DNA of 64,000 bases, taken from NCBI GenBank assembly GCA_022703505.1, contig JAKLDN010000001.1, positions 407,389-471,388 on the forward strand. The letters run 5' to 3'. Numbering within the stretch: position 1 is the stretch's first letter; every line of letters begins with the position of its first letter. The notes beneath the pieces are model-generated. The model was not told the DNA's origin. It did no database searches and worked only from the letters and a program-made list of their open reading frames with translations. Made by a program: the position numbers and the translations under genes. Shown piece after piece: positions 1 through 64,000 of this stretch. Source of the DNA: Spirochaetota bacterium. GTDB lineage: Bacteria; Spirochaetota; Spirochaetia; Treponematales; UBA12059.

Positions 1-35
1 GCCTAGACTCGCAAGAGCGCCGCAGGCCCTTTAGG

Positions 36-133
36 GTTCCTGGAACGTGCGGACAGGAGGTCCGCACCGACACCCGCGGAAGCGCCTTGCGCTTCCGCGA
101 TGGCGATGTTGTACAGGGATGTACAACATCGCC
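36..133. repeat. Array of four consecutive inverted repeats downstream of the MATE gene
   Basis: Four hairpins follow one another: 36-46 (GTTCC/GGAAC), 48-66 (TGCGGAC/GTCCGCA), 75-99 (11-bp arms, CTT loop) and 102-133 (13-bp arms, loop AGGGAT). The last arm touches the stop codon of the MATE gene at 133-135. The 12-mer GCCTAGACTCGC occurs at 1-12 and again at 131-142, so the array is bounded by a short direct repeat. No T-run follows, so a classical terminator is not obvious. A role as RNA 3'-end structure or as a mobile element is possible. No gene is seen in positions 1-132. Confidence 0.6.
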
Positions 134-1509
134 TAGACTCGCTTCCCCTTCCACACCCCCTTCCTGTAATGCCAGGCCAGGACCGCGGCCTCCACGGAAT
201 CGGAGACCAGGAAGCTCGCCCAGATCCCCAGGATCCCGAGGTCCAGTCCGAGCCGCGGAAGCACGAAGGCCGACAGGGCCAGGAAGGGGACCTGGGCGCC
301 CCAGCGGCCGGCCAGGGAGGAGATCAGGTAGGGGATATTGTAGCCCGAGCCGGTGAAGGCGCAGCCCAGGCCGATGGCGAAGCTGACGATCGCGAAGGAG
401 GGACCCAGGAACCGGATCATGGGCACGCCGACCGCGACCGTCTCGGCGGAGTCCACGAAGAAGCCCAGGACCGACCGGGGAAAGGCGCAGGCCAGGGCCA
501 CGAGGGTGGTGATCGTGATACCCCCGAGCAGGGCGGCCGCCTTGGCGGTCCTCTCGGCACGGTCGACCTGTTCCGCCCCCAGGTTCTGGCCGACGATGGT
601 GCCGCCCCCTCCCATCAAGCCGAAGAGGGGCATGAACACCAGTCCCGCCAAGCGGTTCCCGATGCCCAGGGCGGCCAGGGCCGCGGTCCCGTACCGGGCC
701 ACGAACTTGGTGGTCACCAGGCCCGCGGCCTGCCGGGCCAGCATCTCGCCGCCGCTCGGTAGTCCTATGGTGATCAGCTTGCGGTCGATGGCCGGATCCA
801 GCCGGAAGAGCCCCCGGACCGAGAGCTTGATCCGAGTGCGCCCGCTGGCCAGGAGCCCGAACCCGACCGCGAAGGCCGCGCAGATGCAGAGCACCGTCGC
901 CAGCCCGGCCCCGAAGACCCCCAGCCCCAGTCCCCTCACCCCGAAATAGGGAACCTCGGAGAACATGAACAGGGGATCCAGGACCGCGTTCAGGATCGAC
1001 ACTCCCAGCATGATCCACATCTGGCTCTTGGGGTCCCCTGTGCAGCGCAGGGCGGTGAAACAGCTGTAGGTGGCGAAGAACACGGGCAGGAAGAAGGTGC
1101 GGATACGCCCGTACTCCAGGGCGCTCCGGATCACCTCGGGATCCGAGGTGAAAAAACGGATCAGGGGCTCCAGGGCGAAGTACAGGAAGGCCGAGGCGAT
1201 CACGGCCATGAAGGACTTGAACACGATGGTCTGCTCGATCACCCGCGCGGTCCGGGCCTTGTCCCCGGCGCCGAAACTCTGGGTGATCAGGGCGATGGAG
1301 GACACGCCGATCACCTCGTTGAGCACCTCCACGAGCCAGAAGATGGAGCTGAACAGGGCCACTCCCGCCACGGCGCTGCCGGAGATCCGCCCGATCCAGA
1401 ACAGGTCGACCACGTCGTACAGGGTCTGTCCGAGCATACCGAGCATCGTGGGCACGGACATGGCCAGGAGGTTTTGGATCACCGAACCTTTTGTCAAATC
1501 TCTAGACAT
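133..1509 (-). CDS. MATE family efflux transporter
   Basis: About 458 residues, the usual length for the multidrug and toxin extrusion family, which exports drugs or metabolites across the inner membrane in exchange for Na+ or H+. The N-terminus (MSRDLTKGSVIQNLLAMSVP) and the following LGQTLYDVVDLFWIGRISG stretch are typical of MATE helix 1. The protein is hydrophobic throughout, in two related halves. I chose the ATG at 1509. A GTG two codons upstream (1515) is possible, but the -10 box TATAAC ends 7 nt before 1509 and no Shine-Dalgarno is present, which suggests a leaderless message starting at this ATG. The substrate cannot be told from sequence. Confidence 0.93.
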   Translation of the reverse strand: MSRDLTKGSVIQNLLAMSVPTMLGMLGQTLYDVVDLFWIGRISGSAVAGVALFSSIFWLVEVLNEVIGVSSIALITQSFGAGDKARTARVIEQTIVFKSFMAVIASAFLYFALEPLIRFFTSDPEVIRSALEYGRIRTFFLPVFFATYSCFTALRCTGDPKSQMWIMLGVSILNAVLDPLFMFSEVPYFGVRGLGLGVFGAGLATVLCICAAFAVGFGLLASGRTRIKLSVRGLFRLDPAIDRKLITIGLPSGGEMLARQAAGLVTTKFVARYGTAALAALGIGNRLAGLVFMPLFGLMGGGGTIVGQNLGAEQVDRAERTAKAAALLGGITITTLVALACAFPRSVLGFFVDSAETVAVGVPMIRFLGPSFAIVSFAIGLGCAFTGSGYNIPYLISSLAGRWGAQVPFLALSAFVLPRLGLDLGILGIWASFLVSDSVEAAVLAWHYRKGVWKGKRV

Positions 1510-1516
1510 GGACACC

Positions 1517-1546
1517 GTTATAGAAGGAGGGCACGGCCGGGGTCAA
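1517..1546 (-). promoter_or_regulatory. Promoter of the MATE gene (leaderless type)
   Basis: Reading leftward: TTGACC (1541-1546), an 18-bp spacer, TATAAC (1517-1522), then 7 nt to the ATG at 1509. Transcription would be expected to start at or next to the A of the start codon. Confidence 0.6.
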
Positions 1547-1594
1547 TCGGGAGGGTCCGCAGGTCGGGCGCGCTCCGGCCCGAATCGGCCTTCC

Positions 1595-3901
1595 TCAGTC
1601 GGAGTCCGAAACGGTCTTTGCCGCGGTTTCCGCGGACACTGTCGGCCGAGCCTCCCGAGCCTGCCGCTCGATCAGCGCGGCCACCTTCCCCAGGTTGGAA
1701 GGCCGCAGGATGTAGTATCCCTGCATGGCCCCGCACTTCCTGCGGGCGAAGTACTGCCACTCCTCGCGGGTCTCGATCCCCTCCGCGATGGTGTCCAGCT
1801 GGAGGTTCCGCGCCAGGTTCAGGATGGCGTTCACGATCTTCTGGTTCTGGGGCTCCGCCAGCTGGGTCACGAAGGAGATGTCGATCTTGAGGGCGTCCAC
1901 GGGCAGACGGGAAAGGTAGGCCAGGGAGGAATACCCCGTGCCGAAATCGTCGATCATGAAGCGGATCCCCGGCAGGAGCCGCTTGGCCTCCTTGATCCGT
2001 TCGATGGCGTCCTGGGTGTTCTTCATGATCGCGGTCTCCGTCACCTCGATGCACAGGTTGCCGGGCGGAAGGCCGGACTGCCGGACGATGGCCGCCAGGG
2101 TCGGCACCAGGTTCGGCTGGTCGAAGTGCCGTCCCGAGAGGTTGACCGACACGAAGACGTCGGTGTGTCCCCGGGCATGCAGCCTCCGGGCGTCGTAGCA
2201 GGCCTTCCGGAGAGCCCACTCCCCCAGGGCCATGACGGTCCCGTTCGCCTCCGCCAGGGGGATGAACTCCGAGGGGGGCACCATCCGGCCGTCGGGTCTG
2301 CGCCAGCGGAGGAGGGCCTCCATCCCCCGCACCCGGCCGTCGGGTCCCACGATGGGCTGGTAGGCCAGGCTCAGGCCCCCGGAGGTCATGGCGGCGGCCA
2401 GTTCCTGCTCCATCTTCCAGTGCTCCGTCGCCTTGGCGGTGATGACCGGATCGTACAGGGTGTACCGGTTCTTGCCGGCCTCCTTGGAGCAGTACATGGC
2501 GATGTCCGCGTTCCGGGTGGCCTCCTCCAGGGTCGCCCCGTACTCCGGGATGACGGCGATGCCGATGGAGACCCCGACGTTCACCTTGCCTCCTGCGTTC
2601 TTGCCCTTCGTCCGGAGGATGTAGGGATTGCCGACGGTCGCCAGGATGCGTTCCGCGACGATGGCCGCGTCCCCGGTCTCCTTGATCCCCCCCAGGACCG
2701 CTACGAACTCGTCACCCCCGAAGCGGTAGGCGGAATCCCGGTCCCGCAGACAGACCCGCAGGCGTCGACCCGTCTCGATCAGGAGCTCGTCCCCGGCCGC
2801 ATGCCCCAGGGTGTCGTTGACCCGTTTGAAGCCGTCCAGGTCCAGGAAGAGGACGGCACCCTTCCACTCGGGATCGTCCCGGACCCGATCCAGGACGGAC
2901 TTCATGTCCTCGTTGAACAGGTCCCGGTTGCCCAGGCCCGTCAGCTTGTCGTGGTAGGCCAGGTGGCGGAGCCGGCGCTCCAGGGTCTTCCGCTGGGTGA
3001 TGTCCCGGATCACGCAGGTCAGGCTCCGGCCCTTGTAGTCCTTGGAGTTCCCGAAGGACATCTCCATGGGGGCGACGCCCCGGTTTTTCGTGGCCCCCAG
3101 GATCTCCAGGGTGCGCTTCATCCCTTGGGCCAGCCGGTCCGCGTCGTCCACGAAAAAGTACTTGTTGAACTCCTTCTCGTGCTGTGCGAAGACCTCCGGA
3201 GGGAAGAGCACCCGGAAGGGCTTGCCCACCACGTCCTCCCGCTCGAATCCGAAGGTGTTCTTCACCCCGGAATTGGCGAAGATGATGGAGAAATTCTCGT
3301 CCAGTCGGAAGATGGCCTCGGTAATGGTTTCCGACAGGGCCACGTAGTGGTCCTTGGTCTCCTTGAGCTGCTCGAAGAGGGCATGGTCGAAGGACAGGTC
3401 CCGGATAAGCATCAGGACCGCGGGCTGGCCCCCGCACTGGACCGAGGAGAGGAGGCAGTCCAGGGTCAGGGTGACCCCGTCCCTGCGCAGGCCGCGGAAG
3501 GCCATGATGTCGTCCGAGGACGCGGAGTGCCGCTCACCCTCCCGGAGACCGAAGGCCGCGAACTTCTGCCGGAACACGTCCCGGTGGCTGGGCGGCAGGA
3601 GGGCGTAGATCTCGGAATCGAGGAGCTCCTCCCGATCGTACCCGAAGGTCCGATAGAACGACGGGTTGGCGTTGAGGATGGCTCCGGAGGGCGAGACGAT
3701 CAGGACCGAGTCCGACACCCCGTCCAGGAGGATCTCGAGGCTGTCCGCCTCGTCCTCGCCCGATTCTATGCGCAGGGAATACCCCTGCACGAGCCGTTCC
3801 AGCAACTGGGTGAAGATGGAGTCGTCCGGACGGGCGTCGGAGGCGGCTTCCTCCGGCTCGAGGGACTTCAGGATGCTCTGGACCTCGATGCCTTTTTCCA
3901 T
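1595..3901 (-). CDS. PAS-PAS-GGDEF-EAL cyclic-di-GMP enzyme
   Basis: 768 residues. Two PAS sensor domains (about 55-170 and 180-305) precede a GGDEF domain (about 310-480) and an EAL domain (about 495-755). The diguanylate cyclase site reads FGGDEF at 394-399. The phosphodiesterase domain keeps EALLR near 528, DDFGTGYS near 655 and a late AEGIE. Both catalytic domains therefore look intact, so the protein could make or break c-di-GMP; the balance is unknown. No transmembrane segment is seen, so it is probably cytosolic and the PAS domains read an internal signal. The start has GAGGAG about 10 nt upstream, and a good promoter lies at 3972-4000. The gene stands alone between the MATE gene and the redoxin fusion. 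Confidence 0.95.
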   Translation of the reverse strand: MEKGIEVQSILKSLEPEEAASDARPDDSIFTQLLERLVQGYSLRIESGEDEADSLEILLDGVSDSVLIVSPSGAILNANPSFYRTFGYDREELLDSEIYALLPPSHRDVFRQKFAAFGLREGERHSASSDDIMAFRGLRRDGVTLTLDCLLSSVQCGGQPAVLMLIRDLSFDHALFEQLKETKDHYVALSETITEAIFRLDENFSIIFANSGVKNTFGFEREDVVGKPFRVLFPPEVFAQHEKEFNKYFFVDDADRLAQGMKRTLEILGATKNRGVAPMEMSFGNSKDYKGRSLTCVIRDITQRKTLERRLRHLAYHDKLTGLGNRDLFNEDMKSVLDRVRDDPEWKGAVLFLDLDGFKRVNDTLGHAAGDELLIETGRRLRVCLRDRDSAYRFGGDEFVAVLGGIKETGDAAIVAERILATVGNPYILRTKGKNAGGKVNVGVSIGIAVIPEYGATLEEATRNADIAMYCSKEAGKNRYTLYDPVITAKATEHWKMEQELAAAMTSGGLSLAYQPIVGPDGRVRGMEALLRWRRPDGRMVPPSEFIPLAEANGTVMALGEWALRKACYDARRLHARGHTDVFVSVNLSGRHFDQPNLVPTLAAIVRQSGLPPGNLCIEVTETAIMKNTQDAIERIKEAKRLLPGIRFMIDDFGTGYSSLAYLSRLPVDALKIDISFVTQLAEPQNQKIVNAILNLARNLQLDTIAEGIETREEWQYFARRKCGAMQGYYILRPSNLGKVAALIERQAREARPTVSAETAAKTVSDSD

Positions 3902-3971
3902 GGATCTAGGCTCTCCTCATTTTGACTTAACCTCGGGCATGCGGGTCGTGAGCCGAATTCCCCCGCATTCC

Positions 3972-4000
3972 AGGCTAGTCTCCGGCCGCCGCCCTGTCAA
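3972..4000 (-). promoter_or_regulatory. Promoter of the GGDEF-EAL gene
   Basis: Reading leftward: TTGACA (3995-4000), 17-bp spacer, TAGCCT (3972-3977). The leader to the ATG at 3901 is roughly 65 nt. Confidence 0.55.
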
Positions 4001-4020
4001 GGAAACCCGGGCCGGAAGGC

Positions 4021-5157
4021 CTAGAAGATCCAGACCAGGGCGGCCAAACCCGCGAAGGTCATGGCCAAAAGACCCTTGGCCAAGGCGATCCTGGCCTCGA
4101 AGAAGCGCCGGATACGTTCCTGCCGAACCCCCAGGAGAATCAGGCCCAGGACCGCCAGGAGGGGCAGGATGAAGGCGAGGTTGTATGTCAGGAGGCCTCC
4201 GATCCCGAGCCACCCGCCGCCGGTCTGGGCCATGTAGGACAGGGTCGGGAAATACACCTGGCCCGTGCAGGCCAGTTCCAGGACCGCGACGACGACGCCG
4301 GTCAGGAAGACCCCCGCCGGAAGCACGGCCCCCCGCGTCCCGCCCCGGATGGCCGCGTGGATGCCTTTCCGTGCCCCTTCCGGAAGTCCCCACTTCATGT
4401 CCGCGGCCTTCCCCCCCCGGAGCAGGAGGAGGTCCCGGACGGTCAGGGCGCAGAACGCGGCGGTCAGCCCCGTCACCAGGATACGAAGGGCCAGCCGGAA
4501 TCCCGCCATCCGGATCCCCGACCTGAGCAGGTTGAACAGACCCAGGCCCAGCAGGAGATAGGCCAGGAAGACCCCCGCGGCGAAGAGGAGCCCGATGCCC
4601 GCGATCCGTCCCCGTCCTGCCCCGCCCAGGCTCACGAAGGACAGGAAGAACAAGAGGGTCGTGAACGCGCAGGGGTTGATCCCGTCCACCAGTCCCGCCA
4701 GGAGGACGGGCAGGAACTCGAGGCGCATCCCCGGGGACAGAGCCCGTTCCCCGGACGGATCCCGCCGGGGGCGGAAGCCGCCCTCCCGGACGAAATGTTC
4801 CAGTTCGGGAAGAAGGTTCTCCTCGATGGCCGCATTGCCCTGATATGCGTTGTTCCCGATCACTAGGACGGGGAAGATCCGGAATTCCTGGCCGAACTCG
4901 GCCAGACGGGCCCGGCACCTCTCGTACCCCGACGCGGAGAGGATGTCGACCTGGACCAGCTCCACCGCCGCCCCGGCCCGGGCGGCCGCGGCCGGAAGGA
5001 TCTTCTCCTCGAAGGTATCGCAGTGGGAGCACCCGATCTCCCCGTAGTATTCCAGGACCGCCGCAGGCTTTTGTGAGGCCGCGGCGCCTTGGAGGAACAA
5101 CACGGCCAGACAGCAGAGCGCCCCGTTCCGGATCGAAGGAATCCCGTTCGCCTTCAT
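4021..5157 (-). CDS. Thioredoxin-like / CcdA-DsbD membrane fusion protein
   Basis: 378 residues. After a signal or anchor segment, a thioredoxin-like domain (about 30-135) carries a CSHC redox pair at 43-46. A short linker leads to a hydrophobic C-terminal part (about 150-378) with NPCAF near 165 and a second cysteine in ELACTGQ, as in CcdA/DsbD electron-transfer membrane domains. Established family role: moving electrons from cytosolic thioredoxin across the membrane. Here the periplasmic partner would be built in, with the domain order reversed from DsbD, where the thioredoxin domain is C-terminal. The linker (about 140-148, GERALSPGM) is encoded by a near match of the dispersed 13-bp word at 4733-4745. 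Start ATG at 5157 has AAAGGACG upstream. Confidence 0.85.
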   Translation of the reverse strand: MKANGIPSIRNGALCCLAVLFLQGAAASQKPAAVLEYYGEIGCSHCDTFEEKILPAAAARAGAAVELVQVDILSASGYERCRARLAEFGQEFRIFPVLVIGNNAYQGNAAIEENLLPELEHFVREGGFRPRRDPSGERALSPGMRLEFLPVLLAGLVDGINPCAFTTLLFFLSFVSLGGAGRGRIAGIGLLFAAGVFLAYLLLGLGLFNLLRSGIRMAGFRLALRILVTGLTAAFCALTVRDLLLLRGGKAADMKWGLPEGARKGIHAAIRGGTRGAVLPAGVFLTGVVVAVLELACTGQVYFPTLSYMAQTGGGWLGIGGLLTYNLAFILPLLAVLGLILLGVRQERIRRFFEARIALAKGLLAMTFAGLAALVWIF

Positions 5158-5263
5158 ATCGTCCTTTCAGTATCTTATAATGGATCCATGAGGCGAGGTA
5201 CCGTCGCGGGCCCAACCCCGGCGGCCTCCTTCGCCGTATGCTGAGTTATACAAGGAGGACTCC

Positions 5264-5920
5264 ATGCTCGTCCAGGAACTCATGACCAAGAACCCCCTGA
5301 CCACGACCCCCGATACCTCGGTGCCGGACGCCCTGGCCCTGATGCGGCAGAAAAAGGTCCGGCGCCTGCCCGTGCTCGACAAGACCGGCAAGCTGGTCGG
5401 CATCGTCTCGGACCAGGACCTGCTCTACGCCTCCCCGTCCCCGGCCACCTCCCTGAGCGTGTTCGAGATCAATTCCCTGATCGCCAAGATCACCGTGGCC
5501 CACGTCATGACCAAGAAGGTCGTGACCATCACGGAGGACCTGCCCGTGGAGGAAGCCGCCCGCATCATGGCGGACAAGAAGATCGGCGGGCTTCCGGTCA
5601 TGAAGGGAACCAAGCTGGCGGGCATCGTGACCGAGACGGACCTTTTCCGGGCCCTGCTCCAGCTCCTGGGTGGACGGAGGTCCGGAGTCCGCGTGACGGT
5701 CCAGATTCCCGGCGCCAAGGGCACCTTCGCCAAGATCTCCGGCATCGTCTCCGCCGCGGGGGGCGACATCGTCGGGCTCGGCGTCACCGAGGCCCAGGGC
5801 GTCCCCGGAGATTTCTGGCACATGACCCTCAAGGTCCAGGACCTGACGAAGAAGGCCGTCTCCGCAGCCTTCGCCAAGGCCGGGGTCGAGGTCGTGGACA
5901 TCCGGGAGACTAAAGAGTAG
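5264..5920 (+). CDS. Tandem CBS-domain protein with C-terminal ACT-like domain (AcuB type)
   Basis: 218 residues. Two CBS motifs (about 1-60 and 75-140), each opening with an M-T-K stretch (LMTKNPLTT, VMTKKVVTI), form a nucleotide-binding pair. The C-terminal part (about 145-215, RVTVQIPGAKGTFAKISGIV) resembles an ACT domain. This is the layout of AcuB-like proteins, whose ligand (adenine nucleotide or amino acid) and target are unsettled. No effector domain is fused, so it probably regulates a partner protein. ATG at 5264 follows a strong AAGGAGG. It is transcribed away from the redoxin fusion gene. Confidence 0.88.
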   Translation: MLVQELMTKNPLTTTPDTSVPDALALMRQKKVRRLPVLDKTGKLVGIVSDQDLLYASPSPATSLSVFEINSLIAKITVAHVMTKKVVTITEDLPVEEAARIMADKKIGGLPVMKGTKLAGIVTETDLFRALLQLLGGRRSGVRVTVQIPGAKGTFAKISGIVSAAGGDIVGLGVTEAQGVPGDFWHMTLKVQDLTKKAVSAAFAKAGVEVVDIRETKE

Positions 5921-5946
5921 GTCTTAGGAGACAGCTTCAGGCAATA

Positions 5947-6008
5947 ACCACGGAGCGCACGGAGAAAGATGGCCTTTTTGCCTCTGTGTGCTCCGTGTTC
6001 TCCGCGGT
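5947..6008. repeat. Inverted CACGGAG-type repeat
   Basis: ACCACGGAGCGCACGGAG (5947-5964) is opposed by CTCCGTGTTCTCCGCGGT (5991-6008), so the RNA would fold into one long imperfect hairpin with CACGGAG repeated inside each arm. Short repeats of this wording turn up between genes in many unrelated bacteria (general knowledge). It lies just after the CBS-ACT gene and has no coding potential. Confidence 0.6.
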
Positions 6009-6068
6009 GAGTTCCGGGGAAAACTTTTCCGCCCTTCCTGGAAAAAGGCAGAGTCACCGTTTATCGTC

Positions 6069-6205
6069 TAACAGGCTGGTGACAAAGGCGATGGCGCCTT
6101 TGTCACCAGCATCCTTAATGTCGCAATTGCGCAGAAAAGCGTAAGCTTTTCGAGCAATTGCATAGCAGGGTGCTGACAAGCTTCGAGTTTGTCAGCACCC
6201 TGCTA
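6069..6205. mobile_element. 137-bp TA-flanked MITE-like element with three hairpins
   Basis: The left end TAACAGGCTGGTGACAAA and the inverted right end TAGCAGGGTGCTGACAAA agree at 15 of 18 positions and both begin with TA, as expected for an element with a TA target duplication. Each end folds with its neighbour (6075-6110, 15-16-bp stem; 6163-6205, 17-bp stem) and a third imperfect hairpin (6123-6161) fills the middle. The right-hand TA is part of the stop codon of the STAS gene (CTA, 6203-6205). No open frame lies inside. The plan matches the unrelated 144-bp element at 8351-8494. Confidence 0.55.
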
Positions 6206-6745
6206 ACTCCGGGTGACCCGTCCGCAAGCGTCGATGGCCAGGAGACACTTGCAGGCGGGGCAGCGGCCCCGCCCCGCTCCGGGGACCCGGAGGGCCTTCC
6301 CGCACACGGGGCAGGCCACCCGTAGGGGAAAGACGGCCGCGCCCGCGCTCCGGAAGCCTCGGGCTGCCTCTTCCCGGGATGTACCGATGTTGAAGTACTC
6401 CAGGAATCCGAGGATCCGGAAGACCTCGAGCACCTTGGGCTGAACGTTGTGGAGATGGATATTCCCGCCCCGGCTTTTGAGCATCTTCAGGAACGCGGTG
6501 AAGGCACCTATCCCCCGGGATGAGATGTAGGTGACGTTCCCCAGGTCGAAAGATAGGAAGAGGAAACCCCGGTCGATGACCTTTTCCACCCGCTTGGAGA
6601 AAAACCCGACGTTGAAACCGTCCAGATAGCCGGACATCCGGATCACGGCTCCCCGTTCGACCCCATCCAGGGGCTCCAGGACGAGGTCCAAGGTGTCGTC
6701 GGTCTCGGAATAGAAGCCCGGCACGAGCTCGAGGTCCCGGTTCAC
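6203..6745 (-). CDS. STAS-domain protein with C-terminal zinc ribbon
   Basis: About 180 residues. A STAS fold (anti-sigma-factor-antagonist type) is seen in AVIRMSGYLDGFNVGFF ... FLSFDLGNVTYISSRGIGAF, where the SSRG serine pair matches the usual phosphorylated position. A small Cys4 ribbon (CPVCG ... CPACK) closes the protein. It probably works by binding a partner in a stress or c-di-GMP-linked switch; no kinase or phosphatase lies next to it. Start is uncertain. I prefer the GTG at 6745, which has GAGG upstream. An in-frame GTG at 6832 would add about 29 residues, four of which (SSVP) come from the 13-bp repeat at 6770-6782. A TATACT at 6813-6818 would serve the 6745 start with a leader of about 65 nt. 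Confidence 0.75.
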   Translation of the reverse strand: MNRDLELVPGFYSETDDTLDLVLEPLDGVERGAVIRMSGYLDGFNVGFFSKRVEKVIDRGFLFLSFDLGNVTYISSRGIGAFTAFLKMLKSRGGNIHLHNVQPKVLEVFRILGFLEYFNIGTSREEAARGFRSAGAAVFPLRVACPVCGKALRVPGAGRGRCPACKCLLAIDACGRVTRS

Positions 6746-6769
6746 GACGGCTTCCTCGTAACGGCGACG

Positions 6770-6782
6770 GGGGACAGAGCTC
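6770..6782 (+). repeat. GGGGACAGAGCTC dispersed repeat, exact copy
   Basis: Exact 13-bp match lying between the likely promoter (6813-6818) and the likely start (6745) of the STAS gene. Confidence 0.85.
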
Positions 6783-6905
6783 CACGATTTGGCATGTTTC
6801 TCATGATGAAACAGTATAGTGTATTCCTGCACGATATGCGAATACTTCCGTACCGTCCCGGCGGCTCCGGCCCGCCCTCGCGTAGCCGTCCTAGCCGGCG
6901 GCGGG

Positions 6906-6911
6906 TATACT
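6906..6911 (+). promoter_or_regulatory. -10 box of the DTW gene (leaderless type)
   Basis: TATACT ends 7 nt before the ATG at 6919 and there is no Shine-Dalgarno between them. No convincing -35 box is seen. Confidence 0.5.
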
Positions 6912-6918
6912 CCTGTCC

Positions 6919-7638
6919 ATGTTCCGCGAAGTCTGCCCGGCCTGCCGCCGCCCCCTCCCCGTGTGCCTCTGCCCCGACGAACCCCCGATGGAGACCCGGA
7001 CCCGGATCGTCCTCCTGACCCATCCCAAGGAATGGAAACGCCAGAGAAGCGGAACGGGACGGCTGACGAGCCTGCACCTGCGGAACTGCGAGATCGTCCC
7101 GGGGCTCCGCTTCGACGAGCACCCCCGGATCCGATCCCTACTGGAGGACCCGGAGGGCTATCCGGTCCTGCTGTATCCCGGTCCCGGGGCCTGGAACCTG
7201 TCGGAGCGGGAGTTCCCGGCGAAGGCGCTGGAAGGGCGCCGCCTAACGGTTTTCCTGGTGGACGCGACCTGGGCCTGCTCCCGGGCGGTTCTCCGGGAAA
7301 GCCCGGGCCTGAGCCGCCTCCCCCGGGTCATGTTCACACCCCGGGAGCCCAGCCGCTGGGTTATCAAGCGCCAGCCCCGGCCGGAGTGCCTGTCCACCCT
7401 GGAGGCCGTGCACGAGCTTCTGACCGCCCTGGACGCCGCGGGCCTGGACGAGTATCCCGACCGGACACGCCTGCTGGAGGCCTTCCGACGCATGCAGGAG
7501 ATCCAGGTCGAATGCGCCCGGACCCGCGGGCGTGCCCGGTTCCGGGGCTACGACCGCGTCGACAGGCTCCTAGAAGCGGAGGGAGAGGCAGGTGAGCCCG
7601 CCGTCGATCTTCCGGAACTCCGAGGTGTCCACCGATAG
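6919..7638 (+). CDS. DTW-domain protein, probable tRNA-uridine aminocarboxypropyltransferase
   Basis: 239 residues. The N-terminal zinc-ribbon cysteines (CPACRRPLPVCLC) and the signature DATW near residue 114 identify the DTW family, whose studied members (TapT, TuaA) add a 3-amino-3-carboxypropyl group from SAM to tRNA uridine. The region RLTSLHLRNCEIVPG and the basic segment RWVIKRQP fit the family. ATG at 6919 lies 7 nt after a TATACT box. The last 23 codons run antisense into the 3' end of the next gene. That overlap starts at a scar of the TA-flanked element (7559-7572), so the native C-terminus was probably shorter. Confidence 0.87.
   Translation: MFREVCPACRRPLPVCLCPDEPPMETRTRIVLLTHPKEWKRQRSGTGRLTSLHLRNCEIVPGLRFDEHPRIRSLLEDPEGYPVLLYPGPGAWNLSEREFPAKALEGRRLTVFLVDATWACSRAVLRESPGLSRLPRVMFTPREPSRWVIKRQPRPECLSTLEAVHELLTALDAAGLDEYPDRTRLLEAFRRMQEIQVECARTRGRARFRGYDRVDRLLEAEGEAGEPAVDLPELRGVHR
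7559..7572. mobile_element. Right-end remnant of the TA-flanked MITE family
   Basis: TCGACAGGCTCCTA matches the right end of the full element at 8351-8494. Its final CTA (7570-7572) is the stop codon of the leftward dimethylarginine hydrolase gene. Only this end is present. Confidence 0.5.
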
Positions 7639-8340
7639 GACGGGGTAGCCCAGGTCTTCCAAGGCCGTCCGGATCCCGGGGAAGCCCGCGGGGACGAGGA
7701 CGTTCCCGTTCACCCAGAGGCAGTTCGCGGCGTAGGCCTCCGCCTCGGGCACCGGGATCTTCTCGAAGTCCCGGAACGGGGGATACTCGGCGAACTCCTC
7801 CGTGACCAGGAGCCGGCCGCCTTCCAGGAAACTCAAGCCCGTCTTCAGGTGAAGGACCCCGGTCACGGGCACCGGCTGGCCCGGGATGCCCCAGTCCCGG
7901 AGCAGGTTGAGGAACTGGATCGCTCCCTCTTGGTTCGTCCGGTCCGAGAGCCCCACGAAGACCTCCCCGCCCGCCCGGAGGATGTCCCCGCCCTCCAGGG
8001 TTCCGGGGGCCCGGATGCGGAAGATCCGGTCCGGGGTATAGAAGGATCGCAGGGCGCGCTCCATGTCCTCGACCTCCCCTTTTCTCGAAGAGGCGCCGGG
8101 GTTGGTCAGCACCGCCCGATCGGGCAGGCAGAACGCCGTGTCCTCGACGAAGCAGGAGTCCGGGTATTCCTCCAGGGCTTCCAGCACCGTCACGGACAGG
8201 CCGCAGGCCTCCAGGGCCCGGATGTAGTCATCGTGCTGTCGCAGGGCCTTCTCGTAATCCGGAGTGCCTAAGTGGGGGGAGGAAGTGAGTCCCGAGACCA
8301 GGGATCGGGCGGGTCTTCGGACGACGGCGTATCGGAACAT
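7570..8340 (-). CDS. N(G),N(G)-dimethylarginine dimethylaminohydrolase
   Basis: 256 residues, the normal DDAH length. The guanidino-group hydrolase fold is marked by FVEDTAF near residue 68, EGGDI near 115, the catalytic histidine in HLKTG near 164 and the nucleophile cysteine in GGLTCLSLRF at the extreme C-terminus. DDAH turns methylated arginine into citrulline and methylamine. Related citrulline-forming or arginine-deiminating activity cannot be excluded. The start (8340) has AGGAGG 7 nt upstream; part of that ribosome site is shaped by the junction with the MITE at 8351. The next gene upstream on this strand is a RocB-like peptidase, so an arginine-derivative theme is plausible. Confidence 0.88.
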   Translation of the reverse strand: MFRYAVVRRPARSLVSGLTSSPHLGTPDYEKALRQHDDYIRALEACGLSVTVLEALEEYPDSCFVEDTAFCLPDRAVLTNPGASSRKGEVEDMERALRSFYTPDRIFRIRAPGTLEGGDILRAGGEVFVGLSDRTNQEGAIQFLNLLRDWGIPGQPVPVTGVLHLKTGLSFLEGGRLLVTEEFAEYPPFRDFEKIPVPEAEAYAANCLWVNGNVLVPAGFPGIRTALEDLGYPVLSVDTSEFRKIDGGLTCLSLRF

Positions 8341-8350
8341 GGCAACCTCC

Positions 8351-8494
8351 TAGGAGTTTGTCGGGCTTGCCCAATAAAACCAAAGAAAAATCGCATACGT
8401 GCGATTTTTCTACCTCGCAACTCCCGAGGAGCCCGACAATCGGGACTTTTTACGCCTTCAGGCGTAAAAAGTCCACAAGATCGACAGGCTCCTA
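8351..8494. mobile_element. 144-bp TA-flanked MITE-like element, full copy A
   Basis: Left end TAGGAGTTTGTCGGGCTTG and inverted right end TAGGAGCCTGTCGATCTTG form imperfect terminal inverted repeats, each starting at a TA. Two hairpins lie inside (8385-8412 and 8442-8474). A second copy at 16819-16964, in the opposite orientation, aligns over its whole length. Its right-hand CTA (8492-8494) is the stop codon of the peptidase gene, and its left end abuts the ribosome site of the DDAH gene. No coding capacity. A TA target suggests mobilisation by an IS630/mariner-type transposase, none of which is in this window. Confidence 0.7.
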
Positions 8495-10168
8495 GAACGG
8501 GTCCTTCCCGGCCGGATCCAGGACTCCGGCCACCGCCTCGGCCAGCAGGACCGGGGTGCGCTCGGTCAGGTCCTGCCGGGACACCCTCTCCGTCCTTTTG
8601 TGGAAATCCTTGCCCCAGGGGCCGATGTTCACACAGGGCATCGAGATCCCGGCGATCCGCCCGAAGGGGATGGAATAGGCGTCGCCGTAAAGGGGCATCT
8701 CGTCGCGGATCAGGGTCTCGATTCCCTCGGCGTCCAGGATGGAAGAGTAGCTCAGGTCGGAGATCCCCGTGAAGTAGGACTCCAGCTCGTATTCCTGGCC
8801 CCAGAGCTCCCGGGCCCTACCGGAAAGACGGGCCGCCAGGGAACGGATCGCCGCGTCGAAGTCCGGCCGATCCCGATGGGACACGCTGGGATAGTAGGGA
8901 GGCAGGAATCCCGTCACGACCAGGGGCCGGCCCCCGCCCAGGCCGCCCGCCAGGGCGTCCACGAGGGACCAGACCGCCCGGAAGAGGGGTTCCCCCCGCC
9001 GGACTCGTTCCGCGGCCGCTTCCCGGGTCTTCTCGAAAAGGGCTTCATCCTTGGACCGGAGCTCCCGGGCGAGACTTCCGAAGGAGAGGACCCGGGGCTT
9101 CCGGTCGCCGGTCCAGGCCGGGCTTTCCTCGACGGCCCGGCCCGTCCGGGAGCGGAAGAGCCGGGAGGATCGCACCGCGGTTTCGGAGGCCTCCCCCGCC
9201 GCGGCCTCGCAGATCCGGAGCAGGGACTCCCGGACGCGGCCGGGGCGGTTTTCCAGGGGCTGGACGCTCAGGATTCCGAAGGCGGACAGGGGCATGGAGA
9301 CGTCGTAAGCCTCCTTGCTGTCCCGGGCCATGAGCCAGGTCGGGGGAGGCGACATCTCGGGTTCCGGTTCCAGGCAATCCGCCAGCTCCGTCGACATCTC
9401 CGTCCCGCGCACGATCCGGGACAGGATGCCCAGGGGGTTGAAGCCCTCCGCGCTCTTCCCCGCGTGGGCCAGGATGCCCCGGACGTACACGAAGGGCAGG
9501 ATCTTCCCGATGGACCCGCCGGAGAGGATCCCCGTGTCCGCGTTCTTCCTTTGGTGGGGCTCGGAGTTGATCATGAGGACGTAGTCCAGGCCGTACCGGC
9601 CCTTGAGGTCCGCAAGGAGGTCCACGGCGGCCCGCATCCCGGCGGAGAGGTTCTCCTCGTCCGGCAGGGCGATCAAAAGGAGGTTTCCCTTAAAATACGG
9701 GTCCCGGGCGGCCTCGTCCAGCAGGGCCATCTGGATGGCCCCTCCGGCCTTCATGTCCGCGGCCCCGCGGCCGAAGATGAATCCCCCGCTCTCCAGGTCG
9801 GCGCGGCTCTCGTCGTCCAGGGACCCGGGATTTTCCCGGAGGGCCGCCGCGAGCCGTTCCGGGTCGAAGGCCAGATGCCCCAGGGGGCCGTAGTCCTCGA
9901 TCTCCACCACGTCGAAGTGGTGCATGAGGACCGCGGTCCGTTTCCCCCGGCCGCGGACCAGGGCCCACTCCACGGTCCGCCCGGCCGGGTCCGCCGGGAC
10001 GGGATGGGTCCCGAAGAATCCCGGGCCGCCGGCGAACCGCGGCGACTTCTCGAAGTGGGCCCGGAAGAAGGCTGCCGCGAGGTTTTCCCGGGCTGTCCCG
10101 GACTCGGAATTGACGGCCACGTAGGGATAGAAGATTTCCAGGATTTCCCGGGCCGAAGGTGGATTCAC
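8492..10168 (-). CDS. M20 family metallopeptidase, RocB-like
   Basis: 558 residues, close to the RocB (arginine utilisation) group rather than the roughly 400-residue ArgE/DapE enzymes. Two-metal-site features are visible: HHFDVVE, GRGAADMKAGG, PDEENLSAGM and a late FHKRTERV, in the order expected for M20. The substrate is unknown; RocB is associated with arginine catabolism in Bacillus, and DDAH downstream fits a linked role. The ATG at 10168 is the first good start, preceded only by a weak purine stretch. The stop codon is contributed by the inserted MITE. Confidence 0.85.
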   Translation of the reverse strand: MNPPSAREILEIFYPYVAVNSESGTARENLAAAFFRAHFEKSPRFAGGPGFFGTHPVPADPAGRTVEWALVRGRGKRTAVLMHHFDVVEIEDYGPLGHLAFDPERLAAALRENPGSLDDESRADLESGGFIFGRGAADMKAGGAIQMALLDEAARDPYFKGNLLLIALPDEENLSAGMRAAVDLLADLKGRYGLDYVLMINSEPHQRKNADTGILSGGSIGKILPFVYVRGILAHAGKSAEGFNPLGILSRIVRGTEMSTELADCLEPEPEMSPPPTWLMARDSKEAYDVSMPLSAFGILSVQPLENRPGRVRESLLRICEAAAGEASETAVRSSRLFRSRTGRAVEESPAWTGDRKPRVLSFGSLARELRSKDEALFEKTREAAAERVRRGEPLFRAVWSLVDALAGGLGGGRPLVVTGFLPPYYPSVSHRDRPDFDAAIRSLAARLSGRARELWGQEYELESYFTGISDLSYSSILDAEGIETLIRDEMPLYGDAYSIPFGRIAGISMPCVNIGPWGKDFHKRTERVSRQDLTERTPVLLAEAVAGVLDPAGKDPF

Positions 10169-10198
10169 GCGACGCTCCTATCACCCTAAAAAGCAAAA

Positions 10199-10447
10199 AG
10201 CCGTCCGGAGGACGGCTCGCTGCCATTTCGTGGAGGTGAGGGGAATCGGCCTTCGGGCCTCGATCCGATCTCGGCCCTTCGGCCCGGGGTTCGCCCTGGC
10301 GCGCGCGGACGTCGCTTCGCTCCGTCTACCGATAGGAAACGATTCACGTGCGCGCTATCGCGCGCCCCGGTATCCCTGCGCGCTTCCGCCGCTTCCGCGG
10401 CGCGGGCGAACCCTTCAATTCCCCTCTCGTTCCATGAAAAAACGACG
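10199..10447 (-). repeat. tRNA-Ala downstream element with copied tRNA tail
   Basis: A 48-bp segment (10199-10246) repeats the tRNA-Ala 3' end and its terminator hairpin (10448-10495) perfectly. Between the two copies lie a 13-bp perfect inverted copy of the tRNA T-arm (TTCAATTCCCCTC, 10414-10426), a GCGCAGGGATACC core (read on the minus strand, 10369-10381) and TAGGAAACGAT (10333-10343). The last two also occur behind tRNA-Pro. The hairpin GCCGTCC/GGACGGC next to the run of T (minus strand, 10187-10217) is a likely intrinsic terminator. No credible gene is present. Confidence 0.6.
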
Positions 10448-10479
10448 AGCCGTCCGGAGGACGGCTCGCTGCCATTTCG

Positions 10480-10553
10480 TGGAGGTGAGGGGAATTGAAC
10501 CCCTGACCTCATGAATGCCATTCATGCGCTCTAGCCAACTGAGCTACACCCCC
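10480..10553 (-). tRNA. tRNA-Ala (anticodon GGC)
   Basis: Reads GGGGGTG ... CACCTCC for the acceptor stem (one G-T pair), D-stem GCTC/GAGC, anticodon stem CATGA/TCATG around loop ATGGCAT, giving anticodon GGC, and T-arm AGGGG-TTCAATT-CCCCT. The discriminator base is A. CCA is not encoded. Promoter at 10567-10595. Confidence 0.95.
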
Positions 10554-10566
10554 GAAACGTGGGGGC

Positions 10567-10595
10567 AGTATACGGATAGAAGGGCCGAGTGTCAA
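10567..10595 (-). promoter_or_regulatory. Promoter of tRNA-Ala
   Basis: TTGACA (10590-10595), 17-bp spacer, TATACT (10567-10572), 13 nt before the mature tRNA 5' end. A near-consensus sigma-70 type promoter. Confidence 0.75.
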
Positions 10596-10647
10596 CGGGA
10601 GGGCCGAAGGCCGCCGTCTTCGAGGCCGCCGGGCCGGCCCGGCCGTA

Positions 10648-10677
10648 TTGCGCTCGGGACGGTCCGCGGTCCATACT
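10648..10677 (+). promoter_or_regulatory. Promoter of the THUMP methyltransferase gene (leaderless type)
   Basis: TTGCGC (10648-10653), 18-bp spacer, CATACT (10672-10677), then 6 nt to the ATG at 10684. Confidence 0.6.
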
Positions 10678-10683
10678 CCAGTC

Positions 10684-11835
10684 ATGCCGAAGTCCAACGA
10701 AGCGTACGCCGCTATCTGCCCCGTGGGCCTGGAAAAGGTCCTGGCCCAGGAACTCTCCCGGATGGGAATCGAGGCCGAATCCCGCGATCCCGGCCGGGTA
10801 GGCTTCCGGGCGGACGCCCGGGGCGTCGCCTCGGCCCTGTGCGCGCTTCGCACCGCCGATCGCATCCTGGCGGCCCCGGGCGGGTTCCACGCCCCGGATT
10901 TCGACTCCCTCTTCGAGGGCATGCGGGCCCTGCCCTGGGAGCGCTGGATCGGCCGGGAAGACCGGGTCACCATCGTCCGGGTCCGTTCCAGGGCGTCCGC
11001 CCTTGGGGCCCAAACCTCCGTGCAGGCGGTAGCCCACAAGGCCGTCTACGAGCGGCTCGGCCGTGTATACAAGGTGTCCCGCATGCCCCAGACCGGACCG
11101 GAACGGGAGGTGAGACTCTACCTGGACGACGACCTGTGCACGCCCTTGTTGGACCTTTCCGGAGACCCCCTGTACAAGCGGGGTTGGCGCACGGAGTCCG
11201 TGGAAGCCCCGCTCCGGGAGACCGTGGCCGCGGGCCTTCTGTTCCTTTCGGGCTGGACGCGAAAACGTCCCCTCCGGGACCCCTTCTGCGGAGGGGGAAC
11301 CCTGGCCGTGGAGGCCGCCCTCTGGGCCCGGGACGAGGCCCCCAATCTCCGTCGGCGCTTCGCCTGGGAGACCATGCCCAGCTTCGACCCCGAGGCTCTC
11401 CAGGGAGTCCGGGCGGACCTGGAAGGCCGAATCCGGCGGGACATCCGGGCGGACATCCTGGGGAGCGACCGCGACGAAGGCGCCGTGTCCGTCGCCCGGG
11501 CGAACGCCCGAAGGGCCGGGGTCGAGGACCTGGTCCGGTTCGAGCGGCTGGACATGGAGGACTCATCCTCCGGAGGTCTTCCGGAGGGCCTGGTGCTGGC
11601 CAACCCGCCCTACGGGCTCCGCATGGGGACCGAGGCGGAGGCGGAGGTCCTCTGGCGCGCGGCCGGAGGCCTGAAGGACCGCTACCCGGGCTGGAGCTTC
11701 GGGTTCATCGCGAACCGGGAGGATTTCCCGGCGTTCTTCGGAGCCCGGCCCGCGTCCAGCCGGACGATCCTGGCGGGGGCGGAGAAACTCTGGTTCCATT
11801 GGTTCCCCGCCGCGTCCGGATCCGGCAAGGGTTGA
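10684..11835 (+). CDS. THUMP-domain class I SAM-dependent RNA methyltransferase (RlmL/YcbY N-terminal type)
   Basis: About 383 residues. An N-terminal THUMP RNA-binding region (about 50-150) is followed by a Rossmann methyltransferase with a glycine-rich motif (RDPFCGGGTLAVEAAL, near 200) and the base-methylation motif LANPPYG near 305. E. coli RlmL, the closest well-known relative, makes m2G2445 in 23S rRNA; the exact target here is inferred. It is the single-domain form, without the RlmK half found in E. coli. The ATG at 10684 lies 6 nt downstream of a CATACT box and has no Shine-Dalgarno, so the message is probably leaderless. Confidence 0.88.
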   Translation: MPKSNEAYAAICPVGLEKVLAQELSRMGIEAESRDPGRVGFRADARGVASALCALRTADRILAAPGGFHAPDFDSLFEGMRALPWERWIGREDRVTIVRVRSRASALGAQTSVQAVAHKAVYERLGRVYKVSRMPQTGPEREVRLYLDDDLCTPLLDLSGDPLYKRGWRTESVEAPLRETVAAGLLFLSGWTRKRPLRDPFCGGGTLAVEAALWARDEAPNLRRRFAWETMPSFDPEALQGVRADLEGRIRRDIRADILGSDRDEGAVSVARANARRAGVEDLVRFERLDMEDSSSGGLPEGLVLANPPYGLRMGTEAEAEVLWRAAGGLKDRYPGWSFGFIANREDFPAFFGARPASSRTILAGAEKLWFHWFPAASGSGKG

Positions 11836-11846
11836 CGAAAAAAACC

Positions 11847-11876
11847 TTGCGCCCACGGGCGGTACCGTAGTACAAT
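11847..11876 (+). promoter_or_regulatory. Promoter of the TAXI-TRAP operon
   Basis: TTGCGC (11847-11852), 18-bp spacer, TACAAT (11871-11876), with a leader of about 70 nt to the ATG at 11956, which follows GGGAGGAAG. Confidence 0.55.
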
Positions 11877-11955
11877 ACCTCCGGCCGGGTCCAATCGATC
11901 GTTTTCTACCCAAACACCCGGTACCAATCGCCACAATTGTCAGGGAGGAAGATTC

Positions 11956-12915
11956 ATGAAGCGTTCCATCGCCATCCTCGGTATCGCTGTCCTTCTGGTC
12001 GCGGCCCTTCTCATCGGCTGCCAGCCCAAGGAAGTGAAACCCACGTTCATCAACATCGCCACCGGCGGTACCGCCGGCACCTATTTCCCCCTCGGTGGAG
12101 CCTTGGCCGAGATCTGGAACACCAACATCAAGGGCATGAACGCCACCGCCCAGAGCACCGGCGCCTCGGTCGCCAACATCAACCTCCTGCGGGACGGCAA
12201 GAACGAAGTCATCATGGTCCAGAACGACATCTGCTACTACGCCGTGAACGGCCTGGAGATGTTCAAGGACAAGGCCTTCGCGGACATCCGCGGCCTGGTG
12301 ACCCTTTATAACGAAACCTGCCAAGTCGTCACCCTGGCCGACAAGGGCATCAACGGCATCGCCGACCTCAAGGGCAAGCGCGTGGCCGTGGGCGCGGCCG
12401 GTTCCGGAGCCGAGGCCAACGCCCGCCAGATCCTCGAGGCCGCCGGGCTTTCCTACAGCGACCTGACCGCCCAGTACCTCTCCTTCGCGGAAGCCGCCAA
12501 CAACCTCAAGGACGGAAACATCGACGCCGCCTTCGTGACCGCCGGCCACCCGACCGCGGCCATCCAGGACATCGCCGCCAGCCGCAAGGTCGCCCTGGTC
12601 AACATCTCCCCCGAGATCATCACCGCCATCACCTCCAAGTATCCCTACTACACCCCCACCACGATCCCCGCGGGAACCTACACCGGCGTGGACGTTCCGG
12701 TCAGCACCGTCGCCGTGAAGGCCATGCTCGCGGTCAAGGCCGACCTGGACGCCAAGGTCGCCTACGAGATGGTCAAGACCATGTACGCCAACACCGAGCG
12801 CCTCAAGGCCGCCCACAAGGTCGGTTCCCAGATCACCGTGGACACCGGCAAGGCGGGCATGCCCCTGACCCTGCACCCCGGAGCCGAGAAGTTCTTCAAG
12901 GAAGCGGGCAAGTAA
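11956..12915 (+). CDS. TAXI family TRAP transporter solute-binding lipoprotein
   Basis: 319 residues. A lipoprotein signal ends in LLIGC (cysteine about residue 22), so the mature protein would be tethered in the periplasm. The TAXI family signature is seen in INIATGGTAGTYFPLGGALAE near residue 35, followed by the usual substrate-domain motifs. It binds a small organic anion or amino acid and delivers it to the fused TRAP permease downstream. Two hairpins, the second with a T-run (12970-13013), separate it from the rest of the operon. This would keep the binding protein more abundant than the membrane subunit. Confidence 0.93.
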   Translation: MKRSIAILGIAVLLVAALLIGCQPKEVKPTFINIATGGTAGTYFPLGGALAEIWNTNIKGMNATAQSTGASVANINLLRDGKNEVIMVQNDICYYAVNGLEMFKDKAFADIRGLVTLYNETCQVVTLADKGINGIADLKGKRVAVGAAGSGAEANARQILEAAGLSYSDLTAQYLSFAEAANNLKDGNIDAAFVTAGHPTAAIQDIAASRKVALVNISPEIITAITSKYPYYTPTTIPAGTYTGVDVPVSTVAVKAMLAVKADLDAKVAYEMVKTMYANTERLKAAHKVGSQITVDTGKAGMPLTLHPGAEKFFKEAGK

Positions 12916-12926
12916 GCACCCGCGCA

Positions 12927-12953
12927 CCGGATCGAGGCTCGGCCTCGATCCGG
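12927..12953. repeat. 12-bp perfect hairpin after the TAXI gene
   Basis: CCGGATCGAGGC and GCCTCGATCCGG enclose TCG, 11 nt after the TAXI stop codon. No T-run follows. It may protect the mRNA 3' end. Confidence 0.6.
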
Positions 12954-12969
12954 CCGCCCATGACCTTAC

Positions 12970-13013
12970 GGGGTGTCCCGTGCGGCTCGTCCGCCTGGAC
13001 ACCCCCTTTTTTT
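12970..13013 (+). terminator. Intrinsic terminator between the TAXI gene and its permease genes
   Basis: GGGGTGTCC pairs with GGACACCCC and a run of seven T follows at once. Because the downstream TRAP genes have no other obvious promoter, this probably acts as a partial terminator inside the operon. Confidence 0.7.
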
Positions 13014-13021
13014 CGGGATCG

Positions 13022-13519
13022 ATGCGGCGCCCCATTCGTTTGTTCGCCCTTGCAGCCGTCCTGGTACTCATCGCCGGTTACGCCCTGCTGCCCAGGACGC
13101 CGACCTTGACGATCCGGAACGAACGCGGGAGGATCCTGGCGCGGCTCGCCTGCGAGGATGGAAGGTTCGTGCACCGTTACGTCCATTCGGTGCACCTTTC
13201 CGACGTGGACGAGGAGTATTCGATCGAGTCGGACGGGAGCCTAAGGCTTACCGCCACCCGGTTCGACACCTTGGGGGTCGGGATACCCTACGACGCCGAG
13301 GGCGGATTCTCCAAGGACGGAAACCGCTTCGTCCTGCGGATGGACCGTCGGTACCGGTCCCTGCCCGTCCGGGTGTCCCCGATCCCGGGACATGTGATCG
13401 TGACGGGGGGCCGGATCTTCCCGCTCTCCGAGTGGGTCGGCCCGGGAGAACTGGCCGTCCTGGAAGCCCGAAACATCCCCCGCACCGGGATCCTAACTCC
13501 CCGGCGGGAAGACCGATAA
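13022..13519 (+). CDS. DUF1850 domain protein of the TRAP operon
   Basis: About 165 residues with one N-terminal hydrophobic segment (FALAAVLVLIAGYALL), so probably membrane-anchored with an outside domain. The core HRYVHSVHLSDVDEEYSIESDG is typical of DUF1850, a small family that travels with TAXI-TRAP transporters; its biochemical role is not established. I start at ATG 13022 because the upstream in-frame GTG at 12980 lies inside the terminator hairpin. The gene is followed by the permease after about 25 nt, so the three genes form one transport unit. Confidence 0.8.
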   Translation: MRRPIRLFALAAVLVLIAGYALLPRTPTLTIRNERGRILARLACEDGRFVHRYVHSVHLSDVDEEYSIESDGSLRLTATRFDTLGVGIPYDAEGGFSKDGNRFVLRMDRRYRSLPVRVSPIPGHVIVTGGRIFPLSEWVGPGELAVLEARNIPRTGILTPRREDR

Positions 13520-13544
13520 CGCATAGCCATCCGGAGGATTGGGC

Positions 13545-15650
13545 ATGAGCGAACGCAAGAAAAAAGAACCTGCCGCGGCAGGTGAGAGCACGCCGAAAAA
13601 ACGGGCCGCCTCGTCGAAGAAAACCGCATCCGGTACGCAAGTACCGGCGGCGTCCGTGGAAGCAGCGGACCTCTCGGACACGGTGAACGGGGCCGAGATC
13701 CTCAAGAAATTCGACAAGGAGTCGGACTTCCGCACCCTGGCCGGTTTCCTGGGCAAGTTCATCGCGGCCCTGGCCATCGCGTTCTCGGTGTTCCAGGTGT
13801 ACACCGCCGCCTTCGGCGTCCTGGACGCCATGATCCAGCGGGCCATCCACCTGGGCTTCGGACTTACCCTGATCTACCTGCTGTACCCGACCAGCAAGAA
13901 GTGGCCCCGCGACAAGCTGCACCCGGTGGACGCGTTACTGGCCGTGGCGTCCGCGGTCGCTCCGATGTACATCCTGATCACCTACCAGCAGCTCGTCCTC
14001 CGGGCCGGAACCACGACCCCGATGGATATCGCGATGGGACTGCTCGGCATCATCCTGGTGTTCGAGGCGGCGCGGCGGGTCGTGGGCCTTCCCATCGTGA
14101 TCATCGCCGGGATTTTCGTCCTGTACGCCTTCGCGGGCCCCTACATCCCGGGCCGCCTGGCGCACCGGGGCGCCCGGCTCGATACCCTGGTCGGCCACCT
14201 CTTCTTCACCACCGAGGGCATCTTCGGCATCCCCCTGGGGGTGTCGAGCACCTTCATCTTCCTGTTCATCCTCTTCGGCGCTTACCTGGAGAAGACCGGG
14301 CTGGGCCAGTACTTCATCGACATCGCCAACTCCATCGCGGGCTGGGCGTCCGGGGGACCCGCCAAGGTGGCCGTGCTCTCCAGCGCCCTCATGGGCACCG
14401 TTTCCGGAAGCTCCGTGGCCAACGTGGTCGGCACCGGCAGTTTCACCATCCCGATGATGAAGAAGCTGGGGTACAAGCCCGAGTTCGCCGGGGCCGTAGA
14501 AGCCACGGCCAGCACGGGCGGCCAGATCATGCCTCCCATCATGGGCGCCGCGGCCTTCCTGATGGCGGAGTTCACGGGCATCCCCTACGCCCGGATCATC
14601 GGCGCCGCCGTTGTGCCGGCGCTCCTGTACTACTTCGGGGTCTGGGCCGGGGTCCACATCGAGGCCAAGCGGCTCGGGCTCCGGGGCCTGCGAAAGGATG
14701 AACTGCCGAAACTCGGAGAACTCCTGAAGAAGTCCTTCCTGATGCTTCCCCTCGCCGCGATCATCTACCTCTTGGTGTCCGGATACACCCCCATGCGGGC
14801 CGCCCTGATCGCCATCGTGCTGTCCATCGGAACCGCGGGCGCCGCATCCCTGGTCAACTGGTCCAGGAAGCGGCCCGTCGGTTTCCGTTGGGTGGACATC
14901 GTGAAGGGGCTGGAAGCGGGAGCCCGGGGTGCCCTGGGTGTCCTGGCAGCCACGGCCTGCGCGGGCATCATCATCGGCGTGGTCACCCTCACCGGTCTCG
15001 GCCTGAAACTGGGCTCCAGCCTGGTGGCCCTGGCGAACGGCCAGCTCTTCCTGACCCTGGTCTTCACGATGTTCACGTCCCTGATCCTGGGCATGGGAGT
15101 CCCGACCACGGCCAACTACGTGATCACCTCCACGATAGCCGCACCGGCCATCATGATGATCCTGACGAAGGTCAATCCCGGGATGGATCCCTACGCCCAG
15201 GCGATCGTCCTGCCCGCCCACATGTTCGCCTTCTACTTCGGCATCATCGCGGACGTAACCCCGCCGGTCGCCCTGGCGGCCTTCGCGGGGGCGGGAATAG
15301 CCAAGGCCAATCCGATGAAGACGGGGTTCAACGCCACCAAGCTGGCCATCGCGGCCTTCCTGGTGCCCTACATCTTTGTGTATAGCCCCCAGATGCTCGG
15401 CATCGGTGCCACCTTCCTGGACATGGTCGGGATCTTCGTTACTTCCTCAATCGGGATGATCGGAGTGTCCGCGGGGGTCATGGGATACCTCATCCGTCCC
15501 ATGCACCTGTGGGAGAGGCCCATCCTCTTCATCGGCGGAATCCTGATGGTGATCCCGGGGGCCGTGACCGATGCCATAGGCCTGGCGATCCTGGTGGCGG
15601 GCTTCCTGATCCAGAAGTTCCTGAAGGCGCCGGTCCCGAAGACGGCCTGA
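13545..15650 (+). CDS. TRAP transporter fused permease (4TM + 12TM)
   Basis: About 701 residues. A charged, lysine- and alanine-rich N-terminal tail (first 45 residues) precedes a DctQ-like four-helix part and a DctM-like twelve-helix part. Conserved pieces are VSGSSVANVVGTGSFTIPMMK near 290, GGQIMPPIMGAAAF near 325, and GMGVPTTANYV in the second half. The protein moves the substrate held by the TAXI lipoprotein into the cytoplasm, driven by an ion gradient. The ATG at 13545 has GGAGGAT upstream; a TTG two codons before it is less likely. A strong terminator follows the gene. Confidence 0.93.
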   Translation: MSERKKKEPAAAGESTPKKRAASSKKTASGTQVPAASVEAADLSDTVNGAEILKKFDKESDFRTLAGFLGKFIAALAIAFSVFQVYTAAFGVLDAMIQRAIHLGFGLTLIYLLYPTSKKWPRDKLHPVDALLAVASAVAPMYILITYQQLVLRAGTTTPMDIAMGLLGIILVFEAARRVVGLPIVIIAGIFVLYAFAGPYIPGRLAHRGARLDTLVGHLFFTTEGIFGIPLGVSSTFIFLFILFGAYLEKTGLGQYFIDIANSIAGWASGGPAKVAVLSSALMGTVSGSSVANVVGTGSFTIPMMKKLGYKPEFAGAVEATASTGGQIMPPIMGAAAFLMAEFTGIPYARIIGAAVVPALLYYFGVWAGVHIEAKRLGLRGLRKDELPKLGELLKKSFLMLPLAAIIYLLVSGYTPMRAALIAIVLSIGTAGAASLVNWSRKRPVGFRWVDIVKGLEAGARGALGVLAATACAGIIIGVVTLTGLGLKLGSSLVALANGQLFLTLVFTMFTSLILGMGVPTTANYVITSTIAAPAIMMILTKVNPGMDPYAQAIVLPAHMFAFYFGIIADVTPPVALAAFAGAGIAKANPMKTGFNATKLAIAAFLVPYIFVYSPQMLGIGATFLDMVGIFVTSSIGMIGVSAGVMGYLIRPMHLWERPILFIGGILMVIPGAVTDAIGLAILVAGFLIQKFLKAPVPKTA

Positions 15651-15666
15651 CCCGCGGACCGATATG

Positions 15667-15702
15667 AAAAAGCCGAGGCGGTGTGCCCGCCTCGGCTTTT
15701 TT
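15667..15702. terminator. Bidirectional intrinsic terminator
   Basis: AGCCGAGGCGG and its complement enclose a short loop, with A-run on the left and T-run on the right. It can stop both the TRAP operon (rightward) and the convergent MarC gene (leftward). Confidence 0.85.
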
Positions 15703-15719
15703 CGTCCACCGACGGCGGA

Positions 15720-16340
15720 TCAGCCCAGGATGCCCAGCTTCACGAGCCCGTCGTACACGAACTGGATCGCCAGGCCCGAGAGCACGAGGCCCATCATCCG
15801 CTCCACCACGGAAACCCCCGTCCGGCCCAGTATTCTCAAGACGATCCGGGAGGAGAACATGGCCAGGGTCACCCCCGCCAGGGAGAGGACGATGGCCCCG
15901 AAGAGCAGGAGGGTGATCGTCAGGTAGGAAGGCGCGTCCGCGGAATAGAGCATGAGGGTCGTGATGGTCCCGGGACCCGCGATCATGGGGATGGCCAGGG
16001 GAAAGACCGCCACCGAGGATGAGTCCTCCTCTTCCTCCTCCTTGCTCGTCTTGGTGCGCTTGGGCTGTCCGAAGAGCATGTCGATGGAGATCAGGAAGAA
16101 GAGGGTTCCGCCGGCCACGTAGAAAGAGCCCGGGGAAATCCCGAAGAAGGAGAGGATGAAGCGCCCCGCCAGGGTGAAGATCCCCAGGACCGCGAAGGCC
16201 ACCGCGACGGCCTTCCAGATGGTCCGCTTCTTCTGGGCCTCGGTCATTCGGTTCGTCGCGGAGATGAACAGGGGCACGATGCCGATGGGATCGATCACGA
16301 TGAAGACGGTGAGGAAGATCTGCAGGAAGGTATTCAGCAT
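15720..16340 (-). CDS. MarC family membrane protein
   Basis: About 206 residues and six likely membrane helices, matching the MarC/NAAT family in size. The N-terminus MLNTFLQIFLTVFIVIDPIG and the internal PLAIPMIAGPGTITTL are family hallmarks. A very acidic cytosolic loop (KEEEEEDSSS) is specific to this copy. Despite its name the family has no proven role in drug resistance; some relatives carry amino acids. The start at 16340 is 6 nt downstream of TATCCT and lacks a Shine-Dalgarno, so it looks leaderless. Confidence 0.9.
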   Translation of the reverse strand: MLNTFLQIFLTVFIVIDPIGIVPLFISATNRMTEAQKKRTIWKAVAVAFAVLGIFTLAGRFILSFFGISPGSFYVAGGTLFFLISIDMLFGQPKRTKTSKEEEEEDSSSVAVFPLAIPMIAGPGTITTLMLYSADAPSYLTITLLLFGAIVLSLAGVTLAMFSSRIVLRILGRTGVSVVERMMGLVLSGLAIQFVYDGLVKLGILG

Positions 16341-16346
16341 GGCGGA

Positions 16347-16375
16347 AGGATACAGCGCGGGAACCGGGAGCGCAA
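16347..16375 (-). promoter_or_regulatory. Promoter of the MarC gene (leaderless type)
   Basis: TTGCGC (16370-16375), 17-bp spacer, TATCCT (16347-16352), then 6 nt to the ATG at 16340. Confidence 0.6.
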
Positions 16376-16497
16376 GGCCGGCGGGTCCGCCCCGCATTTG
16401 ACTCCGCCGCCGTTTCTCCCTATATTTCCCGTATCGTTCCGGCCCGTTCACGGCCGGCCGCCGAACAACCGAATTTTATCCGCCGCCGGGAGGGAAG

Positions 16498-16821
16498 ATG
16501 AGCCACGAAGTGACCCTTACGTCCGACAATTTCGAAGAGGAAGTCCTCAAGTCCCCCATCCCCGTGCTGGTGGATTTCTGGGCGGAGTGGTGCGGTCCTT
16601 GCCGGATGATCGCCCCGGCCGTGGAGGAGCTCGCCCGGACCTACGAAGGCAGGATCAAGGTCGGCAAGGTGGACGTGGATTCCCAAGGAGAGCTGGCCGG
16701 CCGCTTCGGCATCATTTCCATCCCCACCCTCATGGTCTTCAAGGACGGCAAAGCCGCGCGCCAAAAGGTCGGCGCCCTGCCCAAGCCCCAGATCGAGGGG
16801 CTCTTCAAGGACCTGGTCTAG
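16498..16821 (+). CDS. trxA: Thioredoxin
   Basis: 107 residues, standard thioredoxin size, with the active site WAEWCGPCRM at about 28-37 and the cis-proline in SIPTLMVFKDG near 75. It is the cytosolic dithiol reductant and a likely electron source for the thioredoxin/CcdA fusion at 4021-5157. ATG at 16498 has GGGAGGGAAG directly upstream. The stop codon TAG (16819-16821) is shared with the left end of a TA-flanked MITE. Confidence 0.96.
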   Translation: MSHEVTLTSDNFEEEVLKSPIPVLVDFWAEWCGPCRMIAPAVEELARTYEGRIKVGKVDVDSQGELAGRFGIISIPTLMVFKDGKAARQKVGALPKPQIEGLFKDLV

Positions 16822-16964
16822 GAGCCTGTCGGACTTGTAGATTTATAGCGCCCATAGACGCTAAAAATCCCGATTTTCCGGCTCCTTTGGAGTTCGCAAA
16901 GTAGAAAAATCGCATAAAAGGGATTTTTCTACTATTCAAGGTGGGCAAGCCCGACAAACTCCCA
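16819..16964. mobile_element. 146-bp TA-flanked MITE-like element, full copy B
   Basis: This is the copy at 8351-8494 in reverse orientation, alignable end to end. It starts TAGGAGCCTGTCGGACTTG and ends in the complement of GGGAGTTTGTCGGGCTTG. The two inner hairpins have changed in sequence between copies while still pairing (for example GTAGAAAAATC/GATTTTTCTAC). The left TA forms the trxA stop codon. The right flank reads CA rather than TA, so one target base has probably mutated. Confidence 0.68.
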
Positions 16965-16973
16965 GCCCCGAAG

Positions 16974-18053
16974 TCAGGGAACGTAGACCTCGTCCGAGTT
17001 GGGTTTGCCCACAGTCGAGCCCTTGGTCGGAACGACGTGCCAGTCCGAGGCCGAGTCCGTGTCTCCTGAGCCCGAGGATCGGCATAGAGTGCGCGTGCTG
17101 GTGCTTCCTTCGCTCCGGGCGGCGTCCTCCGGCCGGACCTCGGATCCCGCGATCCGCCACATCCCTTCCGCGACGACCGCCCGGGCCTGGTCCAGGAGGG
17201 CTTGCGTCCCGAAGCCCCCGTACTTCGTGTCCGACGCCGAGGTCCGGGCGGAGTAGAGCAGGGCGTCCAGGACCGGCCCCGTGGGGGAACGGTACAGGGT
17301 CACGCACCCGTTTTCCCCCGGCAGGGCCCCGTCGCCTCCCCGGTACCAGAAGTCCCGGGAATACGGGTAGGCGTCCTGACCTCCGGAAGATGAAGTATCC
17401 CCGGTCTCATCCACTTCCTCCGGCAGGCCCTGGGGCTTGAGGTGCAGGATCGCGTACTCCCCGGCCGCGACCTCGCAGGGCGGGAAGACATAGACCAGGA
17501 TCTGCTTGACGGCGCAGCCTACCCGGAAGGCGAGCCCCGCCAAATTACCGGATTCCAGCACCGCCAGTTCCACCAGGTCCGGATGGGTCGAGGATCCCTG
17601 GGTCAGGACCTCGTTGATCAGGACCCGGGGCAGCGCCGGATTGTACGCCCAGAAGGGAAGCACGAAGCTGGTCGAATTGCCCTCGGCGTCCCGTACGGTC
17701 CCTTCCAGGGACAGGGCCGAACCGGGGGGCGGGAGTCCGGAGGCCGTGATCCTCACCCGGCTCCCCTCGGACGAGACTTCCAAGCCGCCCAGGTCCGGAT
17801 CCGCGGCGAAATCCCCCGGATCCGCCTCCACGTCCTCGTCGAAGTCCACCAGGAACTCCCCCGGACCCGGGGCGTCCCAGACCCGTACGCTCGGGGGACG
17901 GAGATCCCGGGGTGAAAACGCCTCCGACACGACCTGGGGCAGGCAGGCGGAGAGCAGGACGGCGGCAATCAGGATACATCCCGCGGCTGCGGCCGCGGCG
18001 CCGCTCCGGGCGGCTGCCGGGACGCCGGACGGCGCCCCGAACGGACTATTCAT
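16974..18053 (-). CDS. Lamin-tail-domain lipoprotein
   Basis: 359 residues. The signal peptide (alanine-rich, ending LLSAC near residue 37) predicts a lipoprotein. A bacterial Ig-like segment follows (about 55-130), then a lamin-tail-like domain (about 140-345) opening with RVLINEVLTQGSSTHPDLVELAVL. Such domains bind DNA, phosphate or other surface ligands; the role here is unknown. Similar lipoproteins with this plan are seen in spirochaetes. ATG at 18053 is preceded by GGGAGGAACGAGT. No partner gene is evident, as the neighbours are thioredoxin and an exporter. Confidence 0.72.
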   Translation of the reverse strand: MNSPFGAPSGVPAAARSGAAAAAAGCILIAAVLLSACLPQVVSEAFSPRDLRPPSVRVWDAPGPGEFLVDFDEDVEADPGDFAADPDLGGLEVSSEGSRVRITASGLPPPGSALSLEGTVRDAEGNSTSFVLPFWAYNPALPRVLINEVLTQGSSTHPDLVELAVLESGNLAGLAFRVGCAVKQILVYVFPPCEVAAGEYAILHLKPQGLPEEVDETGDTSSSGGQDAYPYSRDFWYRGGDGALPGENGCVTLYRSPTGPVLDALLYSARTSASDTKYGGFGTQALLDQARAVVAEGMWRIAGSEVRPEDAARSEGSTSTRTLCRSSGSGDTDSASDWHVVPTKGSTVGKPNSDEVYVP

Positions 18054-18090
18054 ACTCGTTCCTCCCGGGGATGGTCCGGGAGGAACCGGT

Positions 18091-19020
18091 CTATACGCTT
18101 GCGTCCGGGGCGGGTTTTTTTCGGGAAAGGCGCTCCCGGATGGGGTCGCCGTAGAGCATGAGGGTCAGACCCGCCAGGATCAGGGGGACCCCGAAGGCAA
18201 GGAAGGGCGTCGCCTTTTCCCCGACCGCCAGGCCCAGGGCCACGGCGATCAGGGGATTCACCAGGGCGTAGCTGGAGATCCGGAAGCTCGGCTCCTTGAC
18301 CAGGAGGTGGTTGTAGGCCGCCAGGGTGACGGTTCCCATGAAGGCCAGGTACCCCACGGAGAACCAGGACCAGGGCGAGACCCCCCGGAAGGCGGCCCCG
18401 AGGTCCGGGACGGACGCGAGGGCCGAGACGAGGGAGACCCCCCCGGCCACGGCCATCTGGATGGCCGTGGACAGAAAGACGCTCTCCGCCTTGGGCAGGG
18501 CCCGGGAGATGCTGGTGCCGAAGGCCCAACAGAGGGAACCGGACACGGCGATCAGGACCGCGGGGTGGAAGGTCCCGGCCAGGGAGGTTCCGTCGTACAG
18601 GAGCACCGCGATCCCCGCGACCCCGATCAGCACCCCCCCGATGCGGATCGCGGAGATCCGGGTACGGAACAGGAGGTAGTTGAAGGCCGCGATGTAGAAG
18701 GGTCCCCCCACGACGATGAGGCTGGCGATGTAGCTGGGTATGGTCTTTTCCGCGATGGTCAAAAGGCCGTTCCCCAGGAGCAAAAGGAGAATCCCCAGGA
18801 GGGCGGAACCTCCCGCCTGTCTCCAGGAAAGGCCCTTCCGGAAGTCCCCCTTGGCCAGGGCGAACCCCGCCAGGAGGACGGCTCCGGCCAGGAAGCGGAG
18901 GGCCACCACCAGAGATGCGGGCATGGTATGGACCGCCGCCCGGATGAAGTAGTAGGTCGTCCCCCACACCACGTACACCAGGGCGTAGCAGAGGAGGACC
19001 CCGAGGGTTTCCCGCTTCAT
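18091..19020 (-). CDS. EamA/DMT family exporter
   Basis: 309 residues with ten likely helices in two EamA halves (about 1-140 and 150-290). Family features include VYVVWGTTYYFIRAAV at the N-terminus and a positive C-terminal tail (RERLSRKKPAP). The start ATG overlaps the stop of the threonine aldolase gene by 4 bp (ATGA at 19017-19020), so the two are translationally coupled. Members of this group export amino acids such as threonine or homoserine; with an aldolase partner, export of an amino acid or its breakdown product is a reasonable guess. Confidence 0.9.
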   Translation of the reverse strand: MKRETLGVLLCYALVYVVWGTTYYFIRAAVHTMPASLVVALRFLAGAVLLAGFALAKGDFRKGLSWRQAGGSALLGILLLLLGNGLLTIAEKTIPSYIASLIVVGGPFYIAAFNYLLFRTRISAIRIGGVLIGVAGIAVLLYDGTSLAGTFHPAVLIAVSGSLCWAFGTSISRALPKAESVFLSTAIQMAVAGGVSLVSALASVPDLGAAFRGVSPWSWFSVGYLAFMGTVTLAAYNHLLVKEPSFRISSYALVNPLIAVALGLAVGEKATPFLAFGVPLILAGLTLMLYGDPIRERLSRKKPAPDASV

Positions 19021-20060
19021 GCCCGGCCGCCCGCCTCGGCCGCCGCCTCCGCGACCGCGGAGACGATGACCGGGATCCGCTCCGCCTTGATCCAGTAGTG
19101 GGTCACCAGACGGAGGGCCCCTCCCTCGGGGGGATTCACCAGGATGCCCCGGCGCTCGAGGGCCGCGGAGAAGGCCCCGGCGTCGGAAAGCCCCTCGATC
19201 TGGAGGAAGACCATGTTGATCCGGACCCCGGACCCCAGGATCCGCACCCCCGGAATCCGGGCCAGGCCCTCGGCCAGGGCGGCGGCGTTCCGATGGTCCT
19301 CGGAAAGGCGCTCCCGCATGGGGCCCAGGGCCAGGAGGCCCGCGGCGGCCAGGACGCCCGCCTGGCGCATCCCGCCGCCCATGAGCTTGCGCTTGCGGCG
19401 GGCGGCCTCGATGAAGGCCCTAGTACCCGCCAGGAGGGATCCCACGGGGGCGCACAGCCCCTTGGAAAGGCAGAACATCACAGAGTCGACCCGGGCGGCG
19501 ATCTCGCGGGCCTCGACCCCCAGGGCGGCCGCCGCGTTGAACAGCCGCGCCCCGTCCAGGTGGATCGGCAGGCCGTGCCGGTCCGCGACGGCCCGGACCG
19601 CGTCCATGTAGGAGAGGGACAGAGCCCGGCCGCAGCCGTGGGCGTTCTCCAGGCAGACGAGGGAGGTGTCCGGGTAGTGGATGTCCCCGCCCGGCCGGAT
19701 CCGGGACTCGACCTCCGCCGGGTCCAGCTCGCCCTCCCGGGATACGAGGGTCCGGAGCTGGACGCCCGCGATGACCGAGGCCGCCCCCGCCTCGTGGGCC
19801 ACGATATGGCAGTCGTCCCCCAGGATCACCTCGGTGCCCCGGGGGCAGTGGGTGAAGAGGGCCAGCTGGTTCCCGAAGGTCCCGGTCGGCACGAAGAGGG
19901 CCGCCTCCTTGCCCGTTAGCCGGGCCCCCAGGGCCTCCAGCTCGTTGACCGTGGGGTCGTCCCCGTAGACGTCGTCCCCCACCTCCGCCCGGGCCATGGC
20001 GGCCCGCATCTCGTCGGTCGGCCATGTGACCGTATCGCTCCGCAGGTCGATGTACTTCAT
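19017..20060 (-). CDS. ltaE: Low-specificity L-threonine aldolase
   Basis: About 347 residues. A PLP fold-type I aldolase: MKYIDLRSDTVTWPTDEMR at the start, GDDVYGDDPTVNELE near 30, the PLP lysine in MFCLSKGLCAPVGS near 195, and RKLMGGGMRQAG after it. It splits threonine and allo-threonine into glycine and acetaldehyde. The ATG at 20060 lies 7 nt after a TACTAT box, suggesting a leaderless mRNA; an in-frame ATG three codons upstream (20069) overlaps that box. It is coupled to an EamA exporter. Confidence 0.94.
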   Translation of the reverse strand: MKYIDLRSDTVTWPTDEMRAAMARAEVGDDVYGDDPTVNELEALGARLTGKEAALFVPTGTFGNQLALFTHCPRGTEVILGDDCHIVAHEAGAASVIAGVQLRTLVSREGELDPAEVESRIRPGGDIHYPDTSLVCLENAHGCGRALSLSYMDAVRAVADRHGLPIHLDGARLFNAAAALGVEAREIAARVDSVMFCLSKGLCAPVGSLLAGTRAFIEAARRKRKLMGGGMRQAGVLAAAGLLALGPMRERLSEDHRNAAALAEGLARIPGVRILGSGVRINMVFLQIEGLSDAGAFSAALERRGILVNPPEGGALRLVTHYWIKAERIPVIVSAVAEAAAEAGGRA

Positions 20061-20067
20061 GCCGGAC

Positions 20068-20096
20068 ATAGTACGCGCCGGGGGCGGGCGGGGCAA
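20068..20096 (-). promoter_or_regulatory. Promoter of ltaE (leaderless type)
   Basis: TTGCCC (20091-20096), 17-bp spacer, TACTAT (20068-20073), then 7 nt to the ATG at 20060. Confidence 0.5.
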
Positions 20097-20226
20097 GCGG
20101 CGGGGCGCGGTCGGCCCCTTACCTTCCCGCGCTGAAATGGTATACTCCGCCGCAGAAATTCGGCCGGTGGAGCGACCTTGCGGGCTGAACCAGCCTGCTA
20201 AACCGGCCGGGACGGGAGCGGACACC

Positions 20227-20661
20227 ATGCGGATACTGCTGGCCAACGACCACGGCGCCCTGGAGCTCAAGCGGAGGATCTCCGCCCACCTGCAAAGCCG
20301 GGGACACGAGATCGTGGACCTCGGGGTGGACACCGAGGAGAGCGTGGACTACCCCGACAAGGGCGCCGAGGCCGCCCGGGAGTACCTCAAGGGCGGCTAC
20401 GACCTGGGGATCGTCCTGTGCGGCACCGGGATCGGGATCTCCATCGCCGCCAACAAGCACAAGGGCATCCGCTGCGCCCTGGTCCACGACCTCTTCACCG
20501 CGGAGATGGCCCGGGCCCACAACGACGCCAACTTCCTGGCCTTCGGAGGCCGGGTGGACTACCCCGTTCCGGTGGAGCGGATATTGGACAAATTCCTGGA
20601 GACGAAGTACGAGGCCGGGCGCCACGCCCGTCGGGTCGGAAAGCTGGACGCCCTGGGCTGA
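20227..20661 (+). CDS. rpiB: Ribose-5-phosphate isomerase B
   Basis: About 144 residues, the usual RpiB/LacAB size. MRILLANDHGALELK, the phosphate-binding VDYPDKG near 42 and the catalytic-cysteine segment GIVLCGTGIGISIAANK near 64 are all present. It interconverts ribose 5-phosphate and ribulose 5-phosphate in the cytosol. The ATG at 20227 follows GGGAGCGG. A TATACT box near 20150 probably drives rpiB with a leader of about 65 nt, and rpiB may be co-transcribed with thrB-thrC about 110 nt downstream. Confidence 0.95.
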   Translation: MRILLANDHGALELKRRISAHLQSRGHEIVDLGVDTEESVDYPDKGAEAAREYLKGGYDLGIVLCGTGIGISIAANKHKGIRCALVHDLFTAEMARAHNDANFLAFGGRVDYPVPVERILDKFLETKYEAGRHARRVGKLDALG

Positions 20662-20768
20662 ACCGCTCCGGGCACGTCCCCGGCCTGGCGCCGCACGGGA
20701 ACCTTCACAAGCTTCGTACCAGCCGGCGGACGCAGTATCCGCCGGAATCCCCGCAACGGGAGCTGAAC

Positions 20769-21743
20769 ATGGAAAAGAAAACGGCAAAAGCCTTCGCCCC
20801 GGCGACTGTGGCCAACGTGGCCGTGGGCTTCGACATCCTGGGCTTTCCCCTGGACGCCGTGGGGGACACGGTTACCGTCGAAAGAATCGATCCGGCCCCG
20901 GGCGCCTCCCCGGCGGTCACCCTGGCCGGGACGGACGGGGTCGTGTCGACCCTGCCGACGGATCCCGAGCGCAACACCGCGACGGCGCCCCTCATCCGCC
21001 TCCGGGAGGACCAGGGCCTCCCCTTCGGGTTCCGGGTCTCCGTGCGCAAGGGCATCCCCCTGTCCAGCGGGATGGGAGGCTCCGCGGCCAGCTCCGTGGG
21101 CGCCCTGACGGCGGCCAACTCCCTCCTGCCCGAGCCCCTGCCCCGGGAGAGCCTGCTCAAGTACGCCCTCCTGGGGGAGGAACTGGCCTCGGGATCCCCC
21201 CACGGGGACAACGCGGCCCCCTGCCTTTTGGGAGGGCTCACGCTCCTGCGGTCCCTGGACCCCGTGGAGGCGGTCCGCATCCCCGTCCCGGAAGGGCTCC
21301 GGGTAGTCCTGGTCCACCCCCACCGGGAGCTGGACACCCGGTCCAGCCGGGGCGTCCTGCCCCGGGACCTTCCCCTCAAGGAATACGTAGCCCAGTCCTC
21401 CCGGCTGGCCGCCTTCGTTGCCGCCTGCTACGCCGGGAACCTGGACCTCATGGCCCGGAGCCTCAAGGACGGGCTCATCGAGCCCCGGCGGGCCCCCCTG
21501 ATCCCGGCCTTCCACTCCGTCCAGAGGGCCGCCCTCCAGGCGGGAGCCCTGGGCTGCTCCATCTCCGGATCCGGCCCCTCGGTCTTCGCCCTCTGCCGGA
21601 GCGACGACGAGGCCGAGAAGGCCCGCCGGGCCATGGCGGCCGCCTGGGAGGCGGCGGGGGTCCCCTGCGACTCCTGGACGGGCCGGATCAGCCAGGCAGG
21701 CGCCCGGATCCTGGAAAACGGCCAAGCCGGAGGGGCCGCGTGA
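20769..21743 (+). CDS. thrB: Homoserine kinase
   Basis: About 324 residues, GHMP kinase family. The N-terminal FAPATVANVAVGFDILGFPLD, the ATP-binding loop GIPLSSGMGGSAASSVGA near 95 and the C-terminal SISGSGPSVFAL are diagnostic. It phosphorylates homoserine for threonine synthase, whose gene follows with a 4-bp overlap (GTGA). GGGAGCTG precedes the ATG. Confidence 0.95.
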   Translation: MEKKTAKAFAPATVANVAVGFDILGFPLDAVGDTVTVERIDPAPGASPAVTLAGTDGVVSTLPTDPERNTATAPLIRLREDQGLPFGFRVSVRKGIPLSSGMGGSAASSVGALTAANSLLPEPLPRESLLKYALLGEELASGSPHGDNAAPCLLGGLTLLRSLDPVEAVRIPVPEGLRVVLVHPHRELDTRSSRGVLPRDLPLKEYVAQSSRLAAFVAACYAGNLDLMARSLKDGLIEPRRAPLIPAFHSVQRAALQAGALGCSISGSGPSVFALCRSDDEAEKARRAMAAAWEAAGVPCDSWTGRISQAGARILENGQAGGAA

Positions 21744-23008
21744 GGTTCCCGAGCACCCGGGGAGGCTGCGAGCCGGCCTCCGCCTCCGAGGCCCTGCGGA
21801 CGGGGCTGGCCCCGGACGGGGGCCTCTTCGTCCCCGAACTCCTACCGGCTCTGTCCCCCGCGGCCCTGGACCCGGCCCTCCCCTACCCCGAACGGGCCCG
21901 GGAAGTCCTGGCCCCCTTCTTCGAAGGCGACGAGCTGGAACCGGACCTGCCGGAGCTCTGCCGGGAGGCCTTCGATTTCCCCGTGCCCCTGACCCGGCTC
22001 TCGGACCGGGTGCGGATCCTGGAGCTCTTCCACGGCCCCACTGCGGCCTTCAAGGACTTCGGGGCCTGCTTCCTGGCCCGCGCCCTGGAGCGCCTCCAGT
22101 CCGGGGAGAAAACTCCCCTGACCATCCTCGTGGCCACCTCCGGGGACACCGGGGGGGCCGTCGCCGCGGCCTTCCACGGCCGGACCGGGATCTCCGTCCG
22201 GGTCCTCTTCCCGGAAGACGGCGTTTCGGAACGCCAGAGGAAACAGCTTACCTGCTGGGACGGCAACGTCGCCTCCTACGCCGTGCGGGGAACCTTCGAC
22301 GACTGTCAGCGGGTGGTCAAGGAAGCCTTCCGCTCCCCGGAGATCTCCCGCCGCTTCCGCCTATCCTCGGCCAACAGCATCAACCTGGGCCGCCTTTTGC
22401 CCCAGACCGTCTACTACGTGCACGCCTCGGCCCTCTTCCTGGCCGAGACCGGGGAGAAACCCGCGCTCGTGATTCCCAGCGGGAACGTGGGCAACGCCGT
22501 GGGCGCCTACTGGGCCCGGGCCATGGGGGCCCCGATCGCACGGATCGCCCTGGCCGTCAACGCCAACCGCGTCCTGCCGGATTTCCTGACCGAGGGGATC
22601 TACCGGCCCCGCCCCAGCGTCCGGACTCTGGCCAACGCCATGGACGTGGGGGACCCGAGTAACCTGGAACGCCTGCGCTTCCTCTTCCCCGAGCGGGAGA
22701 CCCTGGAGCGGGAGGTTTCCGCCCGGAGCGTGACGGACGGGGAGATCCGGGATACCATCCGGCGGGTGTTCGAGGGTTCCGGCCTCGTGCTCTGTCCCCA
22801 CACCGCCTGCGCGGAATACGTCCGTGAGCGCCGCATGCCGGAAGCCCCCTCCATCGTCGTGGCCACCGCGCATCCGGCCAAATTCGAGACCGTCGTGGAG
22901 CCCCTGATCGGGCAGGCCGTCCCGGTGCCCCCCGCCCTGGCGGCCCTCCTGGACGCCCCGAGCCGGCACGAGACCATCGAGCCGAGGCTCGAGGAACTGC
23001 TCGGGTAG
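21740..23008 (+). CDS. thrC: Threonine synthase
   Basis: 422 residues. The PLP-binding lysine lies in FHGPTAAFKDFG near 105, with ATSGDTGGAVAAAF near 138 and LCPHTACA near 355. It converts O-phosphohomoserine to threonine. GTG start at 21740 overlaps the thrB stop (GTGA), so the pair is coupled. A near match of the dispersed 13-bp word at 22787-22799 falls in a conserved protein segment and is probably coincidence. The stop codon TAG is shared with the left end of a shortened MITE copy. Confidence 0.96.
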   Translation: MRFPSTRGGCEPASASEALRTGLAPDGGLFVPELLPALSPAALDPALPYPERAREVLAPFFEGDELEPDLPELCREAFDFPVPLTRLSDRVRILELFHGPTAAFKDFGACFLARALERLQSGEKTPLTILVATSGDTGGAVAAAFHGRTGISVRVLFPEDGVSERQRKQLTCWDGNVASYAVRGTFDDCQRVVKEAFRSPEISRRFRLSSANSINLGRLLPQTVYYVHASALFLAETGEKPALVIPSGNVGNAVGAYWARAMGAPIARIALAVNANRVLPDFLTEGIYRPRPSVRTLANAMDVGDPSNLERLRFLFPERETLEREVSARSVTDGEIRDTIRRVFEGSGLVLCPHTACAEYVRERRMPEAPSIVVATAHPAKFETVVEPLIGQAVPVPPALAALLDAPSRHETIEPRLEELLG

Positions 23009-23074
23009 GAGCCGCATAATCGGGATCTTTAGCGCCTATCGGCGTAAAATATCCACAAGTCCGACAGGCTCCTA
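23006..23074. mobile_element. 69-bp internally deleted TA-flanked MITE, copy C
   Basis: Both ends are present (TAGGAGCC left, CCGACAGGCTCCTA right), but the middle of the full 144-bp element is missing. It sits exactly between two convergent genes: the left TAG is the thrC stop and the right CTA (23072-23074) is the nagA stop. Confidence 0.65.
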
Positions 23075-24190
23075 GAGCTCGTCCACCACGAGCCGCCCCC
23101 GGACCGCGGCAGCGCGGACCCGGAACTCCCGGTCGAAGACGACCACGTCCCCCTCGTACCCGGGCACCAGGGCCCCGAGGCGGTCCCGGCGCAGGACCCG
23201 GGCGGGGTTTCCGCAGGCCATGCGCACCGCATCCGCCACAGGAATCCCCCAGGAGAACAAGTTCCGGACCCCCTCGATCATGGTCAGGCAGGAGCCCGCG
23301 ATGACCCCGTCCGATTTCCGGCGGAAGACCCCGTCCGCCGGCTCGACCTCCTGGTTGTTCGCGAACAGGGGCCCCTCCCCCTGTTTCGTGGGCCGCAGGG
23401 AGTCCGTGACCAGGACGATGCGGTCCAGGGGCTTGTCCCGGACCACCAGGCGGACCAGGTCCGGATGCACGTGACGGCCGTCCGCCACGATCTCGCAGGA
23501 GATCTCCGGATGGATCAGGACCGCCCCGACGGCGTTGGGGTTCCGGTGGTGCATCTGGCTCATGCCGTTGAACAGGTGGGTCGCGTGGAGGATCCCCGCC
23601 TGCATCCCCTCCACCATGTTTTCGTAGGTGGCGTTCGTGTGCCCCGCGGAAAGTACGATGCCCTTCTTGGCGCAGGACAGGGCCAGTTCCCGCATGCCCT
23701 TGAGCTCCGGGGCCACGGTCATGAGAAGGATGCGGCCCCCCGCGGCCTCCCAGAGTTCCTCCAGGAAGTCCAGGTCGACCGGGCTGGCCGACTCGGGCTT
23801 CTGGACACCCAGACGCTCGGGGGAGATGAAGGGGCCCTCCAGGTGGAGCCCCAGGATCCGCGCCCCGTCCCCGGGAGTCCGGGCCGAGGCCGCCCGGCGG
23901 ACCCGCTCTACGAGTTCGGCCCGGGGTGCGGGGTACAGGGTCGGGCAGAAGGAGGTCACCCCGTACCGGGGCAGGGCCCGGGACATCGCCTCGATCTCCC
24001 GGGGATCCCCCTCCTCGGTGCCGTGCCCCCCGATGCCGTGGATATGGGTATCCGTGAAACCCGGGGCGATATAGCAGCCCGAGGCGTCCCGGACCCGGAC
24101 CTCCGGGCCGAAAGCCCGGGCGGCCAGGCGACGCTCCCCGAAGACGTCCGCCACCCGTCCGTCCTCCAGCAGAAGGTCGCAGTTCTCCAT
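23072..24190 (-). CDS. nagA: N-acetylglucosamine-6-phosphate deacetylase
   Basis: 372 residues from the first ATG. Metal site HIHG in GFTDTHIHGIGGHGTEE, HLEGPF near 130, HTNATYENM near 190 and ATHLFNGMSQMHHR near 210 follow the NagA pattern. It removes acetate from GlcNAc-6-P in amino-sugar recycling. The true start may lie upstream: the residues just before this ATG (LLFRNGTVLTGFAA) resemble the usual first strand of the family, but no ATG, GTG or TTG serves them. A CTG at 24229 is the only candidate. No nagB is nearby. Confidence 0.9.
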   Translation of the reverse strand: MENCDLLLEDGRVADVFGERRLAARAFGPEVRVRDASGCYIAPGFTDTHIHGIGGHGTEEGDPREIEAMSRALPRYGVTSFCPTLYPAPRAELVERVRRAASARTPGDGARILGLHLEGPFISPERLGVQKPESASPVDLDFLEELWEAAGGRILLMTVAPELKGMRELALSCAKKGIVLSAGHTNATYENMVEGMQAGILHATHLFNGMSQMHHRNPNAVGAVLIHPEISCEIVADGRHVHPDLVRLVVRDKPLDRIVLVTDSLRPTKQGEGPLFANNQEVEPADGVFRRKSDGVIAGSCLTMIEGVRNLFSWGIPVADAVRMACGNPARVLRRDRLGALVPGYEGDVVVFDREFRVRAAAVRGRLVVDEL

Positions 24191-24293
24191 GGCCGCGAAG
24201 CCCGTGAGGACCGTCCCGTTCCGAAACAGGAGGGGCGGCCCGGCCGGGCCCTCCGCGGCGGACTCCGAGGTCCCCGGTTCCGCGGGTCCCGGC

Positions 24294-25703
24294 TCAGACG
24301 AGGTCGTGGCGGTCCCCGTACTTCACGATCCGGACGTCCCGGATACCCTTCCCGCCCAGGAAGGAGGACATCGCGGCCAGGCTCTCCGTCTCGCCGTGGA
24401 CCAGGAAGACCCCCTTGAGCCGGGAGAGGTCCAGACCGGACATCCAGTCCCAGGTCTCCTTGTAGTCCGCGTGGGCGCTGAAGGCGTTGATCTCCTCCAC
24501 CCGGGCCCGGAGTTTGAGGATGTTCCCGTGGATCCGCACCTCCGGCACCCGCTCCTTGATCCGGCGGCCCAGGGTATCCGCGGCCATGTATCCCACGATC
24601 AGGACCGTGTTGGCCGGGTCCTCCACGGTATGCAGGAGGTGGTGCTGGATCCGGCCTGCCTCGCACATCCCGTCCGCGGAGATGATGATGGCCGGGCCCT
24701 TCAGGTCGTTCAGGGCCTTGGATTCCTCCACGGAGGAGGAGAAGCGCAGGTGGTTGAATCCGAAGGGGTTCTTGTGGTGCTTGAGGAAGGCGTCGTGGGT
24801 CTCCCGGTCATAGCACTCCGGATGGACCTGGAAGATGGTGGTGGCGTTGATGGCCATGGGCGAGTCTACCCAGATGGGGATCTCCGGGATGGCCTTCCGA
24901 TCCGAGAGAAGGTGGAGGTAGTAGACCAGTTCCTGGGTCCGCTCGATGGCGAAGGCGGGAATGACGACCTTGCCTCCCTTGGCGGCGGTCTCCCGCACCA
25001 CCCGGGCCAGCTTTTCCAGGGCCTCGTCCTGGGCCTCGTGGAGCCGGTCCCCGTAGGTGGCCTCCAGGACCATCCACTCCACCGGGGGGATCCTGTCCGG
25101 GTCCCGGATGATGGGCTTGCCCTTCCGCCCCAGGTCCCCGGTGAAGGCGATGGTGGCGGAGCGCCCCCCTGAATCCTTGGCCTCCGCCACGATCATGGAG
25201 GATCCCAGGATGTGTCCCGCGTCGAAGAACTCGATCCGGACCCCGTCCCCCGCGGACAGGGGCCGGTTGTAGGATACGGTCACGAACTGGCCCACGGCCT
25301 GAACCGCGTCCTGCTCGTCGTACAGGGGCTTCCAGGTGAAGGGCTCGCCCCGCTTGGCCGCCTGCTTGGCCAGGTACTCCGCGTCCCGTGCCTGGATGCG
25401 GGCGGAGTCCATCATGATGATCCCCGCCAAATCCCGGGTGGCGGGGGTCGCGAAGACGTTCCCGCGGAAGCCCCGCTTGGACAGGAGGGGAAGCATGCCC
25501 GAGTGGTCGTAGTGGGCGTGGGTCAGGAAGACCGCCTCCAGGCCCGCCGGATCGGGGACCAGGGCCTTGTTCTTCTTTTCCGCGGTCTCGCGCTTGCCCT
25601 GGAAGGCCCCGCAGTCGACCAGGAAACGGCGGCCGTCGATATCCAGTACGTGCTTGGAGCCGGTGACTTCTCCCGCGGCTCCCTCGGAATAAAAGGTTAT
25701 CAT
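24294..25703 (-). CDS. Metallo-beta-lactamase / beta-CASP exonuclease (YSH1-like RNA-processing family)
   Basis: 469 residues. The zinc motif THAHYDHSG near 60 and a beta-CASP region (about 180-390) with ISADGMCEAGRIQHHL, then a final HADYKET histidine near 418, define the RNA- and DNA-cleaving branch of the fold. Its target is unknown, RNA turnover being most likely. ATG at 25703 lies 6 nt downstream of TATATT with no Shine-Dalgarno. Confidence 0.9.
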   Translation of the reverse strand: MITFYSEGAAGEVTGSKHVLDIDGRRFLVDCGAFQGKRETAEKKNKALVPDPAGLEAVFLTHAHYDHSGMLPLLSKRGFRGNVFATPATRDLAGIIMMDSARIQARDAEYLAKQAAKRGEPFTWKPLYDEQDAVQAVGQFVTVSYNRPLSAGDGVRIEFFDAGHILGSSMIVAEAKDSGGRSATIAFTGDLGRKGKPIIRDPDRIPPVEWMVLEATYGDRLHEAQDEALEKLARVVRETAAKGGKVVIPAFAIERTQELVYYLHLLSDRKAIPEIPIWVDSPMAINATTIFQVHPECYDRETHDAFLKHHKNPFGFNHLRFSSSVEESKALNDLKGPAIIISADGMCEAGRIQHHLLHTVEDPANTVLIVGYMAADTLGRRIKERVPEVRIHGNILKLRARVEEINAFSAHADYKETWDWMSGLDLSRLKGVFLVHGETESLAAMSSFLGGKGIRDVRIVKYGDRHDLV

Positions 25704-25709
25704 AGGAAG

Positions 25710-25715
25710 AATATA
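25710..25715 (-). promoter_or_regulatory. -10 box of the beta-CASP nuclease gene (leaderless type)
   Basis: TATATT ends 6 nt before the ATG at 25703. The -35 position (25733-25738, TTTCCG) is weak. Confidence 0.45.
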
Positions 25716-25745
25716 AACCCGGATACCCCGGCCGGAAAGACCTTG

Positions 25746-26648
25746 TTACAGGAAGAAGACCACGGTGCCCCCGACCGCGACGCAGGCCCCCAGGATCTCC
25801 CAGAGGCTCACCTTCTGCTTCAGGAAGAGGACCGAGGGCGGGATGATGAGGACCGGGGCCAGGCCGATCAGGGTGGAAACCGTGCCCGCCTGGGTATGGT
25901 TCAGGGCGAAAACCGAGAGGGTGACCCCCAGGAAGGGGCCGAACACGGCCCCCGCCGCGGTGTTCCGCATCCCGGCTCTGTCCCCGGGGGCCTCCACGAA
26001 GACCTTGCGTCCCTTGCCGGAGACCAGGGCCACCAGGGCGAACCCGGCCATGCCGGCCAGGACCCGGATCTGGGTGGCCGCCACGGTATCGTAGCCCGCG
26101 GAGCCCAGCTTGGTCAGGATCATCCCCGCGGACTGCCCCACCGAGGCCAGGAAGGCGAAAAGATAGCCCTTCCGGCGTTTGTCCCGATCCTGGACGAGTT
26201 CGGCCCGGGGATCCCGCGGCCGACCCAGGACCGCCGCCGCGATGCCCGCGCAGACCAGGGCCATGCCCGCGAGGCCCCGGGGCGGCATGAGCTCCCCGAT
26301 CGCCAGGAAGGAGAAGAAGGCCGTGGTGGGGGGGGACAGAGCCAGGAAAAGCATGGTCGTCCGGGATCCGATCATCACGTAGGCGTTGAAAAGGAAGATG
26401 TCCGCGATCACGAAGCCCACCAGGCCCGAGGCGGACAGCCACAGCCAGGCCCGCCCCGGGGCGTCCGTGGGGAAGGGAAGGCCCCGCAGGATCCAGGCCG
26501 TGCCGGAAAGCAGGAGGATGGCCCCCACGAGCTTATAGAGGTTGACCGCCACGGTGCCGATGCGCCGGGAGGCCTTCTCGAAGAATACCGCCGAGACGGT
26601 CCAACAGATCGCCGTCCCGAAGGCCGCGAGTTCGCCGATACGCTGCAT
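25746..26648 (-). CDS. EamA/DMT family transporter
   Basis: About 300 residues with ten likely helices in two EamA repeats. The N-terminus MQRIGELAAFGTAICWTVSAVFFEKASRRIG and the second-half AGTVSTLIGLAPVLIIPPSV are typical. Start at 26648 is preferred over a GTG further up because TATAGG lies 10 nt before it, leaving a leader of only about four nucleotides. It is separate in sequence from the exporter at 18091. The substrate is unknown. Confidence 0.88.
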   Translation of the reverse strand: MQRIGELAAFGTAICWTVSAVFFEKASRRIGTVAVNLYKLVGAILLLSGTAWILRGLPFPTDAPGRAWLWLSASGLVGFVIADIFLFNAYVMIGSRTTMLFLALSPPTTAFFSFLAIGELMPPRGLAGMALVCAGIAAAVLGRPRDPRAELVQDRDKRRKGYLFAFLASVGQSAGMILTKLGSAGYDTVAATQIRVLAGMAGFALVALVSGKGRKVFVEAPGDRAGMRNTAAGAVFGPFLGVTLSVFALNHTQAGTVSTLIGLAPVLIIPPSVLFLKQKVSLWEILGACVAVGGTVVFFL

Positions 26649-26789
26649 GATGGGCGATCCTATACCGGCCCCCGAGGGCATGGATAGCCCCCGGAGGTTT
26701 GACTTCCCGCCCGGCAGGTCCTATGTTTGTACATGGAGGATCATCGGACGTCATCGCCGGACCGGACCTGGGTTCGGAAGGGAGGAGAC

Positions 26790-27611
26790 ATGGCCGTGAT
26801 TTGCATAGCCCGGGAACTCGCGTCCCTGGGGGAGGAGACCGCCCACGAACTGGCGGACCTGACGGGCTACCGCTACCTGGACAAAGCCTACGTGGAGAAA
26901 AAGCTGGCGGAGTACGGTATCGCCGCCACGGAGATCCAGAAATTCGACGAGAAGAAGCCCGGCTTCTGGGCTTCCCTGAGCCGGGGCCGGGACGACTACC
27001 TGCACTTCCTGAAGACCGTGCTGTACGAGGAGGCCCAGATCGGGGACTGCATCCTGGTCGGCCGGGGAGGGATGGGAATCTTCGCCGGGGTGCCGGGGGT
27101 GATCGCCGTGCGGCTCACCTCGCCCCTGCCCGTCCGGATCGAGCGGATCAAGAAGTTCTACAACTGCGACGAGCGCCACGCCGAGCAGCTGGCCCGGCAG
27201 AGCGACAACGACCGGGACGGCTTCCACCGGTACTTCTTCAACCTGGACTGGAGGGATCCCGTCAACTACGACATGGTCCTGAACACGGGGCTGGAGCACC
27301 CCGCCACGGTGGCCCAGATCATCAACCAGTACCGCCTCCTGACCATCACGAAGGATCTGGAGTCCAAGTGCGGACAGCGCCTGCGGGAGCTCTCCCTGGG
27401 CCAGAAGGTCATCACCTCGGTCCTCTTCGACAAGGGCATCTCCATCCACTTCCTGGAGGCGGACGTGAAGGGGGACCTCGTGACCCTCCACGGCGTGGCC
27501 AACACCCAGCAGACCATCGACGCGGCCGTCGCGGCGGCCCACGAGATCCCCGGGGTCGGCCACGTGGAGAGCGCGATCCAGGTAGTTCAGGAGTATACCG
27601 TGATGCCCTAA
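26790..27611 (+). CDS. Cytidylate-kinase-like protein with C-terminal BON domain
   Basis: About 273 residues. The N-terminal 190 resemble the cytidylate kinase-like family (ICIARELASLGEETAHELADL, then CILVGRGG), but the P-loop is altered: the usual GSGG stretch reads ASLGEET, so kinase activity is doubtful. The C-terminal 75 residues (SVLFDKGISIHFLEADV ... ALHEIPGVGHVE-type pattern) look like a BON domain, which binds phospholipid or hydrophobic ligands in other proteins. This pairing is unusual. ATG at 26790 has GGAGGAG. The stop codon TAA lies in the loop of a 12-bp hairpin (27597-27624). Confidence 0.7.
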   Translation: MAVICIARELASLGEETAHELADLTGYRYLDKAYVEKKLAEYGIAATEIQKFDEKKPGFWASLSRGRDDYLHFLKTVLYEEAQIGDCILVGRGGMGIFAGVPGVIAVRLTSPLPVRIERIKKFYNCDERHAEQLARQSDNDRDGFHRYFFNLDWRDPVNYDMVLNTGLEHPATVAQIINQYRLLTITKDLESKCGQRLRELSLGQKVITSVLFDKGISIHFLEADVKGDLVTLHGVANTQQTIDAAVAAAHEIPGVGHVESAIQVVQEYTVMP

Positions 27612-27828
27612 CGGGCATCACGGTGATCGGAATGTCCCTGCGGGACATTCCGGCTGTCAAGGAACATCACGGTGAGCGGTATCGAGGCGAAGCCTCGATA
27701 CCGGCTCGCAACCACCGGGCATGACGGTGATCGGAATGTCCCTGCGGGACATTCCGGCTGCCAAGGAACATCACGGTGAGCGGTATCGAGGCGAAGCCTC
27801 GATACCGGCTGCCCTGAACGGACCTATC
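27597..27828. repeat. Stop-codon hairpin followed by a 104-bp tandem duplication with paired hairpins
   Basis: First, ACCGTGATGCCC and GGGCATCACGGT enclose the TAA stop. Then two 104-bp units follow, each holding a 10-bp hairpin (GGAATGTCCC/GGGACATTCC at 27629-27651 and 27733-27755) and a 12-bp hairpin with GAA loop (CGGTATCGAGGC/GCCTCGATACCG at 27677-27703 and 27781-27807). The units differ at only a few positions, so the duplication is recent. There is no T-run and no open frame. Confidence 0.75.
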
Positions 27829-27841
27829 GGCCGATTTCCGG

Positions 27842-27870
27842 TTGCGCGGGCGCCCTGGCCGGGGTATCCT
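27842..27870 (+). promoter_or_regulatory. Promoter of rlmB (leaderless type)
   Basis: TTGCGC (27842-27847), 17-bp spacer, TATCCT (27865-27870), then 6 nt to the ATG at 27877. Confidence 0.6.
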
Positions 27871-27876
27871 TCCGGA

Positions 27877-28599
27877 ATGCAGCTTCTCACGGGATTCCAC
27901 GCCATCGAGGAGGCCCTGAAGCGGGGTCAGGTCCGAGGCTACCTGCGGGTGTCCGGTACCGGCCCCCGGATCAAGCGCATCCTGGAGCTGGCGGACAAGA
28001 TCGGCCTCCGGGTCGAGAAGGCCAAGTCCGGGGACCTGGACGCCGCCGCCCCGGACAACCGGGGCATCGTCCTGACCCTGGAGGGCGATTCCCGGCCGGC
28101 CAACGACGCGGACCTGGACGAATTCCTGGAAAAGCTCTCCAAGCCCGAGGCCCTTGTCCTCCTGCTGGACCACGTCACGGATCCCCACAACTACGGGGCC
28201 ATCCTCCGGTCCGCCGACGTCCTGGGGGCGGACCTGGTGGTCGTGCCGGAGCGGCGGAGCGCCCACGACACGGACACCGTGGCCCGCGCCTCCGCGGGGG
28301 CCGTGGCCTGGGTGCCCGTGGCCGTGGTGCCCAACCTGGTCCGGGCCCTGACGGCCCTCCAGGAGAACGGCTTCTGGGGCTACGCCGCGGACATGGCGGG
28401 GATCGAGATCGGCCAGGCCAAGCTCCCGGAGCGAACGGCCATCGTCCTGGGCAGCGAGGGCTACGGGGTGTCCCGCCTGCTCAAGGAGACCTGCGACGGC
28501 TCCGTGAGCATACCCCAGCGGGGCAACGTCGAGTCCCTGAACGTCTCCGTGGCCGCGGGGATCGTGATGTGGGAGTACCGGAGACGGTACGCGGGCTGA
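27877..28599 (+). CDS. rlmB: 23S rRNA (guanosine-2'-O)-methyltransferase RlmB (SpoU/TrmH family)
   Basis: About 240 residues. MQLLTGFHAIEEALKRG opens the substrate-binding domain. The trefoil-knot SPOUT domain carries LLDHVTDPHNYGAILRSADV near 92, VLGSEGYGVSRLL near 190 and IPQRGNVESLNVSVAAGI near 210, the three SpoU motifs. The usual target is Gm2251 of 23S rRNA; tRNA members of the family are similar, so the exact base is inferred. ATG at 27877 is 6 nt after TATCCT with no Shine-Dalgarno. It ends back to back with the convergent pyrBI gene (28599/28600). Confidence 0.92.
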   Translation: MQLLTGFHAIEEALKRGQVRGYLRVSGTGPRIKRILELADKIGLRVEKAKSGDLDAAAPDNRGIVLTLEGDSRPANDADLDEFLEKLSKPEALVLLLDHVTDPHNYGAILRSADVLGADLVVVPERRSAHDTDTVARASAGAVAWVPVAVVPNLVRALTALQENGFWGYAADMAGIEIGQAKLPERTAIVLGSEGYGVSRLLKETCDGSVSIPQRGNVESLNVSVAAGIVMWEYRRRYAG

Positions 28600-30180
28600 T
28601 CACAGATCCCAGATCTCCCCGAACTCGTGCTCCCGGTCGCAGTACTGACAGGTGAAGATCCGCTCCCCGGTGCGGCGGAAACGGGCCGGAGCGCCCTCCC
28701 GATGGGAGGGGTGGGAGACGCAGGCTTCGTTCTTGCACGAGATCTGGTCGAAGTTGTAGATCCGGGGGGGCATGGCCAAGCGGTACTTCTTGAGGACCCG
28801 GGAGTCCTTGATCAGATTAAGGGTGCAGCCCGGGACGATGGCCCCGAGCTTCTTGAGGTCCCGGCGGTCGAAGGCCAGGATGTCCGGCAGGGAGAGGATG
28901 CCCTTGTAGACCTCGGGCCCCGCGTTGGAGTGGTAGACTCCGTGGGAGGACCGGACGTCCAGGCCCAGGATGCGGCGGACCTTGTCGACGGTATCCCAGA
29001 TCTCCCGGATCGGGCGGCCCGCGGCGATATGGTCGATGACGATCCCGCTCTCCACGGGTTTTATGCCCACCTTGTAGTCCGGCTTGACCCGAGGCGTCAC
29101 CTTGGCCTCGGTCACGAAGTCCTCCTCGAACCTCAGGGGTTCCTTGGGCAGGCCCCGGAAGTCCCCGCCCAGGGCTCCGGACACCAGGCCCAGGAGGGCG
29201 ATGCGGACGAAGTAGCCGTTGGCGGATTGGGCGTCCCAGCCGTTCAGGGGCAGCTCGTCCAGGAAGACGGGAATCTCGGGGGCCGTCCGGTCCCGGGGCA
29301 GGGGATGGTAGAACCGGGTTCCCTCGGGCAGGCGGCTCATCATGTCGGGCCGGAAGGTGACGGTCCTGCGGAGCTCCGCGGCCCGGTCCAGGACCCTCTC
29401 CCCCATGCGCTCCAGCTGGAGCCGGGTGTAGTACCAGATCGGGGCGACCCGGCCGGAGGCCAGGTATTCGTCCAGGGACTCGTAGGCCCGGACCTCGAAG
29501 CCCGAGGCCTTCATCCGCTCCACGTAGGCGGGGGGCAGTGCCAGGAGTTCCGGGGCCACCAGGTCCACGGAAACCTCCTTGAAGATCCGCAGCCCCTCGG
29601 CCTTGGAATGGACGGTCCGTCCGTGCCAGAGGTCCCCCACCAGGGCCAAGTGGATCCGGGAGTCGTCCCCGCCCCGGTGCTCCAGGAAGGTGAACTCGTC
29701 CAGGAATTCCTGGGTGGGGTGCTCGTGCTTGCCGTCCCCGGCGTTCAGGAAGGCGGGTTTGGGGAAGCCCGCGGACTCGCAGTAGGTCCCCACGGAGGAG
29801 TCGAGCCAGCGGCAGACTCCCTCCAGGCCCGAGCGGATGACGAAGCAGGACTCGGCGGCGTATCCGACCAGCATCTTGGCCGCGTCCGCCAGGCTCTCGT
29901 TCTTGGCGAAGGAGGAGGTGGCGGCGTCGAACATGTTCACCCGGCAGCCGTGGAACTCCGCGGCGTTCCGGAAGGACTCCCGGGTCCGGGTGGAGTTCTC
30001 TAGGAAGATGAGGTAGGTCTGGTAATCCGGATCCGAGATCCGGAAACGCGAAGGGTCCCGCCCGGACCGGATCGTATCCTTGATATCCCGGGCCAGGGAG
30101 TACAGGTACCGCTGCTCGTCCCCGGAAAGGTCGTCCACCACCGCGATCGTCCTGCCCCGGAAGGGTCCCGTCCGTTCCAC
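28600..30180 (-). CDS. pyrB: Aspartate carbamoyltransferase, catalytic-regulatory (PyrB-PyrI) fusion
   Basis: About 526 residues. The catalytic part (about 1-345) has FLENSTRTRESF (carbamoyl-phosphate site) near 55 and the HPLPRD aspartate-site motif near 270. The C-terminal 150 residues are a PyrI regulatory domain with a zinc site of four cysteines (CKNEACVSHPSH ... CQYCDRE). This makes the first committed pyrimidine step, and a fused regulatory chain implies nucleotide control. GTG at 30180 is chosen because AAGGAGG lies 6 nt upstream; an ATG at 30213 sits just past a T-run. A terminator hairpin (30221-30255) lies directly ahead of the gene on its own strand, with no promoter in between, so attenuation is likely. 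Confidence 0.93.
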   Translation of the reverse strand: MERTGPFRGRTIAVVDDLSGDEQRYLYSLARDIKDTIRSGRDPSRFRISDPDYQTYLIFLENSTRTRESFRNAAEFHGCRVNMFDAATSSFAKNESLADAAKMLVGYAAESCFVIRSGLEGVCRWLDSSVGTYCESAGFPKPAFLNAGDGKHEHPTQEFLDEFTFLEHRGGDDSRIHLALVGDLWHGRTVHSKAEGLRIFKEVSVDLVAPELLALPPAYVERMKASGFEVRAYESLDEYLASGRVAPIWYYTRLQLERMGERVLDRAAELRRTVTFRPDMMSRLPEGTRFYHPLPRDRTAPEIPVFLDELPLNGWDAQSANGYFVRIALLGLVSGALGGDFRGLPKEPLRFEEDFVTEAKVTPRVKPDYKVGIKPVESGIVIDHIAAGRPIREIWDTVDKVRRILGLDVRSSHGVYHSNAGPEVYKGILSLPDILAFDRRDLKKLGAIVPGCTLNLIKDSRVLKKYRLAMPPRIYNFDQISCKNEACVSHPSHREGAPARFRRTGERIFTCQYCDREHEFGEIWDL

Positions 30181-30213
30181 CTTCGTCCTCCTTCTGGTTT
30201 CACCGGTCCGCAT

Positions 30214-30346
30214 AAAAAAAGCTGTCCAAAAAGCTCATTGAGCTTTTTGGACAGCCGCTTCCAAGTCGGCAGGTTCCGACGTTCTCGCCGAGAACGTCGG
30301 AACCTGCGAGGTGAGTCCGATACGTACCCGACGTATCGGACTCACC
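30214..30346 (-). terminator. Three perfect hairpins ending in a terminator upstream of pyrBI
   Basis: Reading leftward: 30310-30346 (16-bp arms), 30269-30307 (19-bp arms) and 30221-30255 (17-bp arms) followed by seven T at 30214-30220. The last is a textbook intrinsic terminator, 34 nt before the pyrBI start. It ends the P83/100 transcript or attenuates pyrBI. The three stems are unrelated in sequence. Confidence 0.75.
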
Positions 30347-30360
30347 GGCCGCCTTCCGCA

Positions 30361-31920
30361 TCACCGTCGGATCTCCTTGACGGTCTTCAGGTCCGCCTTG
30401 TTCAGCAGGATGAGGCCTCCCCCCGCCCCGGCGACCACGAGTCCCTCGGGGACGGACCTCAGGAAGGTGAAGGGGCTGACCGCGGCCTCGGACTTCATCT
30501 TGAGCTCCAAGGTCGCGGGATCGAATAGCCCGAGGACCCACTTCCCGCCGTCGTTAGCCACCGCCAGGATGCCGGCACCCTCCTTCCAGACCCCCGTCTC
30601 GGGGTGGACGTCCACGGTCCCGGTGACCTTGGCGGAGAGAGTCTCCAGGTCCAGGAGCACGAGGCGAACGGCCCCGGAGCCCTCGGCCCGGCCGGCCACG
30701 GCTACGAAGGCTCCCCCGATGTCCAGGAGGCTGTCCGCCCGGAGGGTGTTGATCTCCCCGGTCTTCAGGTATTTCCCGCCGGCCAGGTCCACCAGGGCCA
30801 GCCGGGCGTAGGGGCGGTTCGGGTCCACCAAGTCCAAGAGGACCGAGCCCCGCGGAGCGGCCTCGGCCTTGGCCGCGACCTCCTTGGCTATCTCCGCCTT
30901 CTGGTCTTCCGCCACGGCCTTGCGGTCCTCGGCGATCTCCGCCTCCTTGGCGGCCACCGCGGCCTCCTCCTTGGTGGTCTCCTCCTTGGCCGCGGCGACG
31001 GCGGCTTCCTTTTCGGCCGCGGCCTTCTCCTGGGCCGCGACCTCCGCCTCCCGGCGGGTAAGCTCGGCCTCCTGCTCGGGGCCCTGGGCGGAAGCTCTGT
31101 CCCTCTCCAACTCCGCCCGGGCCGCCTCGGCCCTCGCCGTTTCCTCGGCTGCGGCTTTTTCCTGCTCCGCGATCCGGGCCTTGTCCTCCTCGAGCCGTGC
31201 CTTGTCCTGCTCGACCTCCCGTTCCTTGAGGTCCACCATCTCCCGCCGTTCCGGGAGAGCCGCGGTACCGGACTCCTCCTTGAGGCTCTCCACCACGGAC
31301 TTGTCCGTGATGGGCCCCGTGTCCACCCGGCCGGGAGTCCCGGCCCGAGCGGTGATCGGAAGGACGATGCGGCTGCGTCCGGCCCACTCGTCCCAGCGGA
31401 CCGAGAGTCCGGCGTTCTCGGCCGTCAGGTGGGTCAGGACCGCGGGTTTGTAGGCCTTGCCGAAATAGGCCAGGTCGCCCCGGTACACGGCGTTGTACAC
31501 CGTGAGGAAGGTGGCAAGGAGGAAGCCGTCCGACCGGGAGTAGCCGTAGGCTTCCTCCAGGTAGGCCCCCAGGATGTGCCGGAGATTCCGGATGTGGTCC
31601 ACCCCGGCGTCGCGTCCCAGGATGATGATGTCCGCGTCCAGGCCCGAGGGCGCCTGGGGATCCCGCACCCGGATGACCGCGTACCGGGTCTCGCTTCCCG
31701 CCCGAGTCGCCCCGGCCCGTACGGCCCGGCCGAGGGCGGCCCCCAGGCCCCGGATCTCGTCCAAAGAATCGATTCGGGCGTGGGGTCCCACGTAGTTGAT
31801 GAACTCGATGGTCCTTCCGCCCACGGAGCGGAGCTCGTCCTCCGCCACGGTCTGGGCGGAAAGGATCGCCCCGGCCGTCAGGAAGGCGAGGAGGGCCGGG
31901 AGGGCGAGGTATTTTTTCAC
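30361..31920 (-). CDS. P83/100 family protein
   Basis: 519 residues with a cleavable signal peptide (LLAFLTAGAILSA). The N-terminal domain (about 25-200, with IEFINYVGPHARIDSLDEI and RNLRHILGAYLEEAYGY) matches the spirochaetal P83/100 antigen family of Borrelia and Treponema. The middle (about 225-385) is a long alanine-, glutamate- and lysine-rich coiled coil. The C-terminus (about 390-519) looks like a partial beta-propeller. Its role is unknown; it is periplasmic or surface-associated. GTG start at 31920 has TAGGAGGAATC. It follows the PQQ/HEAT gene by 12 nt, so the two form an operon. This gene is the best taxonomic marker in the window. Confidence 0.85.
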   Translation of the reverse strand: MKKYLALPALLAFLTAGAILSAQTVAEDELRSVGGRTIEFINYVGPHARIDSLDEIRGLGAALGRAVRAGATRAGSETRYAVIRVRDPQAPSGLDADIIILGRDAGVDHIRNLRHILGAYLEEAYGYSRSDGFLLATFLTVYNAVYRGDLAYFGKAYKPAVLTHLTAENAGLSVRWDEWAGRSRIVLPITARAGTPGRVDTGPITDKSVVESLKEESGTAALPERREMVDLKEREVEQDKARLEEDKARIAEQEKAAAEETARAEAARAELERDRASAQGPEQEAELTRREAEVAAQEKAAAEKEAAVAAAKEETTKEEAAVAAKEAEIAEDRKAVAEDQKAEIAKEVAAKAEAAPRGSVLLDLVDPNRPYARLALVDLAGGKYLKTGEINTLRADSLLDIGGAFVAVAGRAEGSGAVRLVLLDLETLSAKVTGTVDVHPETGVWKEGAGILAVANDGGKWVLGLFDPATLELKMKSEAAVSPFTFLRSVPEGLVVAGAGGGLILLNKADLKTVKEIRR

Positions 31921-31932
31921 GATTCCTCCTAT

Positions 31933-33681
31933 TCAACGCGCAGGTTCGGAGAGGCGGCGCAGGGCCGCCAGGGCCCGGGACCGCACCGCGGATCCGTAGG
32001 GTTTGTCCGCCAGCCTCAGGACCGCCCGGACTCCTCCGGGATCGGACAACTCCCCCAGGGCGCGGTAGATCCCCTCCACCGCGTCGATCGTGGCCAGGGC
32101 GCCGGGTTCGTCCAGGAAGAACTCCCGATCCGCCGCCCCCTGGAAGGCTCGGAGCGCCTCCCCCGTCAGGTCCAGGCCGATGATCCCGATTGCCCGGGCC
32201 GCGGAGGCCCGCACCGCGGGCTCGGGATCCCGGAGGTAGGCCTCCGTCAGGACCGGAACCGCCCGGGGGGAACCCAACATGCCCAGTATATCGCAGGCCA
32301 GGGCCCGGGGAAGGGCGCCCGACGGCCGCGGTCCCCGGGGAGCCGCACCTCCGTACACGGAAGCCTCACGAGCCCCGTAGCCCAGGGCGATCGCGGAGCA
32401 GAGAAGCAGAGCGTCCCCCTCCTCCGCTCCAATACTAGCGGATCCCAGGGATTTTTCAATACGCCGGAGCTCTCGAAGCGCCGCGTCGTCCCCGAATCCC
32501 GGATTCCAGAAGATCTCCTCGTTCGCCCGGGCACGGGCGGCCGCGAAGTCCACGTAGCCCGGTGCCGGCCGTGCGGGTTCGCCCAGAGGCCCCTCGAAGC
32601 GGTAGGCGTAGAGGATCCAGTCCTCCCCGGCGGAAAGTACGATGCCCGAGGAGGTGACCGCGGGCATACGTGGAGCATGGCGGAGGGACAGAGCTCGATA
32701 GACTTGTCCGTCCTTGGCCAGGCTGGCGGCTCCCCGGGGTCCCAGGACCAGGACCCGCTCCGGGAAGACCCGGATGTCTTGGGCGTCTAAAATACCCGTG
32801 GACGTCGTGTCGCTTACGGTACCGCCCTCCCGTACCCGGACTACGCTCCCCCCGGCAAGCAGGAGCCAAGCTTCAGCTCTGTCCCCCGCCGCGGCCACGA
32901 CCGGAGCGGCCAGGCGGACTCGGTAGGTCTCCTGTCCCGCACCGTCCCGTACCGATACGGCCCCGTTCCGGTAAGCCAGCACGAACCCCTCCCCGATACC
33001 GCACAAAGCCGAGGGGGGCTCGGAGACGGGGACAGAGCTCGAGGTTCCATCGGGGACAGAGCTCAGTAGAGTCCCGTCCTCGGCATACTCCCGGATGCTC
33101 CCGTCCGCCAGTGCCAGGGTGACCCGGGTCTTTCCGGAGGGAGTGAAGCGGACGGAGGGTCCCGCCGCTATCGGGGCCGCATGTTCCACGGACCACAGGA
33201 GCCTTCCCGAAGCGGACCATGCCAGAAGGCGGGAAGCCGCGGCGGCGAAGAAGCGGCCGTCCGCCCCGAAGGCCGGGGCCCGCACCACCGGGACCCCCGG
33301 CCGGACTCGCCAGACTTCCAGTCCAGCCCGATTCACCATGACCAGGGAGCCGTCCGCGGCTGGCAGAAGGGCCCGGCCGAAGGGATCCGGGGCTATCCAT
33401 GCCGGGCTCCCGTCCCTCCAGGCCCTTCGCCCCACGGCGCGGCCCGAGTCGTCCAGAATATACAGGGTGCGATCCTCGGAGACGATCCAGACCCTGCCCG
33501 CCTCGGCCACGGGACCCGCGGCGGCGGCGCCCGCCAGGGTGAAGCGGAAGGCCAGGATGTCCTGGACCGGGGACTGAGCGTTCGAGGGAACGGCAAGAAT
33601 CGCGGCGGCCGCGAAAAGGGCAATCGGATATCGGGTACGCCCGCGGACCCGACGCGGCTCAGTCCCAGCGAAGGCGGACAT
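31933..33681 (-). CDS. Secreted PQQ-type propeller and HEAT-repeat protein
   Basis: 582 residues. A signal peptide (ALFAAAAILAVPSNA) is followed by repeated WD/PQQ-like blades (about 45-390, for example GRVWIVSEDRTLYILDDSGRAVG) and then HEAT-like helices (about 470-582, AVPVLTEAYLRDPEPAVRASAARAIG). It probably serves as a periplasmic scaffold. It overlaps the upstream methyltransferase by 23 bp and precedes P83/100. Between residues 200 and 225 the sequence LLSSVPDGTSSSVPVSEP contains SSVP twice, both encoded by exact copies of the 13-bp repeat; GDRAEAW further on is encoded by a 12/13 copy. These repeats have been tolerated inside a reading frame. Confidence 0.75.
   Translation of the reverse strand: MSAFAGTEPRRVRGRTRYPIALFAAAAILAVPSNAQSPVQDILAFRFTLAGAAAAGPVAEAGRVWIVSEDRTLYILDDSGRAVGRRAWRDGSPAWIAPDPFGRALLPAADGSLVMVNRAGLEVWRVRPGVPVVRAPAFGADGRFFAAAASRLLAWSASGRLLWSVEHAAPIAAGPSVRFTPSGKTRVTLALADGSIREYAEDGTLLSSVPDGTSSSVPVSEPPSALCGIGEGFVLAYRNGAVSVRDGAGQETYRVRLAAPVVAAAGDRAEAWLLLAGGSVVRVREGGTVSDTTSTGILDAQDIRVFPERVLVLGPRGAASLAKDGQVYRALSLRHAPRMPAVTSSGIVLSAGEDWILYAYRFEGPLGEPARPAPGYVDFAAARARANEEIFWNPGFGDDAALRELRRIEKSLGSASIGAEEGDALLLCSAIALGYGAREASVYGGAAPRGPRPSGALPRALACDILGMLGSPRAVPVLTEAYLRDPEPAVRASAARAIGIIGLDLTGEALRAFQGAADREFFLDEPGALATIDAVEGIYRALGELSDPGGVRAVLRLADKPYGSAVRSRALAALRRLSEPAR
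32875..32886 (-). repeat. GGGGACAGAGCTC dispersed repeat, 12 of 13
   Basis: Copy with the last base changed, inside the PQQ/HEAT gene in sense orientation, encoding GDRA. Confidence 0.7.
33028..33064 (+). repeat. Two exact GGGGACAGAGCTC copies, 24 bp apart
   Basis: 33028-33040 and 33052-33064, antisense to the PQQ/HEAT gene, each encoding SSVP in the same reading frame (24 bp is eight codons). Confidence 0.85.
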
Positions 33682-34855
33682 GGGTCTCCAGGTGGCCCGT
33701 CTGGGGAAAGAAATCGTGCATCCCGATCGACTCGATCCGGTAGCCTCGGCCGGTCAGGTCCTTGAGGTCCCGGGCCAGGGTGGCGGGGTCGCAGGAAACG
33801 TAGGACAGCGAGGGGATCCGGGCGTCGGCAAGCCAGTCCCGGACCGTCGGGGCAAGACCCGAGCGGGGAGGGTCCAGGACCGCGGCGTCGAAGCCCTTCC
33901 GGGCGGAGGGCGACTTCACCCACTCCTCCACCGCCAGGGCGTGGTACTCTGTCCGACCGGCCGCGTTGCGTCGGGCGTATTCCAGGGCAAAGGGATTGTG
34001 TTCCACGCAGACCAGGACCTCGAAGGAGTCCCGGAGGAAGGAGCCGAACAGCCCCACCCCACAGTAGAGGTCCGCGGCCCGGCTTCCCGACAACCCCTGG
34101 ACGACCGAGGGTGCCAGGGTGTCCAGGGCTCGGAGGTTGCTCTGGAAGAAACCCTTCACATGGAAGGCGATCTCCCGGCCCGCCACGGGAACCCGAACCT
34201 CCCCGTCCCGGCCTTCCAGGTAGACCCGGGCATCCCCGGGCTCGGTGCGGCCGTCATCGCCGGCACGGCCATCGGCAAAGACCAGGAACCGGTCCTTGCC
34301 CTCCAGATAGGACCGCAGGTCCTCCCGGGCACGACCCCGGCCTTCCCGGGCTTCCATCCACCGCCGGATGGGCCGATCCGCGATCGGACAGGTAGGCGTC
34401 TCCACGACCTCTGTCCCCGCCCGGCGCTTGAGGCCGATACCGCCCGAGGGTGCCAGGTGGAACTGCATGCGATTCCGGCAGGAATAGGGTTCCGAAGGAA
34501 CCTCATCGATATCCCGGACGGAGAGGCCTCCGATGCGGGAAAGGCAGTCCCTTAGGATCTCCGCCTTTTCGCGGACCTGCCGGGAATACGCCATATGCTG
34601 GAGCGAGCATCCGCCGCAGATTCCGTAAAGCGCGCATTCCGGATCTATCCGGTCCGTGGAAGCCTCGAGAACCTCCCGTAGCTCCGCGGCTGCCCAATCC
34701 CCGGAAGCCCTGACGCCATCTGGGAAGGCCGCACGGACGGTCTCCCCCGGTACAGTCCCAGGCACGAAGACCGCCTTCCCCTCCGGGAAGGCCAGCCCGT
34801 CACCCCCGACGGCGAGTTTCTCGATCCGCAGCTCAACGATATCCCGGTCGCTCAT
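33659..34855 (-). CDS. rlmD: 23S rRNA (uracil-5)-methyltransferase, RlmD/RumA type
   Basis: About 398 residues. A TRAM-like N-terminus (VELRIEKLAVGGDGLAF) is followed by the iron-sulfur cysteines CALYGICGGC near 72-81, the SAM motif ADLYCGVGLFGSF near 255 and the catalytic DPPRSGL near 320 with a later SCDPATL. The cluster places it with RlmD/RlmC rather than plain TrmA. It makes m5U in 23S rRNA; the exact position is inferred. ATG at 34855 lies 11 nt after TATACT, so the leader would be only about 4-5 nt. A 12/13 copy of the dispersed repeat (34406-34418) encodes GTEV in this gene. Confidence 0.9.
   Translation of the reverse strand: MSDRDIVELRIEKLAVGGDGLAFPEGKAVFVPGTVPGETVRAAFPDGVRASGDWAAAELREVLEASTDRIDPECALYGICGGCSLQHMAYSRQVREKAEILRDCLSRIGGLSVRDIDEVPSEPYSCRNRMQFHLAPSGGIGLKRRAGTEVVETPTCPIADRPIRRWMEAREGRGRAREDLRSYLEGKDRFLVFADGRAGDDGRTEPGDARVYLEGRDGEVRVPVAGREIAFHVKGFFQSNLRALDTLAPSVVQGLSGSRAADLYCGVGLFGSFLRDSFEVLVCVEHNPFALEYARRNAAGRTEYHALAVEEWVKSPSARKGFDAAVLDPPRSGLAPTVRDWLADARIPSLSYVSCDPATLARDLKDLTGRGYRIESIGMHDFFPQTGHLETHVRLRWD
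34406..34418 (-). repeat. GGGGACAGAGCTC dispersed repeat, 12 of 13
   Basis: GGGGACAGAGGTC inside the RlmD-type gene, in sense orientation. Confidence 0.55.
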
Positions 34856-34966
34856 ATCGAGGATCGAGTATACCCGCCGCCGGGAGGACCGTAAAGATTG
34901 ACGGCGAGGGACGCACGGCGGCGGAAACCTTGACAGAGGCCCCGGTCCGGCCCACACTCGAGGCGG

Positions 34967-36589
34967 ATGAACACCGGAGATGTTCTTCTAGTCGGACGAT
35001 TCTACAGCCTGGCCCGGGAGGGCGAGCGGTTCTCCGCCCTGCGGGTGGGGACGGACGGCCGCATATCCCAAGCCTACCCGGACGGTGCCCCCCTGCCGCC
35101 GGACATCCCCCGCCGCCCCCTTCCGTCCGGTACGACGGCCTGTGTCCCCGCCTTCGTGGACAGCCACGCCCACTTCCTGACCAAGGCGGCCATGGGTGCC
35201 CTGGTGAAGACTCTGTCCCGATTGGAGGATGGCCGGGTCCTCCCGGACTGCCTGGACGGGGTCCGGACTCTCTTGGCCGAAGCCTCGGAGGAGCGGCCCC
35301 GGGGACCCGTCATCGGCTACGGCCTGGCGCCGGGGGTCCTCGCGGAGCGACGCCTTCCCACGGCCGCGGAATTGGACGCATGGCTGCCGGGACGGCCGGT
35401 CATCGTCCTTTCCTTCGACGGCCATTCCAGCTCCTACTCTACAGCGGCCCTCCGCATCCTGGGCCTGGAATCCCAGGCCCGGGACGGCGTCCTGTCCGGG
35501 GAAGCCCACGAGTTCAACATGGACCGTGTCATGACCTACGCTATGCGAGCTCTGTCCCCCGCCGCCCTGGCTAAAGGACTTTCCCGGGCGGTTCGGGAGG
35601 CGGCGGAAGCAGGACTTGCGGCGGTGGATTGCATGGAAGGTTTCGGGAACGAGCGCCGGGAGCCGGGCACGGAAATACTAGCTCGAATCGGCGGGCGTCT
35701 ACCCCTCCGGCTCCGGCTCTGGCTCCAGTACACCCGGCCTGAGCTTGTCGGCCGCTACGTCCCCAGGATGGCCCGGCCTCGGGTCGGAGGCTGTCTCCAC
35801 TGGGAGATGGACGGGTCCATCTCCTCTCGGAGCGCCGCGATGGACCGGCCCTACTTGGACCGGGACCACTCCGGCAGGCTCTATCGGAGCCCCGAAGAAG
35901 CCTACGCCCTGGCGAAGCCCTTCTATAACGCGGGCTACCAGATCTCCGCCCACGCCATCGGGCCCCGGGGGATCGAGTCCATCCTCTCGGCCTACGAAAA
36001 ACTTTCCGCGGGACTCGGGGACAGAGCTCGGGACCGGCGGCACCGGATCGACCACTTCGAGTTCCCCCGGCCGGATCAAGTGGAGCGAGCGGGCCGTCTG
36101 GGCCTGGTCCTACCCGTCCAGCCGGGCTTCGCCTGGATCGACGCCCGGTTCCATCGATCCTACCCCGAGGCCCTGGATGACCAGACCTTCGCCTCCTTCA
36201 CCCCCCTGAGGTCCCTACTCCAGGCGGGGGCCGTGCCCGCCCTTTCCTCGGACGCCCCGGTCCAGCCCTTCGACCCCTTCCTGCAGATCGCCGGAGCCGT
36301 AGAGCACCCCGTGGCTTCGGAATCTCTTCCCGTGTACGATGCCCTCCGGGCTTATTCTTGGGCTGGCGCCTACGGGGCATATGAGGAGGAGGACCGGGGC
36401 ACTCTGGAAGCAGGGAAGTACGCGGACTTTGCCCCTCTGGACCGGGATCCCTTCGAGACTCCAAAGGCGGAGCTGTACCGGATCCGTACCCTGGGGACCT
36501 GGATAGGAGGCCGGCCTCTGGAATCTCCCCCGGATAATCCGGCGGGCTTCGTGATGCGCGCCCTGACATCCCCAAGGAGGAAGATATGA
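34967..36589 (+). CDS. YtcJ-like amidohydrolase
   Basis: 540 residues, metal-dependent amidohydrolase of the YtcJ type. The metal motif DSHAHF near 64, GHSS near 148 and later histidines (SAHAIG near 330, RIDHFEF near 365) match the family. The C-terminal EDRGTLEAGKYADFAPLDRDPFE strand is also typical. The substrate is unknown; relatives cleave amides or cyclic imides. The ATG follows GAGGCGG. The next gene, an amino-acid permease, overlaps by 4 bp, suggesting that the substrate or product is brought in by it. Two exact copies of the 13-bp repeat lie in frame: one encodes ALSP (35547-35559), the other GDRA (36017-36029). Confidence 0.85.
   Translation: MNTGDVLLVGRFYSLAREGERFSALRVGTDGRISQAYPDGAPLPPDIPRRPLPSGTTACVPAFVDSHAHFLTKAAMGALVKTLSRLEDGRVLPDCLDGVRTLLAEASEERPRGPVIGYGLAPGVLAERRLPTAAELDAWLPGRPVIVLSFDGHSSSYSTAALRILGLESQARDGVLSGEAHEFNMDRVMTYAMRALSPAALAKGLSRAVREAAEAGLAAVDCMEGFGNERREPGTEILARIGGRLPLRLRLWLQYTRPELVGRYVPRMARPRVGGCLHWEMDGSISSRSAAMDRPYLDRDHSGRLYRSPEEAYALAKPFYNAGYQISAHAIGPRGIESILSAYEKLSAGLGDRARDRRHRIDHFEFPRPDQVERAGRLGLVLPVQPGFAWIDARFHRSYPEALDDQTFASFTPLRSLLQAGAVPALSSDAPVQPFDPFLQIAGAVEHPVASESLPVYDALRAYSWAGAYGAYEEEDRGTLEAGKYADFAPLDRDPFETPKAELYRIRTLGTWIGGRPLESPPDNPAGFVMRALTSPRRKI
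35547..35559 (-). repeat. GGGGACAGAGCTC dispersed repeat, exact copy
   Basis: Antisense inside the YtcJ-like gene, encoding ALSP in MRALSPAALAKG. Confidence 0.85.
36017..36029 (+). repeat. GGGGACAGAGCTC dispersed repeat, exact copy
   Basis: Sense orientation inside the YtcJ-like gene, encoding GDRA in LGDRARDRRHRID. Confidence 0.85.
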
Positions 36590-37758
36590 GCGTTCCCGCC
36601 CGAACCTTGAGCTTTCCCGAGGCCACGGCCATCATCGCGGGGTACGGGATCGGGGGCGGGATGCTCGCCCTGCCCTACCTGGTCTCCCTGAACGGGATCG
36701 GCCCCTCGGCCCTGGTTCTGGCGGGCGCCTATGCTCTGTCCCTCCTTTTGCACCTCATGATCGCGGAGTTGGCCGCGGGAGACGGAAGCGGCCGGCAGAT
36801 CGTGGAACTCTTTCGGGAATACCTGTTTACCGGGAAGGGTGGGAAGGCCTTGACCTGGGTCTTCTTCGGGGTGATGGGGGTGGTGTTCGTCGCCAACCTG
36901 GCGGCCTATGTCTCCGGGGGCAGCGAAATCCTGGCGGCCCTGGGGCTGGCGGAACCCTGGGGAGGAATCGCCTTCTACGCCGCGGCTGCCGCGGTCGCGG
37001 CCTTCGGTCTCAAGGTCCTGGGGGTGGCCGAGAAGTGGGCCGTAGGAGCCATGGCCGTACTCTTCGCCCTGCTGGTGGCCGCCTCGCTCGTCGCCTTGGC
37101 AAAGGCTGACTTCACTATTCCGGCCCCCGCCCCGGCTCTGTCCCCGAATGCGGCCGGGCTCCTAGCCCTTTACGGGATGGCCATGTTCTGCTTCGCAGCC
37201 TTCTTCTCGGTGCCCCAAGCCGCCCAAGGTCTGGCGGACCGGCCGACCCTCATACCCCGAGCCGTGGCCGCGGGCCTGGGGGTGAATTTCACCCTGATCC
37301 TCCTGGTGACGACCCTCTCCCTCCTTCTGTCTCCGGAGCCCACCATCATCGCAACGGTCGGCTGGGGCCGGGCCCTGGGCCCCCGGGCGGAGCTCGCGGG
37401 AACGGGCTTCGTCCTGTTGGCCATGCTGACCAGCTACTGGTCCATCTCCTTCGCCCTGTCCTCCATGATCCGGGAGCGGCTGGGCCTGGGGAACTTCCCC
37501 GCCTGGCTCCTGGCCACTGTCCCCACCCTGGTCCTGGCCCTGGCGGGCTTTGGAGGCTTCCTGGAGTTCATGCGAACCGCGGGGGGCGCGATCGCCGTGC
37601 TGGTGGCTGTCCTCTTCGTACCCGCTTACCGGAGATACCGGAACCGAAAGGGAACACCGGTCATCCTGCCTCCGGGAATCTCGGGGCGGGCCTGGGACTG
37701 GCTGGCTGTAGCGGCATACCTTGCCATGGCCGCGGGATCCCTGATGCCTATCAGGTAG
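36586..37758 (+). CDS. Aromatic amino-acid permease-like transporter
   Basis: 390 residues with about eleven likely helices. The opening TLSFPEATAIIAGYGIGGGMLALPYLV, with its unwound glycine-rich helix 1, fits the hydroxy/aromatic amino-acid permease (HAAAP) branch of the APC superfamily. It probably imports an amino acid with H+ or Na+. ATGA overlap (36586-36589) couples it to the YtcJ-like hydrolase, so the two may handle the same compound. Confidence 0.83.
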   Translation: MSVPARTLSFPEATAIIAGYGIGGGMLALPYLVSLNGIGPSALVLAGAYALSLLLHLMIAELAAGDGSGRQIVELFREYLFTGKGGKALTWVFFGVMGVVFVANLAAYVSGGSEILAALGLAEPWGGIAFYAAAAAVAAFGLKVLGVAEKWAVGAMAVLFALLVAASLVALAKADFTIPAPAPALSPNAAGLLALYGMAMFCFAAFFSVPQAAQGLADRPTLIPRAVAAGLGVNFTLILLVTTLSLLLSPEPTIIATVGWGRALGPRAELAGTGFVLLAMLTSYWSISFALSSMIRERLGLGNFPAWLLATVPTLVLALAGFGGFLEFMRTAGGAIAVLVAVLFVPAYRRYRNRKGTPVILPPGISGRAWDWLAVAAYLAMAAGSLMPIR

Positions 37759-37781
37759 GCGCGGGGACAGCCGAGGCACTC

Positions 37782-39059
37782 TCACTCGGTCTCGGAGACC
37801 TCCTGGGGGGCGGGACGGAATACCGCCTCCTCCACCCGGTTCGCCTCCACTTTCAAGACCGTGAACCGGCCCAGAGGGGTATGGGCCACGTCTCCTTCCA
37901 CGGGGATGCGGTCCAGGATCCAGGCCACGTAGCCCGCGACCGTCTGGATGTCCACGGTGCCCGGAGATTCCGTGCCGGTGACGTCCGCGACCAGGGACAG
38001 AGGTGCGTCCCCGGAAACCGTATAGGACCCGTCCGCCCTGCGCCGGAGGCGCTCCCTGGGCTCCTCGTCGCCGTCCTCATAGATCTCCCCGACGATCTCC
38101 TCGATCACGTCACGGATGGTCACGACCCCGGCCAAGCCCCCGTACTCGTCCAGCACCACGGCAAAGGATTCCTTGCGCCGCTTCAATAGGTCGAAGAGTT
38201 CGCCCAGGGGTTTTGTGGACATGACCAGGACAGGCTCGGCCATGATCTCCCGGATGGGGCGGTCCCGACGGCCGTGGACCACCTCGTCAAGTACCCGCTT
38301 CAGGGCTACCACGCCTACTATTTTCTCGGGATCCTCGTCATACACGGGGAACCGGGAATGGAGTTCGCCCACCGCCGCCGTCGCCGCCTCCTGGGCGGTG
38401 GTACGGCCGTCCAGGCTGAAGACGTCGATCCGGTGGGTCATCACGGCCTGCACGGTCATGGTCCCCATGCGGAAGATGTTCTTGACCATGGAGCTCTTAG
38501 CGAAGTCGATGACTCCCGCGCTCTCGGCCACCGCCAGCATCTGGGTCATAGTCTCCAGGGACATCTCGGTCTTGGAGGTCTTGCCGAAGATCCGGGTGAC
38601 CAGGGAACTCAGGAAGTTGATAGCCCCCACGGCGGGCCGCAGGAGGTAGGACAGGACCAGGATGAACCTAGCCGCGTGGACCGCGATGAACTCGTTGTGT
38701 GCGATGGCTAGGCGTTTGGGAGTGACCTCCCCGAAGATTAGGACCGCTAGGGTGATGACCCCCGTGACGGCTCCCAGAGCTCTGTCCCCCCAGCGCTCCA
38801 ACGTGTACTCCGTGGCCAGCACGGAGGCCAGGATGTTCACCACATTGTTTCCGATCAGGATCGTGGACAGGAAGACCTCGGGCTCCCGGGCCAGTTTCTC
38901 AACGATACGGCCCTGGCGGTACCGCTTTCGGAGGTTCTGGATCTGGAAGATCGAAAGGGAGGTGAAGGCCGTCTCGGAAGCGGAAAAGACGGCGGAAAAA
39001 ACCAAGCAAATGATGACACCGGCGAGGGAAGGACTCATCGCTCCGCTCCCGCGGGACAT
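37782..39059 (-). CDS. CNNM/CorC family transporter (HlyC/CorC, CBS domains)
   Basis: 425 residues. A DUF21 membrane domain (about 10-190; ASETAFTSLSIFQIQNL, EVTPKRLAIAHNE) is followed by a CBS pair (about 205-330) and a CorC/HlyC C-terminal domain (about 345-420). Such proteins are linked to Mg2+ or Co2+ export, and the CBS pair binds nucleotide. Two starts are possible: 39059 and an ATG seven codons later with a GGAG upstream. An exact 13-bp repeat (38777-38789, sense) encodes GDRA in ERWGDRALGAVTGV between helices. Confidence 0.88.
   Translation of the reverse strand: MSRGSGAMSPSLAGVIICLVFSAVFSASETAFTSLSIFQIQNLRKRYRQGRIVEKLAREPEVFLSTILIGNNVVNILASVLATEYTLERWGDRALGAVTGVITLAVLIFGEVTPKRLAIAHNEFIAVHAARFILVLSYLLRPAVGAINFLSSLVTRIFGKTSKTEMSLETMTQMLAVAESAGVIDFAKSSMVKNIFRMGTMTVQAVMTHRIDVFSLDGRTTAQEAATAAVGELHSRFPVYDEDPEKIVGVVALKRVLDEVVHGRRDRPIREIMAEPVLVMSTKPLGELFDLLKRRKESFAVVLDEYGGLAGVVTIRDVIEEIVGEIYEDGDEEPRERLRRRADGSYTVSGDAPLSLVADVTGTESPGTVDIQTVAGYVAWILDRIPVEGDVAHTPLGRFTVLKVEANRVEEAVFRPAPQEVSETE
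38777..38789 (-). repeat. GGGGACAGAGCTC dispersed repeat, exact copy
   Basis: Sense orientation inside the CorC/HlyC-type gene, encoding GDRA. Confidence 0.85.
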
Positions 39060-39391
39060 GAGTCCGTACTACTAGGGTAGGGGTCGTCCATATCGGGCAA
39101 TGATATACGAAGCGGGCCCGGGACGGCAAGGAGGCGAGGGAACGCCTCCGGGAGTCCTTCTGGAAGCTCAGAACAGGGTGCCCGGACGGGACGCCATGGA
39201 TTCCCCGGGCCGCGAGGTTGCGCCTTATCCTATTGGCCCCGAATACCTGCTCGGTGGTTATCCTGGGCACCGGCATCCATGCTGCGCTCCGGGTCGAGCT
39301 CGATAATGATGGAACATATTCAAAGCATCGTTCGCTCGAACGAAGGTATGCAAGCTCGTTTGCCGGTGCCTCTTTCTTGGAAAATATTCTA
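39060..39391. other. Gene-free stretch with a possible transposase remnant
   Basis: No intact gene is seen across about 330 bp. On the minus strand, an open stretch near 39190-39260 reads ANRIRRNLAARGI, which resembles the recognition segment of IS5-type transposases (DADxLRxxLAxRGI). It has no start and no catalytic residues, so at most it is a decayed fragment. Base composition turns AT-richer from about 39300, marking the border of the accessory segment. Confidence 0.35.
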
Positions 39392-40282
39392 CTAATTGTA
39401 GGCGCAGCGGAATCCGCAATCCGTTCTTCGACTCGCCGGGTCACTTCCTGCTCGGCCTGCGGAGTGGCCGGCCGCGAGTTCCTTCGCAGGTGAGGAAGCC
39501 GAACCTCCGCGCATGGTCCTGTTGACAGCAGGATTCAAATTGGCGGGATCCGACGACGAGGCGAAAGCAGGATTGGGGTAGTCCGAAATATAGCAATCAA
39601 GGACCCATTCCCAAACGTTGCCCGCCATATCCAGGTGGCCCCATCGCGCGGCTCCCGCGGGCCGGGATCCCGTCGGCTGTATTGCCCCTGAAACCGAATC
39701 GATGAAGGCGGAATACGCTCCGGAAGGCGCCGCGGATCCCCAGGGGTAGAGGTTCTGCTTGTCTCCCCCTGCGGCCGCGCACTCCCATTCCGTTTCCGTG
39801 GGCAATCGCCCGCCCTTCCAGATGCAATAGGCGAACGCCTCGTACCAGGTTACCGAATTGATGGGTTTCTGCTCATTGCCTCCGGGAACATCGGTCCAGG
39901 TGGATGATGCACCGAGAGATTTCAGCTGAGCTACAAGATCCGGTCCCGTCGGGGGAAGAAGAACTGTCCAGACTGCCTTCCACCCCGAACCCTCGATGTT
40001 CGGATGCGCGCCATCTCCTTCGTTCGGTCTCCACCCAGTGAAATAATCAGTGACAAATTCCCGGAACTCTCCGACCGTCACTTCTGTCATGTCCAGCCTG
40101 AACCCCGAAACGGTCACGGGAACGGTTTCAGTTCCGGTTGCCGGATCGGCGGCTGAACCATAGTAACCTAGGTAATAGGTAGCGCCGAGTTCGAGACCGT
40201 GGGTGATGGTATCATCACAGCCGAAAAACGCAGAAATGAGCCCGACCGCGAATAGGGATGCTACTGTTTTTAACAATTTCAT
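39392..40282 (-). CDS. Formylglycine-generating-enzyme-like (SUMF1) lipoprotein
   Basis: About 296 residues. The N-terminus MKLLKTVASLFAVGLISAFFGC ends in a probable lipobox cysteine. The FGE-sulfatase fold is clear from DMTEVTVGEFREF near 75, PINSVTWYEAFAYCIWKGGRLPTE near 150, MAGNVWEWV near 225 and a final CGFRCAYN. Sulfatase-activating FGE copper-binding cysteines are not evident and no sulfatase gene is nearby, so a structural or ligand-binding role is more likely. ATG at 40282 follows GGAGAAATC. GC content is clearly lower than in the surrounding genes, suggesting transfer. Confidence 0.85.
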   Translation of the reverse strand: MKLLKTVASLFAVGLISAFFGCDDTITHGLELGATYYLGYYGSAADPATGTETVPVTVSGFRLDMTEVTVGEFREFVTDYFTGWRPNEGDGAHPNIEGSGWKAVWTVLLPPTGPDLVAQLKSLGASSTWTDVPGGNEQKPINSVTWYEAFAYCIWKGGRLPTETEWECAAAGGDKQNLYPWGSAAPSGAYSAFIDSVSGAIQPTGSRPAGAARWGHLDMAGNVWEWVLDCYISDYPNPAFASSSDPANLNPAVNRTMRGGSASSPAKELAAGHSAGRAGSDPASRRTDCGFRCAYN

Positions 40283-40458
40283 GATTTCTCCATCGGGGAC
40301 ACAAGATCCGTCGATTATGAACATGATGATATCACATTGGGCGGCTCTCTTCATGCCCGATTGAATTCCAAGATTAGATTCTCCGAACGGGCGGCCTGTT
40401 CCCTCATGGCGGCCGGATGCCGACTCGCCTATAGTATAAGTGGAAAGCGAGGAACGCC

Positions 40459-40989
40459 ATGAAGACCGTCCCCATCGTCCAGGCGGAGATGCTCCCTATA
40501 GTGAAATCGTCCCGGATGTTCCACTACCTGTCGGAGCCTGAGATCATCGTCCTTCTGGGAGCCTGCGAACAGATTAGGTTCGGCAAGGACGAGCGCATCA
40601 TTACCGAGAGGGACCCCGGCGACTGCCTGTACCTCATCCTGTCCGGGAGCGCGCGGGTGACCGTCGAAGAGAACGGACGCGACGCGTATATCTGTACCCT
40701 CGGCGCCGGGGATGTCTTCGGGGAGGCGGGCTTGTTCATGAACCTGAAGCGTACCGCTAACGTCGCGGCGGCGGACGATGGAATGACGGTCCTGCGCGTC
40801 AAACGGTCCGACTTCATGCGCTTCATTCGGGAGCACCCTGCGGCTGGCATCAAGGTGTTGTTCATGATCATCTACAGCCTGCTGGCGAAACTCCGGGAGG
40901 CGAACCTCGAACTGGCATTCGAGCGCAGGGAGGATATCGCCCAGGACGACATCGACGATCTGCTCCGTGACTACCTGGAACAGAAGTGA
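40459..40989 (+). CDS. Cyclic-nucleotide-binding domain protein without DNA-binding domain
   Basis: 176 residues. One cNMP-binding fold (about 20-135): ITERDPGDCLYLILSGSARV and GAGDVFGEAGLF, the phosphate-binding cassette in which the usual arginine of RxA is present as KRTANVAA. There is no helix-turn-helix, so it is not a Crp regulator; a small helical tail (about 140-176) ends the protein. It may sense cAMP, cGMP or c-di-GMP and act on a partner. A TATAGT box about 27 nt upstream and GCGAGG before the ATG serve it. It lies in the AT-richer segment. Confidence 0.85.
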   Translation: MKTVPIVQAEMLPIVKSSRMFHYLSEPEIIVLLGACEQIRFGKDERIITERDPGDCLYLILSGSARVTVEENGRDAYICTLGAGDVFGEAGLFMNLKRTANVAAADDGMTVLRVKRSDFMRFIREHPAAGIKVLFMIIYSLLAKLREANLELAFERREDIAQDDIDDLLRDYLEQK

Positions 40990-41033
40990 CATCGGAAGCC
41001 CTCCTAACGGGATGAGCCCGGTCGGAGGTGCGG

Positions 41034-41558
41034 CTAGTCATCGCCCAAGAGTAGAAGCCTATGCCCTGGGAAAGCCAGTGCGGCATACTCCCCGAGCTCA
41101 TCCACGATCCCCCGTATCCCATGACGGTGATGCCACAACCCTCCATGAAGCCAACTCTCCGCTGTTTCCACCCGGAGGGCTTCCACCGGATTGTTGTCTA
41201 TATACTCGAATGCTCTCGCAAAGTGTTGAAAGCTGGCCATGATCCTCGAGAAAAAGCGACATCCCCAGACATGTCCCGTGTACCCGTGTATCCGGTTGAA
41301 CGCCATCGCGAACACACTGAGGATCCACTGCATGATCCGGGACAAGGACTCCCGTTCCCCGGGCCGGATCATGAGGTGGATATGGTTCCCCATCACGCAG
41401 AAATTTTCGATTCGAAACCGGTACCTAGTTCTAGCCCGAGCAAGGACACGCAGAAAGAGGTCCTTCAGACCTTTAGCGTCTAGAATCATCTCTCCTCGGT
41501 TCGCCCTGGCCGTCACATGGTATACCGCCCCTGCTTGCAGCTCCCTTGGCTTTCTCAT
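41034..41558 (-). CDS. REP-associated tyrosine transposase (RAYT, Y1_Tnp)
   Basis: About 174 residues. It has the IS200/IS605-like single-strand transposase fold: QAGAVYHVTARANRGEMIL at the start, the metal-binding pair HIH in FCVMGNHIHLMIRP near 58-66, the catalytic tyrosine in FARAFEYIDNNPVEAL near 123, and a short C-terminal tail. RAYTs are domesticated or self-limited transposases tied to short dispersed REP sequences. Three exact 13-bp copies spaced exactly 31 bp lie 57-131 bp upstream of its start, and the same word is scattered through the window. It is therefore the likely source or user of that repeat. Start ATG at 41558; a GTG two codons upstream is possible. Confidence 0.92.
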   Translation of the reverse strand: MRKPRELQAGAVYHVTARANRGEMILDAKGLKDLFLRVLARARTRYRFRIENFCVMGNHIHLMIRPGERESLSRIMQWILSVFAMAFNRIHGYTGHVWGCRFFSRIMASFQHFARAFEYIDNNPVEALRVETAESWLHGGLWHHRHGIRGIVDELGEYAALAFPGHRLLLLGDD

Positions 41559-41614
41559 GCCCACAATACGCTACTAGTTTGCGAGTTCACTTGCGTTTCG
41601 CCGCGTTTCCGTAT

Positions 41615-41689
41615 GAGCTCTGTCCCCGGAAGGGTCTCTTGTATCGAGCTCTGTCCCCGAGGCAATCGTTTACGTTGAGCTCTGTCCCC
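41615..41689 (-). repeat. Three exact GGGGACAGAGCTC copies at a 31-bp period
   Basis: Copies at 41615-41627, 41646-41658 and 41677-41689, all in the same direction, with unrelated spacers. They lie between the RAYT start and the end of the MFS gene. The rightmost copy supplies the last codons of that MFS gene. Confidence 0.92.
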
Positions 41690-42962
41690 GCATCTCCCGG
41701 GCGGTTTGTACCATACGCTCATTTAGGATCCCGATATCCTTGGGGAAGATCCGCGCTGTAAAGACGAGAACGATCCCACAGATCACCCAGAAGGAGGCGC
41801 TGATCGTCAGGGCACCGGAAAGCCCCACCGCCACGGAAAGCATCCCCGCCACCCATCGACCCAGGCCTGTCCCCAGGGAATCGGTCAGGTTGAAGATAGA
41901 GAAGATAGGTCCCCGGTCTTCGGGGGGATTCACGTCCAGAAGCATGGTCCGCATATTGGGGCCCGTCATTGCGGCGAAGAAGGCGGCCAGGAAGCCCGCG
42001 GCGGACAGGAGGGGGATGGAACCCCGGAGCGTGACCACTCCCAGGGTGCCCAGACAGCCCAGGAAGGTCGTTACTCCGCAGAAGAGAGGCAGGTCTTTTG
42101 CAGAACGCCGGAACACGAGCTCTCCGAGCTTTCCGCCCGCAAGGTTTCCTGCGACCATCCCTGCCCCGAAGACCATGTAAACTGCGGTTGCCTGCCCCAC
42201 GGATAACCCCTTCGAGGTTTCCAAAAACTTGTTGAGGAAGAAGAAGGCCCCCCAGGGGATGGTCCCCGCGATGCCCTGGATGAAGAGGTAGACGTTCGTA
42301 GGCACCTTGCCTAGGCGGGCATAATCCTGGACCCGGATATGCTTGGGGTAGAGGATTCCGGCTTCCACGAGCTCCCGGGTGGCTTCCTCGCTGGCCGCGG
42401 CCCGAGGTTCAGGCACCAGGAACCAGAAAGCTAAGAGCAGGGGAATATTCGGAACCGCAGCCAGGAAGAAGGGCAGACGCCAGCCCGCGGCCTGGCCTAC
42501 AAAGCCGCCCAGGACCGGCCCGGCTATGGCCCCGAGGCCGAAGGAGGTGGTCAGGATAGCCGAAGCCATGGGCCTCTCCTTCTCGTTATAGATGTCCCCC
42601 AGAATGGAGAAAACCAGAGGGAACGCGGCCCCCACCCCGATTCCCGTCAGTATCCGCAGGGCGAAGAAGACTTCCCAAGATGGGGACAGAGCTGTCAAGG
42701 CGCAGGGTATCTCCCCCAGGGCCACAGAGAACACGAACAGCTTCTTCCGGCTGGCCTTGTCCGCGAAGTAGCCCCAGAACAGGGACACAACGGCTCCGAC
42801 GACCGTGAACAGGGCCATCATGGCGCCCACGGCGGAGTCGTCCACCCCGAACTCGGCTTCGATGGTGACCAGCATGGGGGCCATGACCTGGGTATCCGCG
42901 TTCAGGGCCACCATGGACGCGGCCATAAGGACGAGTAGGAGAGTCTTTTGGGTCTTGGTCAT
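41670..42962 (-). CDS. MFS transporter
   Basis: 430 residues, twelve likely helices. MFS signature GYFADKASRKKLF lies between helices 2 and 3, and a long central loop (about 190-230) separates the halves. The start MTKTQKTLLLVLMAASMVALNADTQVMAPML suits the sugar/anion branch, but the substrate is unknown. ATG at 42962 follows AGAAAGGAGCG. The C-terminus is odd: its last residues RGQSST and the stop codon are read through the third 13-bp repeat copy (41677-41689), so the native tail seems to have been replaced or extended. A 12/13 copy at 42682-42694 encodes ALSP. Confidence 0.88.
   Translation of the reverse strand: MTKTQKTLLLVLMAASMVALNADTQVMAPMLVTIEAEFGVDDSAVGAMMALFTVVGAVVSLFWGYFADKASRKKLFVFSVALGEIPCALTALSPSWEVFFALRILTGIGVGAAFPLVFSILGDIYNEKERPMASAILTTSFGLGAIAGPVLGGFVGQAAGWRLPFFLAAVPNIPLLLAFWFLVPEPRAAASEEATRELVEAGILYPKHIRVQDYARLGKVPTNVYLFIQGIAGTIPWGAFFFLNKFLETSKGLSVGQATAVYMVFGAGMVAGNLAGGKLGELVFRRSAKDLPLFCGVTTFLGCLGTLGVVTLRGSIPLLSAAGFLAAFFAAMTGPNMRTMLLDVNPPEDRGPIFSIFNLTDSLGTGLGRWVAGMLSVAVGLSGALTISASFWVICGIVLVFTARIFPKDIGILNERMVQTAREMRGQSST
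42682..42694 (+). repeat. GGGGACAGAGCTC dispersed repeat, 12 of 13
   Basis: GGGGACAGAGCTG inside the MFS gene, antisense, encoding ALSP in LTALSPSWEV. Confidence 0.7.
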
Positions 42963-42983
42963 GCGCGCTCCTTTCTGCCGGTG

Positions 42984-44126
42984 TTACGAACCTTGTGAAG
43001 CTCCGGGCGGGTCAAACGGAGTCGCCGGTGCCGCATGTTCCGGTTCGCTCCCCTTCTTGCGGACCGCAGCCCGGAAGGATCCCAGGATGATGGAAGCCGG
43101 TTCTAGCATCGGGACGTTCTCGCAGACGATCTTCACGATCACGGTCATGGGCACCGCCAGAATAAGGCCCGCGAAGCCCCAGAGCCAGCCCCAGGCCAGC
43201 ATGGACACCAGGATCACGAAGGGGGAGAGGCCCAGGTTGTCTCCCTGGACCTTGGGCTCCAGGACGTTCCCCAGGACCATGTTGACGCCCACCATGATGG
43301 CCAGAGAACCCGCGATGGGTCCCGGCTCCGGCCAAAATTGGACCAGGGCGAAGACGCCCACCCCCGCACCGGCCGCCACACTGCCAATGTTAGGGATGAA
43401 GTTTAGGATGAACGATACGACCCCCCATACTACGGGGAAGTCCATCCCCAGGAGGGACAGACCCAGGGTCACGAGGACACCGGTGGCCAGGGAAATCAGG
43501 AACTTCACGGTCAGGTACCGGGCCACCTGGTTCACCACATCCGAGGCTGCCTTCTTGATCCTGCCCGAAAGCTTGTCCTCGAAGGCCAGCTCGATCTTGT
43601 CCCGGAAATGGGAGATCTCCAGGAGCAGGAAGGCCACGAAGAGCAGGACCATGACGGCATCCTTGAGAAAGCCCAGGAAAGCCTCGGAAAGCTGGAAGGC
43701 CAGGCCTTGAACCCGGACCCGGAGGCCTAGCTGGCCCCAGAGGTTCTGGAAAAAGGTCAGGTGCTCGTCGTAGGGCAGGCTGAACACCTCGGCGACCCGG
43801 GAATAGATCTCCGAGAACCTCCGCTCATACTTCGGGTAGAGGGTCAGGATGGTCCGGCCCGAGGAAAAAAGGATGACGCCGATGAGGTACAGTCCGGCTC
43901 CGATAAATAATATGGAAAGCAGGATTCCTATTATGCGGGGAATCCGGAGCTTCTCCAGCGCAAAGACCAGCGGCTCCAGTACGAAGGAAAGGAGAACGGC
44001 TATCGTGAAGGGAAGGAGCACCGGGGCCGTGATCTTGAGGACCGCTCCCGCAAGGATCAGGGCGATGAATCCCAGAAGGTAGAAATTGGACCGTCCGGAA
44101 TTGAAGTTCTTCAAGCGATCGGGCAT
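42984..44126 (-). CDS. AI-2E family transporter (PerM-like)
   Basis: About 380 residues, seven or eight likely helices. [39 protein letters not shown]-type N-terminal helices and the late segment [32 protein letters not shown] are typical. Members range from AI-2 exporters to Na+/H+ antiporters, so the substrate is not known. ATG at 44126 follows a seven-G stretch acting as ribosome site. An upstream in-frame reading would include ALSP peptides from the repeats at 44233-44293 and is not used. Confidence 0.9.
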
Positions 44127-44232
44127 GCCCCCCCCTTGATGTCCGCCGGAGTCGCAGTACCTCGCGCCGGCGGCACCAGCATGGCTCGGCATACCCCGAA
44201 AGGTCAAGCTTCCAACGCTGCGTCCAGCATCC

Positions 44233-44293
44233 GGGGACAGAGCTTCCCGGGGGCAAAACATCCTGCGGACAGAACTCCCCGGGGACAGAGCTT
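44233..44293 (+). repeat. GGGGACAGAGCTY cluster upstream of tdh
   Basis: Two copies of GGGGACAGAGCTT (44233-44245, 44281-44293; 12 of 13) and a weaker one (44265-44277, GCGGACAGAACTC). All point the same way and lie between the divergent AI-2E-type gene and tdh. Confidence 0.75.
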
Positions 44294-44389
44294 CCCGGCC
44301 GTCCAAAAGGGTTGTATACTACTGTTCGCCGAGCCGGAGCCGCCCCGATCCCCCCGCGGAAAGCTGCCCGGCAAGCCCAAGGAGACGAC

Positions 44390-45412
44390 ATGAAAGCCCT
44401 CGTGAAGAAATACTCGAAGCCCGGACTCTGGATGGAGGACGTCCCCATGCCCAAGGTGGGGGACAACGACCTGTTGATCAAGGTCAAGAAAACGGCGATC
44501 TGCGGAACCGATGTCCATATATGGAAATGGGACGCCTGGGCCCAGAAGACCATCGCGATCGGACAAACGGTGGGCCACGAGTTCGTGGGCGAGATCGTTG
44601 AAATGGGCCGCGCGGTGGAGGGCTACAAAGTCGGCGAGCGGGTGTCCGCGGAGGGCCACATCGTCTGCGGGGTCTGCCGGGCTTGCCGTGCCGGGAAGCA
44701 CCACCTCTGTCCGAACACCCGCGGGATAGGCGTCAACCGGGACGGGTGCTTCGCGGAGTACGTGTCCGTACCGGCCTACAACGCCCTCCACATCCACAGC
44801 TCTGTCCCCGACGAGATCGCCTCCATCTTCGACCCCTTCGGGAACGCCACCCACACGGCCCTGTCCTTCGACATGGTCGGGGAGGACGTCCTCATCACCG
44901 GAGCGGGCCCGATCGGCTGCATGGCCGCCGCCATCGCCCGGCACGTGGGTGCCCGGAACGTGGTGGTCACGGATGTAAACGACTACCGTCTGGACCTGGC
45001 CCGGAAGCTTGGAGCCAGCCGGACCGTCAACGTAGCCCGGGAACGCCTGATGGACGTCCAGAAAGAGTTGGGGATGGTAGGCGGCTTCGACGTGGGTTTG
45101 GAGATGTCCGGATCCCCCGCGGCCTTCGAGGAGATGCTGGCGAACATGTACAACGGCGGCCGCATCGCCCTCCTGGGTCTCCTGCCGAGCGGCACGGGGA
45201 TAGACTGGGAGAAGGTCATCTTCAAGGGGCTGTTCATCAAGGGGATCTACGGCCGGGAAATGTTCGAGACCTGGTACAAGATGCAGGCTATGGTCCTGTC
45301 CGGCCTGGACATCAGCCCGGTCATAACCCATCGGTACTCCTTCGGCGACTTCGAGAAGGGCTTCGCGGACATGGTATCCGGACAGTCCGGCAAGGTGGTC
45401 CTCTCGTTCTAG
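44390..45412 (+). CDS. tdh: L-threonine 3-dehydrogenase
   Basis: About 340 residues, zinc-dependent medium-chain dehydrogenase very close to E. coli Tdh over its whole length: [18 protein letters not shown] near 34, VGHEFVGE near 60, a structural-zinc cysteine cluster ([15 protein letters not shown]), [20 protein letters not shown] near 163 and [19 protein letters not shown] near 278. It oxidises threonine to 2-amino-3-oxobutyrate with NAD+. AAGGAGACGAC precedes the ATG, and TATACT at 44315-44320 is a likely -10. The peptide SSVP at 44797-44809 is encoded by a 12/13 repeat copy but does not lengthen the protein relative to E. coli Tdh. No kbl ligase gene is adjacent. Confidence 0.97.
44797..44809 (-). 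repeat. GGGGACAGAGCTC dispersed repeat, 12 of 13
   Basis: Last base changed; antisense within tdh. The protein keeps its family length here, so this is replacement or chance, not insertion. Confidence 0.6.
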
Positions 45413-45440
45413 GCGGTTCGGCGTCGGCCGCGGGACGGTC

Positions 45441-45469
45441 TTGTGCAGAACCCCGCGGCCCGGCATACT
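45441..45469 (+). promoter_or_regulatory. Promoter of the Rsm22-like gene (leaderless type)
   Basis: TTGTGC (45441-45446), 17-bp spacer, CATACT (45464-45469), then 6 nt to a GTG start at 45476. Confidence 0.6.
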
Positions 45470-45475
45470 CGCACC

Positions 45476-47032
45476 GTGAGCGAACCCCAGAAGAAGCGGC
45501 CCGGCTCCGGGCCCCGGAAGAATGACCCCCGGTCCGACCGCAGGCCCTCCTCCCCCGGTACCCGTCCCTTCCGGGGCGGCCCCGAACGGGAATCCCCGTC
45601 CCCGGGGCGGCCCGGTCCGCGCCGCCCCGGACCCCCGAGAGGGGCGCCATTCCGGAGCGGGGACAGAGCTCCCGGCACGCGGGAGCCGAACCGCCCCGAA
45701 GCCCCCGTCCATGCCCGCCACGAGGACGGAGACCCGATAACCGCATACCTGGCGTCCCAGGAAGGCGTACGGACCGGGGGCGGGATGAAAGCCCGCTTCG
45801 TGGCCCCCTTCGGGGCGCCCAAGAACGCCGGATCCGACCTCGAAGCCTTCCTGGCCGCGGTCTCCGAGACCTTCCCGGTCCAGGAATCCCGCAGACGGTA
45901 CCTCAAGGAGGACGTGCTAACCCTCTGGCGAGACCTCACCAGCGAGCGGAGCCTCCGCTTCGCGGACTACCTCGGGAAACCTTCCGCCCTGGCCGCCTAC
46001 GTGCGGTACTTCATGGCCTGGAACGTGGTGCGCCTGGTTCCCGTCCTGGCCGGCCTGCCCCTCGATCCTCCCGAAGGCGCGACGATCCTGGACATCGGCT
46101 CCGGCCCTCTCACCCTGCCCATCGCCCTGTGGATAGCCCGTCCGGACCTCCGGGACCGGGGCCTCCGCATCCTCTGCACGGACCGGGTCCGGAAGCCTAT
46201 GGAATCCGGCGCGGCCCTCCTGGACGCCCTCCGGCTCAAGACCGGGGGGCCCGTCCTGGGGGACGGAGCCTGGAGGGTGGAGACCCGGCACGCGGTCTTC
46301 CCGGACACAGGCGGTCCCGGCAAGGCGGACGTCGTGTGCTCCGCGAACGCCTTCACCGAGTTCTTCTGGAGCGCATCCGCCCGCCGGGACAGCAACTTGG
46401 GAGAACGAGCCGCGGTTCTGCTTTCCGACCTGGCCGCCGCCTGCAAGCCCGGCGGCCTCCTGTTCATCGCCGAGCCCGGGGAACCCCGGTCCGGGGCCAT
46501 GCTCTCCGCGCTCCGGGAGGCGGCCCTCCTCTCGGGACTGCGGGTCGAGTCCCCCTGCCCCCACGCCCGGGCCTGCCCCATGCCGGGGGCCTTCGGCGGC
46601 CTGGGAGACCGGGTGGACGGCAAGGCCCGCTCGGCTCTGCCCCCGGTCCACTCGCCGAAGTGGCGCCCCAAGATGCCCTGGTGCCACTTCCCGGTGCCCC
46701 TCGACACGGCTCCTTCAGCCCTGACGCGGTTCTCCGAGGAGGTGGGGCTGCCCAAGGAGCGGCTGACCGTGTCGTGGTTGGCCCTCCGCAAGCCCGCCGT
46801 CGGGGACAGAGCTCCGGAGGCGGAGCAGAAGGGTCCCCTCCGCACCCGCCTGGTCTCGGACCCCATCCGCCTCCCCGGAGGCTGGGACGGCCGCTACGCC
46901 TGTTCCGACCTGGGCTATACGCTGGTCGTGGGCGCCGCGGCCCGGGAAGGGCCCGGAAGTCTGCTCGATCTCGACCGGCCCGCCCGGATATCCCGGGACG
47001 AGAAGTCCGGGGCGGTTATAGCGGGCCCTTGA
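45476..47032 (+). CDS. Rsm22/METTL17-like ribosomal small-subunit methyltransferase
   Basis: About 518 residues. The first 100 are low-complexity (proline, arginine, glycine) and hold an exact 13-bp repeat. A class I methyltransferase follows, with ATILDIGSGPLTLPIALW near 205. The distinctive cysteine set CPHARACP near 362 and WCHFPVPLD near 402, plus a late YACSDLGYT, matches Rsm22/METTL17, which acts in small-subunit assembly and binds an iron-sulfur cluster in mitochondria. GTG at 45476 is 6 nt after CATACT, so leaderless. A second exact repeat encodes GDRA (46802-46814). The promoter of the downstream tRNA pair overlaps its stop codon. Confidence 0.85.
   Translation: MSEPQKKRPGSGPRKNDPRSDRRPSSPGTRPFRGGPERESPSPGRPGPRRPGPPRGAPFRSGDRAPGTREPNRPEAPVHARHEDGDPITAYLASQEGVRTGGGMKARFVAPFGAPKNAGSDLEAFLAAVSETFPVQESRRRYLKEDVLTLWRDLTSERSLRFADYLGKPSALAAYVRYFMAWNVVRLVPVLAGLPLDPPEGATILDIGSGPLTLPIALWIARPDLRDRGLRILCTDRVRKPMESGAALLDALRLKTGGPVLGDGAWRVETRHAVFPDTGGPGKADVVCSANAFTEFFWSASARRDSNLGERAAVLLSDLAAACKPGGLLFIAEPGEPRSGAMLSALREAALLSGLRVESPCPHARACPMPGAFGGLGDRVDGKARSALPPVHSPKWRPKMPWCHFPVPLDTAPSALTRFSEEVGLPKERLTVSWLALRKPAVGDRAPEAEQKGPLRTRLVSDPIRLPGGWDGRYACSDLGYTLVVGAAAREGPGSLLDLDRPARISRDEKSGAVIAGP
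45659..45671 (+). repeat. GGGGACAGAGCTC dispersed repeat, exact copy
   Basis: Sense orientation in the disordered N-terminal region of the Rsm22-like gene, encoding GDRA. Confidence 0.85.
46802..46814 (+). repeat. GGGGACAGAGCTC dispersed repeat, exact copy
   Basis: Sense orientation in the Rsm22-like gene, encoding GDRA in AVGDRAPEAEQKG, at a loop after the methyltransferase core. Confidence 0.85.
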
Positions 47033-47057
47033 CATCCGAAGGCCCGATCGCTATAGT
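47029..47057 (+). promoter_or_regulatory. Promoter of the tRNA-Asp/tRNA-Pro pair
   Basis: TTGACA (47029-47034), 17-bp spacer, TATAGT (47052-47057). The -35 box overlaps the stop codon of the Rsm22-like gene (47030-47032). Confidence 0.75.
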
Positions 47058-47080
47058 TCCCTCCTGTCAGCGATGACGCT

Positions 47081-47155
47081 GGGGGCGTAGCGAAGCTGGT
47101 TTATCGCGCCGGCCTGTCAAGCCGGAGATCGCGGGTTCAAGCCCCGTCGCTCCCG
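47081..47155 (+). tRNA. tRNA-Asp (anticodon GTC)
   Basis: 75 nt. Acceptor GGGGGCG/CGCTCCC, D-stem GCGA/TCGC, anticodon stem CCGGC/GCCGG with loop CTGTCAA (anticodon GTC), T-arm GCGGG-TTCAAGC-CCCGT, discriminator G. CCA is not encoded. Confidence 0.95.
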
Positions 47156-47156
47156 T

Positions 47157-47184
47157 ATCCCGCCTCGCGGCGGGATTTTTCTTT
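47157..47184 (+). terminator. Hairpin with T-run between the two tRNAs
   Basis: ATCCCGCC/GGCGGGAT followed by TTTTTCTTTCT. It looks like an intrinsic terminator but leaves only 3 nt before tRNA-Pro, so tRNA-Pro either depends on read-through or uses this as a processing signal. Confidence 0.6.
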
Positions 47185-47187
47185 CTG

Positions 47188-47260
47188 CGGGCTGTAGCGC
47201 AGGGGCTAGCGCGCTTGGTTCGGGACCAAGATGTCGGTGGTTCAAATCCACTCAGCCCGA
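47188..47260 (+). tRNA. tRNA-Pro (anticodon CGG)
   Basis: 73 nt. Acceptor CGGGCTG/CAGCCCG, D-stem GCGC/GCGC, anticodon stem CTTGG/CCAAG with loop TTCGGGA (anticodon CGG), T-arm GGTGG-TTCAAAT-CCACT, discriminator A. CCA is not encoded. Confidence 0.95.
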
Positions 47261-47269
47261 TCTTTGATC

Positions 47270-47304
47270 AGAGCCGCGTCGAAAGACGCGGCTCTTCACT
47301 TTTC
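47270..47304 (+). terminator. Terminator of the tRNA pair
   Basis: AGAGCCGCGTC/GACGCGGCTCT with GAAA loop, then TCACTTTTC. Confidence 0.7.
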
Positions 47305-47327
47305 TCAAGGTGGTCGCCGCTTCGTGG

Positions 47328-47503
47328 CGTCCACTCAGCCCATTTTTGCTGAGTGGATTTGAAGCGGAGCGCCGTGGCGAGCGTAGGCGAGCCTGAGGCG
47401 CAGGGATGCGCCGAGAGGCGCGGAGCCGGCCCGAAACGAGGAGCCAGGACGGCTCCTGTGGAGACCAAATCCGCGCTCCGCGCGGTTTACTCTAGGAAAC
47501 GAT
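47328..47503 (+). repeat. tRNA-Pro downstream element with copied T-arm
   Basis: Holds a direct copy of the tRNA 3' end (TCCACTCAGCCCA, 47330-47342) and a 16-bp perfect inverted copy of the T-arm (GCTGAGTGGATTTGAA, 47348-47363). A palindromic GC-rich core follows with GCGCAGGGATGC (47398-47409), then CCAAATCCGCGC near 47464, then TAGGAAACGAT (47493-47503). The core and TAGGAAACGAT also occur behind tRNA-Ala, while each T-arm copy matches its own tRNA. The rest of the gap to 47599 has no gene. Confidence 0.6.
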
Positions 47504-47599
47504 CCTCGCGCGGCCTCGGTCCGCGTCGGTCCCCCGAGTAGCGCACCCGACCGACGCTGGCAAGGCGAGAAATCCGGGCGAGGTGACCCTTATTCTGGA

Positions 47600-47628
47600 T
47601 TGCACCTCGACGCCCGCTCCGCCATACT
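47600..47628 (+). promoter_or_regulatory. Promoter of the MFS gene at 47635 (leaderless type)
   Basis: TTGCAC (47600-47605), 17-bp spacer, CATACT (47623-47628), then 6 nt to the ATG at 47635. Confidence 0.6.
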
Positions 47629-47634
47629 CTCCCC

Positions 47635-48777
47635 ATGCTCCAGACCCTAGCGTACTACCTGGCCTTCCTGATCATCGGCTTGGCCACCGCGTCCTTCGGC
47701 CCCGGATTGCCCGAGTTCGCCCGGAACACGGGCGCCAGCTTGGCCGCCCTGTCGAACCTATTCCTCTTCCACCGGGTCGGCTACATAGCCGGGTCCCTGG
47801 GGGGCGGCCGGCTCCTGGACCGGACCCGGGGCAACCGCCTGACCGGATTGGTCCTGGGGCTCATCGCCCTGGGCCTCGTCTCCGTCTCCCGGGCCGCCGT
47901 CCTACCGGTCCTCCTGGGGAGCATCCTGGTCCTGGGCCTGTCCCAGGGCACGGCGGAGACGGGGGCGAACACGGGGGTCGTCCGCCTCCACGGGGACAGA
48001 GCCGGACCGTACATGAACGGCCTCCACCTGTCCTTCGGGGTCGGCGCCCTGCTCTCCCCTCTCCTTCTGTCCGCGTCCCGGGCCGGGACGGGATCCTTCC
48101 GGGCGGCCTACGCCGGCTTCGCGGCCCTGGCCGCCCTGGCGGGACTCTGGATCCTCCGCCTGCCCGAACCCCCGGCCCGCTCCCGGGGCGCAGGGGAGGC
48201 CGGCCGGAACCCGCTTTCATTCTGGATGATCGCCGGAATTTTGTTCTTCACCGTCGCGGGGGAGGCGGGCTTCGCGAACTGGGCCTTCAGCTACGCCCGG
48301 AAGGCCGGCCTGGCCTCCGAGACGGGGGCGGGGCTCCTGACCTCCGCCTACTGGACCTCCCTGACCCTGGGGCGGCTTATCGGGATCGCCCTTGTGCAGC
48401 GGCTCGGCCCGCTCCGGCTGCTGACCCTGATCGTCCCGGGGGCCCTGGCCGGGTCCGCGGTATTCCTGGCCTTCCCGGATGCCGCCTGGGCTGTCTGGAC
48501 GGCCTCCGTCCTACTGGGTCTCTTCCAGGCTTCCGCCGTGCCCGCGTCCTTCACCCTGGCCGGGGACCTGGGGATCCTGTCGGGCTCGACGGCAGGACTC
48601 TTCGGGGCCGTGAGCTCCCTGGGGGGGATGGCCTTACCCTGGCTGATCGGAAGGTATTTTGATTCCACCGGCGGGGCGGTCTTTCCGGTCCTGATCGCCG
48701 CCAGCCAGGCGGCCGCCCTGGCCTGCCTGGTGGGCATCCGGGCGGTCCGGGGAAAGCCGGACGCGGGACGCGGCTGA
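47635..48777 (+). CDS. MFS transporter (sugar-type, twelve helices)
   Basis: 380 residues. LIIGLATASFGPGLPEFARNTGASLAALSNLF and a compact MFS loop (GGGRLLDRTRGNRLTG) suggest the FucP/YfkF-like group. The substrate is unknown. ATG at 47635 is 6 nt downstream of CATACT and has no Shine-Dalgarno. GDRA near residue 121 is encoded by an 11/13 match of the repeat word, which may be chance. The gene stands alone, convergent with pirin. Confidence 0.87.
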   Translation: MLQTLAYYLAFLIIGLATASFGPGLPEFARNTGASLAALSNLFLFHRVGYIAGSLGGGRLLDRTRGNRLTGLVLGLIALGLVSVSRAAVLPVLLGSILVLGLSQGTAETGANTGVVRLHGDRAGPYMNGLHLSFGVGALLSPLLLSASRAGTGSFRAAYAGFAALAALAGLWILRLPEPPARSRGAGEAGRNPLSFWMIAGILFFTVAGEAGFANWAFSYARKAGLASETGAGLLTSAYWTSLTLGRLIGIALVQRLGPLRLLTLIVPGALAGSAVFLAFPDAAWAVWTASVLLGLFQASAVPASFTLAGDLGILSGSTAGLFGAVSSLGGMALPWLIGRYFDSTGGAVFPVLIAASQAAALACLVGIRAVRGKPDAGRG

Positions 48778-48793
48778 GGGTACGGTCGCCCCC

Positions 48794-49645
48794 TCACCCC
48801 TTCCGGATGAAGGTCCCCTCGTCCAGCTCCCGGAATGCCCGGTCCAACTCGGCCCGGGTGTTCATGACGATGGGGCCTCCCCAGGCGATCGGCTCGCCCA
48901 GAGGCGCGCCGGAACAGAACACGCAGCGGACGGGCCCGGCCTTCCCGGCCGCGAGCCGCACCGCGTCCCCGTCCGCGAGGAGGACCGCCCGGCGACGGTC
49001 CTGGAAGGTCCCGGCTTCCGGCGCGTCGAAGGACACCGAGCCCGCCATGATGTACACGAAGGCGGTGTCCCCTGCGGGTACGGGGATCTCGAGGGTGGCC
49101 CCGGGCTCCAGGGCGAGGTCCAGGAGAGTCGCGTCCACGTAGTCCCCCCGCTTGGCGCCCGGGGTTCCCCGGAAGGAGCCGCCCACCACGGCGATCCGGG
49201 TCCCGCCTTCCTCGACCACGGGGATCCTCTCCTTGGGCAGGTCGCCGTAGGCGGGCGGGGACATCTTGCGGGAGGCGGGCATGTTGAGCCAGAGCTGGAG
49301 GCCCAGCATCCGCGGGGATGCCCGGGGCATCTCCTGGTGGACGATCCCGCTTCCGGCGGTCATCCACTGGCAGCCCCCGTCCAGGATGCTCCCCCGGTTG
49401 CCCAGGCTGTCCCCGTGTTCGATGTCCCCCTCCACCAGGAAGGTGACGGTCTCGATCCCCCGGTGGGGATGCCAGGGGAAGCCCCGGACGTAGTCGTCGG
49501 GGTTCTCCGAGTCGAAGGCGTCCAGGAGCAGGAAGGGATCGAAATCCTCGGTGTCCCGGTGGCCCAGGACGCGGACCAGCCGGACCCCCGCCCCGTCCAC
49601 GGCGGGCGCGCCGGTCACGATCTTGCGGATGGTACGGTACCTCAC
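48794..49645 (-). CDS. Pirin family protein
   Basis: About 283 residues, a bicupin. The metal site HPHRGIETVTFLVEGDIEHGDS near 58 and HQEM near 105 fit pirin. The C-terminal cupin holds AFVYIMAGSV. Members include quercetinase-like enzymes and regulators; the function here is open. GTG at 49645 follows GGGGAGGCTTGCC, and a TATAGT box lies near 49690, giving a leader of about 35 nt. Confidence 0.9.
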   Translation of the reverse strand: MRYRTIRKIVTGAPAVDGAGVRLVRVLGHRDTEDFDPFLLLDAFDSENPDDYVRGFPWHPHRGIETVTFLVEGDIEHGDSLGNRGSILDGGCQWMTAGSGIVHQEMPRASPRMLGLQLWLNMPASRKMSPPAYGDLPKERIPVVEEGGTRIAVVGGSFRGTPGAKRGDYVDATLLDLALEPGATLEIPVPAGDTAFVYIMAGSVSFDAPEAGTFQDRRRAVLLADGDAVRLAAGKAGPVRCVFCSGAPLGEPIAWGGPIVMNTRAELDRAFRELDEGTFIRKG

Positions 49646-49694
49646 GGCAAGCCTCCCCGCGTCCCCGTCGCGGGGGCGCACCTCAACTATAGTG

Positions 49695-50588
49695 TCACGA
49701 AGCTTGGGATGCGAACGGGCGGGCCGACCCGCCCCCCAGCTGGCCGCAGGCGGCTTGGAGGGACCGTCCCTTCTCGACTCGTCGCCGTACCGGAACACCC
49801 CGGGCGGCGAGTCCTGCCAGGAAGGCGTCGATCTCGGGCTCCGAGGGGGCCCGGCAGATGGGATGCCGGCCCGGATTGTAGGGGATCACGTTCACGAGGG
49901 CCCGGCCGAGCCGCCCGACGAAGGCCGCCGCGGCGTCCAGGTCTTCCGAAGCGTCGTTGAGGCCGGGGAGGAGGCAGTAGTTGACGCCCAGGACGAAATT
50001 CCTCCGCATCGGGTAGGCCGCCAGGGCCTCCGCCAGCTCCCCGAGGGGCCAGGTCCGGTTGATGGGCATGAGCCGGTCGCGCAGCTCGTCCCGGGCCGAG
50101 GCGAGGCTCACGGAGAGGTTGAGACGCTTGAGGCCGAGGGCACGCAGTCGGCGGATGCCTTCCACATGCCCCGCGGTGCAGACCGTGATGCGCTCCTGGG
50201 AGTATCCCAGGCCCCGAGGGTCCCGGAGCGTCTCGAGGGCGCCGAAGACCCCCTCGGGATTGTCCAGGGGCTCGCCCATGCCCATGAACACGACGTTCCG
50301 GAAGCGGACGCCCAGGGCCTCCGACGCGGCCGTGACCTGGCCGACTATCTCGGCGGCCGTGAGATTCCGCGAAAGGCCCGCCGTCCCGGTCTCGCAGAAG
50401 GCGCAGGCCCGGGCGCAGCCGACCTGGGAGGAGACGCAGACGGTATAGGTTCCTCCATGCATCGGCACCGCGACGGACTCGACCGCGAGCCCGTCCGCCA
50501 GGCCGAGACGGTACTTCACCGTCGTACCCGCGGAGCCCGGCTCCGAGGCGGTGTCGAGGACACGCAAGGCGGTCGATGCGGCGGCCAT
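49695..50588 (-). CDS. rlmN: Radical SAM RlmN-like methyltransferase, short form
   Basis: About 297 residues. The iron-sulfur motif CARACAFCETG near 57-67, VFMGMGEPLDN near 100, LNLSVSLAS near 155 and the methyl-carrying cysteine in LQAACGQLGG near 281 are those of RlmN (m2A2503 of 23S rRNA and m2A37 of tRNA). Most RlmN proteins have about 60-90 further N-terminal residues forming an accessory RNA-binding domain, which is missing here. ATG at 50588 is 6 nt after TATACT, so leaderless. A longer frame upstream would read through an exact repeat copy (50626-50638) and is not needed. Confidence 0.88.
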   Translation of the reverse strand: MAAASTALRVLDTASEPGSAGTTVKYRLGLADGLAVESVAVPMHGGTYTVCVSSQVGCARACAFCETGTAGLSRNLTAAEIVGQVTAASEALGVRFRNVVFMGMGEPLDNPEGVFGALETLRDPRGLGYSQERITVCTAGHVEGIRRLRALGLKRLNLSVSLASARDELRDRLMPINRTWPLGELAEALAAYPMRRNFVLGVNYCLLPGLNDASEDLDAAAAFVGRLGRALVNVIPYNPGRHPICRAPSEPEIDAFLAGLAARGVPVRRRVEKGRSLQAACGQLGGGSARPFASQAS

Positions 50589-50594
50589 GCCGGT

Positions 50595-50623
50595 AGTATA
50601 CGCGGGGGCCGGGAAAAGGTCAG
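50595..50623 (-). promoter_or_regulatory. Promoter of rlmN (leaderless type)
   Basis: CTGACC (50618-50623), 17-bp spacer, TATACT (50595-50600), then 6 nt to the ATG at 50588. Confidence 0.55.
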
Positions 50624-50625
50624 CC

Positions 50626-50638
50626 GGGGACAGAGCTC
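50626..50638 (+). repeat. GGGGACAGAGCTC dispersed repeat, exact copy
   Basis: Intergenic, immediately upstream of the rlmN promoter. Confidence 0.85.
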
Positions 50639-50686
50639 GCACGCCGAGGGCGGAGGAACCGCCCCCGGTACGGACCGACCCGGCCT

Positions 50687-51652
50687 TCAGCCCCGGACCC
50701 GGGCCCAGAGCTCCCGCAGGCTCGGGGCCTCGACCCCCGATGCGTCCACGAGGGCCCGGAGCCCCCCGGCCAGCGTTTCCATCTCCGCGCGGGCGGCGTT
50801 CGCGTGCCGGGCGATCACGGTCTCCCCCCAGGAGGAGCCGACCGCCGGGGCGAAGGCCGCCGCGACGAGGGAGGCGGGCAGGACGGCCAGGATGCCCAGG
50901 CGGGCGGGTCGGATCGTGATCCCGGAGGCCCGCAGGGCCCGGAATCCCTCCCGGACCGCGGCGGCCATGAGCCGGAGCGTCCGGGTGTCCCGCGCCAGAG
51001 CCCGGTGGTCGCCGGCCTTGGCGTACAGGGCGTCCGCTATGGGGCTCACCAGGGCCACATGGGTCTTCTGCCAGGCGTCCATGTCCCGCTCCAGTGCGGC
51101 GGGAAACCCCGCCTTGCGGATAGCCTGCAGGAGCCGAAGGAGGGTCACCCGGTCCGTTCCGGGCCCTGAGGGCCCCAGGGTGGTGGCCTGCACGATGCCG
51201 GGCACGAGAGTGTACAGCACGGTTCCGTCCGGGAGCCGGGTCCCCCCGGCGCCGGGGAAGGCGAAGGCCAGCCGGGCTTCCGGAAACCGGGACCGGAACT
51301 CGGGGTGGCCGTCCGCGGCGTTCACCATGGGTACCACGAGGCCTCCGGGATCGTCCCGGGCGATTTCCCGGGCAGCCTCATCGGCCTGGTCTTTGCGCAC
51401 CGCCACGAACACCGCGTCCGGTCGGAACTCCCGAAGGGAATCCGGGGCGGCCACCCGTACTTGGGTACGGCGTCCCGAACGCTCGTCCTCCAGCCGGAGA
51501 CCGTCGCTTCGTATCTTATCCGCCCGGTCGCCCCGGGCCAGGATCGCGACCTCGCAGCCCGCCTCCGCGAGCCGCCCGGCGTACAGGCTGCCTATGACGC
51601 CCGCGCCGAAAACCGCGACGCGAAAGGTTTTCTCATCTGTGCCACGCTTCAA
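50687..51652 (-). CDS. Ketopantoate reductase-like (PanE/ApbA) oxidoreductase
   Basis: About 321 residues. The NADP-binding loop RVAVFGAGVIGSLYAGRLAEAG near 10-30 and the second domain (about 180-310) with VSPIADALYAKAGDHRALA fit the PanE/ApbA family. PanE proper reduces ketopantoate in coenzyme A synthesis, but several paralogues have other substrates. The start is a TTG at 51652, with GGAGG 7 nt upstream, overlapping the ATPase stop codon (TTGA). The protein is thus coupled to a P-type ATPase, an unexpected partner. If that overlap is real, the ATPase promoter drives both. Confidence 0.8.
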   Translation of the reverse strand: MKRGTDEKTFRVAVFGAGVIGSLYAGRLAEAGCEVAILARGDRADKIRSDGLRLEDERSGRRTQVRVAAPDSLREFRPDAVFVAVRKDQADEAAREIARDDPGGLVVPMVNAADGHPEFRSRFPEARLAFAFPGAGGTRLPDGTVLYTLVPGIVQATTLGPSGPGTDRVTLLRLLQAIRKAGFPAALERDMDAWQKTHVALVSPIADALYAKAGDHRALARDTRTLRLMAAAVREGFRALRASGITIRPARLGILAVLPASLVAAAFAPAVGSSWGETVIARHANAARAEMETLAGGLRALVDASGVEAPSLRELWARVRG

Positions 51653-54222
51653 TTGGACGCCTCCGATTTCCCGATCCTGCGGGCCCGGATCAGACCGGGC
51701 AGCTTCACGCTCTCGGCCGCGGCGACGGCCGCCACTCCGGAGCCCAGGGAAAACAGCACCTGCCAGAGATGCACGGGCGCGAACCCGAAAATGCTGTTGA
51801 CCGCGGGCACGAACACGGCGACCGCGAGGAAGGCGAGGGCACCTCCCACCACCCAGGTCTGCGCCGGATTGCGCCGGGCGAGGATCCGGAACAAGCCTTG
51901 GCTCCGGGACCGGTTGGATATGATCATCCCGATGTTGCCGAACACCAGCCCCACGAAGGAGAGCGCCCTCGCCTCCCCCTCCCCGAATCCCGAAAGCAGG
52001 GACCACCCGTAGATGGCCGCCACCAGGGTGAAGACCGCCAATCCCTGGACTACGGCCATCGCCACGAGATTCCGCCCGAACAGGCGCTCCGTGGTCTTAC
52101 GGGGAGGACGGTCCATGACGTCCTCCTCCTCGTCCTCCATCTCGAAGATGATCGAGCAGGCCGGATCGATGATCAGTTCCAGGAACAGGATGTGGACCGG
52201 CAGGAGCGCCAAGGGCCACCCGAGCAGCACGGGGAGGAGGGCCATCCCCGCGATGGGAAGGTGCACCGCCAGTATGAAAGTGATGGCCTTGCGCAGGTTG
52301 TCGTAGATCCTGCGGCCCGTCTTGACCGCCTGCACGATCGAAGCGAAATCGTCGTCCAGAAGGACGAGGTCGGCGGATTCACGGGCCACGTCCGTTCCGC
52401 GCCCGCCCATGGCGATGCCGATGTCCGCAGCCTTGAGCGCGGGGGCGTCATTGACCCCGTCCCCGGTCATGGCGACCACCTCTCCGTTGGACTTCAACGC
52501 CTCGACGATACGGAGCTTCTGCTCGGGCACGGCCCGGGCGACAACATTGGTCCGGGCCAACCGCACCCGGAGCTCCCCGGCATCCAGGGTTTCGATCTCG
52601 GGGCCGGTGAGCACGTCCCCGGGGTTGTCGATTCCGGCCTTCCGGGCGATGTTCGAGGCCGTGCCGGGATAGTCGCCGGTGATCATGAGCACCCGTATGC
52701 CGGCCCGGCGGCAGAGCGCTACCGCGTCTGGGACCTGGGCCCGGATCGGGTCCTGTAGCCCCATGAGCCCCTGGAGTTCGAACGGAAAATCGTGCTGTCC
52801 TTCCGGCAACCCCCCAGCGGGGATCCGGGACGAGGCCACGGCGATGACCCGGAGCCCGTCGGCGGCCATGCGGTCCACGCAGGCGCGCAATTCGGAGCCG
52901 GCCGCCTCATCCAGGTGACAGAGGTCGGACACGGCCTCCGGGGCGCCTTTCGCGGCCACGACAAAACCGCCGTCGACGGTGGATTCCCAGACGCGGCTCA
53001 TGGCCAGGAGCTTTTCCGAGAGGGGGTATTCGCGCAACAGCTTCCAGTCGTCCCGGAGGTGCTCGGTGTTCATTAAGGTTCGTACTCCGAGTTCCCGCAT
53101 CGCCTTCTCCATGGGATCGAACGGATCCTTGGGGCTGGCCAGCAGGGTGTGCTCCACGAGCGCGTGATACTCCTCGGGGAGCAGGTTGTCCGCCTGCCCC
53201 ACCTTCGAGACCCGGGTCCCCACGCAGAGCTCGGCCACCGTCATGCGATTCATCGTGAGGGTGCCCGTCTTGTCCGTGCAGAGCACGGTGGCGGAGCCCA
53301 GGGTCTCGACGGCCGGCATGCGCCGGGTCAGCACCGACCGCTTGGAGATGCGCCAGGCGCCCAGGGCCAGGAAGACGGTCAACACGACGGGGAACTCCTC
53401 GGGAAGGGTCGCCATGGCCAGGGACAGACCCGCCAACACGCCCCGGAGCCAGTTGCCCCGGGTGAATCCGAAGACGAGCACCACCAGTACGCACAGGAAC
53501 AAACCGGCCAGCGCGAACGACTTGACGATTCGGCCGGTTTCGGCCTGGAGCCGTGTCTGCCCGGTCTCTATGGTCTGGAGCGCCTTCCCGATCTTGCCCA
53601 TCTCGGTCTGTATTCCCGTGGAGGTTACCCGCACGACGGCTTGACCCCGTACGACCATGCTGCCCGAGTACACCATGGGCTGGTCGTCGCCGCCGGGCCG
53701 CCCGGGATCGGCTTTCCCGTCCCACGCGGCCTTACGCACGGGCACCGATTCCCCGGTCAGCAGGGACTCGTCCGCGGACAGGTTCACCTGGTGCAGCACC
53801 AGCGCGTCCGCCGGTACACGGTCGCCCTCGGCCAACAGGACGATGTCGTCCCGCACGACCTCCTTGCCGGCTATCCGGCGCTGTTCCCCGTCCCGGACCA
53901 CCAGGGCTCTCGGACTGGAGAGGTCCCGCAGCGCGTCCAGGGCCTTTTCGGTTTTGCCTTCCTGGTAGACCGTTATCCCGATGATGACGGCCACGAATCC
54001 CAGGAGCATTAGAGCTTCCTCGGGATCCCCGAGTATCAGGTACAAAAGCCCGCAGGCGACCAGGAGCAGGAACATGGGTTCCCGAAATACCTCGAACACT
54101 ATATGGAAAAGACCCCGTTTCTTGCCCTGGGGAAGCTCGTTGTACCCCTCCGAGGACAGGCGCTCGAGAACTTCCTCGGAGGACAGGCCCCGCAGGTCCG
54201 CGGGATCGAACGAATCCGGCAT
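51649..54222 (-). CDS. Type II (Ca2+-like) P-type cation ATPase
   Basis: 857 residues. Phosphorylation site CTDKTGTLTMNRM near 317, actuator LLTGESVPV near 155, hinge MTGDGVNDAPALKAADIG near 590, and about ten membrane helices. The helix-4 motif reads PEEFP instead of PEGLP, as in a bacterial subgroup whose ion is not settled; helix 6 shows ELIIDPACSIIFEMEDEEEDVM. It exports or imports a divalent or monovalent cation at ATP cost. ATG at 54222 follows GGAGAG. The promoter at 54290-54318 overlaps a large palindrome shared with the divergent GbsR-type gene. It is coupled to a reductase gene downstream. Confidence 0.9.
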   Translation of the reverse strand: MPDSFDPADLRGLSSEEVLERLSSEGYNELPQGKKRGLFHIVFEVFREPMFLLLVACGLLYLILGDPEEALMLLGFVAVIIGITVYQEGKTEKALDALRDLSSPRALVVRDGEQRRIAGKEVVRDDIVLLAEGDRVPADALVLHQVNLSADESLLTGESVPVRKAAWDGKADPGRPGGDDQPMVYSGSMVVRGQAVVRVTSTGIQTEMGKIGKALQTIETGQTRLQAETGRIVKSFALAGLFLCVLVVLVFGFTRGNWLRGVLAGLSLAMATLPEEFPVVLTVFLALGAWRISKRSVLTRRMPAVETLGSATVLCTDKTGTLTMNRMTVAELCVGTRVSKVGQADNLLPEEYHALVEHTLLASPKDPFDPMEKAMRELGVRTLMNTEHLRDDWKLLREYPLSEKLLAMSRVWESTVDGGFVVAAKGAPEAVSDLCHLDEAAGSELRACVDRMAADGLRVIAVASSRIPAGGLPEGQHDFPFELQGLMGLQDPIRAQVPDAVALCRRAGIRVLMITGDYPGTASNIARKAGIDNPGDVLTGPEIETLDAGELRVRLARTNVVARAVPEQKLRIVEALKSNGEVVAMTGDGVNDAPALKAADIGIAMGGRGTDVARESADLVLLDDDFASIVQAVKTGRRIYDNLRKAITFILAVHLPIAGMALLPVLLGWPLALLPVHILFLELIIDPACSIIFEMEDEEEDVMDRPPRKTTERLFGRNLVAMAVVQGLAVFTLVAAIYGWSLLSGFGEGEARALSFVGLVFGNIGMIISNRSRSQGLFRILARRNPAQTWVVGGALAFLAVAVFVPAVNSIFGFAPVHLWQVLFSLGSGVAAVAAAESVKLPGLIRARRIGKSEASN

Positions 54223-54289
54223 TTTTCTCTCCTGGGTATTCGGATGGGCCGGGTGCGGCGCACTGCCGTCTTTCCCGGCGCTCCCAGGA

Positions 54290-54318
54290 ATACTAATTTG
54301 TTCTTAACGTTTAGTCAA
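54290..54318 (-). promoter_or_regulatory. Promoter of the P-type ATPase gene
   Basis: TTGACT (54313-54318), 17-bp spacer, TAGTAT (54290-54295). One arm of the operator palindrome lies between the two boxes. Confidence 0.75.
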
Positions 54319-54338
54319 TACTGAACGTTAAGAACAAA
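54297..54338. promoter_or_regulatory. Operator: 15-bp perfect palindrome arms between ATPase and GbsR genes
   Basis: TTTGTTCTTAACGTT (54297-54311) and AACGTTAAGAACAAA (54324-54338) around a 12-bp spacer. It covers the spacer and -35 of the leftward promoter and ends 4 bp before the rightward -35, so bound regulator would control both. Confidence 0.75.
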
Positions 54339-54341
54339 ACC

Positions 54342-54370
54342 TTGACATGGAATTTCGGGAATGCCATACT
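54342..54370 (+). promoter_or_regulatory. Promoter of the GbsR-type regulator
   Basis: TTGACA (54342-54347), 17-bp spacer, CATACT (54365-54370), about 23 nt before the ATG at 54393. Confidence 0.7.
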
Positions 54371-54392
54371 CCGATCCCACGGGGGACTTCCC

Positions 54393-54893
54393 ATGGTTGG
54401 AACGGAAATTCGTGAACTTCACTTTATCGAGGATATCGGGCTTTTTTTCGAGCAGATGGGCATGCCCCGGATGGCAGGCCGCATCCTGGGCGTACTCCTG
54501 ATCTGCGACCCCCCCGAACAGTCCCTGAACGACATCGGAGAGGCCGCGAGGGCCTCGAAGGCGTCGGTCTCGACCATGACCCGGCTCCTGGCCTCTTCGG
54601 GGTTGATCGAGCAGGTCCCCTCCCCCGTTCCCCGGAGGGATTACTTCCGCTACCGCAAAGGCGGCTGGCTAAGCTTCATGCGCCAGCGCATGGAGATCAT
54701 GGCCGCCCTGCACGACATCACGGAAAAAGGGCTGGGCATCCTGGACGGCAAGGATCCGGCGCTCAGGGAGCGGCTCTGCGAGGCGCACGACATCTTCGAG
54801 TTCGTGGAGAACGAGTTCCCCGACTGGCTCGAACGCATGGCCGCCAAGCGCGGCGCGAACTTGGGCCGGCGCAGGCTGGGGGACAGGCCCTGA
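54393..54893 (+). CDS. GbsR/MarR family transcriptional regulator
   Basis: About 166 residues. A winged helix near 15-85 (MAGRILGVLLICDPPEQSLNDIGEAARASKASVSTMTRLL) and a helical dimer tail match the GbsR subgroup (choline sensors in Bacillus). The ligand here is unknown. I use ATG 54393, which has GGGGGAC upstream; a start 17 codons earlier would begin inside the -35 box. The operator palindrome and a divergent promoter suggest that it represses itself and the ATPase-reductase pair. Confidence 0.85.
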   Translation: MVGTEIRELHFIEDIGLFFEQMGMPRMAGRILGVLLICDPPEQSLNDIGEAARASKASVSTMTRLLASSGLIEQVPSPVPRRDYFRYRKGGWLSFMRQRMEIMAALHDITEKGLGILDGKDPALRERLCEAHDIFEFVENEFPDWLERMAAKRGANLGRRRLGDRP

Positions 54894-55022
54894 ATCGGCA
54901 CGACTCCCCGCGCTGGAAAGCCGTCGACGCGTAACACCCATCTCGTCTTCACGGCCTTGTTCTCCCTTCCCCTTTTCCAGCCCAGAAAGGCATTCGGGCG
55001 AGCTGAAAGGGAGTCACGGTCT

Positions 55023-56345
55023 TCAGCGAGAAATGACCTCTTCCAGAATCCTCGGGTCCACCCCGAACCAGGCTTCCGCGGCCTTGAGCTCCGGGAAGAA
55101 CCTGTCCAGGAGCATGTGCACCGCCTCCCGGGCCTTTCCGGCGGGGGTGGCCCGGGCGAGGAGGAGGTAGAAGTAGGGCGGCTTCTCGAAGCGGCCGTCC
55201 TTCCAGGCCGCGGCCAGGACCTGCTCCAGGCGGCGCGCCCCCCGGGCTTCCCCGGACCCGATGGCGTGCTTCGCCCGTTCCTCCTCCTCGGCCCTCTTCC
55301 GCGCGACCTCGGAGGCCAGCTCGGCGTAGGTGTATTCCCGGATCCGCTCCACGTGCAGGGACTGAGCCGAGCACTCCAGGCATTTCAGGAGGAGGCGACC
55401 GTCCAGGCGCATCCGGTCCGGGAAGAAGTCCTTGGACGGACGTTCGGCTTCCCCGGCCAGGGGAGGGCCCAACCGGGCGGCTTCCCCGCGAAACCGGGCC
55501 TCCGCTTCCGGATCCGGGCGGAGGAAGTAAGAGTACCCGGACAGCCGGCCGAAAACCCGCATCGTGTCAAGGTAGCCCAACAGGGTGAAGCGGTCCAGGA
55601 AGGCCCGGTCGAAGTCCAGGATCCCGCCCATCTGGATGGAGTTCTTGATGTAGACCGTCTCGGAGCCCTCCACGTCGGGCTTCAGGTTGATCCCCGCCCC
55701 GGAGATGTCCACCACGATGATCCGGCGGTATCCCCGGCGCCGGGCCATCTCGTAGGGGACGTTGTCGTAGACTCCCCCGTCCACGTAGGTCTTGCCCTGG
55801 ATCTTGGGCAGAGTGAAGCCCGGCACCGCGGAGCTGGCCATGAGGTAGTCGACCAGGCTTCCCGGCGGCATGGAATCCAGGAAGATTTCCTCGGGTTCCA
55901 GGTCGCTGACGTTCACGGTCGTGACGCCCAGGTCGCAGCCCCGGGAGCGTATGACCTTTTCGTCGATGAGCTCCATCAGCGTGGACCGGAGGGGCGAGGT
56001 GTCCAGTCCCCCCTTCCGGGCCAGGCTTCGGGAGACCTTCTTGATCCGGGACACCATCTCGGATCCGTCCGGCAGCCCGTCCTTCTCGGGTCCCACGTCC
56101 ACGATGGACTCGAGCCTAATGGTCGCCCCGAGCTCCTCCAGCTCCTTCTCGAGCCCCTGGGCCAGGAAGGCCCCGATGATGGCCCCGATGGAGTTGCCCA
56201 CGTAGGCGTTCACGGGGACGCCCAGCTCCCGGAGAGCCCTCCAGGCTCCGATATGGTAGACCCCCTTGGCCCCCCCGCCGCCCAGGACCAGGCAGTAGGG
56301 TCGCTCGGGATCGAATTTGCACTTCCGCTTGGTCGACTTGGCCAT
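55023..56345 (-). CDS. Patatin-like phospholipase
   Basis: About 440 residues. The patatin domain (about 20-220) has the oxyanion motif VLGGGGAKGVYHIGAW near 20 and GNSIGAIIGAFLAQ near 50 (nucleophile elbow GxSxG reads GNSIG), with VDGGVYDNVP near 195 providing the aspartate (DGG). The remaining helical part has no clear assignment. It probably cleaves acyl chains from lipids in the cytosol. ATG at 56345 is used; the much longer open frame to the right reads antisense to iorA and is not real. Confidence 0.88.
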   Translation of the reverse strand: MAKSTKRKCKFDPERPYCLVLGGGGAKGVYHIGAWRALRELGVPVNAYVGNSIGAIIGAFLAQGLEKELEELGATIRLESIVDVGPEKDGLPDGSEMVSRIKKVSRSLARKGGLDTSPLRSTLMELIDEKVIRSRGCDLGVTTVNVSDLEPEEIFLDSMPPGSLVDYLMASSAVPGFTLPKIQGKTYVDGGVYDNVPYEMARRRGYRRIIVVDISGAGINLKPDVEGSETVYIKNSIQMGGILDFDRAFLDRFTLLGYLDTMRVFGRLSGYSYFLRPDPEAEARFRGEAARLGPPLAGEAERPSKDFFPDRMRLDGRLLLKCLECSAQSLHVERIREYTYAELASEVARKRAEEEERAKHAIGSGEARGARRLEQVLAAAWKDGRFEKPPYFYLLLARATPAGKAREAVHMLLDRFFPELKAAEAWFGVDPRILEEVISR

Positions 56346-56401
56346 GGTCTGATTCTCGGGATTCCGGCCCCCGGGTGTCAACGGGGGAGATCGGCGGGAC
56401 C

Positions 56402-56453
56402 GGGGACAGAGCTCGAGTTCGGGGACAGAGCTCGAGTTCGGGGGACAGAGCTC
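56402..56453 (+). repeat. Three exact GGGGACAGAGCTC copies between patatin and iorA
   Basis: 56402-56414, 56421-56433 and 56441-56453, all in the same direction, with 19- and 20-bp spacing. The sequence GAGTTC also recurs between them. Confidence 0.92.
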
Positions 56454-56528
56454 GAATCCGCCTTCCCCCCGCGCCCGGGCCGTGCGATACTGGAGTTCCC
56501 GCGGTTCGCCCGCGGGAGGGGAGGCCCC

Positions 56529-58421
56529 ATGAAGGATCTCGGCGAGACCCTGCTCCGAAAGGAACCCTTCTCGGAGATAGTCATCGGAAACACCGCGATC
56601 GTGCGCGCCCTGGTCGAATCGGGGCTGCGGTCCGTGACGGCCTACCCGGGCTCCCCGACCCCGGAGATCGCGGACGCCATCGCGGCCATCCCCGCGGACC
56701 GGCGCCCCTTCCGCTTCGAGTTCTCCGTCAACGAGAAAGTCGCCCTGGAGGTGGCCTTCGGATCCGCGCTTGCGGGCCGCCCGTCCGCGGTCTTCTTCAA
56801 GAGCGTGGGACTGAACGTGGCGGCGGACTCCTTCGTCCAGCTGCCCCTCCTGGACATACCCGGGGGCCTCGTGGTCATCCTGGGGGACGACCCCGGGGCC
56901 AACTCGAGCCAGAACGAGCAGGACAACCGCCACTACGCCCGGATGAGCTACATGCCCCTCCTGGAGCCGGCCTCGGCGCAGGAGGCCTATGACATGTTCA
57001 AGACCGCCGCCCGGCTGGCCGCGCGCCACCGCACCGCGGTCATCCTCCGCCTGACCACCCACGTCTGCCATGCCAAGGAAAAGGTGGACTTCGAGGCCCT
57101 GCCTCCCGCCTTCCCCCGGCCCGCCTGGGCCTTCGACCCGGAACGGGAGAACTACATCCCCCTGGCGGCCACGGTCTTTCCGTTGAAGAGGCGGGCCCTG
57201 GAGCGACTTGCGGCGATCGGTCGGGACCCCGAGGCCCTGGGAACGAACTTCGTGGAAGGCTCCGGATCCCGGCGGGGCGTGATCACCGCGGGTACCGCCT
57301 GGCTCTCCCTCCGGGACGCCCTGGAGGAGACGAAACCCGGATCGGAGCGGCCGGATGTCCTCAAGCTGGGACTGGTCCACCCCCTGCCGCGGGACGCCGT
57401 GCTGGCCTTCCTCCGTGCCCGCGAGGAAGTGAAGGTCCTGGAGGAGCTGGACCCGGTGCTGGAGACCGAGATCAAGGCCCTGGCCTACGACGAGGGCCTA
57501 TCGACCCGGATCCTGGGCAAGCGGGGCGTCGAGGACCTCATGGGCGAGTGCGTCCCGGCCAAGGTCCGGGACATCCTTTCGGGCACCTGGCCGGACCTAT
57601 TCGACGCGCCTCGGCCCGCCCCCCTACCCGCTTCGGCGGCCCCCCGCCCCCCCCAGATGTGCCCGGGCTGCGGGCACCGCTCGGCTTTTTACGCGATCAA
57701 GCGAGCTCTGTCCCCCGGGGACGTCACGGTGGCGGACATCGGCTGCCACACCCTGGGCTACCTCCCGCCCTACCGCATGGGCGGAGTCCTTCTGTCCATG
57801 GGCCACTCCACCTCCACCGCCTCGGGGCTCTCGATCTTCCGGGAGGGCCGCCGGGTGGTCTGCTTCCTGGGGGACTCCACCTTCTTCCACGCCGGGATGC
57901 CCGGGATCGTCAACGCCGTGTACAACGGCCACGAAGTCCTCCTGGTGGTGATGGAAAACGGGACCACCGCCATGACGGGCCACCAGGACCACCCCGGCAC
58001 CGGCAGGTCCTTCAACGGCCCGGCGCCCAAGCTCTCGGTGCGGGCGGCCCTGGAAGGGCTGGGGGTGAAAAACATCCGCGAGGTGGACGCCTACCGCCAG
58101 GCCGAGCTGACTGCGCTGGTCCGGGAAGCCCTGGCCGAACCGGGCTTCAAGGTGATCATCGCCCGGCACCCCTGCATGTTGAAGCTCACCCGGGAGGCCC
58201 GGCGGCGGGCCGGGGCCGCATGGAAGGTCCGGCAAGTCCGGGTCGATCCGGACACCTGCGTGAAGAACCACGAGTGCATCGAGCGCTTCGCCTGCCCGAG
58301 CTTCCAGGCCCGAGAGGGCGGGGCCGTGGAGGTCAGCCGGGACCTCTGCATCGGGGACGGCTCCTGCCGGCAGACCTGCCCCGCCGGGGCCCTGGTCCAG
58401 GACAAGGAGGAAGGGCGATGA
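56529..58421 (+). CDS. iorA: Indolepyruvate ferredoxin oxidoreductase, alpha subunit
   Basis: About 630 residues. The pyrimidine-binding half (about 20-380, AYPGSPTPEIADA near 40) and the TPP-binding half (about 390-560, CPGCGHRSAFYAIKRALSPGD, then IGCHTLGYLPPY and GDSTFFHAG) precede a ferredoxin-type tail with cysteine clusters (CVKNHECIERFAC and CIGDGSCRQTC). It oxidises aryl pyruvates from aromatic amino acids to aryl-acetyl-CoA, passing electrons to ferredoxin. ATG at 56529 follows GGGAGGGGAGG, and GATACT near 56487 may be its -10. It is coupled to iorB (ATGA). An exact repeat (57703-57715) encodes ALSP at a loop where related proteins have a similar length. Confidence 0.95.
   Translation: MKDLGETLLRKEPFSEIVIGNTAIVRALVESGLRSVTAYPGSPTPEIADAIAAIPADRRPFRFEFSVNEKVALEVAFGSALAGRPSAVFFKSVGLNVAADSFVQLPLLDIPGGLVVILGDDPGANSSQNEQDNRHYARMSYMPLLEPASAQEAYDMFKTAARLAARHRTAVILRLTTHVCHAKEKVDFEALPPAFPRPAWAFDPERENYIPLAATVFPLKRRALERLAAIGRDPEALGTNFVEGSGSRRGVITAGTAWLSLRDALEETKPGSERPDVLKLGLVHPLPRDAVLAFLRAREEVKVLEELDPVLETEIKALAYDEGLSTRILGKRGVEDLMGECVPAKVRDILSGTWPDLFDAPRPAPLPASAAPRPPQMCPGCGHRSAFYAIKRALSPGDVTVADIGCHTLGYLPPYRMGGVLLSMGHSTSTASGLSIFREGRRVVCFLGDSTFFHAGMPGIVNAVYNGHEVLLVVMENGTTAMTGHQDHPGTGRSFNGPAPKLSVRAALEGLGVKNIREVDAYRQAELTALVREALAEPGFKVIIARHPCMLKLTREARRRAGAAWKVRQVRVDPDTCVKNHECIERFACPSFQAREGGAVEVSRDLCIGDGSCRQTCPAGALVQDKEEGR
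57703..57715 (-). repeat. GGGGACAGAGCTC dispersed repeat, exact copy
   Basis: Antisense inside iorA, encoding ALSP in IKRALSPGDV. Confidence 0.8.
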
Positions 58422-58984
58422 CCGACCGCTTCGACATCTACATCGCGGGGGTAGGGGGCCAGGGGATCGGCCTCCTCTCGGAGGCCCTGATCCGCGCCGC
58501 CGACGCGGCGGGCCTGACCGCCCGGGGCTGCGACACCCACGGCCTGGCCCAGCGGGGCGGCTCCGTAGCCAGCCATGTCCGGATCGGGTCCCGCTGCCAC
58601 TCCGCCCTGGTCTCCGAGGGTTCCGCGGACCTGGTCGTCGCCCTGGAGATCCACGAGGCCGTGTCCGCGGGCCGGGCCTACCTCAAGGAGGGCGGGACCC
58701 TGGTCTGGTGCGACGCCTCCTGGCAGCCCCTGGCCGTCCGCCTGGGCACCGAGCGGCCCGCGGAGGTTTCCGACGTGGAGGAGGTGGCCGCCCTGCGCCG
58801 GGGCCGGGCCGTCCGGGTGCCCGCGGACGCGGTCCCGGATCCCCGGATGCAGAACACCGCCGTCCTGGCGGCGATCTGCCGGGAAGGCCTCGTCCCGGGG
58901 CTGGGCCTTGAGCACGCCCGGACCGCCTTGACGGACTTGATGTCCGGCCCCGCCCTGGAGGCGAACCTCCGGCTGCTCGCGTAA
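58418..58984 (+). CDS. iorB: Indolepyruvate ferredoxin oxidoreductase, beta subunit
   Basis: 188 residues, the usual length. FDIYIAGVGGQGIGLLSEALIRAA at the N-terminus and THGLAQRGGSVASHVRIG near 40 are the gamma-domain signatures of 2-oxoacid:ferredoxin oxidoreductases. It completes the IorAB complex. Start ATG overlaps the iorA stop (ATGA, 58418-58421). Confidence 0.95.
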   Translation: MTDRFDIYIAGVGGQGIGLLSEALIRAADAAGLTARGCDTHGLAQRGGSVASHVRIGSRCHSALVSEGSADLVVALEIHEAVSAGRAYLKEGGTLVWCDASWQPLAVRLGTERPAEVSDVEEVAALRRGRAVRVPADAVPDPRMQNTAVLAAICREGLVPGLGLEHARTALTDLMSGPALEANLRLLA

Positions 58985-59016
58985 AAAATGGAGGGCGACC
59001 CGAGCGGCCGCCCTCC
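58983..59016 (-). terminator. Terminator of the DUF2271-like gene
   Basis: On the minus strand, GGAGGGCG and CGCCCTCC form a stem, followed by ATTTTTTA. It overlaps the iorB stop codon on the other strand. Confidence 0.6.
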
Positions 59017-59037
59017 CCCCTCCCGAGTCCCGAGTCC

Positions 59038-59742
59038 TTACTTGTCCAGGTACTTAACCGTCATCGCGGAGAACAGCTCGAGGGCCGTGTCGATCCCGTC
59101 CAGGCCCGGCCGGACCTTCCCGTCGGACCCGTCCACGGAGCCGATCCCGATCGGGGTGAGCCGGGCCTCCCGGGGTCCCGAGCCGATCTCGAGCTCCGCC
59201 CGGTACACGACCGAGGGTTGGCCGTTCACGCCCGAGTTCTTCTTGGTGTAGGTGCCGTTCCAGTCGTAGGAGCGGTTCGTCTCCAGCATCACCACATACC
59301 GTCCCGCGGGCAGGCGGGAGGCGATCCCGTTGCCGTACACGACCGGGGACCCGACGGTGGTCGGGGAGGACACGGCGTCCGCGGCCCCGGACTTCCGGGC
59401 GGACCATACGGGCAGGGCCTCGGGCCGGCCGCTCTTGGGCGCCGCCCGGTACTTGCCCGTCACGGCCAGTTCGGTCACGTAGAGGGTGTCCAGGAAGCGG
59501 CCGTCGGGAGTCTCGATCCACGCGGCCACCTGGGGCCATACGGTGTACTGGATCCACAGCATACGCATGTCCTTGGCGTAGTGCGGGCCCGGCTCCAGCC
59601 GGAGCTCGAGGCGCTGCCCCGAGACGGTCCCGGGCTTGGGGGCGGGCAGAGCGGCGGGCTCGCCCGCGAAGGCCGCCGTGAACAGGCCGGCCAGTACGAA
59701 GACGGCGATCCCGCCCGTCTTCCTCATGTTGCTGTCAACCAT
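59038..59742 (-). CDS. DUF2271-like exported protein
   Basis: About 234 residues with a signal peptide (IAVFVLAGLFTAAFA). The segment MLWIQYTVWPQVAAWIETPDGRFLDTLYVTE near 60-90 resembles DUF2271, proteins of unknown function often near flavin-transfer or haem-redox genes. No partner is seen here. ATG at 59742 follows AAGGAGAGATC. Its promoter is the only full TTGACA-17-TATAAT consensus that I find in the window and is overlapped by two TGTTG-N7-CAACA palindromes, so the gene should be strongly induced when the TetR regulator next door is released. Confidence 0.75.
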   Translation of the reverse strand: MVDSNMRKTGGIAVFVLAGLFTAAFAGEPAALPAPKPGTVSGQRLELRLEPGPHYAKDMRMLWIQYTVWPQVAAWIETPDGRFLDTLYVTELAVTGKYRAAPKSGRPEALPVWSARKSGAADAVSSPTTVGSPVVYGNGIASRLPAGRYVVMLETNRSYDWNGTYTKKNSGVNGQPSVVYRAELEIGSGPREARLTPIGIGSVDGSDGKVRPGLDGIDTALELFSAMTVKYLDK

Positions 59743-59772
59743 GATCTCTCCTTCGTGCCGAATCCTCTTGAT

Positions 59773-59789
59773 TGTTGGCACTTCCAACA
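59773..59789. promoter_or_regulatory. TetR operator 1
   Basis: TGTTGG-CACTT-CCAACA. It ends at the -10 box of the DUF2271-like gene. Confidence 0.65.
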
Positions 59790-59817
59790 TTATACTGACA
59801 AGTGTTGGCAGTGTCAA
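59789..59817 (-). promoter_or_regulatory. Consensus promoter of the DUF2271-like gene
   Basis: TTGACA (59812-59817), 17-bp spacer, TATAAT (59789-59794). Confidence 0.85.
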
Positions 59818-59819
59818 CA
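59803..59819. promoter_or_regulatory. TetR operator 2
   Basis: TGTTG-N7-CAACA, centred 30 bp (about three helical turns) from operator 1 and covering the -35 box. Confidence 0.6.
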
Positions 59820-59918
59820 TGACTCGGCGAAGTTTTCGCGCGGTCGGCGGGGACGGACTCCCTTTGACCGGGCGCCGGCCGAGACGATAGACTGGACGGG
59901 GAAGCGGGGACTCGCGGA

Positions 59919-60548
59919 ATGAGCGAAACGGAGACGAGGAAGGACACCTACCACCACGGCCACCTCCGGGAGGAGCTGATCCGGCGGGGTCTGGACGCCC
60001 TGGAGCAGGAAGGAGCCGAGGCCCTGAGCCTCCGGGCCCTGTCCGGGTCCGCGGGGGTCTCCAAGACGGCCCCGTACCGGCACTTCAAGGACAAGGAGGA
60101 GTTCCTGGGCGCCCTGGCCGACGAGGGGTACAGGCTCTTGCACGAAGCCCTGGCGGCCTCCATAGCTCCGGGCAGGAAGCGGCGGCGCGCCGAAACCCCG
60201 GTCGGCGCCATGGGCCGGGCCTACATGGCCTTCGCGGTCTCCCGGCCGGCCCTCTACCGGCTCATGAACTCACCCCTGATGTGCCGCTTGCCCCAGGAAT
60301 ATACCGGCTGGGCCCGGAAGTCCCTTATGCTCCTGGCGGGGACCCTGGAGGCCGCCCGGACCGGCGCGGAGGGAAGCCCCGACGTCCGCCAGGCCGGTCC
60401 CCCGGACCTGGACGCCACCGCCGCGGCCTGGGCCTACATCCACGGCCTCGTGCTGATCCGGATCGACGGCCTGTACCCCACGGACTTGCCCGAGCCGGAC
60501 TGGGACCGGTTGGCGGGGGTGGTGCCGGAGCTCCCGACAGGCTCCTAG
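59919..60548 (+). CDS. TetR family transcriptional regulator
   Basis: 209 residues. The N-terminal helix-turn-helix (about 10-58) reads LRALSGSAGVSKTAPYRHFKDKEEFL, a very typical TetR recognition region. The C-terminal ligand domain (about 80-205) is helical and unassigned. It is divergent from the DUF2271-like gene, with two palindromes between them, and so very likely represses it. The stop TAG (60546-60548) overlaps the stop of the convergent kinase gene, inside a MITE scar. Confidence 0.9.
   Translation: MSETETRKDTYHHGHLREELIRRGLDALEQEGAEALSLRALSGSAGVSKTAPYRHFKDKEEFLGALADEGYRLLHEALAASIAPGRKRRRAETPVGAMGRAYMAFAVSRPALYRLMNSPLMCRLPQEYTGWARKSLMLLAGTLEAARTGAEGSPDVRQAGPPDLDATAAAWAYIHGLVLIRIDGLYPTDLPEPDWDRLAGVVPELPTGS
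60534..60547. mobile_element. Right-end remnant of the TA-flanked MITE family, copy D
   Basis: CCGACAGGCTCCTA, the exact right-end sequence of the family. Its terminal CTAG provides stop codons to both convergent genes (TetR and kinase). Confidence 0.55.
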
Positions 60549-61849
60549 GACCGCGGCGCCGGAATCCGTACCGTGAAGGTCGTCGTCCCCCCGGGAACGG
60601 ACTCGAGGTCGATCCCCCACCCGTGGGCCTCCGCGATGGACTTCACGGACGCGAGCCCGAGGCCGAAGCCCCCGGCGTTGCGGCCGGGATTCCCCCGGTA
60701 GAAGGGCTCGAAGACCAGGCCCCGGCGCTCCGCGGGGATGCCCTCCCCCTCGTTCGAGATCCGCACGAGCACCTCGGCCCCCTCCTCCCGGGCGGAGGCG
60801 CGAAGGACCGAGTCCGGGGGCGAGTAGGTTTCCGCATTGTCCGCCAGGTTCTCCAGGACCCGGCGCGCCATGTCCCGGTTCAGGGCGGCCCGCAGGCCCG
60901 GGGACAGGCGGAAGTCCACCTCCATCCGGCGGCCCCGGGCCGCGGCCTCGTCGGCCAGGAGTCCGAGGGTCTCCTCCAGGAAGGCGGAAAGGTCGCAGTC
61001 CTCGAAGGTCTGCCTCCATTCCACGGTGGTCATCCGGGCCAGCTCCACCAGGTGGGAGATCCGGTGCGCCAGGACGCCCGTCTTCTCCCGCAGGACCTTC
61101 AGGTAGGACTCCCGTTTCTCCGGGCTGTCCGCGAGCCCGTCCGCGAAGGCGTCCAGATAGCCCTCCAGGACGGCCAGGGGGGTCTTGAGGTCGTGGGACA
61201 CCGCCAGGATGAAGCGGTCCCGGCGCTGGTACTCCTCCTTGAGCCGGAGGCGCATGGCGTCCATGGACGCCGCCAGGGAGGCCAGAGAATCCCCGGCCGG
61301 AAGGGCCGGCTCGAAATCCAGGTCCCCCGCGGCGATCCTCCGCGTCGCCTCCTCCAGCTTCCCCATGGACCGCCCCAGGGACCGGAGGATCCCGAAGGAG
61401 ACGGCCACGGTGAAGAGGATCACGATGCCCAGGACGGCCACGGGCAGGAGGGGCAGGATGAGGGAGGGGCCGAGCTCGTCCGGGGGGGAGTCCGACCGGA
61501 AGACCGCCCGGTACCCCCGGCCGCCCGCGGAGAAGCGGATCGCGAGCTCGTCCGCGCCCGGCCCGCCGGCGGGAACCGCGCGCTCGAAGACGATCCGGCC
61601 GGTATCGGACTCCTCCACCCGGATCGAGAGGTTCTCCGAACCCCGGAGGAACCGCTCCAGGTCGCCTTCCTCGAGGGCCTCGGCCAGCCGGGTTTCCATC
61701 TGCCGGATGCCCAGCTCCAGGGGCGAGGAGTCCAGGGCGGCGAAGCCCGGATACTGGGTCCGCAGGTACAGGATGAGGAGGGCCGAGCTCAGGACCGGCA
61801 GGACGGCGATGCCGGTCATGAGGAGGAGGAGGCGGGCCTTCAGTCCCAC
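60545..61849 (-). CDS. Sensor histidine kinase
   Basis: About 434 residues. Two membrane helices (about 5-25 and 150-172) frame a periplasmic sensor of about 120 residues. A HAMP region leads to the H-box AVSHDLKTPLAVLEGY near 230 and an ATPase domain with NLADNAETYSP and GGFGLGLASVKSIAEAHG. It phosphorylates the regulator whose gene overlaps its start by 10 bp. GTG at 61849 is chosen because it begins the hydrophobic N-terminus MGLKARLLLLMTG. The stimulus is unknown. Confidence 0.9.
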   Translation of the reverse strand: MGLKARLLLLMTGIAVLPVLSSALLILYLRTQYPGFAALDSSPLELGIRQMETRLAEALEEGDLERFLRGSENLSIRVEESDTGRIVFERAVPAGGPGADELAIRFSAGGRGYRAVFRSDSPPDELGPSLILPLLPVAVLGIVILFTVAVSFGILRSLGRSMGKLEEATRRIAAGDLDFEPALPAGDSLASLAASMDAMRLRLKEEYQRRDRFILAVSHDLKTPLAVLEGYLDAFADGLADSPEKRESYLKVLREKTGVLAHRISHLVELARMTTVEWRQTFEDCDLSAFLEETLGLLADEAAARGRRMEVDFRLSPGLRAALNRDMARRVLENLADNAETYSPPDSVLRASAREEGAEVLVRISNEGEGIPAERRGLVFEPFYRGNPGRNAGGFGLGLASVKSIAEAHGWGIDLESVPGGTTTFTVRIPAPRS

Positions 61850-62547
61850 GGCCCCGCCCTCTTGAGCTCCCCGGGATTGAAGCGGTACCCCTTGCCGTAG
61901 ACCGTCTCCAGGAATCGGGGGGCCGCCGGGTCCTCCTCCACCTTGCGCCGGAGGCGCTGGATGTAGACCCCCACGATGGAGAGGTCCCCGTAGACCTGGC
62001 CCCAGACCTTCTCGTAGATCTCCTTGGGTGTGGAGGGTCGGCCGCCCGCGGAGGCCAGGAAGACCAGGATGTCGACCTCCTTGCCCGAGAGCCCGACCCT
62101 CCGGCCGCCCCGAGTCAGGACGCAGGCTTCCGGATCGAGCTCGAAGTCCCCGAAGCGCAGGAGCCTCCGCGCCGTCGACCCTTCCCGGAGCCGGCGGAGG
62201 AGGGCCTGGACCCGGGCGGCCAGGACCCGGGGGGCGACGGGCTTGACGATGAACTCGTCCGCCCCCAGGCCCAGGCCCAGGACCACGTCCTCGTCCGCCT
62301 CCCGGGCGGACACGACCACGACGGGCACCCGGTCGTCGCGGCGCAGGCGGCGGAGGAACTCGAAGCCGTCCATGCCCGGCAGGTTGATGTCCAGGATCAC
62401 GAGGTCGAAGCGCTCCGAGGCGAGCCGGACGAGGGCGTCCTCGGCGGATGGAGCCAGGGCGCAGGTCATGCCCTCCCGCTCCAGGTACATCCCCGCGAGG
62501 CGGGCCAGGTCGGGCTCGTCCTCGATCACCAGTATCCGGGCGTCCAC
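61840..62547 (-). CDS. OmpR/PhoB-type response regulator
   Basis: About 235 residues. Receiver domain (about 1-120) with acidic ILVIEDEPD, phosphoacceptor Asp 53 in VILDINLPGMDG and Lys near 103 (VKPVAP). The winged helix (about 135-230) shows SGKEVDILVFLAS and VYIQRLRRKVEEDP. GTG at 62547 follows AGGAGG. It is encoded upstream of its kinase with a 10-bp overlap. The target may be the adjacent outer-membrane protein gene, whose end lies 14 nt upstream of this start. Confidence 0.92.
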   Translation of the reverse strand: MDARILVIEDEPDLARLAGMYLEREGMTCALAPSAEDALVRLASERFDLVILDINLPGMDGFEFLRRLRRDDRVPVVVVSAREADEDVVLGLGLGADEFIVKPVAPRVLAARVQALLRRLREGSTARRLLRFGDFELDPEACVLTRGGRRVGLSGKEVDILVFLASAGGRPSTPKEIYEKVWGQVYGDLSIVGVYIQRLRRKVEEDPAAPRFLETVYGKGYRFNPGELKRAGPWD

Positions 62548-62561
62548 GGCTCGGTGTCCTC

Positions 62562-63914
62562 CTAGAACGAGAGTCCCGTCGTCTCGACGGAAAGACCCAG
62601 CGTGCGCCGGGGACCGGGGAACCCGTACTCGCTCCCCGCCCTTCCGTAGCGCTCCCCGTAGGATAGCGCAATCCGCAGGTTCTTGAAACCCGAGTACGAG
62701 GCGGACGCGACGACCTTGCCCGACCGGTCGTCCAGGCTGCCCAGCCAGAGCAGGGAGAGCCCCGCGTCGCTCCGGGCTATGTCCGAGAGCGCGAGGCTCG
62801 CGGCCCCGTAGTTCCTTCCCCGGAGGTAGAGGTCCTCCGGGCCGATCTGCCCCGCGGCGGCCAGGGCGGCCACCCCCGCCGCGTAGGTCGTGAAGAGGTC
62901 CGGATCGGCGTAGCCCGCCCCGTTCCGGAGGTACTGGGCCGAGGCCGCGAGGTTCCAGGCCTCCGTCTCGTCGCTCCAGGTCCAGGAGAAGCCCAGGGTG
63001 CCCTGGAAGGCCGGTTCGGCCTCCCGGCTCTCCGCGGAGACCCCCAGGGGCGCCCCCCCGTCCTCGACCACGTAGGTCCGTCTTCCTCCGCCCCGGACGA
63101 CCGCCTCGGCGTAGAGGTCCAGACCGAGGGCGGGCCCGGTGGCTGTGGCCGCGACGGCCCAGGGCCGGTCCGGCCGCCAGACCCCGGCCAGGGACAGCTC
63201 TGTCCCCCCGACAAGCCCCTCGGCCTTGGCCGCGATCCCGACGGTGCCGTCCTCCTCCATGCCCTGGAGCAGGGCGTAGGCGTAGAGGTTCGAGGTGCCC
63301 CGGACGGCGTGGAGCCGGGCCGCCACGGGGCCGGCCAGCTCCTCGTCCGGGTGTTCCGGGTCGATCCGCTCCAGGTTGATCACGTTCGCCGGGCTCCAGA
63401 ACCGCCCGACCCCCCAGTTGACCGTCTGCTTGCCCGCCCGGAGCCGGAGCCCGGGTTGGAGGGCGAGGTCCGCGAAGAGTTCCCGCAGGGCCCAGTCCCC
63501 GGCGTCCTCGAAGGGGTAGGCCGCCCGGGCCTTGGCGAGGACGCGGACCTCCTCGCTCGGCCGGGCGTCCAGGAAGAAAGTGCCCGAGAGGTCGAGCTCC
63601 GCGCCGGGAGCCCCGGCCCACTCGCCCCGGGCCAGGGCCTCGGCGTCCGCCGTGCCCGCGGCCTCGAGGCGGAAGGTCCCGCCCCATCGGACCTTCTGGA
63701 ACTCCGGAAGGCCGGCTCCTCCGGAATCCGCGTCCCCGGCCTCGGGCGCCTCGGTCACCAGGTCGTCCCCGGCCCCGAAGAACTCCTCGTCCGCCGGGGA
63801 CGGAGCTGCCGGGATTTCCTGTTCCGGGGACGGAGCCGCCTGGGCGGAGGCGGTCCGGACCGCCAGGGCCAGGAGCAGGGCGGCCAGGGCCCGCCCGAAT
63901 CGCGTCGTGTCCAT
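62562..63914 (-). CDS. Outer-membrane beta-barrel protein
   Basis: 450 residues with a signal peptide ([17 protein letters not shown]). An acidic and proline-rich linker (about 27-65) leads to alternating beta strands (for example [37 protein letters not shown]) and ends in TTGLSF. A terminal phenylalanine is typical of proteins inserted by the BAM machine. The motif around [10 protein letters not shown] resembles barrels found next to LolA-like and RND exporter genes, and a LolA-like gene ends just upstream. GDRA-type words are absent, but a 12/13 repeat copy lies at 63195-63207. Confidence 0.75.
63195..63207 (-). repeat. GGGGACAGAGCTC dispersed repeat, 12 of 13
   Basis: Copy with the last base changed, in the barrel gene. 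With flanking bases it forms GGGACAGCTCTGTCCC, a near-perfect palindrome. Confidence 0.55.
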
Positions 63915-63924
63915 GCTCCGCCCC

Positions 63925-64000
63925 CTACCGGTTCACCCGCTCGACGTAGGCCTTGGTGAAGACCTCGTCCGGAACGGGGCGCAGACTGATCTCCTCCATG
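63925..64000 (-). CDS. C-terminal end of a probable outer-membrane lipoprotein-sorting (LolA-like) protein, cut by the window
   Basis: Only the last 24 codons and the stop are visible: EEISLRPVPDEVFTKAYVERVNR. The ending PDEVFTKAYxER is typical of the outer membrane lipoprotein-sorting group that accompanies RND (MMPL) exporters. It would be co-transcribed with the barrel gene 10 nt downstream. The assignment rests on this tail alone. Confidence 0.55.
   Translation of the reverse strand, partial: MEEISLRPVPDEVFTKAYVERVNR

Follow-up and report, generated by a model that had tools for sequence, protein, structure and literature searches.

The usual view of RAYTs (REP-associated tyrosine transposases) is one of mobile hairpins spreading through the genome. 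Characterised RAYTs act on GTAG-tagged hairpins, gene-specific repeat families within one genome are already known for REPs, and the host role of RAYTs and the spread of their repeats have been a question since RAYTs were named in 2010. In the REP/RAYT systems of Escherichia, Pseudomonas and Stenotrophomonas (REPtrons; TnpA-REP), each rayt gene has one type of repeat, the repeats adjoin the gene, and word and protein are specific for one another. Accumulation of REPs near rayt, within regions no larger than 200 kb, was described for three marine gammaproteobacteria and Thauera (Nunvar et al. 2010, PMC2817692), and a 2021 study again reported it for Marinomonas and suggested a recent arrival (PMC8266576). 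The repeats of the Marinomonas MWYL1 REPtrons Ma and Mb and of the Thauera RAYT are palindromic REPs, GTAG-tagged in Marinomonas, and were explained as recent arrivals multiplied nearby (PMC2817692, PMC8266576).

Other described systems resemble the present one in part. Beside the genes of TnpA-Y1 subclass 2.6 and class 3 lie atypical REP-like sequences with weak structure and no GT[AG]G (Quentin et al. 2018, PMC6006769); the portions of that report considered here deal with copies in the host genome and mention neither cis clouds nor a position in coding DNA nor conservation, and the comparison is with this description. DNA uptake sequences (DUS of Neisseria, USS of Haemophilus) are words of about 10-12 nt inside and outside genes, with exact copies favoured over near-copies and gradual evolution by mutation with drive (PMC2397512, PMC1939737), and a model that combines mutation with biased transfer has been applied to their accumulation (PMC1939737). 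The IS200/IS605 transposons share the Y1 HUH transposase fold and have an upstream site on the strand of the gene.

We analysed a RAYT gene and its surroundings in a spirochaete genome of 3.66 Mb (G000); the window is the whole stretch of 64,000 nucleotides in which this gene lies (Table 1). The protein matches Y1_Tnp (Pfam PF01797) at 3.5e-12 and scores 75.1 bits against NF047646 (REP-associated tyrosine transposase), just below the curated cut-off of 80, and all 20 relatives match NF047646 (E < 0.001, best 4.5e-27). HxH, Y119 and N123 are invariant in the alignment of these 20 relatives. An AlphaFold2 model (pLDDT 93) has as its top PDB match 4er8, a RAYT in complex with a REP hairpin, and the first-pass annotation of the protein as a RAYT is thus borne out at the level of a RAYT relative. 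Five Y1_Tnp genes were found in the whole genome. Four of them lie in syntenic, alignable surroundings in the congener G001, which argues for vertical inheritance. This syntenic, apparently vertical inheritance would set the spirochaete RAYT apart from IS200/IS605 transposons, as does the lack of a consistent paired end downstream.

Table 1 Features of the window. Amino acids in brackets are the readings of words in genes; G001 and G002 are congeners.
Feature	Position	Strand	Remarks
RAYT gene (Y1 HUH family)	41034..41558	-	174 aa, ATG at 41558
RAYT residues	HxH 59-61, tyrosine 119, N123-P124	-	from alignment
Word copy 1	41616..41627	-	intergenic, 58 nt before ATG; kept in G001
Word copy 2	41647..41658	-	intergenic; G001 counterpart is GGGACAGATCT
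Word copy 3	41678..41689	-	3' end of MFS-transporter gene (41670-42962), reads RGQSS
Cloud word	6771..6781	+	intergenic, 35 kb from RAYT
Cloud word	31093..31103	-	in gene (RDRA)
Cloud word	32685..32695	+	in gene (RALSL); one-letter neighbour GGGACAGATCT in G001; absent in G002
Cloud word	32875..32885	-	in gene (GDRA); kept in G001
Two cloud words, direct repeat	33029..33063	+	in gene (SSVP, SSVP); kept in G001
Cloud word	35548..35558	-	in gene (RALSP); kept in G001
Cloud word	36018..36028	+	in gene (GDRAR); G001 without word, no gap, 5 differences; G002 without word
Cloud word	38778..38788	-	in gene (GDRAL); kept in G001
Cloud word	42683..42693	+	in MFS gene, antisense orientation; kept in G001
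Two cloud words	44234..44292	+	intergenic; versus G001, indels around one-letter variants
Cloud word	44798..44808	-	in threonine/sorbitol dehydrogenase-like gene (44390-45412); gained by 4 in-place substitutions
Cloud word	45660..45670	+	in gene (GDRAP); kept in G001
Cloud word	46803..46813	+	in gene (GDRAP); kept in G001
Cloud word	50627..50637	+	in gene (RALSP, antisense)
Three cloud words, spacing 19-20 bp	56403..56452	+	in gene (GTEL, GDRA, GTEL); densest cluster of the window
Cloud word	57704..57714	-	in the gene holding the 56403..56452 cluster (RALSP)
Cloud word	63196..63206	-	in gene (GTELS)

Three exact copies of GGGGACAGAGCT precede the RAYT on its own strand with a period of exactly 31 bp, as the first-pass annotation had reported, and lie 58-131 nt before the ATG. 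The array is not purely intergenic, since copy 3 falls in the final codons of the gene for the MFS transporter, nor is it the densest cluster of the window, as had been claimed; the three copies at 56402-56452 are packed more tightly, 19 and 20 bp apart. At other RAYT loci the spacing of neighbouring words ranges from 14 to 118 bp with a median of 39; none of the 41 spacings is exactly 31 bp, and no helical phase among them was significant. The orthologous array of G001 has spacings of 38 and 31 bp. Upstream of RAYT genes it is the orientation and distance of the word that are conserved, not the spacing: up to 250 nt upstream of spirochaete RAYT genes we counted 103 sense and 11 antisense words, and from the nearest sense word to the RAYT start the median distance is 74 nt. 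Farther from the gene no orientation bias was seen (sense/antisense 128/140 upstream and 124/113 downstream). While most loci have the upstream sense word, a downstream partner is inconsistent, being absent from 44 of 67 loci, and downstream words show no orientation bias.

The copies next to the gene belong to a much larger cloud. The window contains 24 exact copies of the 11-mer GGGACAGAGCT where 0.04 are expected, and 33 matches to the 12-mer with at most one mismatch where 0.72 are expected. The variant GGGGACAGAGCC is frequent in this cloud (4733, 21847, 25974, 26332, 37134 and 47992). Genome-wide there are 98 copies of GGGACAGAGCT, and 93 of them are no farther than 75 kb from one of the five RAYT genes (20 expected): 32 within 5 kb, 54 within 10 kb and 73 within 20 kb. 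Word density falls from 0.5-0.76 per kb within 5 kb of a RAYT to 0.19 at 10-20 kb, 0.02 at 40-80 kb and 0.0018 elsewhere, where the remaining five copies are at about chance level. The reversed word, taken as a control, has no copy in the genome.

Confinement is also seen in other spirochaetes. In Breznakiella homolactica, whose complete 4.65-Mb chromosome carries one Y1_Tnp gene, 10 of 12 word copies lie within 9 kb of that gene, and an assembly or binning artefact behind the concentration of words is thereby ruled out. In G026 the words are found almost solely on its two RAYT contigs. As to relatives that have the repeat and no RAYT, named by the first-pass annotation as the case against a pairing of the two, the congener G002 (49 copies, no RAYT match) falls away as an example, being a fragmented draft with contigs that stop at the RAYT positions; RAYT loss in this genome was rejected on the same ground. 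G006 and G014, with 5-6 copies and no RAYT match, may be such relatives. The G002 draft contigs C215, C258, C272, C321 and C91 stop where a RAYT locus or a word array lies, so that short-read assemblies may under-report RAYT genes.

We surveyed 80 spirochaete RAYT loci and judged enrichment on those of at least 8 kb. A GGGAC-type word is the most enriched 11-mer in most of these loci, and 57 loci are above the shuffle level. The word is private to the gene, as in G009, where five RAYT genes have as enriched words GGTACCAGGTGTC; GGTGCCAGGTTTC, together with GGTGCCAGGTATC; GGGTCTGACCCT, based on three copies only; GGGGACAGACCC; and AGGGACACTCTT. In a search of the whole G009 genome, among the places listed, GGTACCAGGTGT occurs almost only on contig C45 and GGTGCCAGGTTT only on C82, and the other RAYT genes have words different from those on these two contigs. 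The word just upstream of a RAYT predicts the word of its cloud: away from the gene, the own upstream word occurs at 2.64 per 10 kb against 0.037 for words at least two letters different. Protein distance and word distance are correlated (Mantel r 0.48, 0 of 2000 permutations), a figure from which shared ancestry is not removed, and by this measure word type appears to track RAYT sequence. With all five RAYT genes of the genome, 57 spirochaete loci and the covariation of word type with protein, the earlier proposal that RAYT and word belong together is supported. Among all aligned loci no convincing case was found in which words at orthologous sites were swapped when the RAYT word changed.

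Some loci deserve mention in their own right. Two RAYT genes of G009 (L101 and L102 on C63) lie about 140 kb apart with the words GGGGACAGACCC and AGGGACACTCTT and offer a natural test of cis range. Around one RAYT of G010 (C16, L106/L107) the word types GGGGACAGACCCC and GGGGACGGACCCC coexist, perhaps a word in transition. Contig C1 of the same genome (L103/L104) carries a second repeat unrelated to the word, GAGGAACTGGCCGAA, with 14 copies in 40 kb. It also holds head-to-tail word arrays of up to about 14 copies at 21609-21813 and 102555-102805, with periods of 13 bp (no spacer) and 16 bp, suggesting a unit of 13 nt and local expansion in tandem.

No hairpin was predicted for the word of the window: GGGGACAGAGCTC folds at 0 kcal/mol, in line with the short, unstructured motif of the first-pass annotation, and a canonical REP hairpin was rejected for it. 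In place of the GTAG/GTGG tetranucleotide at the foot of REP hairpins, the words start with GGGAC or variants of it. REPIN-like inverted pairs were rejected as well, because neighbours up to 300 bp apart mostly repeat in the same direction and at no fixed distance, and so was a larger conserved repeat unit, because conservation ends at the word. Some related RAYTs have palindromic words (GGTGTCTGACACC folds at -2.7 and GGGGACAGACCCC at -2.9 kcal/mol), and the words may descend from short REP-like hairpins. A literature search for the word sequences gave unrelated matches only.

Canonical REPs are extragenic. Here, 65 of 90 copies in the own genome (about 70%) lie within genes as predicted by a simple codon-usage caller, in all six frames, with xALS[LP] as the commonest reading. 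These words are conserved as DNA. Between G000 and G001, 38 of 54 words are identical, compared with 41 of 432 flanking 11-mers (Fisher 4e-22); the conserved footprint is sharp, with identity rising at position -1 and dropping after +10. At third codon positions, 88% are identical in words and 61% in flanks (p 7e-10). Three further lineage pairs gave 7/10 words kept against 9/80 flanks, 4/7 against 4/56 and 3/7 against 1/56; most of the genomes compared are draft metagenome assemblies.

How do the words arise? At 169 separate sites that could be aligned over good flanks, 110 words were kept, 50 were substituted without a gap and 9 had some gap, and only one of these 9 was an indel of the whole word; such alignments could miss large insertions, at which the alignment would break, but not word-sized ones. 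Words private to one genome are likewise mostly faced by ungapped, substituted sequence in pairwise alignments. At the 36018 site the two congeners, both lacking the word, disagree with one another, and the C8:166243 site reflects either a loss in G001 or a gain common to G000 and G002. One clear case of a polarised multi-substitution gain was obtained, in the dehydrogenase gene. There, G001, G002 and several other family members have GAC TCC ATC CCC, or a close variant, against AGC TCT GTC CCC here. The word is thus due to four lineage-specific substitutions, in the sole 12-nt stretch of the gene with at least four, and its gain alters two codons (D to S and I to V). Under independent neutral mutation, completion of a word from a four-mismatch precursor would be expected some 0.0002-0.003 times over the entire cloud at a lineage divergence of about 4.6%. 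Since four neutral substitutions are very unlikely, either partial words are favoured too or a single multi-base event took place. Exact copies (73) outnumber one-mismatch copies (28), and copies with two mismatches stay at the background level, with controls that include three regions picked for holding a word. The final letter is the least constrained, accounting for 15 of the 28 one-mismatch copies.

Cis confinement, private words and covariation with the protein tie the word to the RAYT, while words that originate in place and are conserved as DNA cannot stem mainly from simple insertion. The reading that we consider probable is that the RAYT is a domesticated HUH nuclease and the word its cis-confined recognition site, arising in place and kept by selection or linkage drive. 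A vertically inherited HUH nuclease of this kind would act on single-stranded DNA and bind or cleave an 11-13-nt word (GGGGACAGAGCTC here) as its own recognition site, and each RAYT would maintain a cloud of its own word within roughly 5-40 kb on either side of the gene. New words would come mostly from base substitution of existing sequence, coding or not, until a match is reached, rather than from inserted DNA, and a completed word would then be conserved as DNA much like a DNA uptake sequence, yet only in rayt-linked DNA. The likeliest driver would be linkage, with word sites useful only near the rayt gene. Either the RAYT may work chiefly on DNA near its site of production, or tracts that carry rayt and bear words may be favoured in recombination or replication. 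The absence of a predicted hairpin in the window's word, unlike the GTAG-tagged hairpins of characterised RAYTs, counts against this explanation. We suggest more tentatively, and with doubt, that a domesticated HUH transposase marks its own neighbourhood letter by letter, coding DNA included, i.e., a gene-linked local sequence drive. We know of no earlier system of this kind in bacteria.

The main rival to selection or linkage drive is direct rewriting, in which the RAYT would paste or template its word into word-like single-stranded DNA near its gene as an equal-length replacement (short-patch conversion). Gapless replacement in place is what such an enzyme would leave behind, the cis gradient suits a cis-acting activity, and the clustered substitutions in the dehydrogenase gene, rarely expected from independent neutral steps, would follow directly. 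Non-shared sites, however, differ by 1 to 6 letters, largely as local divergence predicts, and a one-letter neighbour is present at 32685. To our knowledge no HUH enzyme replaces DNA length for length, which we also count against rewriting. Overall we regard it as unlikely, and the word is presumably maintained by selection or drive instead.

A classical REPtron, in which the RAYT copies REP-like words and inserts them near its gene, with the cloud as a recent arrival that has not yet spread, is the published reading for the REPs of Marinomonas and Thauera (PMC2817692, PMC8266576). The differences by indels between intergenic word arrays of different species would fit it. It is nevertheless improbable here, given that the whole word was inserted or deleted at just one aligned site, that words lie in frame within genes, that with four of the five RAYT genes syntenic in G001 the state is old and still confined, and that the pattern recurs at many spirochaete loci. 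Slightly less probable again are regulatory or structural sites bound by a different protein, in which case the RAYT would be one of the genes in a region under regulation. In most RAYT loci the sense word near -74 resembles an operator and the DNA-level conservation would be expected of such sites, but most copies sit in genes in all frames, orientation bias is lost away from the RAYT, separate RAYTs of one genome have different words, and word type varies together with RAYT sequence. Least credible of all is a promoter array of protein-binding sites phased with the helix at 31 bp, which the first-pass annotation had proposed from the three copies here and which the spacing survey and the G001 ortholog largely refute.

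Taken as a cis-confined recognition site of a domesticated nuclease, the word departs from the known systems in several ways. The REP/RAYT systems have the same protein family and fold, whereas the spirochaete words have no GTAG tag, no hairpin in the window's case and no inverted pair that flanks the gene consistently; they are cis-confined rather than genome-wide, lie mostly in genes and originate in place. In Marinomonas and Thauera the repeats are concentrated near rayt too, in regions up to about 200 kb; in spirochaetes the confinement is old, recurs phylum-wide and involves words conserved in coding DNA without insertions (compare PMC2817692, PMC8266576). DNA uptake sequences occur throughout the genome and are recognised by an uptake system, while the spirochaete word, with no such genome-wide distribution, is local, gene-specific and tied to an HUH nuclease. 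Relative to known REPs, it is new that each gene-specific family stays in the surroundings of its own gene. As far as the literature searched shows, it is also new that the rule holds across spirochaetes, that words lie in coding DNA, have a conserved footprint and originate in place, and that the confinement persists across species divergence.

Persistence of the confinement across species divergence argues against a recent arrival, and the published recent-arrival explanation of cis concentration is thereby weakened. What recurs in spirochaetes is a RAYT state in which the word is local, differs between the RAYTs of one cell, lies within genes, evolves by substitution and is strongly conserved as DNA. 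In the dehydrogenase, a protein has undergone amino-acid changes that were apparently imposed by a DNA word. The local gradient, the specific words and the complete genomes with a single RAYT make the question of RAYT function testable and give a handle on what these widespread proteins do.

Follow-up and report, generated by a model that had tools for sequence, protein, structure and literature searches.

A candidate operator centred on the -35 of a P-type ATPase promoter, next to a MarR-type regulator gene, in a Spirochaetota bacterium

A palindrome between divergent regulator and ATPase genes

The window, by which we mean the whole 64,000-nucleotide stretch of spirochaete DNA that was analysed, carries a long palindrome between two divergent genes, one for a P-type ATPase (ATG at 54222, minus strand) and one for a transcription regulator (ATG at 54393, plus strand). 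The regulator gene (54393..54893, plus strand) encodes a MarR-type (PF12802) protein of 166 aa. Its start was set at ATG 54393, in agreement with aligned relatives, while the mechanical reading frame opens upstream at 54342. The Pfam MarR_2 model matches the protein with 30.8 bits against a gathering score of 27. Its closest solved relative is 4nb5, which is Rv0678 (MmpR5) of M. tuberculosis (PMC10156607), with E 6.3e-27 over residues 3-154 for the single sequence and E 5.4e-30 over profile positions 9-153 for a profile. The earlier note on this DNA described the regulator as GbsR-type, a name that fits in a broad sense only. The GbsR-like MJ223 matches it at 0.022 alone and at 3e-05 with the profile, Rv0678 is the better solved relative, and the choline regulator model CudC yields 19.5 bits where its cut-off is 218. 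Among the scanned neighbours (the ATPase, an ApbA-like enzyme and a patatin-like protein) there are no glycine-betaine synthesis or Opu genes. A structure model of the regulator built from 8 sequences has low confidence (mean pLDDT 63.3) and is therefore too weak for the pocket to be read from it.

The ATPase gene (51649..54222, minus strand) encodes a P2-like protein of 857 aa with the DKTGTLT phosphorylation motif. Its closest solved relative is the Listeria calcium pump lmo0841 (E 5.3e-126), and the three curated Ca2+-pump models listed all score below their cut-offs (PMR1-type 504.3 of 798.3 bits, SERCA-type 405.8 of 703.4, PMCA-type 371.3 of 507.05). Aligned with lmo0841, the protein has PEEFP for PEALS in TM4, VH for GN in TM5 and LELIID for INLVND in TM6. 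These stretches of TM4 to TM6 are the putative ion-site stretches. PEEFP, VHLP (VHIP in locus L030) and LELIIDP are common to all 11 aligned ATPase orthologues. The ATPase gene is followed by one for a ketopantoate-reductase-like (ApbA) enzyme of 321 aa (50687..51652, minus strand), whose start was placed from the sequence and from homology that opens near residue 36 of a longer frame. This TTG start overlaps the ATPase stop codon (TTGA), and translation of the two genes is therefore probably coupled.

The palindrome spans 54297..54338 and has no strand. An inverted-repeat search gives two arms of 19 nt (54297-54315 and 54320-54338) that are 95% complementary, with one mismatch and 4 nt between them; the core TTTAGTCAATACTGAA lies within it at 54310-54325. 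Pairing is exact over the 15 outermost nt of each arm, with 12 nt in between. The earlier note had reported two perfect 15-bp arms, and the arms are indeed exact, but the spacing it gave, N18, is 12 bp from TTAACGTT to AACGTTAA. With 29% GC, the palindrome is among the two most A/T-rich of the 21 inverted repeats listed, the other being 16900-16933. Arm length is weak evidence and we dropped it as an argument, because 2 of 40 dinucleotide-shuffled versions of the window also gave exact 15-nt arms within a 40-nt gap, and exact stem-loops with arms of up to 19 nt are present elsewhere in it.

A consensus scan of 54200-54450 returned exactly two promoter-like sites (shuffle mean 0.1), the same divergent TTGAC-type pair described before, and no terminator-like site in the same interval. 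The predicted ATPase promoter (54290..54318, minus strand) has a -35 TTGACT at 54318-54313, a 17-bp spacer and a -10 TAGTAT at 54295-54290. The predicted regulator promoter (54342..54370, plus strand) has a -35 TTGACA at 54342-54347, a 17-bp spacer and a -10 CATACT at 54365-54370. From these positions, the palindrome covers the ATPase -35 and most of its spacer and ends 3 nt before the regulator -35. One -35 sits at the operator centre, and the other begins 3 nt past the palindrome.

Conservation of the site and of its register

We searched 96 genomes, the bacterium's own and related ones, for the regulator at E 0.001 or better. It was found in 6 of the 96, and in all six the ATPase adjoins it. 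One of these genomes holds a second, weak match (L009, 42% identity over query residues 5-112), near which there is no ATPase. Two further pairs, both from outside the family, came from scanning named genomes: L029 (uncultured bacterium) and L030 (labelled Anaerolineales). In these two, regulator and ATPase share a strand, with the regulator upstream. The pair set thus comprises 8 loci, from six genomes of one family and two of another phylum.

The operator is present in all eight. Profiles built with the tested group held out (the window's own genus, the four other family members or the two outsiders) rank it first in 8/8 loci, by a margin of at least 21 bits. Their core scores range from 24.6 to 31.4 bits, and the next-best site reaches at most 6.1, in searched stretches of 4972 to 64000 bases per locus. 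ATPase orthologues that occur without the regulator and have readable upstream DNA (L024 and L025) lack the operator in both cases; two more ATPase loci, L026 and L027, lack their upstream end and so are uninformative about the operator. Since the site recurs at this position next to the regulator and ATPase pair in other bacteria, it is very probably where the proposed repressor lands.

Long, near-perfect outer arms are restricted to the window genus among the eight pair loci. Of 18 outer-arm positions, 15-16 are symmetric in that genus; the remaining six loci have 9-13, although their outer TTC/GAA positions stay biased. The relatives keep the central operator sequence while the symmetry of the arms drops, so the outer arms may be dispensable. 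Conservation, and not arm length, is the strong evidence for the palindrome. A different arrangement, with each arm as a separate dimer site, was considered since CTnAACGTTnAG is nearly palindromic in the window. We disfavour it, because L012-L014 break the left AACGTT yet keep the central repeat, as judged by eye.

The position of the site relative to the ATPase promoter is conserved as well. In 8/8 pair loci a -35-like hexamer (TTGACT or TTTACA) starts 1 nt before the operator centre and is followed by a 17-bp spacer and TAnnnT. The promoter so defined always aims at the ATPase: it faces away from the regulator where the genes diverge (six loci) and reads through the regulator where they are co-directional (two loci). 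Promoter mismatches at the operator number 2 to 4 across the loci, with at most 3 in seven of them and 4 in one. Random positions, allowed 8 offsets, 3 spacings and both strands, gave at most 3 mismatches in 22 of 4000 trials and at most 4 in 112 of 4000. In contrast, the regulator's own promoter keeps no fixed distance to the operator: the distance to the operator centre is 24-25 bp in the window genus and 43 bp in four other loci.

These distances bear on the possibility that the regulator mainly controls its own promoter, either as a repressor or as a class-I-like activator from a site lying ~60 bp (window genus) or 79 bp (four relatives) upstream of the inferred start of the regulator. Such a role would suit the window and L010, where the operator abuts the regulator -35. 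However, the shift from 24-25 to 43 bp between genera, set against an ATPase -35 register that is the same in 8/8 loci and stays with the ATPase even under a different gene order, makes it improbable that this is the main function of the site.

The reductase-like gene is less constant than the ATPase. The earlier note took the two together as the regulated pair. The ATPase is present at 8/8 loci, by the way the loci were chosen, but the reductase-like gene was seen in 4/8, in one of them cut by the contig end; L012 and L029 hold just ~1 kb beyond the ATPase, which limits this count.

Between the window family and the other phylum (L029, L030) the regulator and ATPase pair is 58-64% identical. 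Gene order is divergent in the family and co-directional in L029 and L030, and the position of the operator with respect to the promoter aimed at the ATPase is unchanged. This identity across phyla, together with the changed gene order and the kept operator place, suggests that the pair moved by horizontal transfer.

The core motif in genomes and in the wider regulator family

The core occurs once in the 3.66-Mb genome of the bacterium, and the long palindrome pattern also occurs once, even with up to 3 mismatches. A genome search for the operator, proposed in the earlier note, therefore recovered the window site and no second copy. As both patterns are single in the genome, the adjacent regulator looks local in its action. 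A looser core with 2 mismatches gave 2 sites in this genome compared with 3 for a reversed control, and for this reason we claim no regulon.

The same looser search in five family relatives (G001, G006, G008, G016 and G020) returned 3, 3, 3, 6 and 4 sites, against 1, 1, 0, 0 and 1 for the reversed control. Of these 19 sites, as opposed to 3 control sites, five are the operator itself. These relatives may thus carry weaker second operator sites. The two outsiders gave 19 and 10 sites versus 22 and 12 for the reversed control. G016 has the most near-matches to the core at 2 mismatches (six, with none in its reversed control).

To look beyond the pair loci, we used 39 loci from the scan of named genomes. 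L028 (by its length and match the same contig as G001, our L010), the pair loci L029 and L030, and L066 (a 33-residue match) were left out, leaving 35 distant relatives. The pattern TTYAGTnnnnACTRAA lies within 350 bp upstream of the regulator relative in 23/35 at up to 2 mismatches and in 14/35 at up to 1, a count that is partly circular because the pattern was fixed after a profile scan of the same 35 loci. Control stretches of these loci contain it in 11/1050 and 5/1050 cases, respectively. The other 12 of the 35 have no core within 2 mismatches upstream. With the pattern fixed, and no separate control, it was found at up to 1 mismatch in 13 of 20 further loci (L071-L077 and L079-L091), unevenly spread: in 12 of the 13 loci reached via the second phylum and in 1 of the seven from the window's own phylum. 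Even at 2 mismatches, just 1 of 7 own-phylum relatives beyond the family has the core. The locked -35 register with TAnnnT appears in 17 of the 27 loci of the wider regulator family that have the core at up to 1 mismatch; within the set, L083-L088 look mutually close, and L054 and L091, which show the same site, could belong to a single organism.

Searches with the window ATPase gave no match at E 1e-8 in L031-L066, and none at E 1e-5 in L009, L071-L077 and L079-L091, where the flank is ~1.5 kb or less. Of the loci L071-L092, only L078 and L092 match it, and these duplicate L030 and L029. The neighbours of the distant relatives include ABC transporter ATPases (6/32) and alpha/beta hydrolases (6/32), in a survey that used simple gene calling and scanned 32 of 69 candidate neighbour proteins. 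On a Streptomyces sp. contig (L065:6001-7000), two weak relatives of the regulator stand in tandem.

The palindrome could also be a site for a different, more global regulator, for which the weaker sites in some relatives would speak. We regard this as very unlikely, given that the core is single in the bacterium's own genome, that the site is absent upstream of ATPases without the regulator (2/2 testable) and that the core recurs upstream of relatives of the adjacent regulator. A transcribed hairpin, acting as terminator or attenuator, is also very unlikely: a stem with 18 of 19 pairs could form, but the palindrome lies upstream of both predicted starts, the scan of 54200-54450 holds no terminator-like site, and the relatives keep the central sequence while symmetry drops to 9-13 of 18.

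Proposed repression of the ATPase, related systems and other repeats

We consider it highly likely, judging from conservation, position and family motif, that the adjacent MarR-type regulator has the palindrome as its operator and represses the ATPase by covering its -35. Sequence comparison supports this operator reading well. A regulator dimer would bind the central inverted repeat GTTYAGTnnnnACTRAAC, and the A/T-rich outer arms might extend the contact or hold further half-sites. Bound in this way, the regulator would cover the ATPase -35 at the operator centre and deny RNA polymerase access. Release of the repressor would come from an inducer, plausibly what the pump transports or a stress demanding the pump, and would switch on the ATPase and, in this bacterium, the coupled reductase-like enzyme. 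That the regulator binds, represses and responds to an inducer is what we infer from the DNA, and it may instead act as an activator. Autoregulation is possible, though it is not indicated where the genes diverge, because the distance from the operator to the regulator promoter varies there; in the two co-directional loci one promoter would serve both regulator and ATPase.

The proposed arrangement resembles that of Rv0678 (MmpR5), the MarR-type repressor of mmpS5-mmpL5 in M. tuberculosis, in being a local repressor of a membrane pump, although Rv0678 controls the MmpS5-MmpL5 efflux pump and not a P-type ATPase. The Rv0678 region TTTCAGAGTACAGTGAAA, discussed as a promoter or binding region in part of PMC10300004, has by eye an inverted form similar to the window core. 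The same source describes TTTCAGAGTACAGTGAAA as a possible -10 of Rv0678, whereas the window core overlaps a -35. Rv0678 itself is outside the 35 relatives scored for the core. Passages on Rv0678 in PMC10312376 give no motif, and in open-access full text we found no paper on an MmpR5 operator palindrome.

Likewise, OpcR and GbsR of B. subtilis are MarR-type proteins, and OpcR represses by covering a -35, as proposed here, according to PMC7396694. In that paper the operator of GbsR is an inverted repeat, A/T-rich, whose halves lie 4 bp apart. Unlike the ATPase considered here, the targets of these regulators are compatible-solute genes, with choline as the GbsR inducer, and GbsR works as a roadblock downstream of the transcription start rather than by the -35 covering proposed for the window regulator (PMC7396694). 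The window regulator also differs from GbsR proper in its weak match to the choline-regulator model CudC. By description, CydE-type relatives of GbsR are comparable as GbsR-like local regulators adjoining a membrane system, but their target is cytochrome bd oxidase (PMC6207618, in part).

The neighbour classes given for GbsR-type regulators in PMC6207618 are betaine synthesis, Opu transporters and cytochrome bd oxidase, and further transporters for ammonium, molybdenum and sugars and of the BCCT type. No P-type ATPase is among these classes, and 'P-type' has 0 occurrences in the main text of that paper. The earlier statement that the gene pair is not a known GbsR target agrees with these classes and with our full-text searches of the open literature; in open-access full text we found no earlier description of a MarR/GbsR-type regulator with a P-type pump as its target. 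The type of mechanism, a MarR-type repressor with an operator covering a -35, is already known; it is the target pump that we did not find described.

A broader reading combines several of these points, and as a whole we offer it tentatively, as rather doubtful. First, a cassette shared horizontally between spirochaetes and the second phylum would place a P-type pump whose ion site is non-canonical under an MmpR5-like sensor. Second, this pump, which has His in TM5 and both Glu and Asp in TM6, may transport an unusual cation or amphiphile, to which the sensor responds. Third, much of the wider regulator family would share one design, locked in register, with the -35 hexamer as the centre of the operator. 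The locus offers a testable candidate operator for a little-studied MarR-type group and names a P-type pump as the target. A core with an embedded -35, present in part of the wider family, would help sequence-based prediction of what MmpR5-like regulators control, and the conserved association of regulator and ATPase offers a way to approach the ion that this group of ATPases carries.

Other repeats were seen elsewhere in the window. The gap between the minus-strand frames 28600-30213 and 30361-31920 is almost filled, at 30221-30346, by three different stem-loops arranged head to tail, whose exact arms measure 16-19 nt. The layout at 6075-6205, also at a gap between minus-strand frames, is similar, with two different long exact stem-loops and a third, imperfect one between them by eye. 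A tandem repeat at 27612-27810, with a unit of 104 bp (1.9 copies, 97% matches), contains two different stem-loops in alternation.
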